A DNA stretch of 64,000 nt. Origin: Straminergon stramineum. Lineage: Eukaryota; Streptophyta; Bryopsida; Hypnales; Calliergonaceae. The notes under the pieces are model-generated. The model made no database searches. It worked only from the letters and a program-made list of their open reading frames with translations, and was not told the origin of the DNA. Position numbers and translations under genes: made by a program. Below are positions 1 through 64,000 of the stretch, one piece after another (the first letter of the stretch is position 1; each line of letters starts with the position of its first letter). The DNA is taken from NCBI GenBank assembly GCA_963920665.1, contig OY987265.1, forward strand, positions 14,575,001-14,639,000, read 5' to 3'.

Positions 1-1302
1 AACGAAGGCCAAGATGTTACAATTCGCTTGGTTACACATGGATTGAGTCGAAATGGGAGCAAAGAAACCCTACAATTATTGAAGGTGCATTCAAGCCATT
101 TGCGCAGGTGCAGCAAGTATTTCGATACCTGCTTGAGCGAGAGATGGAGCACTGCACTCTCAAACGCTGATGCATGTTGTGATGTTGAATTTGTTCTTGA
201 GGTTCATGGAGATCTCGCGTGCTACAGAGATTGCTTTTCCCAGATGTACTCTTCGTATCGTAAGGAGATTCGAAGCGTTGAATACAGTCTGGCGCTCCTG
301 AGAGTCGCCTCACAAATTGAGTATCGTGACCTGATGGATTCTATTGTGCGATATCTGTCGGCGATAGCTTGGTCAGACGAGGATGAGATCATGATCAGGG
401 ATTACTCGTCTTCTCCAGATTTCCCTCGGAATTGTGCTGAAGACCTGATTGTTCGGTTAGGGTTAGACGACGTGGAAGAGGAGTCTAGGAAGAACATTTG
501 CGGCATGATAGAACGGAGTGTACGTTGCGCTCTGGAGAATTCTGGCACTAGCTCTAGCGACTTCATTGAGAGCTTATTAGAAGGCATTGAATCCGAGATG
601 TCTTCAAGTTTTGCGAAGACTGTGATCGGTATCATTATTAAAGTCGCGAAGAAAAAGTTCGAGGAGTTCTCCGTGCGTTGTCTAAGAGACGAACCTAATT
701 TTACCAAAATTCATGCCAGAGCAATGAACTGGATATTGACGGTTCTGTTAGATGCAGGCGTGGCTGAGGAATTGGCCGAATGTCTCGTGCATATAAAGTC
801 GATTCCCAAAGTCCTAATATCATGCAAATTTATAGATGATGAGGATTGTGTTCATGAGTGTTTTAATACGGTGAGAGTCGTCATTCGAATGTATGAAGAG
901 GTGGCTTCTGGACTACTGCCTTTGAGAACAGCTGAACGAGTTGCGCTCTTCAGGAATTGGCATGGATTTCTCATATTTTTTTCTGAGGACGGTTATGGTG
1001 AAGAAATCAAAAGTTTGTTTTCGACTTTACCCTGCAAGGTGCAGATTGCGTACGTTAAGGGGTGTATGTCTGATTTTCAAACTTTTATCGATCCAAGCTC
1101 TCTTGCGAAGCTTGTGAAGAATACTTTCACGTCTCTGGAAGGGACGAAGAGTAGGCCAAGTCTGGAAGGTAAGATCATTTGCCTTAGCTATGAGCTTGGT
1201 GCCATTGTTGCACGGTTGCCCTGTATATTTCTTAGACTGGTTAACCCTAATTTATGTTTGGTTATTGTTGTGTTAGACAATGGATGTTTGATGTCTTATT
1301 AG
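1..1302 (+). CDS. BTB/POZ domain protein, 5' end outside window
   Basis: The reading frame is open from the first base, so the start codon lies upstream; the first in-frame Met at 28 is internal. The opening residues (DVTIRLVT, then LLKVHSSHLRRCSKYF and LSERWS) match the start of a plant BTB/POZ domain, and LLRVASQIEY followed by a YLSAIAWSDEDE stretch matches the segment after the BTB in the plant family that includes Arabidopsis At1g63850 and At3g50780. Such proteins are usually thought to be substrate adaptors of CUL3 ubiquitin ligases; that role is from family knowledge. The rest is helical with no catalytic motif. The last residues before the stop at 1300-1302 look unlike coding sequence. 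A splice donor (GTAAGATC) at 1169 may end the exon, with the true 3' end further on. The frame across that junction could not be resolved. Confidence 0.65.
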   Translation, partial: NEGQDVTIRLVTHGLSRNGSKETLQLLKVHSSHLRRCSKYFDTCLSERWSTALSNADACCDVEFVLEVHGDLACYRDCFSQMYSSYRKEIRSVEYSLALLRVASQIEYRDLMDSIVRYLSAIAWSDEDEIMIRDYSSSPDFPRNCAEDLIVRLGLDDVEEESRKNICGMIERSVRCALENSGTSSSDFIESLLEGIESEMSSSFAKTVIGIIIKVAKKKFEEFSVRCLRDEPNFTKIHARAMNWILTVLLDAGVAEELAECLVHIKSIPKVLISCKFIDDEDCVHECFNTVRVVIRMYEEVASGLLPLRTAERVALFRNWHGFLIFFSEDGYGEEIKSLFSTLPCKVQIAYVKGCMSDFQTFIDPSSLAKLVKNTFTSLEGTKSRPSLEGKIICLSYELGAIVARLPCIFLRLVNPNLCLVIVVLDNGCLMSY

Positions 1303-2140
1303 ACATGTATCAAATATATTAGAAATCTCTCTTCGAACATCGTGGAATATTCGTGGGTATTTTAGGAATACTTTCAAATATTCTCAGATATGATTGTGTG
1401 CCAGAGGGCTGAGGTCTGTTAGACAATACTGGATGTTGTGTGGATTTATCTGCCTCGGAAGACAGCCTACCTTGTGTTGTTGTGTGTCCCATCTTGCCCT
1501 TAAGCTCTCAGGGAAGCTTCAGTGGTCACAAATCCTCCTTTCCTAGTTGCGTCTGATGCCTAATTTTACATTGTGAACCTTCTTCCTAGTTTTTTTTAAA
1601 GACAACAGTGCAGAATGGACAGCCTAAGACGATTTTGTGGCAAATTTGACAGGGCACTCAAGGCAGCAGCAAGGCAGAAGAGACGAAGTTGAAGATGAAG
1701 AGAGAAGGCCTACCGTAAATGATGAGACTGGGCTCCGTACTGTGAAAAAGAAGAGAAGGCGTGGTTGATACTGCTGAAGCCAGTGACTCTTCTTTTTACG
1801 ACCAGAATCGTAGCACCTAATTTTATCTTAGTGTGTAAATCAACGGTTTTGGCTGCGGAGGCGATCACTGTGTTGCTGTCACGAGTAAACTTCGTTTTGA
1901 TAATCCATTCGGAGCAGTTTTTAGGGGTTTTAGGGTTTAGGCTAATCCATCCATAGATCTTGAATGTCTTGTGGTTTTGAAGACTATCGGCAAGCTCGAG
2001 GATCCTGTCTGTGTCGATGGCATGTGGCTAGTATGTCTCGGAAGTAGCAGTAAGAGGTAGTTCAATTTCTTCTGACCGTGGCACAAGTAATTGCCTCACT
2101 TAACCCTAAACCCTAAACTCTACATCCACAGACACTAAGA
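1303..2140 (+). other. 3' flank of BTB gene, possible last exon, telomere-like motifs
   Basis: No independent gene is seen. A pyrimidine-rich tract ending in CAG at 1611-1613 precedes a short open stretch to a TGA at 1690-1692 (MDSLRRFCGKFDRALK), which could be a terminal exon of the BTB gene, but the phase with the donor at 1169 does not fit. TTTAGGG-type motifs lie at about 1920-1940 (forward) and 2101-2120 (reverse complement, CCCTAAACCCTAAAC), facing each other. Confidence 0.35.
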
Positions 2141-3530
2141 ATCCTTCTATGTAGGACAGAAGTGCAGATTTTCATCCTTGAAATTTTGTGTGAAAAGGGG
2201 AGGTCTTGCACAGTAGTTTGACCTCCAAATAGTGCTCTTGGGTTTTTTGAAGCAAATGATTTACATAGTACCCAAAAGGATGATTTTTACAAATGATTCA
2301 CACAATACCACAAAGGATGATTTCCATTGTGACCCACCTATCCTTTGAAGGCCATATTTGTTATATTGAGACTTTTCATAGATTTTGAGACATAATACTA
2401 GTTATTGGAAAATTCATTTAAAAAATTAGGAATTGAAACCAAAAATAAATAATGTTCAAATAGTGATCCTATAATGAAATTCTAAAAGTTGGTGTTGTTA
2501 CCTATTTATAAAAAAATACCAGTAAAGAGATAAAATGATTTATCCTTGAGTTGCAGATAAAATTGAAACTGTGAAAGGTCTCAATATATTAAATATGGCC
2601 TTTTGGGGGGTTAATGCATCACCTTTGGAGTATGATTTGGGTTCAAATTATTTCTCATGGTAAATAATCTTTTATGAATTTACATGTGATGTTTGAATTC
2701 TTCCTCCAAGTCTCCACTGAACTTCATTTTGTTGGTATTATATGCATTGTAGTGATCATAGAATGAGTGTTTGGGAGGGTGACACACCCTAATTTAGGGT
2801 AGATTCTACATTAACAAGGAATTTGTGGTCCTAGATCTAGTGATTTACTCTTCGATTGTTGATAGTTTAAATGCACATACTATAATTATAACATATGACG
2901 AGGACACCTATGTACATGTGAGAATTTGATGGGATCTTATAATTCTTTTTTATGGCTTTTGGATTGGCATTTGTTAGTTAACCCCTAAAGGATAGAGCCT
3001 ATGACCTTGTAGTCAAACTTTGAAAGTCCCTCATAGTATTGAAAGAGTTACCCCTATAGTGTGTTCCAAGGGTTTCAAAGCTTCTTGGGCATTTCTTTTA
3101 ACCCTTGAAGTTGCATTATTCCTATGGGGGACAAAATGGATTTTGAATAGGTTTGTATGATTATACATGAAGTTGAAGTATTGCACATCATTCAATTCTT
3201 TGAGGGAAGCATTTTCATCTTGATTGGCCACTCATTCCCCTTCAAATCAAAATATCTACCAAGACATTCGAAGAAAAATGCCTTCCTCTCTGTGTTTTAT
3301 AGACCTTTTTCAATTGGCCTGGGTACAATTTTTGCAACTTATGTTGAATCAGTTTCCTAGTTCAATTGTAAATTTGTGAGTTGGCATGTCCATTTTCATG
3401 ATCATGGTGGCCTTGTTGCCAACTCCAGATTAAGTCTTGACCTTAGAATCTTATCTCAACCGTTGTGTCAACATTGTGTTTCTAAGAAGGTGGCATGTAA
3501 ATCATCAAGTTGTATATGGGATACAAGCGA
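2141..3530. other. AT-rich intergenic DNA
   Basis: Only short random open frames are present. I see no recognisable protein, RNA or terminal repeat. Confidence 0.5.
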
Positions 3531-3947
3531 TCATGGAATGGTGCTAAAACATAGTATACAATGTGGTCTAATTAGATATTGCGTGATGAGACATTGAGGA
3601 TGGTACACATGTGCACCAGATCCAAGTGCCCAACCTCCTTTGGGATCAAATTGTTTAAGACATTTGGGGCATTTCATATGGTCTAAGACAAAAGGTGCAA
3701 GCTTCGGCCACAATAGCTTTTGTTTGTCGACATCAAAGTGGTTGGACATTTGATTTTCATGATCCCAACCATTTCTTGTCCAATCTATTTGACTTCCTTC
3801 TAGCCCTTCTAGCATGGATATGTCATTGGAAAACATGTCCTCCATCAATGCCTTGGACGTAAGTCCATTTTCTTGTTTAGGAGCATTTGCAAAAAAATTC
3901 TTTGAAACTTTATCTAACTCCTTGGTGATTTGTTGCGACTTGTTCAT
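3531..3947 (-). pseudogene. RING-like zinc-finger ORF, probable remnant
   Basis: A 138-residue frame whose C-terminal 40 residues hold a tidy set of metal ligands: CPKC, then GWALGSGAHVYHPQC, then HCILC, giving a C-x2-C / H-x2-C / C-x2-C RING-like spacing. A similar GWALGS-x-H-x-YHP-x-C signature is familiar to me from repeated unknown proteins in seedless plants. The upstream part (minus strand, about 3986-4150) carries another short open stretch in a different context. No intact start or downstream region is clear, so this looks like the tail of a decayed repeated gene. Function would be zinc-dependent protein interaction or ubiquitin ligation; that is inferred only from the fold. Confidence 0.4.
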
Positions 3948-5280
3948 GGAGAGAATGCATATAACCTACCAATGATAGTATTTGGCTACCAATTATGCCA
4001 ACAACGCTTGAAGCGTATTGTTTTCTTTTTGAAGGCCAATTTCTTCATTGATTGTACAAGATGGAGAACTCTAGGAAACAAAAGTGAATCTTGGATCTCT
4101 TGGAGACCATTTGTGTCAACAAAAGTATCTTTTGTAATGCTTGCTAGGAAGAAGTGCAATTGGAATAATTGAAGAATGCTTGGTACACTTTGCAAGAGGA
4201 GAACAATGAAGGACGTCACCAATGAAGTCCCCTAAAACCTTGTCCAAATAACGTGGATCATGCATCTTAGCAAATTCTTGAGAGAATAATGTATTAATAA
4301 TTCTTTATCTCTTTTGTAAGTCAATTTTTAAAATTTTTTAAAAATTAATATGGTGTGGCTTGGTTTCTAGAACAATCTCACTATTGGGATTAATATGTTT
4401 CAATTCCATCTTAGAGCTATCAACAATTTAGTTTTTTCTTATATCTCATCTTGCTTCAACTTAAAAATTTGTTCAAGAATGAAAATTACAAGGATTTTCA
4501 TTTTTTTTCATTCTCTCACTCTCAATTGAATCCTTGAGCATATGAACATTTAAATTCACAATTTTTAGTACAAAAAAATTAATTGAAGAGGATTCAAATC
4601 CTTATTATCTACTCAAGCTAGGGGAAAAAAATTGTTTTCCTCACTTTAATCACTGATTTCTTGTAATCGATATTTCTAAAATATCTTCCAAACATTCTCA
4701 TACTAGTTTAATGCAAGTCCCTATGGTTGAAAATGCAAAAAACAAATGTTTAAGATTTTTGTTGTTTGCATTGAAAATGGCAATTTTGAATGTTTTTTGA
4801 CAGAAAAATGGCCTGGGGACTTTTAGAGGTTAAGGATTAACATTGGACTTAAACTTCTAGGTTGCTTTTAGTATAACAAGAAGTCATTCAAAACTACTCC
4901 TAAAATATCGTTTCTCCCTACTCAAATAGAAGTGAAAGCATCATAAAATTCAACAAAGACAAACTCCAACTCCCTAAAACTCAGAAATTTCATCTCCAAC
5001 TCTGAAACATAATGGAAATTCGCTCTTTCCAATCTAGAACCTTATCAGAACCTTATCAGGAACCTCAACATGATAAGGAGCTGCTCGTTCCTCCACTTTT
5101 TCTGGTCAAACTCACGTTGGCAAGAAATGATCTGCGCACACTCCTGCGTTCGTCACGCAGTCGTCACGCAGTCCGCGTGTTTCCGATCCTGTCAGCGGAG
5201 ACGTGATCGAAGACTCCCGCGGCCGACTTCAGTTTCTCCCCGGACTTTCTAAATCCGCGTGTGCCTCCTTTCTCACGTTG
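3948..5280. other. intergenic DNA with a repeat-family fragment
   Basis: No gene recognised. The stretch at about 4740-4860 (a run resembling AATGGCCTGGGGACTTTTAG) resembles the inner part of the TIR element described at 17479-18245, suggesting a truncated relative. Confidence 0.35.
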
Positions 5281-5288
5281 GGACGTAA

Positions 5289-5298
5289 ACATATAAGC
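5289..5298 (+). promoter_or_regulatory. TATA box of the glycine-rich protein gene
   Basis: ACATATAAGC lies in a GC-richer stretch (5130-5290) that contrasts with the AT-rich surroundings, about 300 bases upstream of the chosen start codon. The intervening leader contains repeated GATCGATCGA tracts (about 5413, 5528 and 5568). Confidence 0.45.
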
Positions 5299-5591
5299 CC
5301 CAACCCTGCCTCATCGTGTATTCATATGAAAGCAACAATATTTGAAGCACTGCGACTCAACAAGCTAGCTAGCTCGACTGCATTAACTTCAACTAATTTG
5401 CGCCCTGCCAGGACCGGTTGATCGATTGAATTCCATTCCAGCAAGCTACGAGCTTAACGTACGTACATACGATAATTATATAGATCAATTCCGATAATTC
5501 GACTGCACTGAGCAATTGTGAGAACCTCGATCGATCGATCGAATTGTGTATCATTCAGACCCCTTGCTCGATCGATCGAGTACGATTGCTG

Positions 5592-5969
5592 ATGGATCAG
5601 TCTAAGGCGTTCATCATTCCGGTTGTGATCTTTTCGGTCCTCTTTGCAGTCGTCGCCGTTGTTGTGGTTATTCGTCTATGCGCCCGTAAAAAGGGCGATG
5701 GGCGCGAGAATTTCAAAAGATTTGGAGGGGGAGGTCTGAGAGGAGGGGCTGATGTTGAACTTGGCCACGGGGGGCACTATGGTGGAGGGGGCAATGATAG
5801 AGGGGGTGGCTTCGGAGACGGTGGAGGTGGATTTGGAGGAGGGGGTGGCTTCGGCGACAGTGGAGGTGGAGGTGGCTTTGGCGATGGTGGAGGTGGAACT
5901 GGAGGAGGGGGTGGAGGCGGAACTGGAGGAGGGGGTGGAGGTGGAATGGGAGGAGGGAGCGGTTATTAA
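5592..5969 (+). CDS. glycine-rich single-pass membrane protein
   Basis: The frame is open upstream to 5544, but the Met at 5592 (MDQSKAFIIPVVIF) is preferred because the hydrophobic segment then starts at residue 7. The protein is 125 residues. Residues 7-27 form one strong membrane-spanning segment, followed by a basic stop-transfer stretch (RLCARKKGDGR). From about residue 35 to the end the chain is almost pure glycine-rich repeat (GGGF, GGGG, with scattered D, F and T), ending GGGSGY. The arrangement fits small plant glycine-rich proteins with the repeat on one face of the membrane; the specific role is unknown. A TATA box lies upstream. The GGT/GGA-rich DNA makes the reverse strand and other frames look open too, but they lack protein character. 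Confidence 0.6.
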   Translation: MDQSKAFIIPVVIFSVLFAVVAVVVVIRLCARKKGDGRENFKRFGGGGLRGGADVELGHGGHYGGGGNDRGGGFGDGGGGFGGGGGFGDSGGGGGFGDGGGGTGGGGGGGTGGGGGGGMGGGSGY

Positions 5970-7093
5970 TGCAAACCATAATGGTTTGGGTTCCCATCAC
6001 CAATCTCTCGAAGGATTGTAACGTCAATTTTGTTCAATTGGCGTATTCCACAACTTTGGCATTTTCAGGACGCACAATATAGATAAAGAATTCAATTTAT
6101 GACGTGTCCTAGTTTTTATTTTTATAGAGCTTTGTGAAGGTTTAGGTCACAATTTTTGGCCCAGGAATCCCGCCATTTTAGTAAAACTGATGCTGGTATG
6201 TGTAAATACGATGAGAAATCAATGTATTTATGGGGAGTTCCTGAAGAATTAATATTCTTCTTTGGCATTGATAAAAGTTGTGAGTGAATTTTATTACAAT
6301 TTTTTCTCCCCACAAGAAGATTTTCCATAATAATCTCGTATCTTTGTGGGAGGGTTTTTCCTTCAAACCGATGGCAGAATGTCTTGTGTTTGCAGGAAAT
6401 GGAGTTTCTAAGGCTACCAGCACAATCGCTTTCTATCAATGGTGACTTATGATAGTTCAGTAATATCTTCTGTTTTCAGCAAGCTATGGTGACAAGCCTT
6501 GCACGACAAAATCTTGGAGGTGTGATCGAATGCTAGGTGATTAATTCTTTGCGCAGTAGCTCTAGATGTGGATCTTGATATTGGGGAATTTTAGACTTTA
6601 AGGCTTAGCTTGATAATTATCATTTACTTGCCTTGTGCACTCCATACCATTTGGTATTACTTGTTGATTTGGATGAACACAAAGCCTATTGGAACAAATG
6701 TTTCATCAGCAGTTTACGAATTCCAAGAGCTCAGAAGGCAACAAAGAATGGATGTGGGGATTGGGAATTCACAGAGTGTGTCACCATTAACCACTAAAAT
6801 TTCTTTGCAATTTGAGCCTAAAACAAGAAAATGGTTACTTCTATGTCAAGAACTATCAACAATGACACTTGTAACTGCAAGATCTCAATCTTACCTTCAT
6901 TTAGAAGACATGAAAGAAGCTTAAAACTCATATTTGTTATAATTTGTGAGATCAACAAGCTCAAAGTAGAACAATTATTATTTCTCTACATGTCCATGGA
7001 ATAGTCCAAGTTCAAATACAATGAGAATTAGAGGATGTTGAATTCAATTTGCATCTTCTAGTATGATGTAAATACTAGGGTTGGGAACTAGCG
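5970..7093. other. intergenic DNA
   Basis: No gene recognised. Short frames at 6122-6439 (minus) and 6610-6924 (plus) have no domain or family resemblance. Confidence 0.45.
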
Positions 7094-7861
7094 TATAGGC
7101 ACAAGCATGCTTGGGGTCCCCTACAAATGGCGTCACACAATAAATTTCACTGAAATTCATTTCTAGAATATAGATTAAGTTTCAAGTCTTGTAGAAAAAA
7201 TATGATTTTAATATAAATTTTCTTGCTTCTTATAGAATACAATATAGAATCATCCAAAAAAATTGTCATTAACTGATCAAAGTTGTTAATTTGATTCATG
7301 TAGCTCTATTCAGAACTCTGTTACATTCTTCATTTTACATTTAGGAATAAAAAAGAAATATAAATATTTAGTAGAAAGTATTTTCAAATCACTTTGTTGG
7401 TTTATGATGTTTTGATAACCAATTGTAGTGATTTATAACTTGAAATGGAATATTTAATTATTTTTTTATTATTTTCCAAATCATCTAAAATAGCATAAGG
7501 TAGGGCTATGTCTAAAAGGAATTCAAAATTAAAGATTCTTGTAGATTTCATATCTAAAACTAGAAAAGTGAGTTGTGAACTAGTGAATAGGCAAAAAATC
7601 ATGATAAAATTCTTGTATATACATGTATATTTTCTATTGACATGATATCAGTTGTTAAATCCTAATAAATATGAAAATAAAAAATGAAAGATTTCTTAAG
7701 TTTTGATTTGTGAAAACTATTTGACTATATGTGTTCTAACAATAACTAATGTTTTAAAAAAATTACTCTCATTTGTTTGGGTAAAATAAGCTACTTGAAA
7801 ATTATTTCATTCATGTTCCTTGGTCCCTGACTACAGTACCCCAAGCATGCTTATACCTATA
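7094..7861. mobile_element. MITE-like element with 24-26 bp terminal inverted repeats
   Basis: The left end (7094-7119, TATAGGCACAAGCATGCTTG followed by GGGTCC) is matched in reverse complement by the right end (7838-7861, TACCCCAAGCATGCTTATAC then CTATA). The about 770-bp interior is AT-rich and without coding potential. This is the layout of a non-autonomous TIR transposon. A target-site duplication was not resolved with confidence. Confidence 0.6.
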
Positions 7862-7869
7862 TCCAAAAT

Positions 7870-9210
7870 CAAAGCTTGGATCCACTTTGTGAAAAACTTA
7901 TGGGTCATTGCAAGAAACACTAGTCGTAAATTTAAGACACAAGGAGAGTGACAAGGCTTTCCTTTGTGATAACTTTTGAAGCAAGGCTCTCTTGAGTGTA
8001 ATCATATCCCATATTTTTTTAAATAAATAGAAAAACTCATATTAAAAAGTTAATCTTGCTAATTTGTCACATTTAGAGTTTTAAAGGATTCTAGTACTAT
8101 GGAGTATCCAAAATTAATGATCTAGAGTTGAAATTTTTGTGGTTTGTTTCTACAATAAAAGGGCCATGTTTCTACTAGGGAGCATCTAAAAATATATTGC
8201 ATGTTATTTTATATCCTTTCCATTTGTATAAATGGAGCTCCTATGCTCATGGGCTCAAGATCCTTAGCTCACATACTAGCACCCCTCCTACCCAACCTAA
8301 CCAAATTCTTGATCAATGATCATAATATAATATATTGTCCAAATATTTTCATTTGGACAATGGACAATATTGGGTACTTGGGCTGAAAAGACAAGAGTAC
8401 AAGACCATCGCATAAGTTGTAGTTGATTGAGATGAGAGTGCTTTTGTGATTTTTGGCTCTTGTAATTCAAAATGAACTTTCACTGCTACTAGTATCTCAT
8501 CTTCTCACTTGCTTGGCTGATCTTGCACTCTTTGTAGCAACTGTGAACCTTGACGAGCTCTATCAAATGCGCGCTCACGATTCAGATATGGGCAACACAT
8601 ACAACTGTTGTGGCAATGAATGTTACGTTATTCATATTAGACTCAATAGCTACAGACACACACAGTTCCGTTAGTCAAATGGTGTCTCTGTCCTTCTACA
8701 AAAAGATTGTGTACTTGTTTTCATATGATTATTTAATATACAACTTATTATCTTCATCTTCTTATCTCCTTACATTTACATTTGTTGACACAAGCTCATG
8801 GAGTTGTAACTACTGTTGCAGCAGTACCTGCAAGAATGAACGTTATTGGGATAATTACAAATTGCTAGAGAGTGGGATTTATACAAGTGTAAGTGGATGA
8901 TAAAATAGAATGAAGTATTAACAACAACAGTAATGTACTAAGCATGTCACTAACTAAACTTGTAACGAACTAATCATGCTACAATAACTTGCTAGCATAG
9001 CAATAGTACTCAGTAGGGTTTGAGCGTAGTGGTCTAACAACATTTACAACATGGTATTAGAGCATGTAATTTAAAAAATCTACAACATGTGCTTCGCTCC
9101 AACTCCTCCACATGAGAGTTCAAGTGAAGATGTGTTCAATTTGTTTATTATCGATGAAGACAAAGTTGAGATGGAAAATCACCTATGACTTGTAAATGGA
9201 TTCATTAATA
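7870..9210. other. intergenic DNA
   Basis: No recognisable gene. Short open frames at 8453-8900 have no family resemblance. Confidence 0.4.
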
Positions 9211-9218
9211 TTTAACTT

Positions 9219-9491
9219 AAACCAATTGAACCAACACCACAAGAAGGTGAAGAAGGTGAACAGTCTGTAGAATTCAAAATCATTCCATATGGGATTTCCA
9301 ATGCTCTTGCAACTTATCTGAATGCAATGAACATTTTTAGTCAGTTTGAGGAACTTGGACAGTTTGATGAGGTTAACCCTCAGTTCTTTGCAAATGATTC
9401 CTATGCAATCGTCCCATCCTATCTGCATCAAGACACTTTAAGTTATTATTCAGGCTTCAATTCGGTCCCTAGGAAGAATAACTTCTATTAA
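9219..9491 (+). pseudogene. unrecognised coding remnant upstream of a Copia gag
   Basis: Ninety codons are open from 9219 to a TAA at 9489-9491 with credible protein character (IIPYGISNALATYLNAMN and NPQFFANDSYAIVPSYLHQD). I do not recognise the family. It lies ten bases upstream of the gag remnant and may be part of the same decayed retroelement or a captured exon. Confidence 0.35.
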
Positions 9492-9500
9492 AAACTTGAT

Positions 9501-9725
9501 ATGGCTACCTTTGAATCAAGTTCAACTTCAAAAGTCTATTATTTTCCATAATTAAGTGCTAATAATTATGCAACATAGAGAATTAAGCTCGAAATGCTCC
9601 TGGTCCGGTCTCAATTATGGATTGTTGTTGACAGTATTGAGGTTGCACCTCCTTTGTCTAATGTTAATGGTCTCTCATGTTGGAAGTTGAAGGACTCCAA
9701 AGTGAGATCTGATAATCTGCTATAG
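9501..9725 (+). pseudogene. Copia-type retrotransposon gag remnant
   Basis: One frame, interrupted by stop codons after KVYYFP and after NNYAT, keeps the Copia gag N-terminal signature: LSANNYATxRIKLEMLLVRS, then QLWIVVDS, then WKLKDSKVRSDNLL. In intact Copia gag (UBN2/DUF4219-type) this reads as a Y-x-x-W-x-x-x-M-x-x-x-L block followed by WxxKDxKAxxxL. Here the Trp after NNYAT is a TAG. No integrase, reverse transcriptase or LTR follows, so only a fragment remains. Confidence 0.6.
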
Positions 9726-9729
9726 GTTT

Positions 9730-10340
9730 GGTTGCGAAATCCAACAAGGGTTGGTTTCAATATTGAGAGTGTTTTAGCCAATTATAATGGCCCACAACTG
9801 CGCCGGGAACTGTACTAGCATTAATCATATTAATGGCCTCTTGATTGAAATTACTACACCCTATGTTGCCATAATGGGGGAGTGATCAGGAATGGGTCTC
9901 CTCCCCTACATGCAGTTATTTTTTAACACATTGGCAACAAAAAATCAAGAATTTAAAAAAAATGATCATTTTCTCTCTCTCTATATATATATGATTATGC
10001 TATGAATTTGTAACTTAGACCAAATGCTTGGTGTACCTTGAACTATTTTTTGCATTTATGTATGCAAGATGTACATTTTGAACTTCCATTATCTTCACAT
10101 TTTCAAGATTGGTTTAGGGAACAAGGTTGGAAATGGGTGTTTTTGCACCATAGTTGTTTCCATTGTATGTGACATGTTTCTGTTTTGACACATGCATTGC
10201 TTGGATTCTCTACACTCTAAAGTAAAGCAACCCATTACAAGCATAAGACCCATCATAGATACAAAGGGAATTACCTAATAAAGTCTTACATCAACCCCAT
10301 GATAGACTTTTTTCAATAAATGAGATTTGGGCTACATTAG
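9730..10340. other. intergenic DNA with CT/AT simple repeat
   Basis: A short CTCTCTCTATATATATAT tract lies at about 9972-9992. No gene seen. Confidence 0.4.
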
Positions 10341-10344
10341 GTTT

Positions 10345-10975
10345 AGAGAGTGGCCACAATCAATGTCTTGGATGATCATGATGGAGTGATCAACGACTAC
10401 AAGAAGAACTTCCACCTTTTGAGTATAAATTCAATACAACAAGTGTCTATTTTAGGCCTTCGTGTTGTGGCCATGTTATTAAATATTGCAACTTCTTTAA
10501 GTGAATGAGATCATGACCATTATGGATACCATGTACTTTTTATTTGTTTTGGGGTAGTCTCTTTTGGACCAATTGGGTAGCACAATTCAAAAAATTTTAA
10601 TAAATTTATGCTTCGTCAAAAAAATAAAATTTCAAATTGGTCTCCCCAATTCTCACAACTATACCTTAGGATAGGTTGTTTGTTTTGTTTTGTTTGTTTG
10701 TTTGTTAACTTGAGATCTCCTGGACCATGTGTCCCCTGGTCAAGCTCTTGGTACCATTGGAAAGCCCTTGGTGAGGAGGGGTGCACATGCTTTGTTTCGT
10801 GGCGTTTGGATCTACGATGTGAAAGTCATTGAATTTCAAAAAAATTAGAAAATTAGAAAAATATTTTTACTTTTCTTTGGACTGTTGCAACGGTACAGGC
10901 CACACTAGTTTGTATTTAAGGGGAAAAAATTCAATCAACAACGCCAACAGGTCAAACCAGCCATTCTGCCTTCTA
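10345..10975. repeat. duplicated block, copy 1 (downstream of P450)
   Basis: Matches 61820-62455 in the same orientation and order with roughly 5-7% visible differences and small indels, for example in the TTTG-repeat tract near 10676-10705. It directly adjoins the 3' end of the P450 gene, as copy 2 does at the window end apart from an inserted element. Confidence 0.8.
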
Positions 10976-10989
10976 TAGGCTGGTTTACT

Positions 10990-13957
10990 TTACAGAGCTT
11001 TGAGAACGATGGGAAACCCGTTCTTAGGCCTGGCCACCATGGCAAAGATAGGGTGATGTTTGTAATTCGGCGATGGTAGGAGCTCAAACCGGCGCAGCAC
11101 TCTCGCCATAATGATCTTCATTTCCATTATGGCGAAGTTGTTGCCGATACAAACCTTGGACCCTATCCCGAACGGATTGAATGCTTGAGGATGCGAGCAT
11201 GCAGCCTTAACGCCATTCGCAAATCTCTCGGGTTTGTACTCCGCAACGTCGTCTCCCCAGTAATCCTTGTCTTGGTGCACTGCTCCCACTGCGAATTCAA
11301 TTTCGATGCCCTTGGGAAGGAACAAGTTCTTCAGATGCAAATCCTTTGTCACCTCTCTCGCAATTGTTGGTACGGGGGAGAACGTTCGCAATGTCTCATT
11401 CAGTATCATCCCCACCTGTATGGCCCAAACCGAAATCACAAACCCAGAAGCATTGATTTCGTGAAACAGAAGCCATGAATTTCAGGGTTCAGGGCTTTTT
11501 CTTTTTAGGACTAAGGGTCAGGCTTTCAGAGTAGAGCGGGTTTTAGGAATTGTACCACTTTGAGGCGCGCGAACACGCTTGCGTCGAAATTCTCTTCGTC
11601 GCCGAGAACCTCCAGAACCTCTTGGCGGGCACGCTCTTGCCATTCGGGACGCAAGGCTAGCATTAGCATGGTGAAGCCCACAGCGTTCGCAACCGTGTCT
11701 TGTCCAGCGAAGTAGAAGAGTCTGCAGTTGTTCAGCACCGACGCCATGTTGAACTGGAGCGAGTCTTCGTCCCATCCGTCGGTAGCAGCTGCGAACATTC
11801 TCCCAAGAAGGTCGTTGCCGTAAGAGCTTGTTTCCTTGTTGCGAACTGCTTGCAGACGGGTGTGGACGACTTTGCGGACGAGAGTGTCGATTTTCGAGAT
11901 CATCTGGTCAAGACGTCTGTTTTGTTTCGTCGGAATATGTCTGCCCCAAAATATTTCTGTCAGTGATCGCATCCCGGGATTCCAATGAAAATTTTGAAAG
12001 TTTCGGTTTGCACTCTGCAGAATTCTAAGCACCGGTGGAAGGGTTGACCTGTAGAACGGAATGACCCAAAATTTGGAGTCATAACACGTTTTGAAGAACT
12101 CCTTTGCAAGCTCCTTCATAGTCAAGTAGATTCGCTGTCCCGTCTCAAAGTCGCCACCGAAGGCCGTCAGCGACAACACTCTGCCGGAAATTATGTGAAC
12201 GTCTGGCTCCACATCGATTTCGGCTGAGCCACCAGCTTGGGCTACGATCTGCTCCCACTTGTGTATCTCCGTTATAGTTCCTTCTACCATCGCCTCCAGC
12301 ATGTCCTACAAGATGCATACCTCTGCATATGAATAATGTGCAGATTCCATGCAGGTTTCATCCGAACATTGATAGAGTTTCTAGGATCTAAAAATGAAGA
12401 AACGCAAACTTGAAAATCGTTGAACTCGTTCTTGGTAGGTTTTCAAGTCTATTTGACACGAATTTTTTCTAGTATTAGAAGAAAACTGTGCAGGTTTAAT
12501 TGGTCCTGAGTTTCATTCAGTTCCCAAGTACTTAACCATTCTGGCTTTCCAACAGCCACTCGGCAGCCACTCTTTTTCGTCATCACAAGAAACTCGTGCT
12601 CGCTGCGTAGCATTGAAGATTTGTCTCCCTTCGAATACGGTACTAACAGTATTACGAATGATCGTGGCTAAAAACTATGTATGAAATCTGAATCATTGAT
12701 TTCTTAATCGATGGCTGCATGGTAGCATCCTGTGAATACTATTGAACGCTGTGTTGATCGACTGAAAAAGCAAAGTTTCATGTTTTCTGAAAATGAATAC
12801 CTCTACACCTGTATTTTAGAAAGTGAGATGAAAACTTCCAAAAAATTAAACGAAAAATTAGCCATTGTTCACAATTCTATGCTGCACTAAGAAAGTTCGC
12901 CGTAGACAGCTCTCACTGTACAAGGACGATGCTGAGAATCTGTGTTAATAGTGGTGTATTCACCTTCAGTGCGTGTTGGTGAAAGAACGGATTGACTGTG
13001 CGTCTCTCCATGGCCCATTTCTCGCCCGCACGAGTAACAAATCCTCTGCCGAAAATGAGAGGGAGGAACCAGAACCTGGATGGACACCACTTCAAGGACG
13101 TGTGGTTGCTGCAAAAGAGTTCTTTCGCAAGCTCCGCATCTCGCACCACAAGTCGCGTGGATTTCCCCAACCCGTAGAGGAAATACTTCTCGCCTGCGCA
13201 TACAATTTATAGCAATACCATGCCCGTATGGCGTCTGAGGTGGAGAATTGAGGTGACTCCATCACAGTTTCTTAACGCGGTCACCTTGAAGTTATTTATC
13301 CCCTTTTACAACCGAAGTTGGAGCGCCGTCGGAGTAGAAGATTAAACTTTTACTACTACAGCGGGGGTCTTTTTATTGATTTACTAGTAAAGGAACCGGA
13401 CTACACTGCAACTGCATTATATGTGAAATATATCTATTTGGTTTCATGGACGACAATATACACTGCATGGAATCGTGCTTGATCGAATAGCACATGACCT
13501 TGAAGATCTTGACGAAATCTTAGCTTCAACACCTTAAATATTCTCGACTTCACTCTCGTGTTTCTACATTGCTTGATAGAGATTGGAAACGAAGCTAGTG
13601 ACTTGCATGCAAAGCCCATGACACCAGCCAAAAATAAATAAAAATCGACAAATTTGTACCTGGAAATTTGGGGAAGTAAAGGCCGTACTGCGGGGTGACC
13701 GTCGGCGATAAAGCGGCGTAGCTGTCGATGGGGACAACTTCGGGAAGCGAGTCCAGATACACTTTCTGGTCCGGCAACTGGCCGACGAGGAACCGGAACG
13801 GCAGGGCCTTGACGCCCTGCTTGATCATGATGCGACGCAATCTTAACGGCTTCCACAGCCCGTTCCACAGCACCTTCGTCACCAGCTGCTGTACAATGAA
13901 ACTGAGCGTCACCACGGCGAGCGCATTCCAGACCTCCGGGGGCATGATAAACGCCAT
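10990..13957 (-). CDS. cytochrome P450, CYP72-clan-like, four exons
   Basis: Four exons on the minus strand join in phase: 13957-13660, 13193-12964, 12305-11556 and 11415-10990, all with GT-AG borders, giving about 567 residues, normal for a plant P450. The start Met (MAFIMPPEVW) precedes a hydrophobic N-terminal anchor for the ER membrane, then a basic stretch. Motifs: I-helix AGQDTV at about 376-381, K-helix ETLR at about 433-436, PERF at about 488-491, and haem loop FGIGSKVCIG at about 508-517 with the axial Cys at about 515. The usual Arg of FxxGxRxCxG is Lys here. WxxxRR (KWAMERR) in exon 2 is the C-helix signature. The overall pattern fits the CYP72 clan (hormone or specialised-metabolite oxidation), but the substrate cannot be read from sequence. 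No stops or frameshifts are seen. A second, truncated copy lies at 63232-64000. Confidence 0.85.
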
Positions 13958-14035
13958 AACTACTTCGATCTGCACGCTGCCGGTTGGGCAATGTTCTTGC
14001 AGGTGTGGATTATATTGCCGCAACCTGCAGTAGAA

Positions 14036-14135
14036 CACAGGGAGATCGGGAGGGTGAAACCGGGGGGGGGGGGGGGTATAGTTGCATACTGAAATATTAT
14101 ACCCCCCCCGGTTTCACCTTCCCGATCTCCCTGTG
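14036..14135. repeat. 100-bp hairpin with G-run, upstream of P450
   Basis: The two arms (14036 onward CACAGGGAGATCGGGAGGGT and its reverse complement ending at 14135) pair over more than 30 bases, including a run of about 15 G on one side and 8 C on the other, around a short AT-rich loop. GTAGAA occurs just outside both ends, a possible target duplication. It sits about 80 bases 5' of the P450 start codon. Confidence 0.75.
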
Positions 14136-14329
14136 ACGTAGAACGTACTGCGAATCCGGGATGCAGATCGACTATATTCCGAGTCGAGCGATATATTGTA
14201 GATCGACTGGCTCAAATTTCGTCTACACTGCCCTGTGCAAGGATGATCTTCTGGCCTCTGAACACTTCTCGTACCGGTTGTTGAGCTTTACTCATGCTCC
14301 CCTATATATGGTTCACAAGCTCAGAATCT

Positions 14330-14535
14330 CTATCCAGGGCCAGAGATTAACCCTTGCAAGCCGGGCTCGTGGAAATCAACCATTTTGGAACCGTGTGACA
14401 TCATCCACTTCAAAAAAATCAAAAATACTCATTGGCAGTCAAACTACTTTAGAAGATCTTCCCTTTCCACCCAGAATTTTGATGATGAATAGTTGCACTT
14501 CTGTCTACACAGGAGAATTTCTTGTCATTCATCGG
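14330..14535 (+). repeat. dispersed repeat, copy related to 18540-18960
   Basis: The order of words (GTGTGACATCATCCACTTC, poly-A tract, GTCAAACTAC, TTTAGAAGATCT, then GATGAATAGTTGCAC) is shared with 18540-18960, but this copy lacks the 190-bp MITE found there. It gives a natural empty site. Confidence 0.6.
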
Positions 14536-14621
14536 ACAAATAACGTCCACCTCGTCGTTTAGGGATTAATATTGTAGAAATGCACATTGTGTATTTTCTT
14601 GAGGTTGTTGTTTTTGGTCCC

Positions 14622-14893
14622 AGTAAGTGCAATCCATGAGCTACTACATTCGAGTTTAGAGGATATCATTTGTCACAGGGACGTCATCTGTTGTTGCTGA
14701 ATTCCCAAATGTCCAGCACGCACTCCTGGTTTTCAGTTTAAACGGATATTCTTTAAGAGTAAGTGCAATCCATGAGCTAGTATATTCGAGTTTAGAGAAT
14801 ATCATTTGTCACAGGGACGTCATCTGTTGTTGCTGAGTTCCCAAATGTCCAGCACGCACTCCTGGTTTTCAGTTTAAACGGATATTCTCAATG
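14622..14893 (+). repeat. 136-bp tandem duplication
   Basis: Two head-to-tail units of 136 bp (14622-14757 and 14758-14893) begin AGTAAGTGCAATCCATGAGC and differ at only a few positions. Non-coding. Confidence 0.9.
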
Positions 14894-17478
14894 TCCATTT
14901 TTTGGACGATGAATAGATTCGAATTGCAATTTCATCCTCCTAATTGCTTGCATGGATGAAAGTTATTCTAATTTATGGAGAATGATACTTTATCAAGTTG
15001 GTATTCTATCTATAGAAGTGGGTTGATTTGGTGTTAATAGAGTATATATTTTTCTAAAATTACAAATGTGCAAGGATGTCAAGTGGTCAAATTACATTGA
15101 CTTTAGTTCAAAACTAGATTTTCCAAAATGAGGTCATAGATTTTAAGAACACAAAAAAATCACCATGCGCAAAGAACCTCATTTCAAATCCATTCCAATA
15201 GATTTTACTCCAAAAATGATAATATTTTGCTTGTAATCCAATTTTGAAGGAATTTTGAAATTTCTCTTTCAAAATTTATAAAAAAAAAGATTGGTGATAG
15301 CACTGGTGAATCCAATTGTACATATGGAATCTACAAGTCAAAATCTACAATTTGTATTTGTATATCAATTCCAGAATATGCTTCCAAATTGAACTTTAAT
15401 TACAATGATTTTTCTCAAATTGTCAATTCTGGTGGAGATGATTCTAGATGTTTAGGGATTAATGGCCATTAATCCCGTACTTCATGCAAATTCACGCAAC
15501 TGATAACGTATTGTCGAAGAGATGTTCTCCCTGGTCAAGGTCCGGAGTTCGTACGTGCGGCAAACGGCATTATTTCATCATCACCTGAAAAGCCAGCGTG
15601 CCCACAAAGCACCTTTCAGGTGGGGATTCAAGGTGCACATCCTTTGCACTCGACGTAACTTACATTGACTGCATTAATTTCTCATGAGAAATCACTGCAG
15701 TAGAGCGAACCCCGTCGTTTTTCATGAGGAGATCCGGAGCTGAGTGTGTCGCTTCTCACTGAAAATGATCTATTGTTAGTATCCAAGTCGGTCCCATGAT
15801 TTGTCCCTTGTGGCTTTTTTCACTCACCCCTCGTTTTGACGCTATTTCAAGGAATGAAAAGCGACGAGTTTCGCAGTAGTGAATGCAGACAGCGTAGGCT
15901 AGGTCGAGAACATGATCCCCACTTTTGCAGCTGTCAATAGCTGATCAGCATGAATAGTCCACTCAGGGTTTTCAGTACTCTTGTACGTTGAATAATTAGG
16001 CCTACAGCCCAAGCTCTCGTGACATTCAACAGCAAAGAATGAACAATTTCGTTGAAGTGGCGGAATTTCATGACTTAAAAGCATGCCCACTACTGCTCAA
16101 AGAACCAAAGAGCCACGGGAAACCCAGCTTGGCGAGCACTTCCTGGAGCCCAGGCAAAGAAGCTTCCTTGGTGCCCAGCGTAGGCCAGTGAAAGTGTGTG
16201 CTGCATGCCCTGACCCTATAGTTGCTGACTTTTCCTACACTCTCTTACTTCCATTAAGGTTGAAGCACCTAAATGCGACTTTTTGTTTTGGATCTCTTGA
16301 TATGGAGGGTGCATACAAGAAAAAATGATGTGTATGTGTTAGGAAATCAACAAAATTGGTTTCATAGGGTCAATGAATATCATACGAATTTTTGAAAAGT
16401 ACTTCGTAGATGTAGCTATTATGTATACTAGACTAACATCAAAGTGGGCACGGAAACTCCCTAAAGCAACACTCTCTAAACTTGGATCAAGTGCGGGTGA
16501 TTAGTTGCTTCTTGGAAGAGTGATAACTTCTTGGAACCCCACTTGTCTACTTTGGGTCCACAAGTATTTGGATTTAGGTTGTTTTTTAGGTGTCCATAAA
16601 CGGCTCTTGTGCCATTTGGCTGCTTCTACCTTATAGCATGCATGGGGGTTTAATTTTGTATTATTTCACTCATGAAGCTATAGTGACGAGAGTTATAAAG
16701 AGGAGACCAATTTTAGGAAATCAACTACAAAACAATGGAAAGTGGTGACAAAATAGTCAACTTTGGGCTCTGGGAAAATTCCCCCGTCCACGCCATAATG
16801 AGGGAGAAAGGTGAGAATATGGCAAGCCCGAAGCCATTAAAAAAGTGTGGTAAGTTAGGGTGGGGATGAATTGGCTTCCGGCCCCTACCAAAATTGCTTG
16901 GGCCATTAATAGTGAGCAAGGGTGGACATACTCTAAGCATGGTTTAGACCACACAGCTTGAAACCAAAATCAAAGCTAAGTTTGATTGTACCTTGTCCTA
17001 GTTTTTTTGGCCTAAAATTAGACCTTTGTGAAGATATGTGTCACAAGTTTTGCCTTGTGGAAAATCACCAATTTAACAAAATGGACCTAAAACATCAATT
17101 TTGTTAAATTGGTGATATTCTAATACTTTGGCACAATCCAAGATGGATGACTTCAACCCAAAATCTATACATGTCCTAGTTTATACATACTATACATGTA
17201 TAAACTATACATGTCCTAGGACCCACCACTGCACCCCTGGATCTTCAACTTTCCAACCTCACCATGCTTTGTTGTGTCATTCAGATTCGTAACTTACAGG
17301 TTGAAGCATATCAAACGCCCTTCTTCCATGCAAAGTTAATATCTGAAAAGACCTCCAATTTATCGAAATTGACATCCCCCCAAGTCAATCCAAGTACTGT
17401 AGTGATGAGAAACTTCCAAATTTTGGTCAAAGTGCCGTGAGAGGTTTGCTGACCCCACACCTTGCCAAAAATTCAAGG
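14894..17478. other. intergenic DNA
   Basis: Several short frames (15899-16090, 16083-16328, 16725-16954) carry no recognisable domain. An AT-palindromic stretch around 17170-17215 repeats ACTATACATGT in both directions. Nothing else identified. Confidence 0.4.
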
Positions 17479-18246
17479 TATGATAGTCTTCTCTAAATCC
17501 ACTCATCTTCTAAAGACTGTCCCTAGCCACGTTTTGAAATGGACATTAACAAGTTGTAAAATGCATATGTGTAAAGCATTGAATGTTTTGCCAATGTTGT
17601 CAGAGCGGTTTAAAATTTGTCACAAGTTTCTTTATACTTTGCTAGTGGATGGAATAAGAGCCAAGGTGGGTCCATTTCTGAAATGTTCACCTGTGTTCAA
17701 AAAAACTTTTCTCCCCCAACTTTGAATGCTAATATTTTTCAATCTATATGGTCAAACTTGATAAAAAAATTTTACCACATGATCTCATACAAGTATAGTA
17801 CAAGATCTTACGGTTGGATTTTGAATTTTTGAATTTTTTTGAATTTTTTGAAAGAACACAGCAAAAATGGCAATTTCAAGTGATTTTTGTCAAAAAATAG
17901 GCCTTGGTCCTTTAGAAGTTTAGTTTAGTAAAGTTCGCATTTTGGAACCCTGTCTATTACTTTCTACATGATGTAGTGCTTGTTTTTGGTGAAGCTATAT
18001 TTTTTTTCAGACTACACATGTGTGGGTTTTGTAAGGCCTACGATCAAGAAATAGATACATATGGCAGAATTCTTTAGAAATTCATAAGTAATTCAAAAAT
18101 GCTCCGAAAAATATGAAACCACTTGGGTTAGATTCCACATCAATTTTTCTTCGAGTGAAAAATAAGGAAAAATATTTCCATGCATCGAAGAACCATCGAA
18201 AAGGCCGACCAGCCCTTAAATGCACGGTTTATGAGTAGACTACCTT
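17479..18246. mobile_element. TIR element, family TA-760, copy in plus orientation
   Basis: Reverse complement of the element at 62456-63215. The ends GATAGTCTTCTCT (left) and GAGTAGACTACC (right) are imperfect inverted repeats. Shared internal words include GACTGTCCCTAGCC, AAGCATTGAATG, GAATAAGAGCCAAGGTGG, CAAGATCTTACGGTTGGAT and GGCCGACCAGCCCTTAA. The short open frame at 17462-17725 falls inside the repeat and is not a gene. No transposase is encoded, so the element is non-autonomous. Confidence 0.7.
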
Positions 18247-18673
18247 AAGATGAGTCTGTCCACTTCCTCCAGCAACAATGTCCTTCTAAAGACTAGTGCA
18301 TAACATCTCGAAAAGTTGCATTTCCCACCCTTTTCCACGGCACCACGGCACTTTGACCATTATAATCTTGTGATCTATTTCATGCAGTCAACTCTTTCCA
18401 ACTTTCGTTGCACCTCCATAGTTTGTATCCTATTCCTCTCCGAATTTCAATGGTGAAACCTAGTGGAGGTGATTTTTGCACTTGTTATGGCAAATTTTCT
18501 AGACTATGGTCCACCATGGCTGGATTTTGGGCAACCGATAGTATGGGCGCTCATGGGTTAACCCGTGAAGGATGGATTGGTGACCCTGGAAATCAACTCT
18601 TTTGGAATCATGTGACATCATCTACTTTAAAAAAAAAAAAAAAAAAAAAATTATTGGAGGTCAAAGTATAGTA

Positions 18674-18861
18674 CACTGAATAGGGGTATTAAGGGGACCC
18701 ATACTAATTAAGCGACATTCCACGCTAAATAAATATCTACCTTTATTGTACATCAATAATTATTGGAATGTCTAGGTGATATACATCATGTTTCAAACAT
18801 CTACAGTTTTCTAGAATTAGTTCCTTTAATTTTTTGGTCCCCTTAATATCCCTATTCAATG
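18674..18861. mobile_element. 188-bp MITE with about 27-bp inverted repeats
   Basis: Left end CACTGAATAGGGGTATTAAG followed by GGGACCC; right end reads GGTCCCCTTAATATCCCTAT then TCAATGT, its reverse complement with one or two mismatches. The related repeat at 14330-14535 is uninterrupted at this point, and TA flanks both sides, consistent with insertion at TA. Confidence 0.8.
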
Positions 18862-19570
18862 TAGAAGATCTCCCCTTTCAACACAAAATTCCATGGATTA
18901 ATAGTTGTAGTTTTATCCTACATAGAGAGATTCTTTGGCATCCAGTAGACAACATACATCTGTGTTGACATTTATGGGTTAAGCTTACATCAACCAGGAC
19001 CCATGGAACATACTGACAGGTGCACCACCAGAATGAAGCACAAGATGAGGAGACACATGATAAGGTGAAAACACCCAAAAGCGTCCCTGTACCCTTTTCC
19101 GCACCTATGAAAAACACTTAAAAGTAACAGTAGAGTGGTATTAAAACCATCTTTTAGTGTTTACTATAAAATATGGGGGTCTTGCAATCCACGTTTTATG
19201 CATAGTGCGAACATGTCAGAGCCATCACTAAACAAATTCGGCGGTAATTAAACCCATATTTGAGACACTGATGTATTTAACAATATGGCCTTCAGGTAAC
19301 TAATTTCCACTTCATGGACTATGATTCATGCAGAGGCACATAACTACTTGACAATACTTAAAGGGACAAATTAGCTAAATCTAATTGATAGTTTTATTAA
19401 CAATGGTGGCAATATATTAGTGCACCCTCACTTGCAATTATGATCACTAGAGGCCGCTTCTAGGTGCCTTTTAACAACAATTGAACACAATTCCTTCTCC
19501 TTGTTCAAGTCTTCATTTTCAATTCGAAGCTTAGTGATTTTAGTTGGGTCTTCGTAAGTAAGATTAGCTC

Positions 19571-22314
19571 TTGCAATCGTGTATTTACATTCGTTTCCAT
19601 AGAGACATAGTGCAAGAAGTGGGCTTTCTTGAGAGAGTTCGAACTTTGAAGTTTTTCAATTGTGAATATTTCTTGAGGTCGTATGCGTTCTCAGCTAAAA
19701 ATATGGTAGTAGAAAAAGGAGAACTTCAGGGATTTCCCAATGGATCAGACTATGAGGAAAACACCTCAAATGAAACACTAGACAATAGTGATGGTAGGAG
19801 TGCCGAAGGATTTGAAGATGCAAGTAATATTTTTTACTCTGAGGAAGTTAGGTGCCAAGGACAAAAGCATTCCATAGCAGAAAGAAGCAACTGCACTAGA
19901 CCAACAGAAAAGAGGAATGAACAAGATTGGAACAAGAAGAAAGAAGGGACCAGATCAACAAGGCACTGCAATAGGAGTCGCCCAAATTTGTTGCAGAAGA
20001 ATCCAGTTGAAGCTCCATGCAGAACCCAAGGTACATGTCCTACTCCTAGTACAATTGACATGAACTCTACTCCTGCTCCTGTTGAATTTGTAGAGAGAGG
20101 ACACGAACAACCCACCCTACTTGAAAACATCAACCACAACAATTTACAGAAGAAAGGAGGACATCCAAGACATAGAGATAGGAGACGAAAGAATGGGAAT
20201 TAGACAGATGAGCAATTACAGGCAGCTCTCGAAGCAATAGAAAATGGAATGAAGACCAAAACAACTTCATCAGTTTTTGGAATACATCATACATCACTTC
20301 GTGGACATGTGTACGGCTCTACTCAAAGCCGTAAGCATGGAGCTTCACCAATTCTATCAAAGGAGGAAGAAGAGGAGCTTCTTAACTGGTGCTTCAAATT
20401 AATAGATTTAGGGCACCCCATCACTATATTTAACCTACATGTTAAAGTCGGGAAAATCACAAAGAATCGTTCCACACTATGGGATGATAACGGCATGCCA
20501 GGCAGAGGATGGGTTCGATGGTTCAGAAAATGACATCCTGAATTCTCTCTGAGAGTGTCTCAACCCCTTGAAGTAGCTCGAGCTAAAGGCCTATATCTAG
20601 AAAATGTTCGAAGTTTCTATGAGAATTTGAAGACACTTACTGATAAACATCACTATGCTCCAAATCGGATTTGGAATTGTGACGAAACATGTTGCCAAGC
20701 TGGAAGAAATGGAGGTGCCAAAGTTATAGCACGCATAGGTAGCACATCTATTCATTCCATCATCCTTGATGAAAGAGAGTGGTCTTCAGTCTTGGTATGT
20801 ATAAACGCTGCTGCGACATCTATACCTAATTTGTACATCTTCAAAGGAAAACGAGTTCAGGAAGATTATATTAAGCTATGTGAAGATGGAGCATGCATGG
20901 CTATGCAGCCAAAAGCCTAGATGACATCCACAATATTCTATGCTTGGCTAGCCCATTTCAAGAAGTGTGTACAAGAGAGCGGGGGGATATCACTTGAGAT
21001 GCGCCATCTTGCGCGGACGTTTGATCTCTCGGACTTACTCTAATCTTGGACGGCCATAGCTCACACGTCACATTGGATGCAGTTCAGGAGGCTCACGAAA
21101 TGGGCTTGGACATGATTACTCTTCCTTCCCGCACAAGTCACGCATTGCAACCTTTGGATGTTTGCATATTCAAACCATTCAAAAATGCATTTAGGGCATA
21201 TAGTGACTGGTGGACTCAACGCAATCAAGTGAATAAGGTAGCCAACAAGCAACTATTGGCACAGTGGGCATCTTTAGGGCTCCGAAAAGCTTTGACTGAA
21301 GCCAACATACAAAAAGCATTTCAATGTACAGGGATAGTACCTTTCAATGAGCATGCTATAGATGACAAGATGACACCATCTGAGCTTTTCCCGCAAGAAG
21401 ACTTGCGTAAAGATAGTTCCACCATATTTGAAGAAGGAATCCCAACCTAACTCCAAGAGAAGACAGTTCACTACTACATTCAGCCAGAGTGTACAGAAGA
21501 AGATGATGACAATGAGGATCAGCCCTCAATATTGCAAGCTGATGAAGGCAACCCCAATCCCTCCATCACTGAATTTCTGACCCTGCTACCAGTGAGGGCT
21601 GCTAGGCAGAGACGAAATGGTGAACAAACACACTTTGATTGGGCGAAATCAATTATTCTCACTGAAAAACAATTTCAGCAACAAGCACTTGAAAGGGATA
21701 TAGTAATGGAGGAGAAAAGGAAAGACAAGGAGAAGAAAGCTAAAGAGCATGAAGAGAGGAAACAAAGGGAGGAGGAGAAGCTACAAGTGTGTGAGAGAAG
21801 AAGACAATGGGAGCAGGCAAGAGCTGAAAAATTAAGCCAACAATAAGCAAAGAAGGCAAAAAGATCATCTATAGCTACTAGAGGAGGTCAAGGGGGAGGC
21901 CAACCAAGGAATATGAGAGACTTACCTCCTACAACAAGGGATGGTGAAGGATCATCAAGAAGTCTGTTTGTTGGTCCATCTACCCTCAATTCACTGTAGG
22001 TACCAATATCACACACCATAGGAGGCATAGAACCAAGGATGCCATGGTTGATGCCCACAGGAGTTGTACCCCCTACATTAGCACAAACAACCTTTAACAC
22101 ACAAGTTCCTAGCTATGATTCCTACCTAGCCTTCCTTGCAGCAACAGGTCAACTCCCTCCTCCACAAATGACACCTCCAATTATGCACTCATCTTGCCTG
22201 CCTTCTACATTAGCAAACCCAAGTAGTTCTCAACCTGTAATTTATAGAGATTTTGCAAACTCTACAAACTTCCCTTTCTCTACAATGCCTCCACCCAACA
22301 ATTACAATTCCTAA
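19571..22314 (+). pseudogene. pogo/Tigger-like (CENP-B HTH, DDE_1) transposase, decayed
   Basis: Pieces in order: basic N-terminal region to 20203; CENP-B/psq-type helix-turn-helix (TDEQLQAALEAIENGMKTK, then GHPITIFNLHVKV and GWVRWFRK) 20204-20533; DDE_1 catalytic core to 21450 with the three expected acidic positions in NRIWNCDETC, LDGHSSHVTL and LQPLDVCIFKPFK; then a coiled, Glu/Lys-rich C-terminus (21532-21846) and a Pro-rich tail to 22314. Stops interrupt at 20201, 20531, 20918, 21448 and 21844, and one frameshift lies between about 20920 and 21046. Several stops look like Trp or Arg codons changed by C-to-T or G-to-A (for example PKA-stop-MTS and WFRK-stop-HPE). The catalytic residues survive but the gene cannot make a full transposase. 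Confidence 0.85.
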
Positions 22315-22604
22315 TGGTTCTATAGCTAAGTACCCTTCTTCACTTGATCCCAACATAGTTATAATTCTATGTAAAGTTTTCATCAATACATGGGTCCAAG
22401 CATGACCTACATAGGTTTGTAAAAGACATTTTATATATTGTATAGTTACAGGCTTTGTATAAGCATTATGTTTTGTTCCTCAATATGGCATGGTGTGCAT
22501 TCAATTCTATCATGGCTATTTCAATATGCTCAAGGTTCAAAATCATTACACATTTCTAGAACTCGAACTATCACTCCATACAATCTAAAATGTAATGAGC
22601 ACTA

Positions 22605-25151
22605 CATTATATATGCTAGCAAAAATTAAGAATTTAAACACTTCCTGAACTTGCAAGGCAAACAAGTTCTTGTATGTTTCTATGCCTCCATCAACATCCT
22701 TTCTTGTAAAAGTTGTTTCCTGCACACCATAGAAAAAAGATAGTGACATCATACTTTCAGACTACATGAAGACAATAAATTCAATCCACATTATGCATGC
22801 AAGACAATTTGTCCAAACTATTTGTAACAAGAAATAATTGATGTTAAGCAGAAGCATCAAATGTTTAGCCCAATAGATGGAAAGGATAATACAGAGCTTA
22901 CAATACATAAGTATCTTTACAAAGCAGAACCTTTGTAGTTCTTCAGTCAGAAAGGCTCGTAACATTTCTTTCTTCATCACACAAAAGTGTTAAGAAAGTC
23001 AAATCGGTCACAATACCTATTTGTACTCCATGAACCTCTTTAGGCAGCTTTGGCCCTGAGACAAATGATAAATTCTTGTCTTCCCAATCTTCATGCTGAG
23101 TATCTGCAGCATGCAAGCTTAAGTCATAACCAATTTTATAACTAAGGAACCCAAGAATTAGTGACTAGTTGTAGAGGAGGTAGACACACGTCCTTTAATG
23201 TCCTTTTGTCTTTGCTTACTACTAACAAGCCCCAAAACTACTTATAAATATGATGCGACATACCTGCATCAAAAAGTGACCACAACAAGGTCTGATAATC
23301 TCCAAGACAGGATCTCTTTGAAAATCTTAATTTGTTTTCTTTATCTCGACCACCACTTAAATGTTTTATAGCAGCAAAGCTCGACACTATCCTAGATCAC
23401 TCGCCACTATTAGATAGAACATCCCTATCTAGAAGACGTCCTCCTTGAGTTGCTAATTCTTGCATACTCTTTACTGATCTGCCAACCCTGCGACGTCAAT
23501 TCCCACAACATCATGACTGAGTCAAAAAAAAAAAAAGAGACTCAATATAAGACGCGGCTCAATTGTAAGACAATTATAAAGAAATATTTCTAAACTCTGA
23601 AGTGTAGCTCACAACTTTTAGATACTTAACAATTACCAGAAGCAAAGCAAATAGGATTCACGGAGTATATGAAAACAATAATTGAAATAGAAATCACGAA
23701 TCTAAGTATACAAACCGAAAACCATATTTCAATACCTACATAGAAACAACAATGATTGATGGTTAGTTGCCCCAGCATATATACACATGTAGGTCTAAAT
23801 ACTCACAGAAAATGACTAATTAACTTACTCGATGGCAATTGCAAGGCGGCGAACAGTCATTAACAGGGGAACAGTGATGACAGAGAATTCTTCCTTGTAG
23901 GCCGCCTCCTCTAAGGGATCCTTCCTGAGGCTCTAAAGGACAAAATAAAGATGGAAGTCATTATAATCATTGTTTCACTTTCTATTCAAAAGACGTGATA
24001 CCAGTAGTATCCATACACTAAATTACTAAATTAGATATGAGGTCAACCTTGATTGAGACAACTACATGAAAGAGATTTTCGAATGTCACGGCACTGAGCA
24101 AACGTACCTCGTTACCAATGCCACCAAAATTCAATTTGTGTTCAATATTTGACCAACTCCTACGAACAAAATTGTCAAAATCTTCATTAATAACCTCCTC
24201 TTCTATGCATTTGACGGCAATGAAGTACCGGCACCAAAAATCAAGCTCCTTCATTTCCTTTGGCACGTATTGAAACCAGAGTTCTTTCAACATTTAGTCA
24301 ACCTGAAAGTGAGAACAATGGAAAAAAAAAGGTAAGTTAAACAATTCTTACTAAGGCTTTCACTTCAATGGACAAAATTTAAATTTATCGAAGATGGATT
24401 CCAACAAAACACTAAAACAGACCGAGTTAAGTTAGAAAAAGACATACCTCGAGGACATTTCCAGCAAAAGTCATTGCAATGTGCATGTCAAGAGATTCAT
24501 GCTCGTCATTAGGCATCTTCAGAAAATCATCCGGCTTCTGCAAATCAGAACAAATTACAATCAAACACGGATCAAGCAATAAAAATCACTAAACCCTAAA
24601 ATATTTTAAACCTCACGTAAATAGGTTGCAACAAACTTTATATTCTTGATAAACTGACAAATAAAAGCTCGACCAAAATTGCCTCCATTCTAAACAAACT
24701 TAATCATGAAGAAATTGTAAAATGACAGAGATTGCATTTTGAGTAGGAGCTCTCGTCAGATTTTGAACACAATGACCGTCTTCAAGACACGATACTGATT
24801 TCACTAACCTTGGACAAGTCCATAATGTGTCTCTTGAACTCAGCTAAGTACCGTCTTTCAGTATCATTCTTGGCGCTCTAGGGGAACTCCGCATTAAACT
24901 CTTCGTCTTTATCGGGAGCCAGAGGACCTCACTTTTCAACACCAAGGAATCAGTCCAAAATCACTAGAATCATAGAGGCTAAACCCTAGAAAAGATGTCT
25001 TCTAAGCAGCGAAGCAACACCGAGGTTCACAGATGTGCAACGATAACAAACATCAAAACCCTAAGTAATCACCATCGATAAGGTAAGTTAAGCTTACGTG
25101 TAGAAGAAATGATTCAAGGGGAGGAATAGCTTCATAGTGGTCTGGACGCAT
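22605..25151 (-). pseudogene. decayed multi-exon gene, family not recognised
   Basis: At least eight minus-strand segments with coding character and GT-AG borders line up. Examples: 25151 onward MRPDHYEAIPPLESFLLH; about 24930-24810 PLAPDKDEEFNAEF and ERRYLAEFKRHIMDLSK; about 24540-24450 KPDDFLKMPNDEHESLDMH; 24293-24110 YVPKEMKELDFWCRYFIAV; about 23930-23830 LRKDPLEEAAYKEEFSVITV; about 23440-23270 SSFAAIKHLSGGRDKENK; about 23110-23010 SFVSGPKLPKEVHGVQIG; last exon about 22717-22605 TTFTRKDVDGGIETYKN. In-frame stops occur in the second exon (after GVEK and after NAEFP), in the fourth, and in the sixth (SNSGE-stop). It converges on the transposase remnant upstream. No known domain is recognised. 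Confidence 0.5.
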
Positions 25152-25154
25152 CAC

Positions 25155-25860
25155 TGAGCCAACGGGTGAGAGTGAGAGACATTGAGCACGTTTACAAAAG
25201 GACACAAGGGCGCTAACTTAGCCTTGCGAGGGCGCGAAATACATTCAAATTGGGACAGGCTGGCCACACAATACTCACTCATTATGAAGACAACACTTTC
25301 GACCTTTGCTTACTTTAAAGCTACTTTAGCCTGACATCAAGACGAATTGTCATCAAATTTGGCACGGTTTAGGGGCCACAACGTGTCTTTTTTTGGCTTT
25401 TGAAAGGGAATGACATGCACTTCTCGAGGTCGTCACTACGCAACTCTAGGGTGGATTCCAGTGGTCTACAGATTTTCAACTTCAAAAAATTATGGTGATC
25501 ACATGGGTGGTCCAAAAAAAATTTTTGTTTTGGTAAATTCATGATTTTCATTTGCTAATACAAGGAAAATTTTCCCCCCACTGCAGACAGTGTGCAACTA
25601 AGCTGATTTTCTTATTCTGACGGTTTTAGGTGTTTTCACCTTAAGTTACAAGAGTTTGATTGTGTCCGTAATGTGCCAACGCACATGGGTACATCACAGG
25701 TGACATTTGACACCTGTAGACTCATGTTTTTTTTGTTTTTTTTTTAAACAATTGAAACAGGGATCCATTGCAAAAAAGGAAGAGTAACTTACAAGCCCAC
25801 TAGCCACAAGTGGCTTGGCGAGAACTGCGACACGGACACAGGACTGTACACTCATGTTCA
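25155..25860. other. intergenic DNA
   Basis: No gene recognised. Confidence 0.4.
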
Positions 25861-25865
25861 ATGTG

Positions 25866-27060
25866 GAAGTTCCTAAGGTAGGAGGCTCTTAACCCCTAAA
25901 GGACCAAGGCCTTTTTTCTGCAAAAAAAACACTCAAAACTGCCATTTTTAGAGCAAAGAGTAAAAAGTATTGAAAATTGTATTCTTTGCACATCGAACCA
26001 TAGGATCTCACACCTAAATAGTATGAAAATTTGTGGAAAAAATTTCAGAAATTTTGACTGCATAGATTGCAAGATATCTGCATTTAAAGTGAAGAAAACA
26101 AGTTTTTCCACACATTGCAGGACTAGGTTATTTGACCTTGAACCTTCTTAACTTTAATATTTTGCACTACAGAGTTTTGAGCTTTAAATCTTTATGGTGG
26201 AGAATTGAGTTGAGAGTCTAGGAGAAAAAAGAAAATACAAAAAACTTTAATTTTTATTCTTTAAAAAATTGTTAAGTAGAAGTAGGTACAAGATAGAAGG
26301 AAAATTTAAATTATTAATATCTCTAAGATGGAATTAAAATGCACTAATCCCAATGGTGAAATTGTTATAGAAAGAAAATAAAACCGTAGGGAATTTTTTT
26401 ATTGGAAAAATTGTACAAGTTACAGTCAGAAATGAATCCTACAAGTTATTTTTTCAAGAAGATGTTGTAGTTGCCCGAAATACAAGATTATCTATAACTT
26501 TCTCATAAAAAATCCAAATGGAATGAATCAAAGCTTTCCGTCTAGACAAAAATATAATCTATAAGAGTAAAAAATAAAAAATAAAAAAATTCAAATTTTT
26601 GAAACTTTTTTTTGCTGCCCCCTCTCCCTTGTTTTGAGCTTATTTGGGCATAATTTTTGTTCCCGGGCACCAAATGAAAAAAAAATTATATTCCCTTGAA
26701 GATAATCAATTTTTCTGTCTTCCAAAAAAGTTTTAAAAAATCAGGACAAAAATTGAGACCATAGGTACCTGCCCGAAATCTCATTTGTCCCCCGAAGGGA
26801 CAACGGTCCTTTAGGGGTTAAAGCAAGTACTTAAGAGCTAATTGCCTTTTGGGGGAAGCTAATTAAGCTCTTGGAAAAAATTATCAAGAAATTTTTATAG
26901 GAAGAAAAATGGAATTGGCATCTAACCCAAGTCATTTCATATTTTTTGAATTTTGAACCTCTATGGAATTGGTTATAAATTTTTGAAGCTAAAATGTATT
27001 GGTCATCAAAAGTGACCACCTCTTGAAATATGTGGAGTTGGTACATTGAAGAAAGCAAAA
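25866..27060. repeat. TA-760 family related DNA
   Basis: AAGGTAGGAGGCTCTTAACC at about 25876, then GGACCAAGGCCTTTTTTCTG, and an ACCATAGGATCTCACAC stretch at about 25998, correspond to the left and inner parts of the element at 62456-63215. The 26890-26970 stretch (GGCATCTAACCCAAGTCATT) corresponds to its CATTTTTCA-bearing flank. The copy is longer and diverged, apparently with internal insertions. Confidence 0.45.
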
Positions 27061-28810
27061 TTTACCTTTGTGTCATGTTCACTTTAATGCCTAGTCAGAG
27101 TTTGAGAACTTGTTCAATGTTGTACTCCTTCATTGAAATACTTTTAAATGGGTTGAAATAACATTAAGGGAACTACACCTAAAATGGACCACTCCTCAAA
27201 ATCGACCCCTATTTTTTAACCCTTGTGCATCAAAGTGGACGTTTTTTGGATGATGAGAAAATAGGATTTGTGGAATACTAAGTTCATCAAATAATATAAT
27301 TTCAAAATCTGCATGGTGGATTCTCATATAATTGCACATTCGTCCTCATCAATAAGTTGGCTTCAAATCTCAATTGTAAAAACATCAATAACCAAGTAGT
27401 TCTCAAATTATTCTAGATTTTTTGGATCATACAAAAAAAAGTTCCTAGCCTCTAATGTTCTCTCTATGACACTTAGGGGTTAAGGGAAACTCAACAAGAA
27501 GGATACTTGAAATGGTGCGCATTACAAGGACAATTGTAAGGTGAAATTGAGGGCCATTTTAAAAAGTGTGTATCTCTATCTATAGTAATGTGAAGGTGGC
27601 AACTTTACAAGTGGTTGATTTTTGGTATACCTACTATTGTTTTAACTTCTTGTCTATAACATGTTTCAATACTACTAGTGTGATTTCTTGATATGCATCT
27701 AATAAATTTTGGCATCACCTACATGACATTTTTAGCAACCTACACCTTGCATCTTTGAAAATGTGTAACTAATTCACAATGTGTCCAATAATTATGGAAC
27801 CATTTGCATTTTGATTCATAGTCTTTCACTAATGTGCCCAAAATGTTGTTCATTTTTTAGAGTATATTGATCATGCCACATAGCTTATTTGTGCGCTTTT
27901 AGGTGTAGTTAGTATACTTTCAACTTTCATCTTGACTATTTTTGTCCAACCGTCCAAAGATCATATGAGGATGGAGGGAGTAGGTGCTCACAAAGTCACT
28001 ACATGATTAGTACTAAAAACTTGGGTATTTTTTATAAGCATGTTACTACTCACAAATAGGACTTCAATTTGTAATTATCGTTATGCCATCTTTGCTTTCA
28101 AACCCTTGGTTCAACAAGATGCAACCATAGAGAATATGTAAGTTAATGTGAAAGTGCAACTTCATTATAGAGATAGCATTCATGAGAATACAACAATCTT
28201 GAAGTATCTTTGTTTTTTCTTCCTTAATATAAGATTCTTCTTTCACAATAACTATTAAATTGTAATTTTGTACAATGGAATGAAGTGCTCAATTTCGTAG
28301 TCCTAAACTAAATTGAATTGTTCTCTACTAGTAGTGCTATTCTATGAGCATGCAAGCATGAGCCTATGAGCGTTGAGCAGGGATTTTGTGAGCAGTGAGC
28401 ATCAGAATTTGAAAAAGTAGTTGAAAACTCAATAAAAGTAGTAAAAAACATACAATTTGAAGATTTCGGGCAAAATCTTCTATTTTGTGTAAATTTTTGG
28501 AACTATTTATGTAGACCTATTACCGTGGACTTATAACTGTGGATATATACTATTTGTATTAGAATTGTTATTTGTAATTTTGCCTACATTACTAAAAGTA
28601 TACATTGTGAAGACAAAAAACTCAATTGTTGTAAAAGATGAACATGATGGAAATAAGGTAGTATATAAAATATTCCAATGGGTTACAATATTTGACAAAA
28701 GAGAACTTCATACTTCTGTAACTACAAGTGTAATTGTAGTCTAAAGTCTCTTAGTCTCAGATATGAACTACTCAGAGATTCTTGGACTTCTAGGGATTCT
28801 GGGGCCCCTC
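27061..28810. other. intergenic DNA
   Basis: No gene seen. A GAGCATGCAAGCATGAGCC-type stretch at about 28345-28400 and the following TAACTGTGGATAT block resemble 49560-49720, indicating another dispersed non-coding repeat. Confidence 0.4.
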
Positions 28811-31800
28811 CTATGAAACGTTGATGATCCTGGCCTTAAGGAGTAGGCACTTCACTTCATTGAAGCTGAAGCTTGGAGAATATATGAACTTGTCTTCTAT
28901 CGGGTTCATCTTGCAGAAGTAATGAAATAAGTAATAAAGATGTTTGCAATTAACATACTGCTGGCGTCCACTGATTGCTGAGACAGCCATGTCCACAAAA
29001 TCAGGACAAGTGCACTTTGAGTACATGCCAAGGGTGATTTGATAAACTTTATGCATGGGCTCCATTCCAGATTGAAGGGAGATTATGGCTCCAAGTCCAG
29101 GAAAGGGGAGCATGGTAACTCCTAGAATCATTCCTTTCACATTCCCTACACTCTCCCACTTATTGTGATGCTTTGCAGTAGGAGCATTTGCAATACATCT
29201 AATGGGCTTGCTCCTTCGAGTTGTCGGATAGGTGTCCACATGCAATGGGCTAGGGTGATCATAAAGGATTGCCTCGAATATGTTTGACATCGTGAATAAT
29301 CGTCGAGGTGACATAGGTGGTCGCTCTTGGAGTTGAAAGCCAGCCTCTTACAAAAGAACTGTTTCTTGGCGACTTAGACTAGTGCTTGTTAGTTCTGGCC
29401 AAAAGTCTGGTACTTGAGGCCAATCAATCACTCAAGCACGTTTAGATCCTTGAACACAACGGTGAATATCATCTGGGCAGAACCAGAAATCTGTCACAAT
29501 TTCCTTATTCCCACCATATTGTTTCTTTCTACCGCGATATGTTGGAGCAGGAGTACCTTTATATCCCTTTGCAAATTTGGCAACGCAGCGAATGTTTGAT
29601 CCTCGTTGTTGAGCATGACATTTGCAGCTGGACTTGTGAGATAGTCTCGCAATATGCCATTGCGAAGTGTCACAATCACTCTCCAATGTAGTTGTGACAT
29701 GCGGTACGTTCTCAGAGTTATAAAGCTTATCAAATGTATCTGAGGCCTCTACATGTGTGTGTATAGATTTGGTCATGACACGCGGCTGAGAGAAGTTGAC
29801 TTTGTTTGGCCGATGGGAGTCACCATCTGATCCAATGGGAAGGTCAAGCTTGCGCTTACTACTCCCAAAAATCTCTTCGCCTTCCAAATGGGGAATATGA
29901 GTTCTAACATCCGTTGCTTCAGGAAGGACATTCAGTGCTTCTGTGATTTTCTTTGGGTCACCACTGCGCCTAATGCTGTTGAGTAGAGAGGCCTTGCCTT
30001 GAATAAACGCGGGGCTTCTAGCTGCAACTAGATGTGGTTCAAATAATGGAAGATCCCGTGGCCAAAGTCACAAACATAACAATAAATCCCCCCAATGATG
30101 CCATATGAATCAAAATACCATCACCCTTCCATACACCCCTCCAAAGATGTCATGGAGTCTCAATATACCCCATGCATGGTAAAAAATTGTGGAAACAAAG
30201 TCATATCCTTTATGAACTCCCCTCGAAGAAGTGTCTAATAGTTGATTGAGTTCCACATTCGCTATACAATTCTAAACTAATAGTGTGATAGGCCTCTGAA
30301 AAGCTAACAAAAAGTTCTACAACCTCTCCAAAATTCACTCAAAACTAAGATACTGTCCGACTTTTATGGTCGGTCAAAGTTCACCCTTCCCAACTCAAAG
30401 GCAGCTCACCTATACTTCACTCTCAAGCTCTTAACTTTCACATACTAACTCCAAATCAAGAAAATAAACCCGTTTTGAAAAGCTAACATGAGCATCTACA
30501 AGCTCCCCAAGTTTCACTCAAATACAAAGTACTTTCCACATTTCATACCCTTTCAAAGCTCACTCTCTTGAAAGTTTGAGGCAGCTTCACAACACTTCAC
30601 TCCCAAACTCATAACTTACACATATTAACTCCAAACTTCATGAGTGATAGCTTTTTGGAAATACAAAAACAAGATACACAAGCTCTCAAAAATTCATTAC
30701 CAAACTCTCCATGTACAAAGTGCTCTCCCCTCCCAAAGTGACGGCTTCCTTAAGCAACTAAGAAGGAGGAAGAAGATGATCCTCAACCTCATCCGCCACC
30801 TCAACCTCCATGCCATTCACTTAAGTTAATGGATTTTTGCCACTAAGAAACCACATGGGCCATAATACCCACATGGGCCACTTCCTCTTCTCGATAAGTC
30901 TATCCATATCATCTACGTGGATTTCTAATCCATTAAAAATAAAATAAAAATAAGGAAAAAGGTAAAACAAGCTTTACCTTTTGCTTTTACAACTTCAACC
31001 TAACTAACTAACATATTAAAATATCTTCTAGTATATAAATCAAAGAACTAAGTGTTTGTCAAATAGAGGTAAAAAAAAAGAGTTCAAGTGGAGTATAACC
31101 CCATTTATTTCTTGAAACTCTACAAAAAAAAACCCTCCAATTTAACAAACAATTATGCATTTTCACATAATGAACACATTTACAATATGACAGCGCCTCT
31201 TAACTTTAGCTCTTCTTTAGATGGTCTTGACCTTGATGTTTTGCCGTTGAGGAATGATCGATAATTCGTCATTTGCATGAAGGCTCGAATGCAGTCATCA
31301 CAAGTGGCGGCAAACAAATCATTACCTCGATTACCCGACTACTGCAACCATTTGTTATGGATTGTTTCGGATAAGTTGCATGATGGCATGTCTGCCATTT
31401 CCTCAACACTCAAATCCTGCATGAGAAAACTATAGTGAGTCCTACAATGTAATTTGTGAAAATTCTTTGACTGTTAGAAATTTGGGGCTTCGAAAAGCTC
31501 TGCAATTGAAAATCTCATTAGTAGGCAATTAAAGCACCTCTCGGCCCCGAGAGGTAACTAACCCCTTCACAAGTTTGATCCAAAAATTGCCCTAGGCTTT
31601 GAAGAGTGCTACATTTTGGGATCTCTTAAACATGTGGTCAAACCACCTCTTAGCTAGAGCCTAGAGAGGAAAGTGAACCCTTCACAAATTTGATCCCTAT
31701 ATCTCTCTATAGTAATAATTTATGAATAGAAAAATACATTCGTAATTAAAAGTGAATAATAAGGATAAAAGCATTAAAACTTAAAGAACATGGTTGAACA

Positions 31801-33963
31801 TACCATTTGCATAAAACCTCCCCATTGGCGATATCGGAAATGCCAAAAAGCAAGCTACAACTCCAATTCCCGCATAGCATCTTCTGAGGCCGCACCAGAT
31901 GATAACCACCAAGATCGAATGGCCAAGTATCGTGTCTCTACTTCCTCCATAGTGTTTGAGTCCTTGTATTGCTTGCATAGACGAGTATGTTGGTGTTGCA
32001 TATCCGGTTTAATGAGCTTTTGTGTATGCCGATGCAGTGAGGTACTCCAGTGCAAAAGACACGTTCGCTCACAATTCACCATCTCATCTTTGGTATTTCT
32101 TGTACCATATACAATGCGAACGGCATTCCAATTCACTTGTGCATTGTCTGCCATAAAGCCCTTAAAGTTTGGATTCTCCACACCATTGCGTCTCATGACA
32201 TCATTTAGTGATTTCCACATGATGCATTGGACTTCTGTATCTTCAGATTGCATGTCACAAACTGCAATTGTCATGACCTTCTTGCATCCAGTATCATACA
32301 CATGGCAAGCCATGGTGGTCCAATCTTTTACCCGTTTTACATGGTCAAACATGAGCCACGCATTCTCCAGATCTCCTTCGGGCTATATGTGCTTCACCAA
32401 GTCCACTCTACTACCAGGACCTTCTACCAACATCATAAACAAGTATACCTTTTCTTTACCTTGTCCAAGAAAAACGCTATCATGAATGTATTCAAACTTT
32501 AAGTTTCGCTTCATATTCATAATGCTATCTATGAGACCACCTTTTCCAGTGCTACGAAATGAAGAAATAGTATTACGTATGTTTGGGGAACTTAATCTCT
32601 GAAACCTATCCATCACATCATCTAGTGACTTTCCTTGCAACATCTCTTTAGGGCCATCACCATTGTGTATAAGGTGGTTGTCTAAAAATTGTTTACTAGC
32701 TGCAAGGGCAATGGCAGAGTTAGTAGCAGTAGGGGTTTTAGAAACCTCGTTTGCAATGAGCTCGGTAATAGTGTCTAGTGACTCTCTACAAGTTCCAAAA
32801 GCAACAGGGTGCATGTGGTTTCCTAAATGAATGCATGCTCTGGTCATGACCGTAGTATCACTAAAAACATAGTATACTCTAGCATCACAGACACTAATGC
32901 AATGGGGTGGAGTTTTGCATATCTTGCAAAGAAGAGTGGAATCTTTTGGAGGGGTTGTGCCAACATAGAATGAGATAGTAGTATTACCACACCACTCGGT
33001 CTCATTGCGCTTTAACGATCGTTTGAGGTAGTTACAGTCAGAGTTGTTGCATACTAAATGACCAGCACAAGACGATTTCCTGAACTGAAGACCATCTTTG
33101 TTGTTGATATTAGATGTTATGGTTCGACACGAGGCATGACCGTCATGACGTTTGTCCATGCCATGAAGGTTTCTAGCAGAAGACGTTGAAGATGAAGCAC
33201 TTAGAAAAGGCAACTCAGATACCACGTTTCCATTGAAGTCTGCTGGAAGGTATTGTACTTCCTTATATGTGATTGAATCATAATCTATCGCAGCAACTTC
33301 ATTCCTAGACCCAGGAATAGATGCTAGCTTGCGCAAACAACCAACTACGCTAACTGTGGATGTACTAGTAGGATAGGGTGGTGGGCGAGAGTAAGTGGAC
33401 CTCGCATGACTACTAGAGGGAGTGTTGTACTGACTAGAAGATGGCTTCAAGACATCTTCTATGACTCTGTGATGAACTACTGCTTGCAAACTTGGTTGGC
33501 TTGGGGACTCTCCTTCCGACTCACTAGATATATCTATGATAGGGTCTAGAACTTCCTGCTTCACACGGACACATGGAACATGAGAATTTGTATTAGTGAT
33601 AGGTTCATGTCCTATAGAATTATGAATATCTTGGTGAGCAAAAGGCATGTCAACCGTGGAATAGTCTGACTGCCGAAGTAAGATGTCATTGGAGCCTCCC
33701 ATTGCGTGAGAGGACAAACCATAAGCTCTATAACGCCCTAGATGAAGGTGCCAAACATGACCATCCTGAACTTCTAACTTCAACATATGGATAGACTCCT
33801 TCAATCGCCCAGAATCAGACATGACCTCTTCTTCAACGTATATATTGGATTGAAGAAATCCAAATCTAACATGGAGAAGGTGTGAAGATAGTATAGCAAA
33901 CCCTCCTTCTCCAAGAGGGATGACAAGAGGAATTTCATGGCCATTTGCTCGAATGGAGGCCAT
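28811..33963 (-). pseudogene. MULE-like transposase with GCM-like N-terminus and SWIM finger, decayed
   Basis: The largest block (33963-32383, 526 codons, good ATG start) has a Ser/Pro-rich N-terminus and then a Cys/His-rich segment (CAGHLVCNNSDC, CKICKTPPHC, HLGNHMHPV) of the WRKY-GCM1/FLYWCH kind found in Mutator-like transposases. After a TAG at 32383 the same frame continues to 31855 (DWTTMACHVYD, then NFKGFMADNAQVNWNAV), resembling a DDE core. After a stop it reaches a donor near 31801, an intron, and an exon about 31418-31190 (LSVEEMADMPSCNLSETIHN). Further blocks at about 30060-29432 and 29314-28811 end in a SWIM zinc finger (CTCPDFVDM ... NCKHLYYLF). Multiple stops show it is inactive. 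The intron contains one copy of the CTCTCGGC-type palindrome (31538). Confidence 0.65.
31538..31553. repeat. palindrome family B, copy in MULE-like intron
   Basis: CTCTCGGCCCCGAGAG, with one central mismatch relative to CTCTCGGCGCCGAGAG. About 110 bases on, a diverged relative (CTCTTAGCTAGAGCCTAGAG, near 31648) precedes the same CCCTTCACAA-TTTGATCC words, so the unit appears duplicated. Confidence 0.8.
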
Positions 33964-33969
33964 TCAGGT

Positions 33970-36680
33970 AGAAAGCAAAGATGTAGTGGGAATCAAAAAA
34001 AATATGAAGCGAATACTTAGAACCTAAAGACCGAATGTCTGAAATGGTTCCATACTAGAAAATATAAAGGCTCGAAAATATCCCATCCAAGTAATTGAGA
34101 AAGATAGGACTGTAGGATTGTCTTTAATTGTTAGGGTTGAGGGCATTGTCAGTAGCCTCAAACTTTTTCAAATCTATAACAGTCGCCTCTATCATTAAGC
34201 AAGTTGATTGCCGATAATGTGAATCATTAATCTCACCTAACTCATTAAAGGGATCAATTCAAAATTCAAAAATCTTATCATTAGTGGGAAGGTGAGGGGT
34301 TAAATTAGATTCTTGGCGGTTTCTGGATCAAATGCAATAACACCCTTTCAAAAGATCTAAACCATCTTTCTACTCTCTAATTTATGACCCAGGGTTAGTG
34401 CAATCATTTTGTCCAAAAATGTACCAATGGACATGATTTTTGGAATAGGGTTGCACGTACCTTTAGGATGGTTTATTGATGTAGTGAGCAATAAGTGTAA
34501 TTCTAGTAGTCACAGTGAATAAAGTAGAGGTTAGATACAAGTGTAACGGTAGAAACAGAAGCACTATAAAAATAATATAATGAATCATACTAAGTCTTTC
34601 TTCCCTTAGAGCCAACTTGCAATATGATGCATTGCTCTCATGCTTGCGGATAAAGAGATAGGCGATGGTAGTTATGGGGTTGCAAAGTCGATTAGGAAGA
34701 GGAAGAAGAGGGGAAAATTTTTATTCTCCTTGCGGAAAGAGTTGCAGTGCTCTCGGAAGAGAGCATTAGCTATTTCATCGGCAACGGATGCATCCTTACA
34801 AAGACGCCCTTGCAACCTGAAGGGAACCGAAGAGAACGAAGTGGAGGAAGCAGAGAAGTGCAATTTTCAAAAGGTACAACTGACCGTGGACAAGTCATTC
34901 CTTCTTCAGTTCTTTGCAGCTCACAAACATCGGTCTACTTTTCTGTAAGCAAATCAATTCACACATGACCTTTTACATTGAGTGATTGATTTTTGAATTT
35001 GGATATAGCACATTGTGAGTAAGGCCTTTGGAGTATAGAATGTTATATGCATTTGAAAACAAGTTTTCAACACCAAAATTCACTAGTAAGAGAGATATTA
35101 TGATTGAGGAAATTCTAGATTCACCTCTTCTTTTATACTAAAGGGATCATTCCATTCTTTCCAAACATAGAATCTGGTAGGCTATTGAATCAAGTCTATA
35201 AATGAGATGCATTAGTATAATGCGTTAAATACGTCTTCTCAATGTTGTAATAGTCAACATATTAGGCCAATGATTTTGTATTTGCTTATGTACCAAATGT
35301 GCACATTTCAGGCCAATAATGTAGTTGTTTAGAATGCATAAACAATAAAAAACTGAAGAGGTTGTTCCTTTGAGTAACAAATGCTTTGAAGATCCACAAA
35401 GTCTAATGTGAGTAGAATTAGACACCTTTTTTTTTTGGTTTTCAGGACAATAGTTATGTGGTCTTTCTTTCAAAATGGTTTTGAGTTTTATGTCTTCTTC
35501 ATTTTGGAGGCATCCATTTCTCGAGCCCAATTTGAGTATGTAATTTCTATATGCAATTTTTATATGTGCTTGCTTTACACGATGGACTAAATAAGATTTT
35601 TGAAACATTGTGGCAACAATGTATAGGGCCATGATTACAATATGGCATTTAGTCCAAATTTATCCTTATTTTTTAAAAAAGGATTGGATCTGCATATTAT
35701 TGTTTAAGGGAATTGGAAATTTAAATGCATATAACATAACACTACCACCAACCTCTTGTCGGAATAAAGCAATAATTAAAAACAGAGCAGCCTCTTTTTG
35801 AGTTGTGCTCTGGGCATCTGTCCTCTAAGGTAGGAAATTCAAAAAGTGCATATGCTCTAGAATTGCCCACCTTTGTAAATTTATAGTATTTGAACATGCT
35901 ATTTTTTCATTCGATCAATGATGTACAAATAATGTACAAATAATGTACATTTATAGAGGTAGGCGATTTTAGAGCCCTAAGCCATTCCAATTTAAAAAAT
36001 TCAAAACTAATTCTACAGAACTCCAAAAAATATGAAACGACTTGGGTAAGATGCCAATTCAATTTGCCTTTGAAGAAAAGCTTATTGAAAAATATTTCAA
36101 GAAGCTTTGCCTCCACAAATACTGGTTTCACCTCTTTGATGAGCGCTTCACGGCCCTCCTACCTTATGGATCCGTCATGTCGTTCTCTTATGTTGTTGTC
36201 ATTGTTTTTGCGGCTAGGGAACTTGTGGCAGGTTGAATTGTAATATTTATTCTAGTAATGAAATTCCGTTTCATTTGTGTCAAAAATTAAAGAAGGGAAA
36301 AAAACAAGGATAGAGAGTTCTACCTCCTTGACTAAGTAATTAAATTTCACATACTTTAAGAGAGACCCATGATTGAAGCCATTGACTAGGTACTTTGAAA
36401 ATTATACATTTTTTGTGAAGTGCAGTATTATATATTGTCTTCAAGAAAGCACTAACAATGACCTCTTGTACAATCGGGAGAAAACTTGTTGTCTTGGCTC
36501 ACTGAAGTCGTAAGCAACAAACCCTAGTAAAGGAGTTTTCGCCCAGCGACTGCGTGGATTCCAGTTTTTTGTTGTTTCACTTGTAAGTAGAAGACAGACA
36601 TTTCTTTAAACCCTAAGTACTTTGCTGTCACACATTCCCAATGCTTTCCAGTTCCTAGTTCATGTGTTAGTAATCTGTGT
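33970..36680. other. intergenic DNA with small unsupported frames
   Basis: A plus-strand frame at 34640-34948 (102 codons, basic N-terminus) has no recognised family and only weak coding character. The 35990-36120 stretch (AAAAATATGAAACGACTTGG) resembles the inner part of the TA-760 element near 18100. At 36480-36600 there is a probable 5' untranslated exon of the next gene, with a donor CTTGTAAGTAG near 36580. Confidence 0.35.
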
Positions 36681-36704
36681 TGGTTTTTTCAGGGTGAGAC
36701 GGAA

Positions 36705-39700
36705 ATGGGGAGGAGAAATCCATCGAGGAGGCTGGTTGCAGTAGGATGGGAAAGTGACGAAGATGGCAATGGCAGCAATGACAAAGCTGGTGGTGCTAAA
36801 AACTCCAACGCCATTCTATTAAATCTAGTAGGCGTGGGCGGCACTGTAAGTTCCTCAATGATCTAAGTCATTTTTGCTTAATTCCAGGACCAGTACTTAT
36901 ATGAGTCTTGATTTGATCAATAGACTTACGGAAAGAGTTGAACAACAAACAAGCTAGGGTTCGTTATCTAATATCATTTCTCACCTACTTTCACTCCTCG
37001 TTTTCTGGGAATTGAACTTCACTACTGTTAGGTTCGGTGTGATTATCATAGAGGTCTCGCCATAAACGGAAAATTGAATCCTCGAGAAGACGATCTCATA
37101 AGTTCAAAAGCACAACTTCGTTTAGCATAGAAGCTTTGGTTCTATCTACTATTATTTTTGACCAAAGTTAGGGTTTCGATTGTCTTCCAAATCTGGCCTT
37201 AGATTCTATGCTAGATTCTCCAATTTGATCAGGATCGGTTTGCTCTAGTCTTTCTCTCGGCGCCGAGAGGAGCTGGCCCCTAATTGCAAATCTGTGGAGT
37301 TTATGTTTAATTTTTTTTTTTTAAACTTAGTGATTCCCATGGAACAAGTCGCCCCTGTCAATCTAGTTCTCGAGTCTTCCTCGATAGTTTGATTCAGTCA
37401 CAACGGGATTTTCACTATTGACACGAAATCAAGAAGTCCAGGATAGAAGATTTAGTTTTGTCTACTGTTATTTTTGACCGGAGTTAGGGTTTCAAAATTT
37501 TGGCATATTGATCGTCTTCCAAATCTATCGCTGGATTCTCCAATTTGATGAGGGTCGAGTCCCATGAGACAAGCCTAGAGAAGACGATCTCATAAGTTGA
37601 AAAGAAAACCTGCAATTAAGTTTTGATCTTGCATAGTTCGAAACACCATTCCTCTCGGTGCCGAGGAATACCCATAAGCAAGGCGTGTTAGATTCCAATT
37701 TCTAGCATATCAGTAGTCCTCCAGCAATTGGAACGTGCTCTTGGAATTTGATCAAACGCGAGTCCCTCCTTCGTTCCTCTCGGCGCCAAGAGTAGCTCCA
37801 TTCCTGCTCAAAATTTTGGTATTCATCGTGAATATTGAGAAAATTATTGATTCCCGTGAGATAGGTCACTGAGGTCAACCCAGTTTGGCAATCTTTCATA
37901 AAAATTTAATTTCACAGACCGGTCATTAAGTGATTTGACGACAACGATTTGAACTATTCCGTCTCATTTGACTACGGAGACTTTTTCTATTGGGAGATTC
38001 TTGTTTACAGATTTGGAAGGTGGACGACATGCAATAATTTGCAATGTTCCATTTGCCTTTGCTTTGATGCTGAACAGAATCCACCTCCCTGGACAGTAGG
38101 TTCAACTGCATAGAATCCATTAACCCTCAATTTGTAGAACTCAATTTGGCTTACGGAGAGTTACAAGTTCTGCACATTTTAAAAAATTTCATCACAAAAG
38201 TTTTTCTCTTTCATGCTCTCGGCGCCGAGAGATAGACTTAGGCGGGGCAGTATTGATTTCTATTGTACCCAATCTTGATTTCCATTGTAGATGATTGAGT
38301 TCCTAGATTAGTTGTATCTCATTGGTCAAAGATTCATTTAGTCTCAAAAACATTGTTGACTCTAGTTTTAGCATTCTCATGTGGTATTTTCCTCATGTTT
38401 CTATTTTAAAAATTTGAATATAATGATGAACTTCCTTTTGGGTTTGATCACACTGTTGTTCCCACTCTATTGCCCTCGGCGCCAAATGGAACAAGTTCAT
38501 GGGAGTGCCTTGATCAATTTCTTCAATTGTTTGCTTTAGATCACATACCTAGAATTTGAGATTAAGGATTATTTCCCAATTACTCAAAGAAAGTAGACAC
38601 ATTAGTCAGGTTTTATCACGTGTTTCTTGATTGCACTTCCTTCCTCTCGGCGCTGAGAGAGGAACTTTGCTTCTTTATTTTTAATTAAATGATGCTTCAA
38701 GTAGCCCCTAGTAATTCAAAAATAGATAGTGATCAAATGTTATCTAGTTCAGTCATTATCATATCCCTCTGTTTTCGCTATTGGGGTCAAGAAAAGTTCC
38801 TAGCCTTCTTAGTTGGCATCTAGAGATCCTTGAGCTTAACACCAATATAATAAAACATATATGAATGGACGAATACATCCCTTCAGTTTGAAATGGATAG
38901 TAGAGGAGTTTTATTATTTTAATCATGTCATTGTCCTTTCTCCTTTGCTCTCGACGCCGAGAGGATGCCATGGCTGTTGTAGATTTGATCTTGTCTTTCT
39001 AATATAGATCATTCAGTTTAAATATTTCACTTCTAGAATTGGTTTATTATTTTTCAAATCATTATTTTGTATGTTATTCTCGACTTTTAGGATAGTGAGT
39101 TCAAAATTGTTTTGATCATTTTGGGTTTCAAATCTCTTCCTCTCGGCCCCGAGAGGAGTTGCCTCCTCTTAGAATTCATGGTGTTTATTGATGTGTTTTA
39201 TTCACAATTTTATTTGTGATGCAAAATCTCCAAGAGGTTAATCCTACTCTAGAGATCGAGTTGCCCTGTGTGACGGTTGAATCTCAAACCTCTGATCAAC
39301 CAGTCATTGGAACGACTGAAGACATGGAGGATGACTGTTCAGAGGAAGATGTTGTTGAGCCACTTGATAACTTCACCTCTGAAGATGCCTTTTGAAAATC
39401 TCAGAAAGGAAATTTTGTGGCTTCAATCTCTAATCTACATATGAAACCACTTGCAGTCTCTCGACTACGAATTCCTTTGTGTCGCCTTGTTCAAATGCCT
39501 ATGGTATGGCCAGCATTGCAATCTGACTTGACTAGGCTAGCTGAGGAGTACGTACATGGATATAGAGATGGGTCATCTGTTTTCTATGTTTCAATTATTA
39601 ATGAACAGGGAGAGGAAGAGCAAGTTACTGATAGTGACAAAGCTGCATGGGGACCTCTTTGGAATGAAGAGAATGAAATTTTCAATGGAATTTTGAGTGC

Positions 39701-42700
39701 TACCCCGGAGTTGCAACATCTTCAAAACTCCAAATTCTTTGTATGCGATGGGAACCATCACCTTCTTGCTTGGTCATCTTACATCGCTTGCCATCATGAG
39801 CATGATCGAAGTTGGCATGTTTCTGTGGATTCTATCAAATTGGAAACAAAGGGGCGGATTGGAGTGGTCATGCATGTCATGCATGACATTAACAAGTATG
39901 TGCGCATAGACTCTTTTTTCTAATTTGTTTTTAAGTTTACTCTTAAATGTCTTATCCCCTAACAAATTGACCATTCTATTGTGACAGACACACAGAGAAT
40001 TCCTTCATCAAAACAAGTTTGGTGCACACCTTATATAGGGTCCGCAAATATGGAGGCATGTCTTTGGATAAGTTTTCCGAACATCTTAGTGACTCAGAGA
40101 TGTCACAATGCACTCAAAATCTGAGGAAGTCTTGGTACAGCATGTCGTTAGAGGTGTTCACAGCATTTATTTATCGTGTAAGTTTCTCCACCATCTTGAA
40201 TTTTTCATTTCTTTATTATGATTGATGCCTTACCTTACTTTCTCTATCAATTTATTTTTGCAGTATGAGATAGTTGCTGCAGCAGATATTATTGTGAGGC
40301 TATATAAGGAAGATACACCATTGGAAGATCAATCAGAAGAGGGTGTTCTAGCAGCCATGAGACTAGGCACGAAAGAGAAGACAACTCAATTGACAAAAAA
40401 ATTGGGGAAACTCATAGTTGTGGCTAATCCAAGTTTGGGGAAAGAGTGGCTTCATGAGGTAAGTAACTATATTTATCTTACTCTTGAATCCTTGGTTTGA
40501 TGAATAGTACTTTTATTCTAATTTCTGAATTGCTTATGTGAAGATTGAGCGCCATTGGAGTACAAATTCTATTCCCGAGATGACTCTCGATAAGTTGCAG
40601 ATGATTGCTACTTGCAATGTGAAGGCAAAGCACAAAGTCAAGTGGTTGCGTTGGTGGAACTCCTCTGTGCAAACAAGAGAGGCACGTCGCTTTCCCATGA
40701 AGCCTATGGGAGAATCTGATCTGAAGGCCTTCTTATTAAAGGCGTGCTGGTATTCAGGGGTGAGTGATTGGAAATGAAAATGAAGGTTCATGCTATTAAT
40801 TTATTTTCATTAATTTGATCAATGTTGTTGTATTGACTTGGATGTCCATGCTGATTGTTTTCCTAAACATCATCTTTATTGTGCAAATAGAAGATGTTAC
40901 AACAGAAATGTTTGACACTATCGTTAAAAAGGATAACCTAGTGTTGGCCATGGACTCGCCTCAAGAGCCTGAGGTTTTGTCTGAATACATCGAAGGTTGG
41001 AGGATAGAACTTTGGGATCATGCTTTCCTTTCCAATTTTAAGGGGCACGACGTCTTCAAGAAATCAAATTTATTTCTGAAATACAAGGGCTCAGACCTCG
41101 TGGTTAAGCGAGTTCTGTTTAGGTACCAATTCATTTGAAGTGCTTATAGTCTAGTCTAAACTCTTTCCATTTTCTCCAATCTTAAAAATTTCTTTATCTC
41201 TGAACCCCATTTCCATTTTTGTAGGTACTTCAAGTATGAATTCCTTCCAAAGGCAGCTATCACTAAGCGAGACCTTCCTCCCTTCCTCAGTACTTGGTTG
41301 GATGTGTCCACTGAACATTGCATGTTCTCTCCTTCACAGTTGAGGTGGTGGACAAGTGCACACTTGAAGTCTGGAGCGTGGTACCTCGAGTGCCCTCCGG
41401 AGGTTACACCTCTTTCCGAAGAGCATTTGAAGCGCTCAATTGACTCTCAAGACATTGTTCTTGAGTATGATGAGTTTTCTGGATTGGATGAAGATGCTAG
41501 ATTGAAGGCTATAAAGAAGAGGGAAGAGGCAGATAAGAGAATTGCCATCAAGAATTCTGATGCTGTGGAGAAGGCGCTTCAAAGAATCACAAAGAAGACT
41601 GCTAGAGTTGTTGAGAAAGAAAAAGAGAAGAGCTCAACAAAGACAGCAAAGCAACCAGTAGCTGGCTCATCTGCAGTGGATCAGGGATCTCAATTCCAGA
41701 CATCTATTTCTAGAGGCATGAAGCGTGGGGCACAGCATTTTGCACTTACCCAAGTTGGCCTGCTCCATGGACCGATTCTTCTTGATGTGGTTAATGACAA
41801 TGATATCTCTATTGACGAGTTCATTTGCAACTCGTCTTTGGCGGTTGTGCTTGCTGATCCTTTACCTCCATTGTACCATGACATTCTAAATTTCATAGAC
41901 AAGGTGCGATCCTTCACTTATTTTCTTGAATTCATGTATTCACTTCCAAATGTTTAAAGATTTTTCAGTTCTTTCTGACATTTTCTTTTGTTGCAGCACA
42001 CGGTGGATAAGGATCGATTCTATCGAGGCATTCGTTCTAACAAGCCCCGTGTAGACCTTATCATTGCCGACATGCCTGAAGGACTACCTGTACTTGATGT
42101 GTCTGACCCTCCTACTGCCATTCCAAAGTGGAATCAATGCCCCGAGAAGTGGCTTGAGTTACTTTTTGAATTTGTAGATGGACATTTACAAGATGATGGG
42201 GCACTACTAATTGTCCATCCTTATAGGGCCCAAGCCAAAGCTGACATTCGTAGCTATGCCGTACCTTATGGATTTAAATTACGGAAGGAATGGTGGGGGA
42301 TGAACCGCTTGCATCTGACTTCACCTTTCGATCTATCTTCCACAGTAAGTTCATCTTCTATCAAAAGTTTTTTGACTTATAGGGATTTTATTATAAATCT
42401 CAATGGTAATGTATTCACCTTGGAATGCTTTGTTTTGCAGACATTGCATTTTGGAATTCAATTGTGGGTGAGAAACTTGCCAGGGGTTGGACCTTCGAAG
42501 TTCACATTTCAACTTTGCCCAAAGCTGAAGGCACTTGGTGTGGATGTTGCACGTGACGACATTCTTCAAAATTTCACTATCTCGGAGACATTGTCTATGA
42601 ACAAGGGTATTCCTTGGAGAGGGGCCCGTGAGAAGGACCCTCGATTCATGCAGATGTTCATTGAAGCATTATCCATTCCAGGTGACGTGGTTGTAGACTG

Positions 42701-43382
42701 TACAGCTTCAACTGGTAAGTCCTAAACCTGCCTTTACATTTTAATGAAACATATAATCCTTTCAATTTTTTCCTCTTCTTTGTTAATCTTTTAATTTCAA
42801 CTTAATGTACGTTTTTAGGTGCTGCCATTCACGCTTGTAGGGTCCTAGACAGGCACATCGTTGCCTTGGAGGAGGACAAGGACATCTTTGATGCGATGCT
42901 TGTCCCTCTCATTCGTCAATTTTAGGTTGTTCCGGCAACACCTGCAACCAACACATTGCCCTCAGATGATCCAGACGAAGAAGATGTTGTAGTTCACCAT
43001 GTTGTCAAAAAATCTAGATTCAATAAGTAAGTCCTTGAATTTCTTCTTTCTCTTCACTTTCAAGCATTTGCATATCTCAAAATTTTTCTAATTCTACATT
43101 TGTTTTTGTAGCATGATATATACTGAGGCTAGACACCGGCCGTTCTATTCCTTGCCTGGTTTTTTCCCAAGTCTGGAGAAACACTACATACTACCCCCCT
43201 ATGCTGAGGCGTTAGCTGTTGATTATACATCCCGAGGATATATCCCTACACGAGATATGACTGGTACTTTGCATCCTAGGGTATTGCAATTTCTAGACAT
43301 GGCAGCTCTAGAAGTAGATGAGAAGACATTGTGCACTAATAGTAGTACTCATTCTCAGTCAATGTCTTCTTCATCTACTTGA
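36705..43382 (+). CDS. ParB-like / N4-N6 DNA-methyltransferase-like protein, spliced, two apparent stops
   Basis: Eleven exons with mostly clean GT-AG borders: 36705-36845, 39237-39895, 39988-40177, 40264-40458, 40544-40759, 40891-41122, 41225-41903, 41997-42344, 42441-42714, 42819-43026, 43112-43382, totalling about 1,137 codons. Exon 1 opens MGRRNPSRRLVAVGWESDED. Exon 2 holds a ParB-like motif (FFVCDGNHHLLAW) after RIPLCRLVQMP, like the DGNHR..A core of ParB/Srx-type domains. Exon 8 resembles methyltransferase motif IV (VDLIIADMPEG in place of DPPY, then DDGALLIVHPY). Exons 9-10 resemble the C-terminal SAM-binding motif (PGDVVVDCTASTG-AAIHACRVLDRHIVALE, where FxGxG is expected). ParB-methylase fusions are common in phages and bacteria. 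TGA 39393-39395 and TAG 42923-42925 interrupt, and the phase between exons 5 and 6 is off by one. It is therefore either a recent pseudogene or imperfectly modelled. The catalytic motifs are degenerate, so activity is doubtful. Confidence 0.55.
37254..39155. repeat. palindrome family B cluster in intron 1 of ParB/methylase-like gene
   Basis: Eight sites of consensus CTCTCGGCGCCGAGAG: 37254 (perfect), 37652, 37777, 38216 (perfect), 38473 (weak right arm), 38644, 38948, 39140. They are GC-rich islands in an AT-rich intron of about 2.4 kb. Most differences fall in one arm or the centre and leave the other arm intact. Part of the intron (the words TTATTTTTGACC through CAATTTGAT) is also duplicated with a 316-bp offset near 37152 and 37468. 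Confidence 0.85.
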
Positions 43383-43683
43383 TGTTTTTTTGACCAAGAT
43401 CATTCTTGTTTGATTCAATTTTCATTTTCTACTCCTCACTTTTTGAATTTCAATTGCATTATGAGGATAGTGAAACTACTATTTCATTATCCTCAACTCC
43501 CTATTTCTAATGTAATGTTCAAGTTGTGGTTTTGTATGTGGTATCTAGGTTGTTGTCTCCATCCTTTCATAATTGCTTTTTTCGAAATTACACTTTATTC
43601 AGTGGCCAAGACTCAAAAATTCAGATAGTTTTGTTGTCTTGAATTCGTTTTGGATTGATGAATGTTCTCTTGCATTGTGAGAC

Positions 43684-43699
43684 CTCTCAGGGCCGAGAG
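43684..43699. repeat. palindrome family B, copy downstream of the gene
   Basis: CTCTCAGGGCCGAGAG lies about 300 bases past the stop codon of the ParB/methylase-like gene. Confidence 0.7.
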
Positions 43700-45437
43700 G
43701 AGAATCCAATCATCTAATGCTTGCATAATTATTTCCAAATTGGCAGAGAAGTTTCTATTTTTTAAATTATTATTGGAAAAAGCAAATCCCTTGGGTATCT
43801 TGGAAGCCAAAATCTGAAATTTTAAATGTTACACCCCTTAACTAATATTATGTGGGATCCAATAATGTACTTCTTAGACCTTTTGAAAATTTTTAAAAAT
43901 TACTAATACTATCACATTAAATTCAATGTGTTTACCAATTTTACCGCCATGTCTCTCAATATTATTTCTATTTTCTCTTTACCATTTTTTACTATTTTAT
44001 ACATTTCTATATTTTTTATATCCTATTGGAAGATATTACTCTAATTCTAAATCCTAAATTACCATCCATATTTTTAATTATATAGAAAATAAGCCAAAAG
44101 TGTAGCTATATATATAAACTCAGATTTCTTAAATGTGTTCTATAAAGTATAAATGTCATGAAGTTTGTCAAAATTCAAACATAAAATGTCTATTAGGGGT
44201 TACTCTCAACTTGGATTTACAAAAATGGAACATTATTAAAGATTTTCTTTTCATCTTTTGTATTCTCCAAAAAGCCACGGTTATAGGACCAACCCTAAAT
44301 TTCACCCCCAAAAAATGTATGCTCACAAGCTCACACTCGCAAGTTCACAGAATAGCAACCCTGGTTCTCTACTGCATGTGACACTAAGTTACCAAATTCA
44401 CACTATTTAAAATTGATCCATGTCAAAATTTGATTGTAATGTACTAATTTTACAAATAATTTTTTTTTCCATAATGATGCAAATTTTGTAGATGATTCTA
44501 ATCTTGACTTTAGACAATAGAATAAATCATTATATTATGATCATTTGCCATAATTAGATTTGAAGGCTAAAATATGAGGCAAGATAAATACAAAATTATC
44601 TTCAAGATCTTATTGTAAGGTTTTAGGTTTAAGAAAATAGGCTAGTAAAGTCAATCTAATCCTTTAAAAACTACTTGTATTTCTAATTATAGTTTCATAA
44701 AATACTAAAAATAAAATAGTGAATAATTCTTTTTAATTAAATAAATTATCATGATTTTTTGAATTTTTTGAATATTCAAAAGATTTCCATTTTAATTTTT
44801 TACATTTTGAAAATTGAAAATTGAAAATTCATTATTTTTAAAAATTTAAAAATTTAAAAATTTCATAGTCAAAAATTTGAAATCTTCAATATTTGGAGTT
44901 TTGAAATATTCCAATTTTTATATTGGTTGTCAATGGGAAGTTGGCAATATGGTTTAGATTTTCTCATAGTATATAAATAATATTACTAGTGATTCTATAC
45001 ATGCAAAATATGTAAATAACAATTTTTTCAAGTCAACTCAACAAATTCTCTAGAAATTCTTTATAATAATAATAGTTTCTTACATAAAAACTTGATTCAA
45101 TAATTCATGAAGACCATTGGAATTTGATTTAATTTTAACTTTTGGATATCAAACATTCAAAAGTTTTAACAAGGGAAGTGAATAATGAGAAAAATTTACA
45201 AATTTACAAACTACAAACTTTTCAAATTTGCAAATTTACAAGTCATAAGTTTGTAAATTTGCAAATTATAAGATTCTAAAAATACAAATTTACAAATTTG
45301 TGATTTTATAATTTTAAGATTTAAATATTCCAAGATTAACATACTTCAATTTTCTTTAGGATTCTTCAGTAGTAGTATAGAGTGTACAATTGCATTGTAT
45401 ATACAACAATTATAATCCCTTGACTTCTTTTGTAACA
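43700..45437. other. AT-rich intergenic DNA
   Basis: No gene. Low-complexity tracts occur at 44755-44880 (AAAATTGAAAATT and AAATTTAAAAA words) and 45195-45310 (CAAATTTACAAA/TTTGTAAATT, partly self-complementary). A stretch at 44270-44345 is the reverse complement of DNA near 49550-49620. Confidence 0.45.
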
Positions 45438-46977
45438 AATAGGGCCTTTCCTATAAATAACAAACCAATCATAATCCAAAAAAGAACTTCAAAGAACAAA
45501 AAACAGTACACAACCAAATAGAGAATATGCATATTTAGCCATCAAACTATCATATCCATCAAATCAGGCCAACATCTTCTCAATAAACTTATGAAAAGAA
45601 GTTTTTAAGTACATAAAACCAAATAAAGATCATGACTAAGATCTTTTCATGGTACAATACCAATAGGTAGAAAATATCAAATCAGTAGAGACACCTCAAG
45701 CTAGGAACTAAATCAAGTAATATCAAAGTGATTTAGAACCCCCCCAAAAGAATTTGTTGTCAAGGTCTATGGATAGAGCTGCCGTGAAGATTTAACCAAA
45801 GAAGTTGTAGACCTCACCTGTCCCCATGACAAACCAAACATCAGAATGTTAGTAAGTCGTAGACAAGGTGTCTGCAACCCACAGCTATGTGTTATAGCAG
45901 TCACAAAAGAAAAATCAACAAGCAAAGCTCAAAACTACACATAAGAAAATGAACAACAAATTACAAATCACAGCCTAACACATTGTGCACCATAGATGAC
46001 CTGTGAAGACGCCATCCTAGTCCTCATTCCCAAGAACCGTAGTCACTTCCAGCACCTTGTAAAAGCCAACAATATGAAATTGTGAAGGCTCAAGGGTAGT
46101 TTCAATCCCTTATATATTGGTCATAGCAGTGTTCAATTAAGGTTAAGTCAAGTCCATGCCTTGGACTCCAAGGAAACATGACTTGGATCCCAACCACTCA
46201 TAGGCCCCAAGAATTAATGACTTGGTGTCTAGGGATAAAAAATTAGCCAAGTCAGAAAAACTTGTACTAGAAGGAACCCTCAAATTAGGAAAAAATCAAC
46301 TCTCCATAATCCAAGGATTTTTCAAGGACCACTATTAGCCATCTATCATAGCACTAGCATAGTACCCCCTTTGATGTGCCAGGCAAACCTATAATGACAA
46401 CCAATGAAGCAAAAGACACTAGTCAAGTCAAATTGACAAGTGTCAAATTCCATTTAAGCATGGAAGCTTCTAATAATTTCCTAACCTACAACCAAGTGTA
46501 AAAAATTGTTGTATGATCTAGAAGAAGCCAGGTGATCCCAATCAATTTTCCATGGCTAGAAAAAAATTAAGAATATAGACCCACCAAAAGAAAAAGGTCT
46601 GTATTGCATATAATGGTGTCAAAGTGTAGAAAACCCCCAATGGCTATTTAAAAGAAAAAGAAATATTCCTAAGGAAACTAAGACTTATGGGAGGGATGGG
46701 AGGGGTTTATCAATAAATCCACTCGTAAGTGTATAAAACACAACCCACTATAGAAGATAACTATAAAATACCCATATATAAAAAACCTTGGACATTAAAT
46801 AGTAACAAATATTTATAAAAGGCCAACCCTCTTATAAACATCAAATGTATTTCAAAAGAGTTGCCAACACCATTTCCTTTGTAATACCAAAAATATATAA
46901 TGTGCTAAGACTGAGGGTTTAGGGGTTAGGGTTAGGGTAGGTTTAGGCAACCCGGGTGGGTGGGAGGGACATCCCCA
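45438..46977 (+). repeat. 1.54-kb tandem duplication, unit 1
   Basis: Starts AATAGGGCCTTTCCTATAAA and ends after a telomere-like GGGTTTAGGGGTTAGGGTTA tract and a short G-rich spacer. It is repeated head-to-tail from 46978, offset about 1,540 bases. The units share long near-identical blocks (for example the ACCTCACCTGTCCCCATGAC block near 45814 and 47340) with scattered substitutions. No coding frame is conserved between the units. Confidence 0.9.
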
Positions 46978-48449
46978 AATAGGGCCTTTTCTAGAAATAA
47001 CAAACAAATCATAATCCAAAAAGTACATAAAAGGACAAAGATAGTATAAAGCAAAATGGAGATCACTCACATCAGCCATCAAACTACCAAAACCCAACAA
47101 ATAAAAATAATACCACTCAATAAACTTTTGTAAAGAAGTATTAAGTACAAAGTACCAAATAAATGTCATAACATCATTATATGGTACATATAATATATGT
47201 GTCAAGTCATAAATAGCTACTCATGCTATAAACTAAATCTTTATAAACACAAAGTGATTTAGAGTCCCAAATAAAAAGAATTTGTTGCCAAAGTCCTTGG
47301 ATAGAGCCGCCATAAAGATTTAACCAAAGAGGTTGTGGACCTCACCTGTCCCCATGACAAACCAAACATCGGAATGTTAGTAAGTCGTAGACAAGGTGTC
47401 TTCAGCCCACAACAGCGTGTTATAGTAGTCACAAAAGAAAAATCAACAAGCAAAGCTCAAAACTACACAAAAGAAAATGAACAACAAAATACAAATCAAA
47501 GCCTAACACATTGTGTTCCATAGATGACCTGTGTAGACGCCATCCTGGACCTCACTCCCACCAACCGTAGTCACTTCCAGCACCTTGTAAAAGCCAACAA
47601 TATGAAATTGTGAAGGCTCAAGGGTAGTTTCAATCCCTTATATATTGGCCATAGCAGTGTTTAATTAATGTTAGGTCAAGTCCATGTCGTGGTCTCCAAG
47701 AAAACGTGCTTTGGATTCCAACCACCCATAGGCCCCAAGAATTAATGACTTGGTGTCTAGGGATAAAAAATTAGCCAAGTCAGAAAAACTTGTACTAGAA
47801 GGAACCCTCAAATTAGGAAAAATCAACTCTCCATAATTCAAGGATTTTTTAAGGACCACTTGTAGTCATCCATCACAGTACCCCCTATGATGTGCTAGGT
47901 AAACCTATAATGACAACCAATGAAGCAAAAGACACTAGTCAAGTCAAATTGACAAGTGTAAAAAATCCATCTTAATCATGGAAGCTTCTAATAATTTCTT
48001 GACCTACAACCAAGTGTAAAAAATTGTCGTATGATCAAGAAACAGCCAGATGATTTCAATCAAATGTCCATGGCTAGAAATTAATTAAAAATATAGACCC
48101 ATCAAAAAAGAAAAAGGTCCATATTGCATATAATGGTGTCAAAGTAAAAAAACCCCAATGGCTAATTAAAAGAAATAATCCTAAGGAAACCAGGACTTAC
48201 GGGAGGGATGGGAGGGGCTTATCAATAAATCCCCTATTAAGTGTATAAAACACAACCCACTATAGAAGATAACTATAAAATACCCATATAAGAAAATATT
48301 GGACATTAAATAGTAACAAATATTTATAAAAGGTTAACTCTTTTATAAACATCAAATGTATTCCAAAAGAGGTGCCAACACCATTTTCTTTGTAATACCA
48401 AAAATAATAAATAATGTGCTAAGACTAAGGGTTTAGGGTTTAAGGTATA
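46978..48449 (+). repeat. 1.54-kb tandem duplication, unit 2
   Basis: Starts AATAGGGCCTTTTCTAGAAA and ends AAGACTAAGGGTTTAGGGTT, the same telomere-like terminus as unit 1. Small indels against unit 1 explain its slightly shorter length. Confidence 0.9.
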
Positions 48450-49865
48450 GGCATACATTCATTTTGGAGTATCTTGCAAAATTCTATGGTTCCAAATTTC
48501 AGGTCGTGATTTAATTTCTCGGGGGACATTTTCTTCAATCTATATTGTTGAAGATCTCTCTTTGCTGTAGACCCTTTTTGAAGATATATTCTTTTTTTTA
48601 AAGAGTATATTTGGATGGTTCTAGTGCCGTTTTATAGATTGGAAGGATGGATTTGAGTTTCTGAAATCTTTCTTACAAGATAGAGTAAATTGAATGTGTA
48701 AAAATGCATTCTAATTATTTGATGTTGTCTTTTTTCACATTCTCTTGTTTTTTATTGATTGCATATTTATGGAGTAAATAATTGTTTGTCGAGACCAAAT
48801 ATATCATACCCTATCTAGGAGACGCTATCTACGGGTGTGCGATACTTCTATAGAATTGAGGGAGGGATGTTTGCCTGTTTTTTTTAATCTACAATGGGAG
48901 AACTTTGGGAAACCTCTATGGTTTTCCTTCTAATGCTTATCACAATGTTGTTGTTTTTAAAATTTGTAGACCCTAAAGTTGAATGTAAATAAATGACCAA
49001 TCATATAATTAGTATTTCATATGATATATGCTTAGGTTTAGGGTAATAAAATTATGACTTCTCCGATTATGTTTAATTAGAAACATGGGCATTCAATGTC
49101 TAATACTTAATCATTGAAGCCTAATATACTTCAAGAATTTGTCCATGTGATATTTAAAATCAAAGCATATGAATTGTATATTCCAACAAGAAATTAGTGT
49201 TTATGAATGGGATAAGTATTTAGGATGAATTAGGCACATGACAATCCAGAAAACTATATTGAAACTTCTCTAATGTAAACTAAGTAATATACCCTAGTTC
49301 AAAACGTGCCCCCCAAAATATTATAAGTACCAATACAATGTTGTTAATCACCACCAGTCCTCTTTCCTTGATTTTAAAGAAATACGTAAGTAATATGTCC
49401 TTGAATGAGTTCTACAAGTTCAACAATTTCCTTTCAAATAGTTTATTCTTGCAAGTGTATGCAAAATACAAAAGTGAGTCACTCTTCAACAAAGTTTGTG
49501 TTCTAATTTAACCCTACTACCAACGATGCTAGTGTGCGAGCTTAGAGCCGTGCACCTGTGAACTTTGAGTGTGGAACTTGTGAGCCTAAAGCCCCCAAAA
49601 CTTTTGGGGGGAATTTTTTGCACACCAATTTCTTTTGTTAACTTCTTTTTCTAACAGTAGAGAAGAAGTTTCTAATTATAGTGACTATTGTGAACTATGA
49701 CCGTATCACCTATAACTGTGAATTGTTCTAGTCCTTTTAATTGTCTTCAGATTTTTTCATTGCTACAGGAAAAGAACTTCAAATTGTGTTGACAAGTACA
49801 AGCACTTAGTTCAATAAGTAGAACAAGAAAAAAAGCCAAACGTTGTAAGTACACTAGACAAATGT
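48450..49865. other. intergenic DNA
   Basis: No gene recognised. A stretch at 49550-49620 (CTGTGAACTTTGAGTGTGGA) is a reverse-complement relative of 44270-44345. Confidence 0.4.
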
Positions 49866-49867
49866 CA

Positions 49868-50105
49868 TTAAAATGGACGAAGGAAAAAAAATGGGAAATG
49901 AAAGGAGAAAAAATGGGGAATCAAAGGAAAAAAATGGGGAAAAAAAATGGGGTCCAAAAGAAAAAAAATGGGGTCCGAAAGGAAAAAAATGGGGAAAGAA
50001 AAAAAAGGAAATGGAAGAATTGGGGAAAGAAAAAAAATGGGGAAATTGTGAAAAAAAAATGGGTACCAAAAAAAAATGGGAAAGATAAGAAATGATTGGG
50101 GATTG
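49868..50105. repeat. purine-rich minisatellite, AAAAAATGGGG-type units
   Basis: About 240 bases in which the plus strand is almost entirely A and G with regular T, built from irregular copies of AAAAAATGGGGAAA or similar 10-16-bp words. All six-frame openings here follow from the composition and are not genes. Confidence 0.85.
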
Positions 50106-51800
50106 AAACCCAAAAAACGGGAAAGGAAAACCATAATGAAAGTACAATTAAAATAAATCCTAAGCACATACGAAAATTAAGGAGCAAATAATGGAATTAT
50201 TTAAAAAGAGTAACTATGCAGAATTTTAAAAAATGGGAAAAAATAGGGGTAGAAAATGAGTGGAAAAAAAATTACATATTCATAATTATATGCCTTACTC
50301 AAATAAAGATTAGGGTGGTAGATTTGAACAAGGTACAATTCATGTAAGTAACTAAGTTCTAATTTATTCCCACATTTCATATTTTTTTATTCCACCATCT
50401 ACATTTTTTTCCAATGTTTCTTTTTTTTGCCACCCACTACATAATTTTCCACCTACTTCTTTATGTTGAACTGTTAGTCTATATTTGTTTCCCCCCCTAT
50501 TGTTTTTCCCCTGACCCATATTAGTTTTACCCCCCTCTTCCACCATTTTTTTCAACTATAACTTTATGTAGTTTTAGGGCTTCTTCATTACTTCTCTTCA
50601 ATTCTAGAATGATTTTGGGTAGTACTTCTTCTATTATTTTATTTCTTTAGAGTTTAGGGTCATGTGAACTTGGTACATCTCGTAAAAGTACATTTTTGCT
50701 GTTCATATGGCTTCCCTATAGAAGAAGTGATTTGGAAATTGATGAAACAATCATATTAGTTATTTAGTGATGTTGTTTTTGTATAAGCGATTGTAATGTG
50801 TCATTTACAATTAGAATGAATAGTATTAGCTAGGTATGATAGTCCTTAATTCATCGTAATAATTTTAATTTTCTTATATTATCAAATTTATAGTAATAAG
50901 TACAATATATTTGGTGATGATGAATTCCAAGGGTTTAGGGTCACTTCCATCATTTTGGGCCTTCATCATACAATATGATGTCGAAATTACATCACAAAAT
51001 AATTAATTTCAAATATGTACTACGCATATCTTTTTGATTTAGGATAATTAATATTTGATTTACGGACCTCATGTACTTTGGTAATGATGTTTTGTATCAT
51101 TCTTTGAGGTCCTAAAATATAATAGCATTTCATGTAGAAGTTTAGGGTACATACATGGGTTTATTTTTATAGGTCATTGTCCAAGAACTCAATCACCTTA
51201 AATAAATTATATGTAGATCACTCTAGTAGTCTTATTTTGAAATTCGTGAGAGTCACTTGATTATGTAATGACTTGTATATAAAGTCTTTGTGAGGGTGAA
51301 TTACTAGGAGTTGAGCTTTGAAAATGGAAAAAAATGATGTACACAAAAATTATGGGAAAATGAGAACAAGGCTTTTGTGCATAGAAATGTAATGCTTGTG
51401 TGCATTTTTGAATTTCAATGCAAACAATCATCATAATTTGGGCCACAATGGGATAACCTTGCTTCCACTTGTTGCACAAGTGAGTACTTCATCTTATGAG
51501 TACTTAAATTTTTGTGATCATTTTACGTGGTAGTGTCTAGTAATTTCAAACCCTTGACCAATTATTCCTCCATAACTAAGGAAATGATGAATGAGTATGA
51601 AATTCTAAGTGAATTAATCCCCCCTCCTAATTGTAAGCAAGGGATAACTCACTAATGACCCCCTTACTAATTGCAAGGAAGGGGTAACAAATTGATCCCC
51701 CCTCCTTTCATTCTTACCATGGGTGAAGTCATCATGACCCGTCCATTGGGGGTCTAGTCGTCCTAACAGACTGTCAGTCTGCCCTCCCAGTCGGCGGCGC
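50106..51800. other. AT-rich intergenic DNA
   Basis: No gene seen. A C-rich duplication occurs near 51620-51705 (CCCCCTCCTAATTGTAAGCA followed by similar words). Confidence 0.4.
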
Positions 51801-51994
51801 CATGAGTGGAGGCCTCCACGCTGATTTCGCACTCCAGTGCGATCCATTTTTCTCCCATCGGAGTTGGCGGCATGGGTCTCTTCTCCTCTCTCTTGCAACT
51901 ACTTTGTTTTGGCCTCCGTCTTCCTCCTGTTCCTCTCTTCCCTCCACTCCCGTGCGTGTGTTTCAGTTTTGCATTTTAGTGTTGGGAGTCATTT

Positions 51995-52965
51995 TTGTTG
52001 TACATTTCAGTGTCTTCGGTAGCTCTTGACGTACGTCCACGTAGTCTACAGGAGAGTTGGATAGTTGCAGTTGTCTGCGCCTTCATCTTCGGAGTTGGAC
52101 TTGTTGCGCGCCTTGGATCTAGGATACTTGGAGGTGCCTTCATCGGGAGGAAGTTGAAGTGGAGATGTGCAGTCACTATAAGTTTAGATTTCCTGTCTTC
52201 GTTTCTAGCTTACTTTGCAGCATTGACTATATTTTTTGTCTGCATTCAGGGAGTTCAAAGTTGGGCAAGGTCCTCCGGGGTAATAACTGTGTATGCAAGG
52301 ATTTAAGGGATAGTCTTGAAATGCATTGAATCACAGTAGGGAAAGCATTATAAGTTGGATGTGTTTGCTCTTTTGGACCTACTTCATTGTTGTTAAAGAA
52401 ACATGAATACTAGGTTGCATTGTCTTCAATTGCACTAGTCTTGCTTCAACAGCAATAGTGCTATGACAATGCTGTCTTGTTGATTGTAGGAGGCGAAGTT
52501 ATTTCTGTTGAGTGACTGTATTTTGTGCCAGCATTGGAGATTGAAAGAGAACATCAATTTTGTATTGCTAGAGGATGCACGGCCAATATGCAAGAGATGT
52601 CCTTGTAGTTTAAATATATTAGGTGCGAATTCGTCTCCCTCCAATTTCATTCCATTCAAGTGTAAGTTGCTATCATTTAGTATATACGAATTTTGAACAG
52701 AAGAGTACAATTGTCTTTGATGGAGTCAGTATGCACATTGTGGTGGTTAACTATGATTCTGTAGATTCTTTGTCACTTATTGCGCAATGAAATGGATTTG
52801 CAGTCTCCAGGATTCCTTGTTTCACTGTGAAATTTGATTCTAGGAGAAGAGGGTGTCGGCCATTTCCACCAAATTTGGAGCGGGAATGGGAAGAGTGCAT
52901 AGTGATGTCAACATCTTCACCACCACCCGAAAACCCAAATGATTGGACCAACTCGTAAGTTCTTG
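51995..52965 (+). CDS. exons of an unrecognised membrane protein
   Basis: Three segments join in phase. Segment 1 ends at 52279 (SWIVAVVCAFIFGVGLVARL and FLSSFLAYFAALTIFFVCIQ, two membrane-spanning stretches). Segment 2 is 52490 to about 52670 (LFLLSDCILCQHWRLKEN, then ICKRCPC). Segment 3 runs from about 52803 to a strong donor (TGGACCAACTC-GTAAGTTC) near 52953 (FSRIPCFTVKFDSRRRGCRP, then FPPNLEREWEECIVM). The one-base/two-base phase between segments 2 and 3 makes a continuous frame. The first exon and any exon after 52953 are not located. The 51802-52029 stretch upstream is GC-richer and may hold the promoter or first exon. The next coding block on this strand is the ParB-like locus, so segment 3 might instead be its 5' exon. 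Family unknown. Confidence 0.45.
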
Positions 52966-53218
52966 CCTCTGTCGCGGTATTTGTATTTGTAATATGTATT
53001 GGCTAGGAAATGGCTCCAAGATTTCCTTCCTAGTATGATCCATCAGTTGGATATACGCATTAAAACTAAGCTCATGTATAAGGTCGGAGTTGGTTTGTTG
53101 CGGATTAGGTAGAAAAGTGCACGCCCGCATGCCATTTGTAATGCCCTGGAATACCAAATCATAAGGTCCCTAGTAATGCAGTCTAATTTGAAATAGTCAA
53201 TTTTCCCCTAAAACCATT

Positions 53219-53550
53219 CATCGGGAGAACTCTTGATGAAAGTGGACTAGGAAAATGCAATACATTGTCACTGCGAGATCACTTCATTGTGAAATAACCC
53301 TAAAACCCTAATTATGAAATTGGTATTCTAATTGCTGCCAACAACTATTTAGCAAGTAGACCACTGGGAGATCTCCCGATAAAAACAAAAGCAAGAGTAA
53401 GTGATGAAACTCACTGAACATAAGTATTATCGGGAGATCTCCCGATAGATTGCAAGCGATTTTAGCTCACGAGAAAAAATATGCGGAGAAACAAGTGAAT
53501 AAAGTTTTTAAAGCAGAGCAACTAAAGAAAACATCGGGAGATCTCTTGAT
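53219..53550. repeat. palindrome family A, scattered copies upstream of second locus
   Basis: Consensus ATCGGGAGATCTCCCGAT. Copies at 53219-53238 (diverged), 53363-53380, 53429-53446 (perfect) and 53533-53550 (ATCGGGAGATCTCTTGAT). Confidence 0.9.
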
Positions 53551-53653
53551 GGAAAACACTACAATTAGAGTGACTCCTTCCTCAGCACATAAGAACCCTA
53601 AAATTGCGAAACAAATTTAGGGTCATAATTACCCTTCAGGTTTAGGCCGATTC

Positions 53654-53818
53654 ATCGGGAGATCTCCCGATGCCAACTTTGATTTATCAAGGATGTGAAT
53701 GCAACGGGAGATCTCCCGATGCCAACTTTGAATTATCCAGGATGTGAATGCAATGGGAGATCTCCTGATGCTAGCTTTGATTTGTCAAGGATGTGATTGC
53801 AATGGGAGATCTCCCGGT
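53654..53818 (+). repeat. palindrome family A, 49-bp tandem array
   Basis: Four copies start at 53654 (perfect), 53703, 53752 and 53801, exactly 49 bases apart. The spacer reads GCCAACTTTGATTTATCAAG then GATGTGAATGCA with few changes. Two further weaker copies follow at 53915-53932 and about 53971-53990. Confidence 0.95.
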
Positions 53819-55557
53819 ATCTTCTTTTAATTCGACAGCTTGATGTGATTTCCTGTAGAATAAATTCCCGAATAGAATTACTAGTAGTCGAGTATCGGGA
53901 AAATACATAGGATCATTGGGAGATCTCCTGATACAGAAGGTGTTGAGTTTACACTCAATTCCTAGTGATCCGTTAAGAGATTTCCCAATGAAATTATGAT
54001 TATCACAGATGGTCCAAATAATTCTTGACATGTTTTTTTGTTTGAATGATGGATGGAGATGAGAAGTTAAGGAACAATGCCTACAACAATAAGGCGATGA
54101 GTCTAAGAAACGCAAAGCTGTCGAAAAAGAAAGAGACAATCAATCTAATATATTTTTATCTTATTGCGCAAAGTGAATATAAAAAAAGAACTCCCTACGA
54201 GCCTTTCACCTATAAAATTGTTCAAGTTTTGCAATAGCTGGGTGCATTCGTATCAGTATCATGGTGATAACTTTCCAGGAGCAGTGTTCCAATGCGACCA
54301 GAAAGTCTCAGCGTGGGGCCTTGAGTGGATTGAGGAGGAAGAGGCAACGGTCATCATATGCCCGAAGCTTACATTCATCGATAAAGGTCACATGACAAAG
54401 GGATTAGCTATCTTAGAGCTACAAGGTCTGGATAACGCCACAATCCTCGTTATTATCAAAGAAATGGTTTCCAAGACTGATGAACGAAGGAATTATGGTT
54501 TGATTCTAGACTACGCCACTAGGGATTTTGACATGTGCGAGAGTATTACGCGGAAGGGGATTTTAGAGAAACCAGATGGAACCCACTTCTGGACTCTTCA
54601 AGAGATGAAGAATGAGTGGGACATTCTGGATGAGACCAGGCAACAACCGAAGCTAACTACTGCACCCACACGTCCAAAGCCCTCTCCCAGCAAGAAGGGA
54701 AAGAAGCGGAAAGCCATTGCCGGAGGACCAGGAGATGAAGTGGTGGAGGAGCCAGTGGGCAAGGGTAAGGGAAAAAAGAAGCCGAAGGCTGTAAAGCTGA
54801 CATTGCATCGCGCCGTGAACATGACAAACGTTGAGGTCGGGAAGCTCGAGCTTGATGAGATTAAAGAAATAAACAAGTTGTACAACCAGGTTTTCAAGCC
54901 AATGTACAAATGGGAGAAGAAGCCACTCGCCAATGCAAAAGGTGAATTCCTGCAAGTGCACTACAAGAACCTTTACAAGGCTCCTCCTGGCATACTGGTG
55001 TATAGAGGAATTGAGCCCCAACGCCTCAAGGGAATCAAGAATCCGATTCTCTTTGATGCCGACTATCATTCTAAGAACCGATACATTATTGTCCTACCTC
55101 TAAAGAGAGGACCATACTAGATGGACAATGTTGTGGAATTCTGGGATTCTTGTCTGAAGAAGGAAAGTTTGACTGCCAAATCCCATTACTACATTATTGC
55201 CTTATTGGTGGTCAGCACATAGTGCAAGCGCACCGGGAGTTGGTTGAGTCACGACATATCTCCGAAGCTGATAAGCAGTTGGCCTCAACGTTCAACATAA
55301 TTCCGATTTGGGAACCATACTCCACCAAGAAGAATGATATCATGCATCTCTCCAAGATGATGAACCAGAACATTGTTGGTAAACAGAAGGAGCAGAGTTT
55401 CTCTAAGCAACTTGTGTACACTTGAATAAAGTGGAAGGATATGGGTAGCCCGATGCTAGCGTATGGAGGTCGAACGCACTCTGTAGAGTACAATGTAAGC
55501 GTGACTCACAAAATGTCGAATAATTGTACCTTCTTTTTCTGTTGCCTATGCTTAGCC

Positions 55558-55765
55558 ATCGAGAGATCTTTGGATGCCTCCGGATTTCTAGTCCTCTTTG
55601 ATGAAGTTGAGATTCCTCTTATTCGTCACAATACGGGCTTATATTGGACAATCAACGGGAGATCTCCCAATAGATTCGGAACAATGCTTTAAGTGACGCT
55701 ATTGAGAGATAGAGCACTGGTTACTCCCTGAACCCCAAAAGTGAACCAACAAGAGATCTCCCCAT
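55558..55765. repeat. palindrome family A, intronic copies
   Basis: 55558-55575 (diverged), 55654-55671 (AACGGGAGATCTCCCAAT) and 55748-55765 (diverged), all inside the presumed intron after SVEYN. Another copy at 57602-57619 (ATCGAGAGATCTCCCGAT) lies in the next presumed intron. Confidence 0.8.
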
Positions 55766-58167
55766 GTTGTTCAGATTTACGTACTCTACAAGTTTTCGAA
55801 GACGTCGATTGTTAATAGTTACATTTTTCATGTGTAGGATTTCTATTCGGTGATGTCTACAATTTTCATGGGATTCAAGAACCCTGCCCGGACTTGAGAA
55901 TTCGTCTTCTCTTCATGGAAAATGACAAAGATATGCAACGGTGGATCCAGATTGATAGAGATTTTCTCATGGAAAAGCTTCCTGATGGGAATGGTCCCAA
56001 ATTGAAAAGTAGAAGGAAACCGCTAAACTATAGTGACTACAAGCCCTTGTATGGACTTTGCAACAAGGACATCAACTATTTGGTGGAGCAAGTTGAGAAT
56101 GCAACTATATGCATGAAGAAAACATCGCTCAATGTGGACGATTTTGGGTAGCCATTGATGCCTCTCCTTGTTGCAGCAACTCGAGAGAAGAAGGTAAGGG
56201 CCATGAAGAACGAGCTCATGTGCCATTATAGGCAACATCCTCTTCCGAGCAAGAAGCCGGACTACATTCCATACACTGCCGGACAATGGGATGAGTTTGC
56301 GGTGGAGAAAAAAATAACCCAGAAGCAGATTGAATGGTAGGTGGATAAGAGCATCGCAACGGAACTTGGAAAGGTATGGTTGGAAGAGCGAACAAGGGCA
56401 CTGAACAAAACATGTGACCCCGACGAGTGTCCAAATTCAGTGAAAAGGATGTGGGAGTCGTTCATGAATGACCATGCAGAAGAAACAAACAAGGCTGCCG
56501 TGTCCCAGGATTTCGCAAATGAATACCTCTGCAAAGTCATGGATGAGAAGAATTGGGACATTACGAAGATTCTTACAAACGCCTCTGTGAAAGCATGGCA
56601 TGGTGAAGGGAAAACCCACATGTATTTCTGGTTTCTCTTTGAGGTCACATTTGCTGGAGCGCGTGCAAAATACTTCGAGTACCACAAGTTGAAGCGCTTG
56701 TTTGATGCCCTCGAATACAAGGACACAAGTCAACAGATTATGAGAGCATGATCGCCAGCGGTTCTTATTACGGATGCCGCTGGATTTCACGATGTCCTCA
56801 CACATTTAAAGAAGCGTCAAGATGAGTGTAAGGCTCGAATCTGGGACTGGCATGTGATAAATTACATTCCGCATGTGGGGGATGGCTTCCCTCGTCCCAT
56901 TGCTGGTGCAAATTACAATGTGTTCCTTGTCTTCCTCTTCGCCCACGACCAAATCCAAGGCTCAATGAGTAGCTTCAACAGCTTCTTTTCGGGCACATAA
57001 GAAATTCCAGCTGTGTATTTGTCTAGGGACATGGAGGAAGTCAATACTTTGTATAGGCGCCCTATTATGCTGTGGTTCTCTATCTCTGCGGCACATGAAA
57101 TTTTTTCTAGCCACATCTCTGAGAATATGGTTATTGTGAATGTGAATGGTGGTCCAGAGTTCACGTTTTTTGGACTCGTAAGTCCTCATTCGTATTCTTC
57201 TTGCGTGATAGTGTATTCTTTAGAGTCTTGGTAGTGCACTAACTTGTGCTTGTTCAAATCTGACAAGCTACGGCGAATAAGGTACTCGAAGTCGTTGATG
57301 ACTCCGAGACATAATCGAAAGCATTGTTGGTCGCGAGGCAAATTTGGGACGAGTTGCACATGCAAGGAGATGAGGAAATGGAAGAGGATGAAGAGGATCC
57401 CGCATCGAAGCAGTCTACAGGTTATGGAGATGAAACAGATGAAGGTCCTCAAGAACCTCCACCACCACAGAAAGACAACGAGGTTGTAGATGTTTCTGAT
57501 GAAGATGACGAAAGTAGCTCTCATAGTTCAGAGGAGACAGAGTTTGAATGCACACCCTCGACCACACCTGTCGTCCGAAAGGTTAGTTACCAGAGGGAAC
57601 CATCGAGAGATCTCCCGATGGCAATTCGTCTTTTTCCATTTTTTAGGGGGCTTACATAAGAAGATCTAATGAATTTTCGTCCTTCCAAGAGAAGTCCGTA
57701 GAACCATTGCGACCAAGCCAAGACTTGCAACCGTCGTCTATACCAAGTGCCTCACAGAAGAGGTTTACAAAGCGAACTGTTGAGGAGAAGTCGGGTACAT
57801 TGAAGGCGAGAAAGATGTCGGACACCAAATCGCTTGAGTGGAAGTCAAGTCACTAGGCGGAGATTAGGACCAAGAGAAGGCTGGATATCCAGCTAAGTAA
57901 TTCCGACAATGCCAACCATGTACCCTCTGCTGCAATGCTGCGTCGAAAGAAGCCCACCCCAAACGTCTCCTCCTCTATGTCGACTAGGGCTAAGGATGTT
58001 GCTATAGGGACTCCAGAAGCTAGCCAAGCGGCGGTTCTTCTTCTTACCTGTTCAGAAGAACATACTGCTACAAGTGAGCAAGTGGTGCAGGTGCTTACCG
58101 CACTTCTTCGCACCAAAGCTCATTGTCTACGTGATGAACTCCCGCGAGAGGAGATGCGCAATGATGC

Positions 58168-58694
58168 AACGGGAGATCTCCCGATGCCTACTGACTGAGA
58201 CGTTACTCAGTCGTGAAGAAGCAGAGAAAATTCAGATGTGGGGGGATGCATCGGGAGATCTCCCGATGGATCCTCATCGAGACGTTACTCCCAATCGACA
58301 AGAGAGAGAAGAGGCGCAGATGGGGGTGGGAGCATCGGGAGATCTCCGGATGGCTAATGACCCATAAGACATTGGCAATCTTGAGATGACAGAGAAGGTG
58401 CAGGTAGTGGGGGTTGGAGTTGGAGATTTCCTGATGGATCCTAACCAAGATGTTACTCCCGATCGAGAAGAGAGAGTGGAGGCGCAGATGGGGGTTGATG
58501 CATTGGGAGATCTCCAGATGGGTAATGACCCATACAACATTCGTGATCTATAGGAGACAAAGAAGGCGCAGGCGAGGTGGGGGGTCGGGTGGAGCAGGAG
58601 ATCTCCCAATGCATATAGTTTAGGATTTGAGCCTTTGTCCCCTAGTGACGTCAACAATTAAGTTGGATGGAGGTGCATCGGGAGATCTCCCGGT
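58168..58694 (+). repeat. palindrome family A, about 84-bp array partly in coding frame
   Basis: Seven copies start at 58168, 58250 (perfect), 58334, 58418, 58502, 58594 and 58677 (spacings 82, 84, 84, 84, 92, 83). In the local frame each unit encodes ASGDLPM or a variant, followed by words like DPHRDVTPNRQEREEAQMGV. Unit length is divisible by three in the middle of the array, so it grew as protein repeat as well as DNA repeat. Confidence 0.9.
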
Positions 58695-59182
58695 GTCTCA
58701 GGTCAAAGGTGGAACATCTAATGCCAAAATTGCTGCCAACATTTTGGAGGATACTCTAGTAGACCTGAGGCAAATGGGTCCAAAGGCTGGCACAGTGAAG
58801 GTGAATCAATTCGTAGCTATTCCGCAGGCTAGACTGACTTACGTAGAGAGACTCTCTATAAGGAATAGGTTTAAGGATCTTGTTGATTTGCCAAGTCACC
58901 ATGCACATGTTACCTGCGATCCCACGAGTAAATCTTCTCGTGACATTCAGGCCGCGTGGAAGGCCACGAGTTTTATGTATCAAAGCATTGTTGATATTGC
59001 CTCTGACCATATACCGTAGGCAACAGAGGAGGAGATCTTTGAATCTGGGGCTACCTCGCCTTCCAAGGTAAATGAAGCAGAAGTGAATCGGATTGGAGAG
59101 GACAACACCAAAGATGCTTGAGGTGACATCTTGTGTATCTTTAGGGATTTGATTTCAATTGAATACCGATTTCGGTGGACTT

Positions 59183-59869
59183 ATGTCTAACTTGGCTATG
59201 GTATTATGTATTGCAAATTGTCCTGGTCCTTCGATGATGGAACCGGGGACACCCAAAAAGGTACCTCACCGAAACTATATAGTGATTTTGGACTTGAATG
59301 GAGTTATCCTTCACAGGTCGTATTTCCGTAATAAACTTCATGTTGAGCGTCCGCCGGGTGTCACGACCTTCCTTAATTGGTTGCGTGGAAAAGCGGAAGT
59401 TGCATTCTGGAGCAGTGTAACTCCTCGAAACATCAACAACTTGTTAGACATTGTCCTTGCAAATGCTTCCTTTGGTCGTGGGGATGTAATTTGTCTAGAT
59501 CAAGAGGCATGTACGAAGACCAAGTACAAGGCCCCAACTACACTACATAAGCCAATCTTTCTAAAGGATCTTATGATTTTTGCGCGGGCTACTGGTTTAT
59601 TGACACTAGACAACATTCTGCTAATTGACGACAGTCCAGTAAAGAACGTCATGAATGATCCACACAATGTTGTTTTTCCTGAGTCCTTTTGCGGTGATTC
59701 CAATGACAACTACCTTCATATGCAATTGATCCCTTGGCTTGATGGTCTTTTTAAGTCAAATGAGAAGGTGCTAGTGTATGTGAAGAATAACCCGCTTTTT
59801 GGCAGACAGCAGGGTGTCGACCCATTATCCAATGAGGGCTTCGCAATCATTACCGGAATAATGCGTTGA
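59183..59869 (+). CDS. FCP1/NIF-type HAD phosphatase-like protein
   Basis: The frame is open from 59159, but the first ATG is at 59183, giving 228 residues; an upstream exon is possible. HAD-superfamily FCP1 homology is clear: motif I region YIVILDLNGVIL, motif II region VAFWSSVTPRNI, a Lys in PIFLKDL, and motif IV LLIDDSP followed by NDPHNVVF. FCP1/SCP enzymes dephosphorylate the RNA polymerase II tail using DxDxT/V; here the second Asp is Asn (DLNGV), a variant seen in some plant members, so catalysis is uncertain. No stop or frameshift interrupts the gene, in contrast to the locus just upstream. Family-A palindromes lie on both sides (58677 and 59891). Confidence 0.75.
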   Translation: MSNLAMVLCIANCPGPSMMEPGTPKKVPHRNYIVILDLNGVILHRSYFRNKLHVERPPGVTTFLNWLRGKAEVAFWSSVTPRNINNLLDIVLANASFGRGDVICLDQEACTKTKYKAPTTLHKPIFLKDLMIFARATGLLTLDNILLIDDSPVKNVMNDPHNVVFPESFCGDSNDNYLHMQLIPWLDGLFKSNEKVLVYVKNNPLFGRQQGVDPLSNEGFAIITGIMR

Positions 59870-59890
59870 TCCCTGTTTTCCTCAGGCTTC

Positions 59891-59908
59891 ATTGGGAGAT
59901 CTCCCGTT
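59891..59908. repeat. palindrome family A, copy 3' of phosphatase
   Basis: ATTGGGAGATCTCCCGTT, 21 bases after the phosphatase stop codon. Confidence 0.85.
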
Positions 59909-60366
59909 ATTGTAAATTCTGATGTAAAACATTGACACTGTACATAGGCCTCAGTACATATTGATAATGAGATTGTAAATAATTGCACTTTTACACCAAC
60001 TATAACGGAGAGGACTGTCAATGAGATTGTAAATAATTGTATTTTCCATCTAGTGTGAATTGCATATTACTTGTTAATAAATGTAAAGTAATTGCACTTT
60101 TACACTCATTGTGAATTGCATTTGTGTTTTTCTCCTCAAATTTATGTTTTATTTGTATTCCATCCAGAGATTTTTTCCCGTGCACGTCATTCCTTAGCTA
60201 TTCTTTACATTTCTTGTACAAAGATACTTAAATGGCGGATAGTTTCCAGAATATACTTGTAATTCGTAGTTTACCTCTACAACATTCCATTTGAGAAATG
60301 GTGAGTTTTCCCTATTTTCAGCCAGTACTAGAAATGGTTCTCCGGAGTTCTGTCTATTCTTACTTC

Positions 60367-60561
60367 ATCGGAAGATCTCCCGTTTCTTATAGGTGTTGAA
60401 AAATGTGATTGTCCACTCTTACTTCATCCAGAGATCTCCCATTGTTAGAAGGTGTTGAGCAATGCGATTGTCCACTGTCATTTCATCGGAAGATCTCCCA
60501 GTGCTGACAGGTTCTTCATGAACTGAGTATCCTGAGGAGCTTCATCGGGAGATCTCCTGTT
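60367..60561 (+). repeat. palindrome family A, 59-bp tandem array
   Basis: Four copies start at 60367, 60426, 60485 and 60544, exactly 59 bases apart. The spacer (AGGTGTTGAAAAATG / CGATTGTCCACT / TACTTC words) is unrelated to those of the 49-bp and 84-bp arrays. Confidence 0.95.
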
Positions 60562-60593
60562 GTTTTGAGGTTTTCCTTATCTGATGAGTTTGG

Positions 60594-61070
60594 TTGACGC
60601 AAAAGGCGGTTCTCGTTGTTCTTACAAGTGCTTTATGCGTGGAAGGCGATGTTTTGGATCTTCCTCGGAGAATCATCGTACTTGTTGGTTTTCGTGTCTT
60701 TCTTAAACAATTGGTTGAAGATACTCACTGTGGGTTGTATTCTTCCATAAATGTTCTTGCCGTGGCAGCGCTTTTGCAGCGTCTTCTCCCATGGAGTATT
60801 TTGAAGAGTTTCCTCTATATTGTTGGTCGGGACAACCCTAAGAAGAATGACCCCTATCCAAACCGTGGTGAATTACTGAAGTTTATCTTAGGTAGCCCTA
60901 GAGAGCACAACATTCTTTGGAATCAAACTATAGTTCTACTTGAGTTAGATCCTCTTAAGTGGCCACATGCTCATGTGGTAGGACCCTCCATGTTTGCGAG
61001 GGATGATCTTCTTCTTTTGAGATGGGAGCGTCCGTGCTATGGAGTAAAGGAGCTAATTGCTCAGACTTAA
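60594..61070 (+). other. open frame, possible exon, family unknown
   Basis: An open frame of 158 codons with no ATG near its beginning (it opens at a TTG), so it would have to be an internal or terminal exon. It has protein-like content (DLPRRIIVLVGFRVFLKQLV, KNDPYPNRGELLKFILGSPR, ELDPLKWPHAHVVGPSMF). No family recognised. It starts about 30 bases after the 59-bp palindrome array and may be the tail of the palindrome-associated locus. Confidence 0.4.
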
Positions 61071-61815
61071 AATAGAGTACAAGTAGAACGTCCTTCAGTG
61101 CATGGTGATTATGCAGTTAGTGTGGTTTATGCATTTAGAGAAGCCATAGGGCCACTTGTCATTTCATTTTGAATCATGCTCCTACTGTCTTTTCATCTTG
61201 AATCATGGGCATGGACCATGGATTGTCTACAAACTCTCTGAATGCATATTATGTTCTAAGGGAAGTTGAACTGAGAGAGGTTCTACCTATACTATGGACT
61301 AGTTTGGATTCTATAGGTCATGCCTTCAGTTCTTTTTAAAGGCAACTTCTGTTATTTTCTATATCAATATGAATAAATTGTGGTGAATCCACCTTACCTT
61401 TCAGTTACTTTCTAGTTTCATTCATCCGCACTAGAAGTTTGTATTTGCATTTGCCTTGTCATTTTCTATGTTCTCTTTTACTATAAGAGGTTGAGTGCAG
61501 GGATCATATCGGGAGATTTCTGGTTCCTAATTCTGCGTGGAAATACTAACACGGGAAATGAGACCTAATAGTTCTAGTTTAATAATAACCGTTTTTATTG
61601 GTTTCATGCCACACTTATAGTCCTTGTCTCTTGGATTTGCACTACATCGAGAAATCTCCCAATGATTCATCTTAATTACTATGTACAATTCAAAATTCTA
61701 GGGTTGAATAATTGAATTGTCTTAGTTATAATGTTTCTTGTCCCCTTTTTGTGTGTGAACATCGTCTACTTGACTCTTTTCTTCCCCCTTTCATAGGCAT
61801 TGGGGTCTCCTAATC
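61071..61815. other. intergenic DNA with two last family-A palindromes
   Basis: Diverged copies at 61508-61525 (ATCGGGAGATTTCTGGTT) and 61646-61663 (ATCGAGAAATCTCCCAAT). The palindrome territory ends here, directly before the duplicated P450 block. Confidence 0.7.
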
Positions 61816-61819
61816 CATA

Positions 61820-62455
61820 GCAACGTCTTGGATGATCATGATGGAGTGATTAATGACTATAAGAAGAACTTCGACCTTTTGAGTATAAATTGAGTACAAC
61901 AAGTGTCTATTTTAGGCCTTCATGTTGTGGCCATGTTATTAAATGTTGCAACTTCTTTAAGTGAATGAGATCATGACCATTATGGATACCATATACTTTT
62001 TATTTGTTTTGGAGTAGTCTCTTTTGGGCCAATTGGGCAACACAATTCAAAAAATTTTAACAAATCTATGCTTTGTCAAAAAAATAAAATTTCAAATTGG
62101 TCTCCCCAATTCTCACATCTATACCTTAAGATAGGTTGTTTTGTTTTGTTTGTTTCTTTCTTTGTTTGTTACGTTGAGATCTCTTGGACCATGTGTCCCT
62201 TGGTCAAGTTCTTGGTACCATTGGAAAGCCCTTGGCGAGGAGGGGTGCACGGGCTTTGTTTCGTGGCGTTTGGATCTACAATGTGAAAGTCATTGAATTT
62301 CAAAAAAAAATTGAATAAAAAAAATTAGAAAATTAGAAAATTACTTTTACTTTCCTTTTGACTGTAGCAACGGCACAGGCCACACTAGTTTGTATTTAAG
62401 GGGAAAAAATTCAACCAACAACGCCAACAGGTCAAACCAGCCATTCTGCCTTCTA
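61820..62455. repeat. duplicated block, copy 2 (downstream of second P450)
   Basis: Same order and orientation as 10345-10975, offset about 51.5 kb, with visible substitutions. It is split from the P450 coding part by the element at 62456-63215. Confidence 0.8.
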
Positions 62456-63215
62456 AGGTAGTTTGCTCTTAAAGCGATCTTTTAAGGGCTGGTTGGCCTT
62501 TTCGATGGTTCTCAGATGCACGAAATTAATTTTTCTTATTTTTCTCTTGAAGAAAAATTGATGTGGAATCTAAACCAAGTGGTTTCATATTTTTCAGAGC
62601 ATTTTTGAATTACTTATGAATTTCTAAAGAATTCTGTCATAGCTACCTATTTATGATAATAGGCCTTACAAAATCCACACATGCATAGTCTGAAAAAAGA
62701 TATGGCTTCACTAGAAACAAGCACTGCAGCATGCAAAAAGTAATAGACAGGGTTTCAAAATGTGACCTTTACTAACCTTAACTCTGAAAGGGCCAAGGCC
62801 TATTTTTTTGACAAAAATCACTTGGAAATTTTCATTTTTGTTGCATTCATTCAAGAAAAAAAAATTAAAATTAAAAAAATCTAACCGTAGGATCTTGCAC
62901 TATACTTGTACAAGATCATGTGGTAAAATATTTTGTCAAGTTTGACTGTACAGATTGGAAATATTAGCATTCATAGTTCTCGGGGAAATTTTTTTGAATT
63001 CAAGTAAACATTTCAGAAATGTACCCACCTTGGCTCTTATTCCATTCATGAGCAAATTATAAAGGAACATTTGACAAATGTTAAACTGCTCTGACATCAT
63101 TCATAAAACATTCAATGCTTAGCTCACATATCCATTTTACAACCTCTTAATGTCACTTTCAGACCCTGGCTAGGGACGGTCTGAAGAAGAGGGTCGGAAT
63201 TACAGCAGACTACTA
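62456..63215. mobile_element. TIR element, family TA-760, with TA target duplication
   Basis: Comparison with the empty site at 10968-10980 (CTTCTATAGGCTGG) shows about 760 bases inserted after TTCTA, with TA repeated before TAGGCTGG. The ends AGGTAGTTTGCT and AGCAGACTACTA are imperfect inverted repeats. It has no coding capacity. Its relative in the opposite orientation is at 17479-18246. Confidence 0.85.
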
Positions 63216-63231
63216 TATAGGCTGGTTTACT

Positions 63232-64000
63232 TTACAGAGCTTTGAGAACGATGGGAAACCCGTTCTTAGGCCTGGCCACCATGGCAAAGATAGGGTGATG
63301 TTTGTAATTCGGCGATGGTAGGAGCTCAAACCGGCGCAGCACTCTCGCCATAATGATCTTCATTTCCATTATGGCGAAGTTGTTGCCGATACAAACCTTG
63401 GACCCTATCCCGAACGGATTGAATGCTTGAGGATGCGAGCATGCAGCCTTAACGCCATTCGCAAATCTCTCGGGTTTGTACTCCGCAACGTCGTCTCCCC
63501 AGTAATCCTTGTCTTGGTGCACTGCTCCCACTGCGAATTCAATTTCGATGCCCTTGGGAAGGAACAAGTTCTTCAGATGCAAATCCTTTGTCACCTCTCT
63601 CGCAATTGTTGGTACGGGGGAGAACGTTCGCAATGTCTCATTCAGTATCATCCCCACCTGTATGGCCCAAACCGAAATCACAAACCCAGAAGCATTGATT
63701 TCGTGAAACAGAAGCCATGAATTTCAGGGTTCAGGGCTTTTTCTTTTTAGGACTAAGGGTCAGGCTTTCAGAGTAGAGCGGGTTTTAGGAATTGTACCAC
63801 TTTGAGGCGCGCGAACACGCTTGCGTCGAAATTCTCTTCGTCGCCGAGAACCTCCAGAACCTCTTGGCGGGCACGCTCTTGCCATTCGGGACGCAAGGCT
63901 AGCATTAGCATGGTGAAGCCCACAGCGTTCGCAACCGTGTCTTGTCCAGCGAAGTAGAAGAGTCTGCAGTTGTTCAGCACCGACGCCATGTTGAACTGGA
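63232..64000 (-). CDS. second cytochrome P450 copy, truncated by window end
   Basis: Last exon 63657-63232 and the 3' part of the preceding exon (from the window edge to 63798), offset exactly 52,242 bases from the first copy. The translated parts are identical to copy 1 (ETLR, PERF, FGIGSKVCIG), and the intron 63658-63797 also reads identically. The 5' two-thirds of the gene lie beyond the window. Function as for copy 1, a microsomal haem monooxygenase. Confidence 0.85.

Follow-up and report, generated by a model that had tools for sequence, protein, structure and literature searches.

A private palindrome as a candidate self-target site in a ~22 kb DNA transposon family with ParB-like/methylase-like genes

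VANDAL elements are Mutator-like transposons, and the subterminal repeats of En/Spm (CACTA) elements consist of numerous copies of a short motif that is specific to each element family. In the excerpted text of two reports (PMC5735166, PMC10398659), VANC21 binds the motif YAGTATTAY in introns, intergenic regions and terminal non-coding parts of VANDAL21, the targets of VANC6 carry other motifs, and both the VANC21 and the VANC6 motifs are found in tandem repeats. Another system close to the one described here is Sola1-1 of Ectocarpus, a 21.5 kb DNA transposon encoding a 1104 aa protein with ParB-like and N4/N6 methyltransferase-like parts, and the excerpted description suggests that this protein binds and modifies its own element (PMC12477816).

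The window analysed here, a 64-kb stretch of Straminergon stramineum DNA, contains a dense cluster of palindromes whose best reading, by analogy, is that a transposon encodes a dimeric DNA-binding protein that would target these sites in its own element, comparable to VANC/VANDAL anti-silencing. With the Arabidopsis system, as far as the excerpts go (PMC5735166, PMC10398659), it would share an element-encoded factor and a short family-private motif found in introns, in intergenic and terminal non-coding regions and within tandem repeats, as well as related families with differing motifs, represented here by G..C and T..A subfamilies. The VANC motifs have 8-9 bases and are non-palindromic as printed in those excerpts, whereas the motif here is a 20-bp palindrome, and the genes here encode a ParB/methylase-like protein, a DUF7869 gene product and a NIF phosphatase, all known from sequence alone. 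Sola1-1, likened by its description, is a similar-sized DNA transposon with a ParB and methyltransferase protein; no target site is named in the excerpt, whereas here there is a candidate target that appears to change together with the protein, in a genome whose introns, telomere-type motifs and gene content give a plant-like impression, and beside another transposase-like gene. Bacterial ParB-parS and Noc-NBS systems are similar in having a palindromic site and a ParB/Noc-type fold, the latter predicted here from the model of a second locus, but the present case is a eukaryotic transposon with sites across the whole element. The palindrome itself is presumably unlike parS. En/Spm (CACTA) elements likewise carry a short motif in many family-private copies; here, in contrast, internal introns are filled too and the terminal repeat starts ATGCC. 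Target sites of this kind were not described in the literature we searched, which does not prove that no description exists.

At ≤3 mismatches to the 18-mer, 22 palindrome sites were found within 8.4 kb of the window against an expectation of 0, and a chance origin of the cluster was dropped because 100 dinucleotide shuffles yielded no site. All 28 copies listed in the initial annotation were present, with the starts at 53219, 53971 and 58594 shifted by one; six of them were weaker, having 4 mismatches (55558, 55748, 60426 and 61508), 5 (58418) or 6 (53972). The claim that the palindrome is restricted to one locus held inside the window, where no site lay outside the cluster at ≤5 mismatches, but failed genome-wide, since the 326 Mb genome contains 1176 exact GGGAGATCTCCC cores vs 5 for the reversed control. 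Relaxing the threshold to ≤6 mismatches gave 30 sites in 53-62 kb and 3 elsewhere in the window, those 3 all at exactly 6; the additional sites at 60298 and 60340, absent from the earlier list, are probably due to chance. The clustering was also recovered without choosing any motif beforehand. In a scan of the window for clustered near-palindromic 14-mers, variants of the palindrome, whose length is 18-20 bp, ranked at the top with 19-20 copies within 7 kb. Among 14-mers with ≥3 G/C per half, for which the maximum was 4 in 10 first-order random sequences, two families exceeded random sequence, namely the 18-mer palindrome and CTCTCGGCGCCGAGAG at ~37.2-43.7 kb. AT-rich palindromes were likewise clustered in the window in the near-palindromic 14-mer scan.

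The cluster lies within a transposon relic at 48426..61825 on the forward strand, as defined by blastn to a further copy (copy B on contig C1), with the main pieces 79-95% identical. This relic is shortened at both ends, with ~8.3 kb gone on the left and ~0.4 kb on the right, and no convincing terminal repeats were found around it. Ten palindrome copies (53220..53989), some of them arranged in a 49-bp tandem array that begins at 53654, lie 5' of the ParB-like exon in the presumed first intron. They are followed on the forward strand by the conserved exon of the main gene of the element (54164..55119), which comprises 318 open codons, terminates at a TAG in the window copy and has a homolog, P0009, at 65% identity. 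The remainder of the main-gene exon, with the GGQHxVxAHR stretch, was located at 55216..55494 on the same strand by tblastn to copies B and C. Three further palindrome copies (55558..55765) occupy the next presumed intron (55495-55837), upstream of a conserved, palindrome-free, methylase-like exon at 55838..57180 on the forward strand, which contains in-frame stops and is 82% identical in copy B. One copy (57602..57619) lies in a presumed short intron at about 57582-57647, and seven copies (58168..58694) lie in a coding tandem repeat of ~84 bp (peptide ASGDLPM). The forward-strand NIF (NLI interacting factor-like) phosphatase ORF at 59153..59866 is open (Pfam PF03031, E=2.2e-14), 84% identical in copy B and has 8 homologs; one palindrome copy lies directly 3' of it (59891..59908) and four more form a 59-bp tandem array (60367..60561). 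The third conserved ORF of the element (60588..61067, forward strand), 84% identical in copy B, matched no family in a Pfam scan, and the final two palindrome copies follow at 61508..61663. The main gene of the window copy contains in-frame stops, and the copy represents a decayed transposon relic.

Mapping the palindrome across the genome supported its link to the ParB-like/methylase-like gene family, as the initial annotation had anticipated, and no uniform scatter without such a link was seen. The inspected palindrome clusters mark copies of a ~22 kb DNA transposon with terminal inverted repeats, whose genes encode a DUF7869 protein, a ParB-like/methylase-like protein and a NIF phosphatase. 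The exon protein (54164..55119) had 113 matches in the genome, the best 41 rows being 71-100% identical, followed by a second group mostly at 35-47%; some of these best 41 rows are fragments of one copy, and the copy counts of the element are lower bounds. Because 36 of these 41 rows contain internal stop codons, the family appears to be largely inactive now. Copies B (whole) and C (part) had the same main gene and palindrome, with 65 and 50 sites, respectively, at ≤4 mismatches in the stretches covered, and in both of them a second unit bearing the same palindrome was found ~6 kb upstream of the main gene. In copy B this second unit encodes DUF7869 (E=9.5e-24), a domain of unknown function and the sole transposase-like candidate domain found in the element.

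The left boundary of copies B and C was sharp, at one shared base. The terminal inverted repeat ATGCCATATTTAACTAC (≤2 mismatches), which begins ATGCC, was found at both ends of copy A, copy B and a 245-bp derivative, and also at a left and a right end of copy C. In copy B, which spans 22,313 bp, 64 palindrome sites lie between the terminal repeats and 0 in the 7,687 bases covered on its flanks. An inverted duplication with a masked stretch makes up copy A (18,385 bp), which has 36 sites between the terminal repeats and 0 in the 7,615 flanking bases covered; no main-gene pieces were found in it. By eye, a candidate target site duplication (gt, gt, ca, ta), short at 2 bp, was seen past one variable base in 4/4 cases; it stays a candidate because the second, inner right-end candidate of copy C does not fit, while the outer one does. 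A viral or bacterial origin of the element was dropped, as no relatives turned up for four protein queries against viral_contigs or for one against genome_contigs. The 18-mer itself occurred once each in 2 viral contigs, which by our estimate is roughly chance level.

Several patterns indicate that the palindrome is constrained as DNA and avoids conserved exons. In 3/3 tandem arrays, identity was higher in the palindrome than in the spacer (0.88 vs 0.71; 0.83 vs 0.64 for the 84-bp array, based on 5/7 copies; and 0.81 vs 0.53), and beyond one or two bases the flanks of the window copies were hardly conserved. Across 35 loci (L018-L052), 0/552 sites had their midpoint in an aligned exon, although aligned exons made up 62,479/135,447 bases (46%). 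The initial annotation had placed the copies in introns and coding frame alike; this is correct for the seven copies in the coding tandem repeat (58168-58694), which is of low complexity, but does not extend to conserved exons.

Comparison of loci revealed two versions of the site. The consensus was CATCGGGAGATCTCCCGATG in the 29 best loci besides the window (466 sites) and CATCTGGAGATCTCCAGATG in the first six distant loci (94 sites), a branch whose protein is ~40% identical to that of the CATCGGGAGATCTCCCGATG copies, and the two differ by one symmetric (mirrored) change, G..C vs T..A. The switch was scored with a site finder blind to both differing positions, using as close loci the best 30 of the 113 matches and as distant loci 14 that were hand-picked from lower rows. 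In the 30 best loci (window included), 358 of 470 sites were G..C, 0 were T..A, 2 were T..C and 3 were G..A, and 93 of the remaining 107 had arisen from G..C through one or two decay changes of the C>T type; the same palindrome site was present in 30/30 of these loci, at 9-20 sites per locus. In the 14 distant loci, T..A was found in 96/103 sites. At least three related sites were present in 10 of these 14 loci and 0-1 sites in the other four (L053, L054, L055 and L060), and the only three G..C sites all came from L056, a mixed locus (3/6 sites G..C) outside both main clades of the protein tree. In that tree the 11 T..A loci, two of which have a single site, grouped together with support 1.0, and the 30 loci formed a clade with support 0.59. 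Between the subfamilies, blastn gave 128 matches, the longest of which were inspected. A symmetric dimer would be expected to impose such a mirrored change, which is seen in the two half-sites of almost all sites within a branch, and the two tag versions, one mirrored base change apart, suggest that the element protein recognises its own DNA. The switch from G..C to T..A also turns a CG context into CHG, with a possible bearing on plant DNA methylation.

The window contains a second locus of the same type, and both private palindromes surround ParB/methylase-type genes. The second palindrome, CCTCTCGGCGCCGAGAGG, is unrelated to the 18-mer; at ≤5 mismatches, 8/10 of its copies lie at 37253..39156, within one presumed first intron, and the others at 31537 and 43683. 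The second ParB/methylase gene (39219..43382, forward strand) has 10 presumed exons, with two in-frame stops and one junction that splices out of frame. Its exon at 39396-39893 had 207 homologs at E≤0.001, 120 of which were listed, and a structure model built from 48 aligned sequences reached a pLDDT of 79. Foldseek ranked Noc, ParB and sulfiredoxin at the top for this model, with a probability of 0.99 for the best two and E values of 0.04-0.05, and gave no match at E≤0.001; the model supports a predicted ParB/Noc/Srx fold for this exon. The C-terminal part of the second gene resembles N6_N4_Mtase (E=2.2e-4; 21.7 bits, below the Pfam cut-off of 26.7). In the gene that accompanies the 18-mer palindrome, the GGQHxVxAHR stretch resembles the ParB motif by eye, and hhalign aligned its columns with the ParB motif of the second locus at a non-significant E=0.4. 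This gene had no match in PDB, and the AlphaFold model of P0009 reached a pLDDT of 34 only. The methylase identity of 55838..57180 was likewise assigned by motif, by eye, its core looks degenerate, and a Pfam scan of two pieces of the exon gave no match. The gene may thus be called ParB-like by motif only, and support for the ParB fold comes solely from the second locus.

The palindrome could instead be bound by a transposase or a host factor. A transposase, perhaps the DUF7869 protein, might use the palindromes as En/Spm-type subterminal repeats are used, for excision rather than anti-silencing. The DUF7869 gene does lie in the same element, copy B has sites near both of its ends, and the 245-bp derivative with the same ATGCCATATTTAACTAC ends retains palindromic and half sites by eye; however, copy B also has sites in introns and arrays at a great distance from the termini of the 22 kb element, and at the second ParB locus most copies of the separate palindrome lie within a single presumed intron, so that we consider excision sites an unlikely explanation. 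That a host protein or silencing pathway reads a palindrome carried passively by the element seems improbable to us: C>T and G>A account for 40/66 changes among the sites of the window, a bias that DNA methylation would produce, but the symmetric switch tracks the protein tree of the element rather than the host, and selection should lead the element to lose a silencing target.

Two further explanations dispense with a DNA-binding protein. Hairpin-driven or tandem duplication might have spread the palindrome passively, and 13/28 window copies indeed lie within the three compared arrays. Copies also occur with unrelated flanks, though, the spacers in those arrays have diverged more than the palindromes, and passive spread sits badly with a symmetric change that affects almost every site in a branch; we give it little credence. 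The sites in presumed introns and 3' of the NIF ORF would suit an RNA hairpin acting in transcripts on splicing or stability, but the paired state was retained in just 2/62 changed pairs of the window copies and the window had no Rfam match at gathering scores, and an RNA structure, the least likely of these candidates, was dropped.

We therefore return to recognition by a protein of the element. With a probability of roughly 60%, the palindrome would be the recognition site of a dimeric protein of a ~22 kb cut-and-paste transposon family, most likely the ParB-like/methylase-like product. The proposal starts from a multi-copy element with observed ends, exon avoidance, site conservation and a symmetric subfamily switch, from which we infer the identity of the binder, methylation and an anti-silencing outcome. 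Conservation exceeding that of the spacers, exon avoidance, the symmetric switch and the scarcity of compensatory pairs (2/62) give good support, at the level of sequence, to the bound or modified site put forward in the initial annotation; its opposition to mobile-element debris did not stand, as the sites belong to a multi-copy DNA transposon. Dozens of sites would have accumulated in the non-coding parts of the element, partly via tandem duplication, and since the sites are spread across the element, the protein could cover its full length, perhaps modifying it as well as binding it, while leaving host genes alone. The purpose would most plausibly be escape from silencing, or self-regulation, and when subfamilies split, protein and site would change together.

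More broadly, and more tentatively, this plant-like genome may host a family of giant transposons that use an encoded ParB-methyltransferase and dozens of private palindromes to identify, and perhaps chemically tag, their own DNA, with specificity shifting by one mirrored base change across almost all sites of a branch; we put this somewhat below even odds. If true, protein and target would co-evolve and could be decoded computationally. The palindrome offers a candidate target for self-marking by a ParB-methyltransferase, with two natural specificity variants one mirrored base pair apart and many copies of each, and thus transposon self-recognition and the evolution of its specificity would become directly testable.

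An inverted-duplicated element of 18.4 kb, masked in part, was found in the own genome (G000:C1:6072567-6090951, loci L007-L009), with ends identical in type to those of the transposon and with 36 palindromes. This partly masked 18.4-kb element yielded no fragment of the ParB-like gene. The terminal repeats of the transposon were also found on a 245-bp derivative (L015:6197-6441), the palindromic and half sites of which resembled both subfamily types by eye. Contig C11 of the same genome (17.4 Mb) was seen by eye, uncounted, to be home to many stop-rich matches to the exon protein of the main gene, and is possibly a degenerating or sex chromosome.

In the window, the end of the relic (61825), the decayed transposon copy, coincides with the start of a duplicated stretch. 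Positions 10974-11758 and 63216-64000 share 785 bp at 100% identity, adjoined by a 91% identical stretch (10361-10975 and 61821-62455), together representing either a recent duplication or an assembly feature. Immediately left of the relic sit two neighbouring direct repeats (45436-46936 and 46976-48451), each ~1.5 kb, with 86% identity.

A second private palindrome, CCTCTCGGCGCCGAGAGG, occurs in 10 copies (at 37253-39156, 31537 and 43683) around another ParB/methylase gene in the window. MULE-type transposase-like ORFs with a SWIM-like end were judged by eye at 28814-33963 on the minus strand, the largest of which had no Pfam match. Because the 31537 copy lies within this ORF group, the second ParB gene may belong to a larger element.
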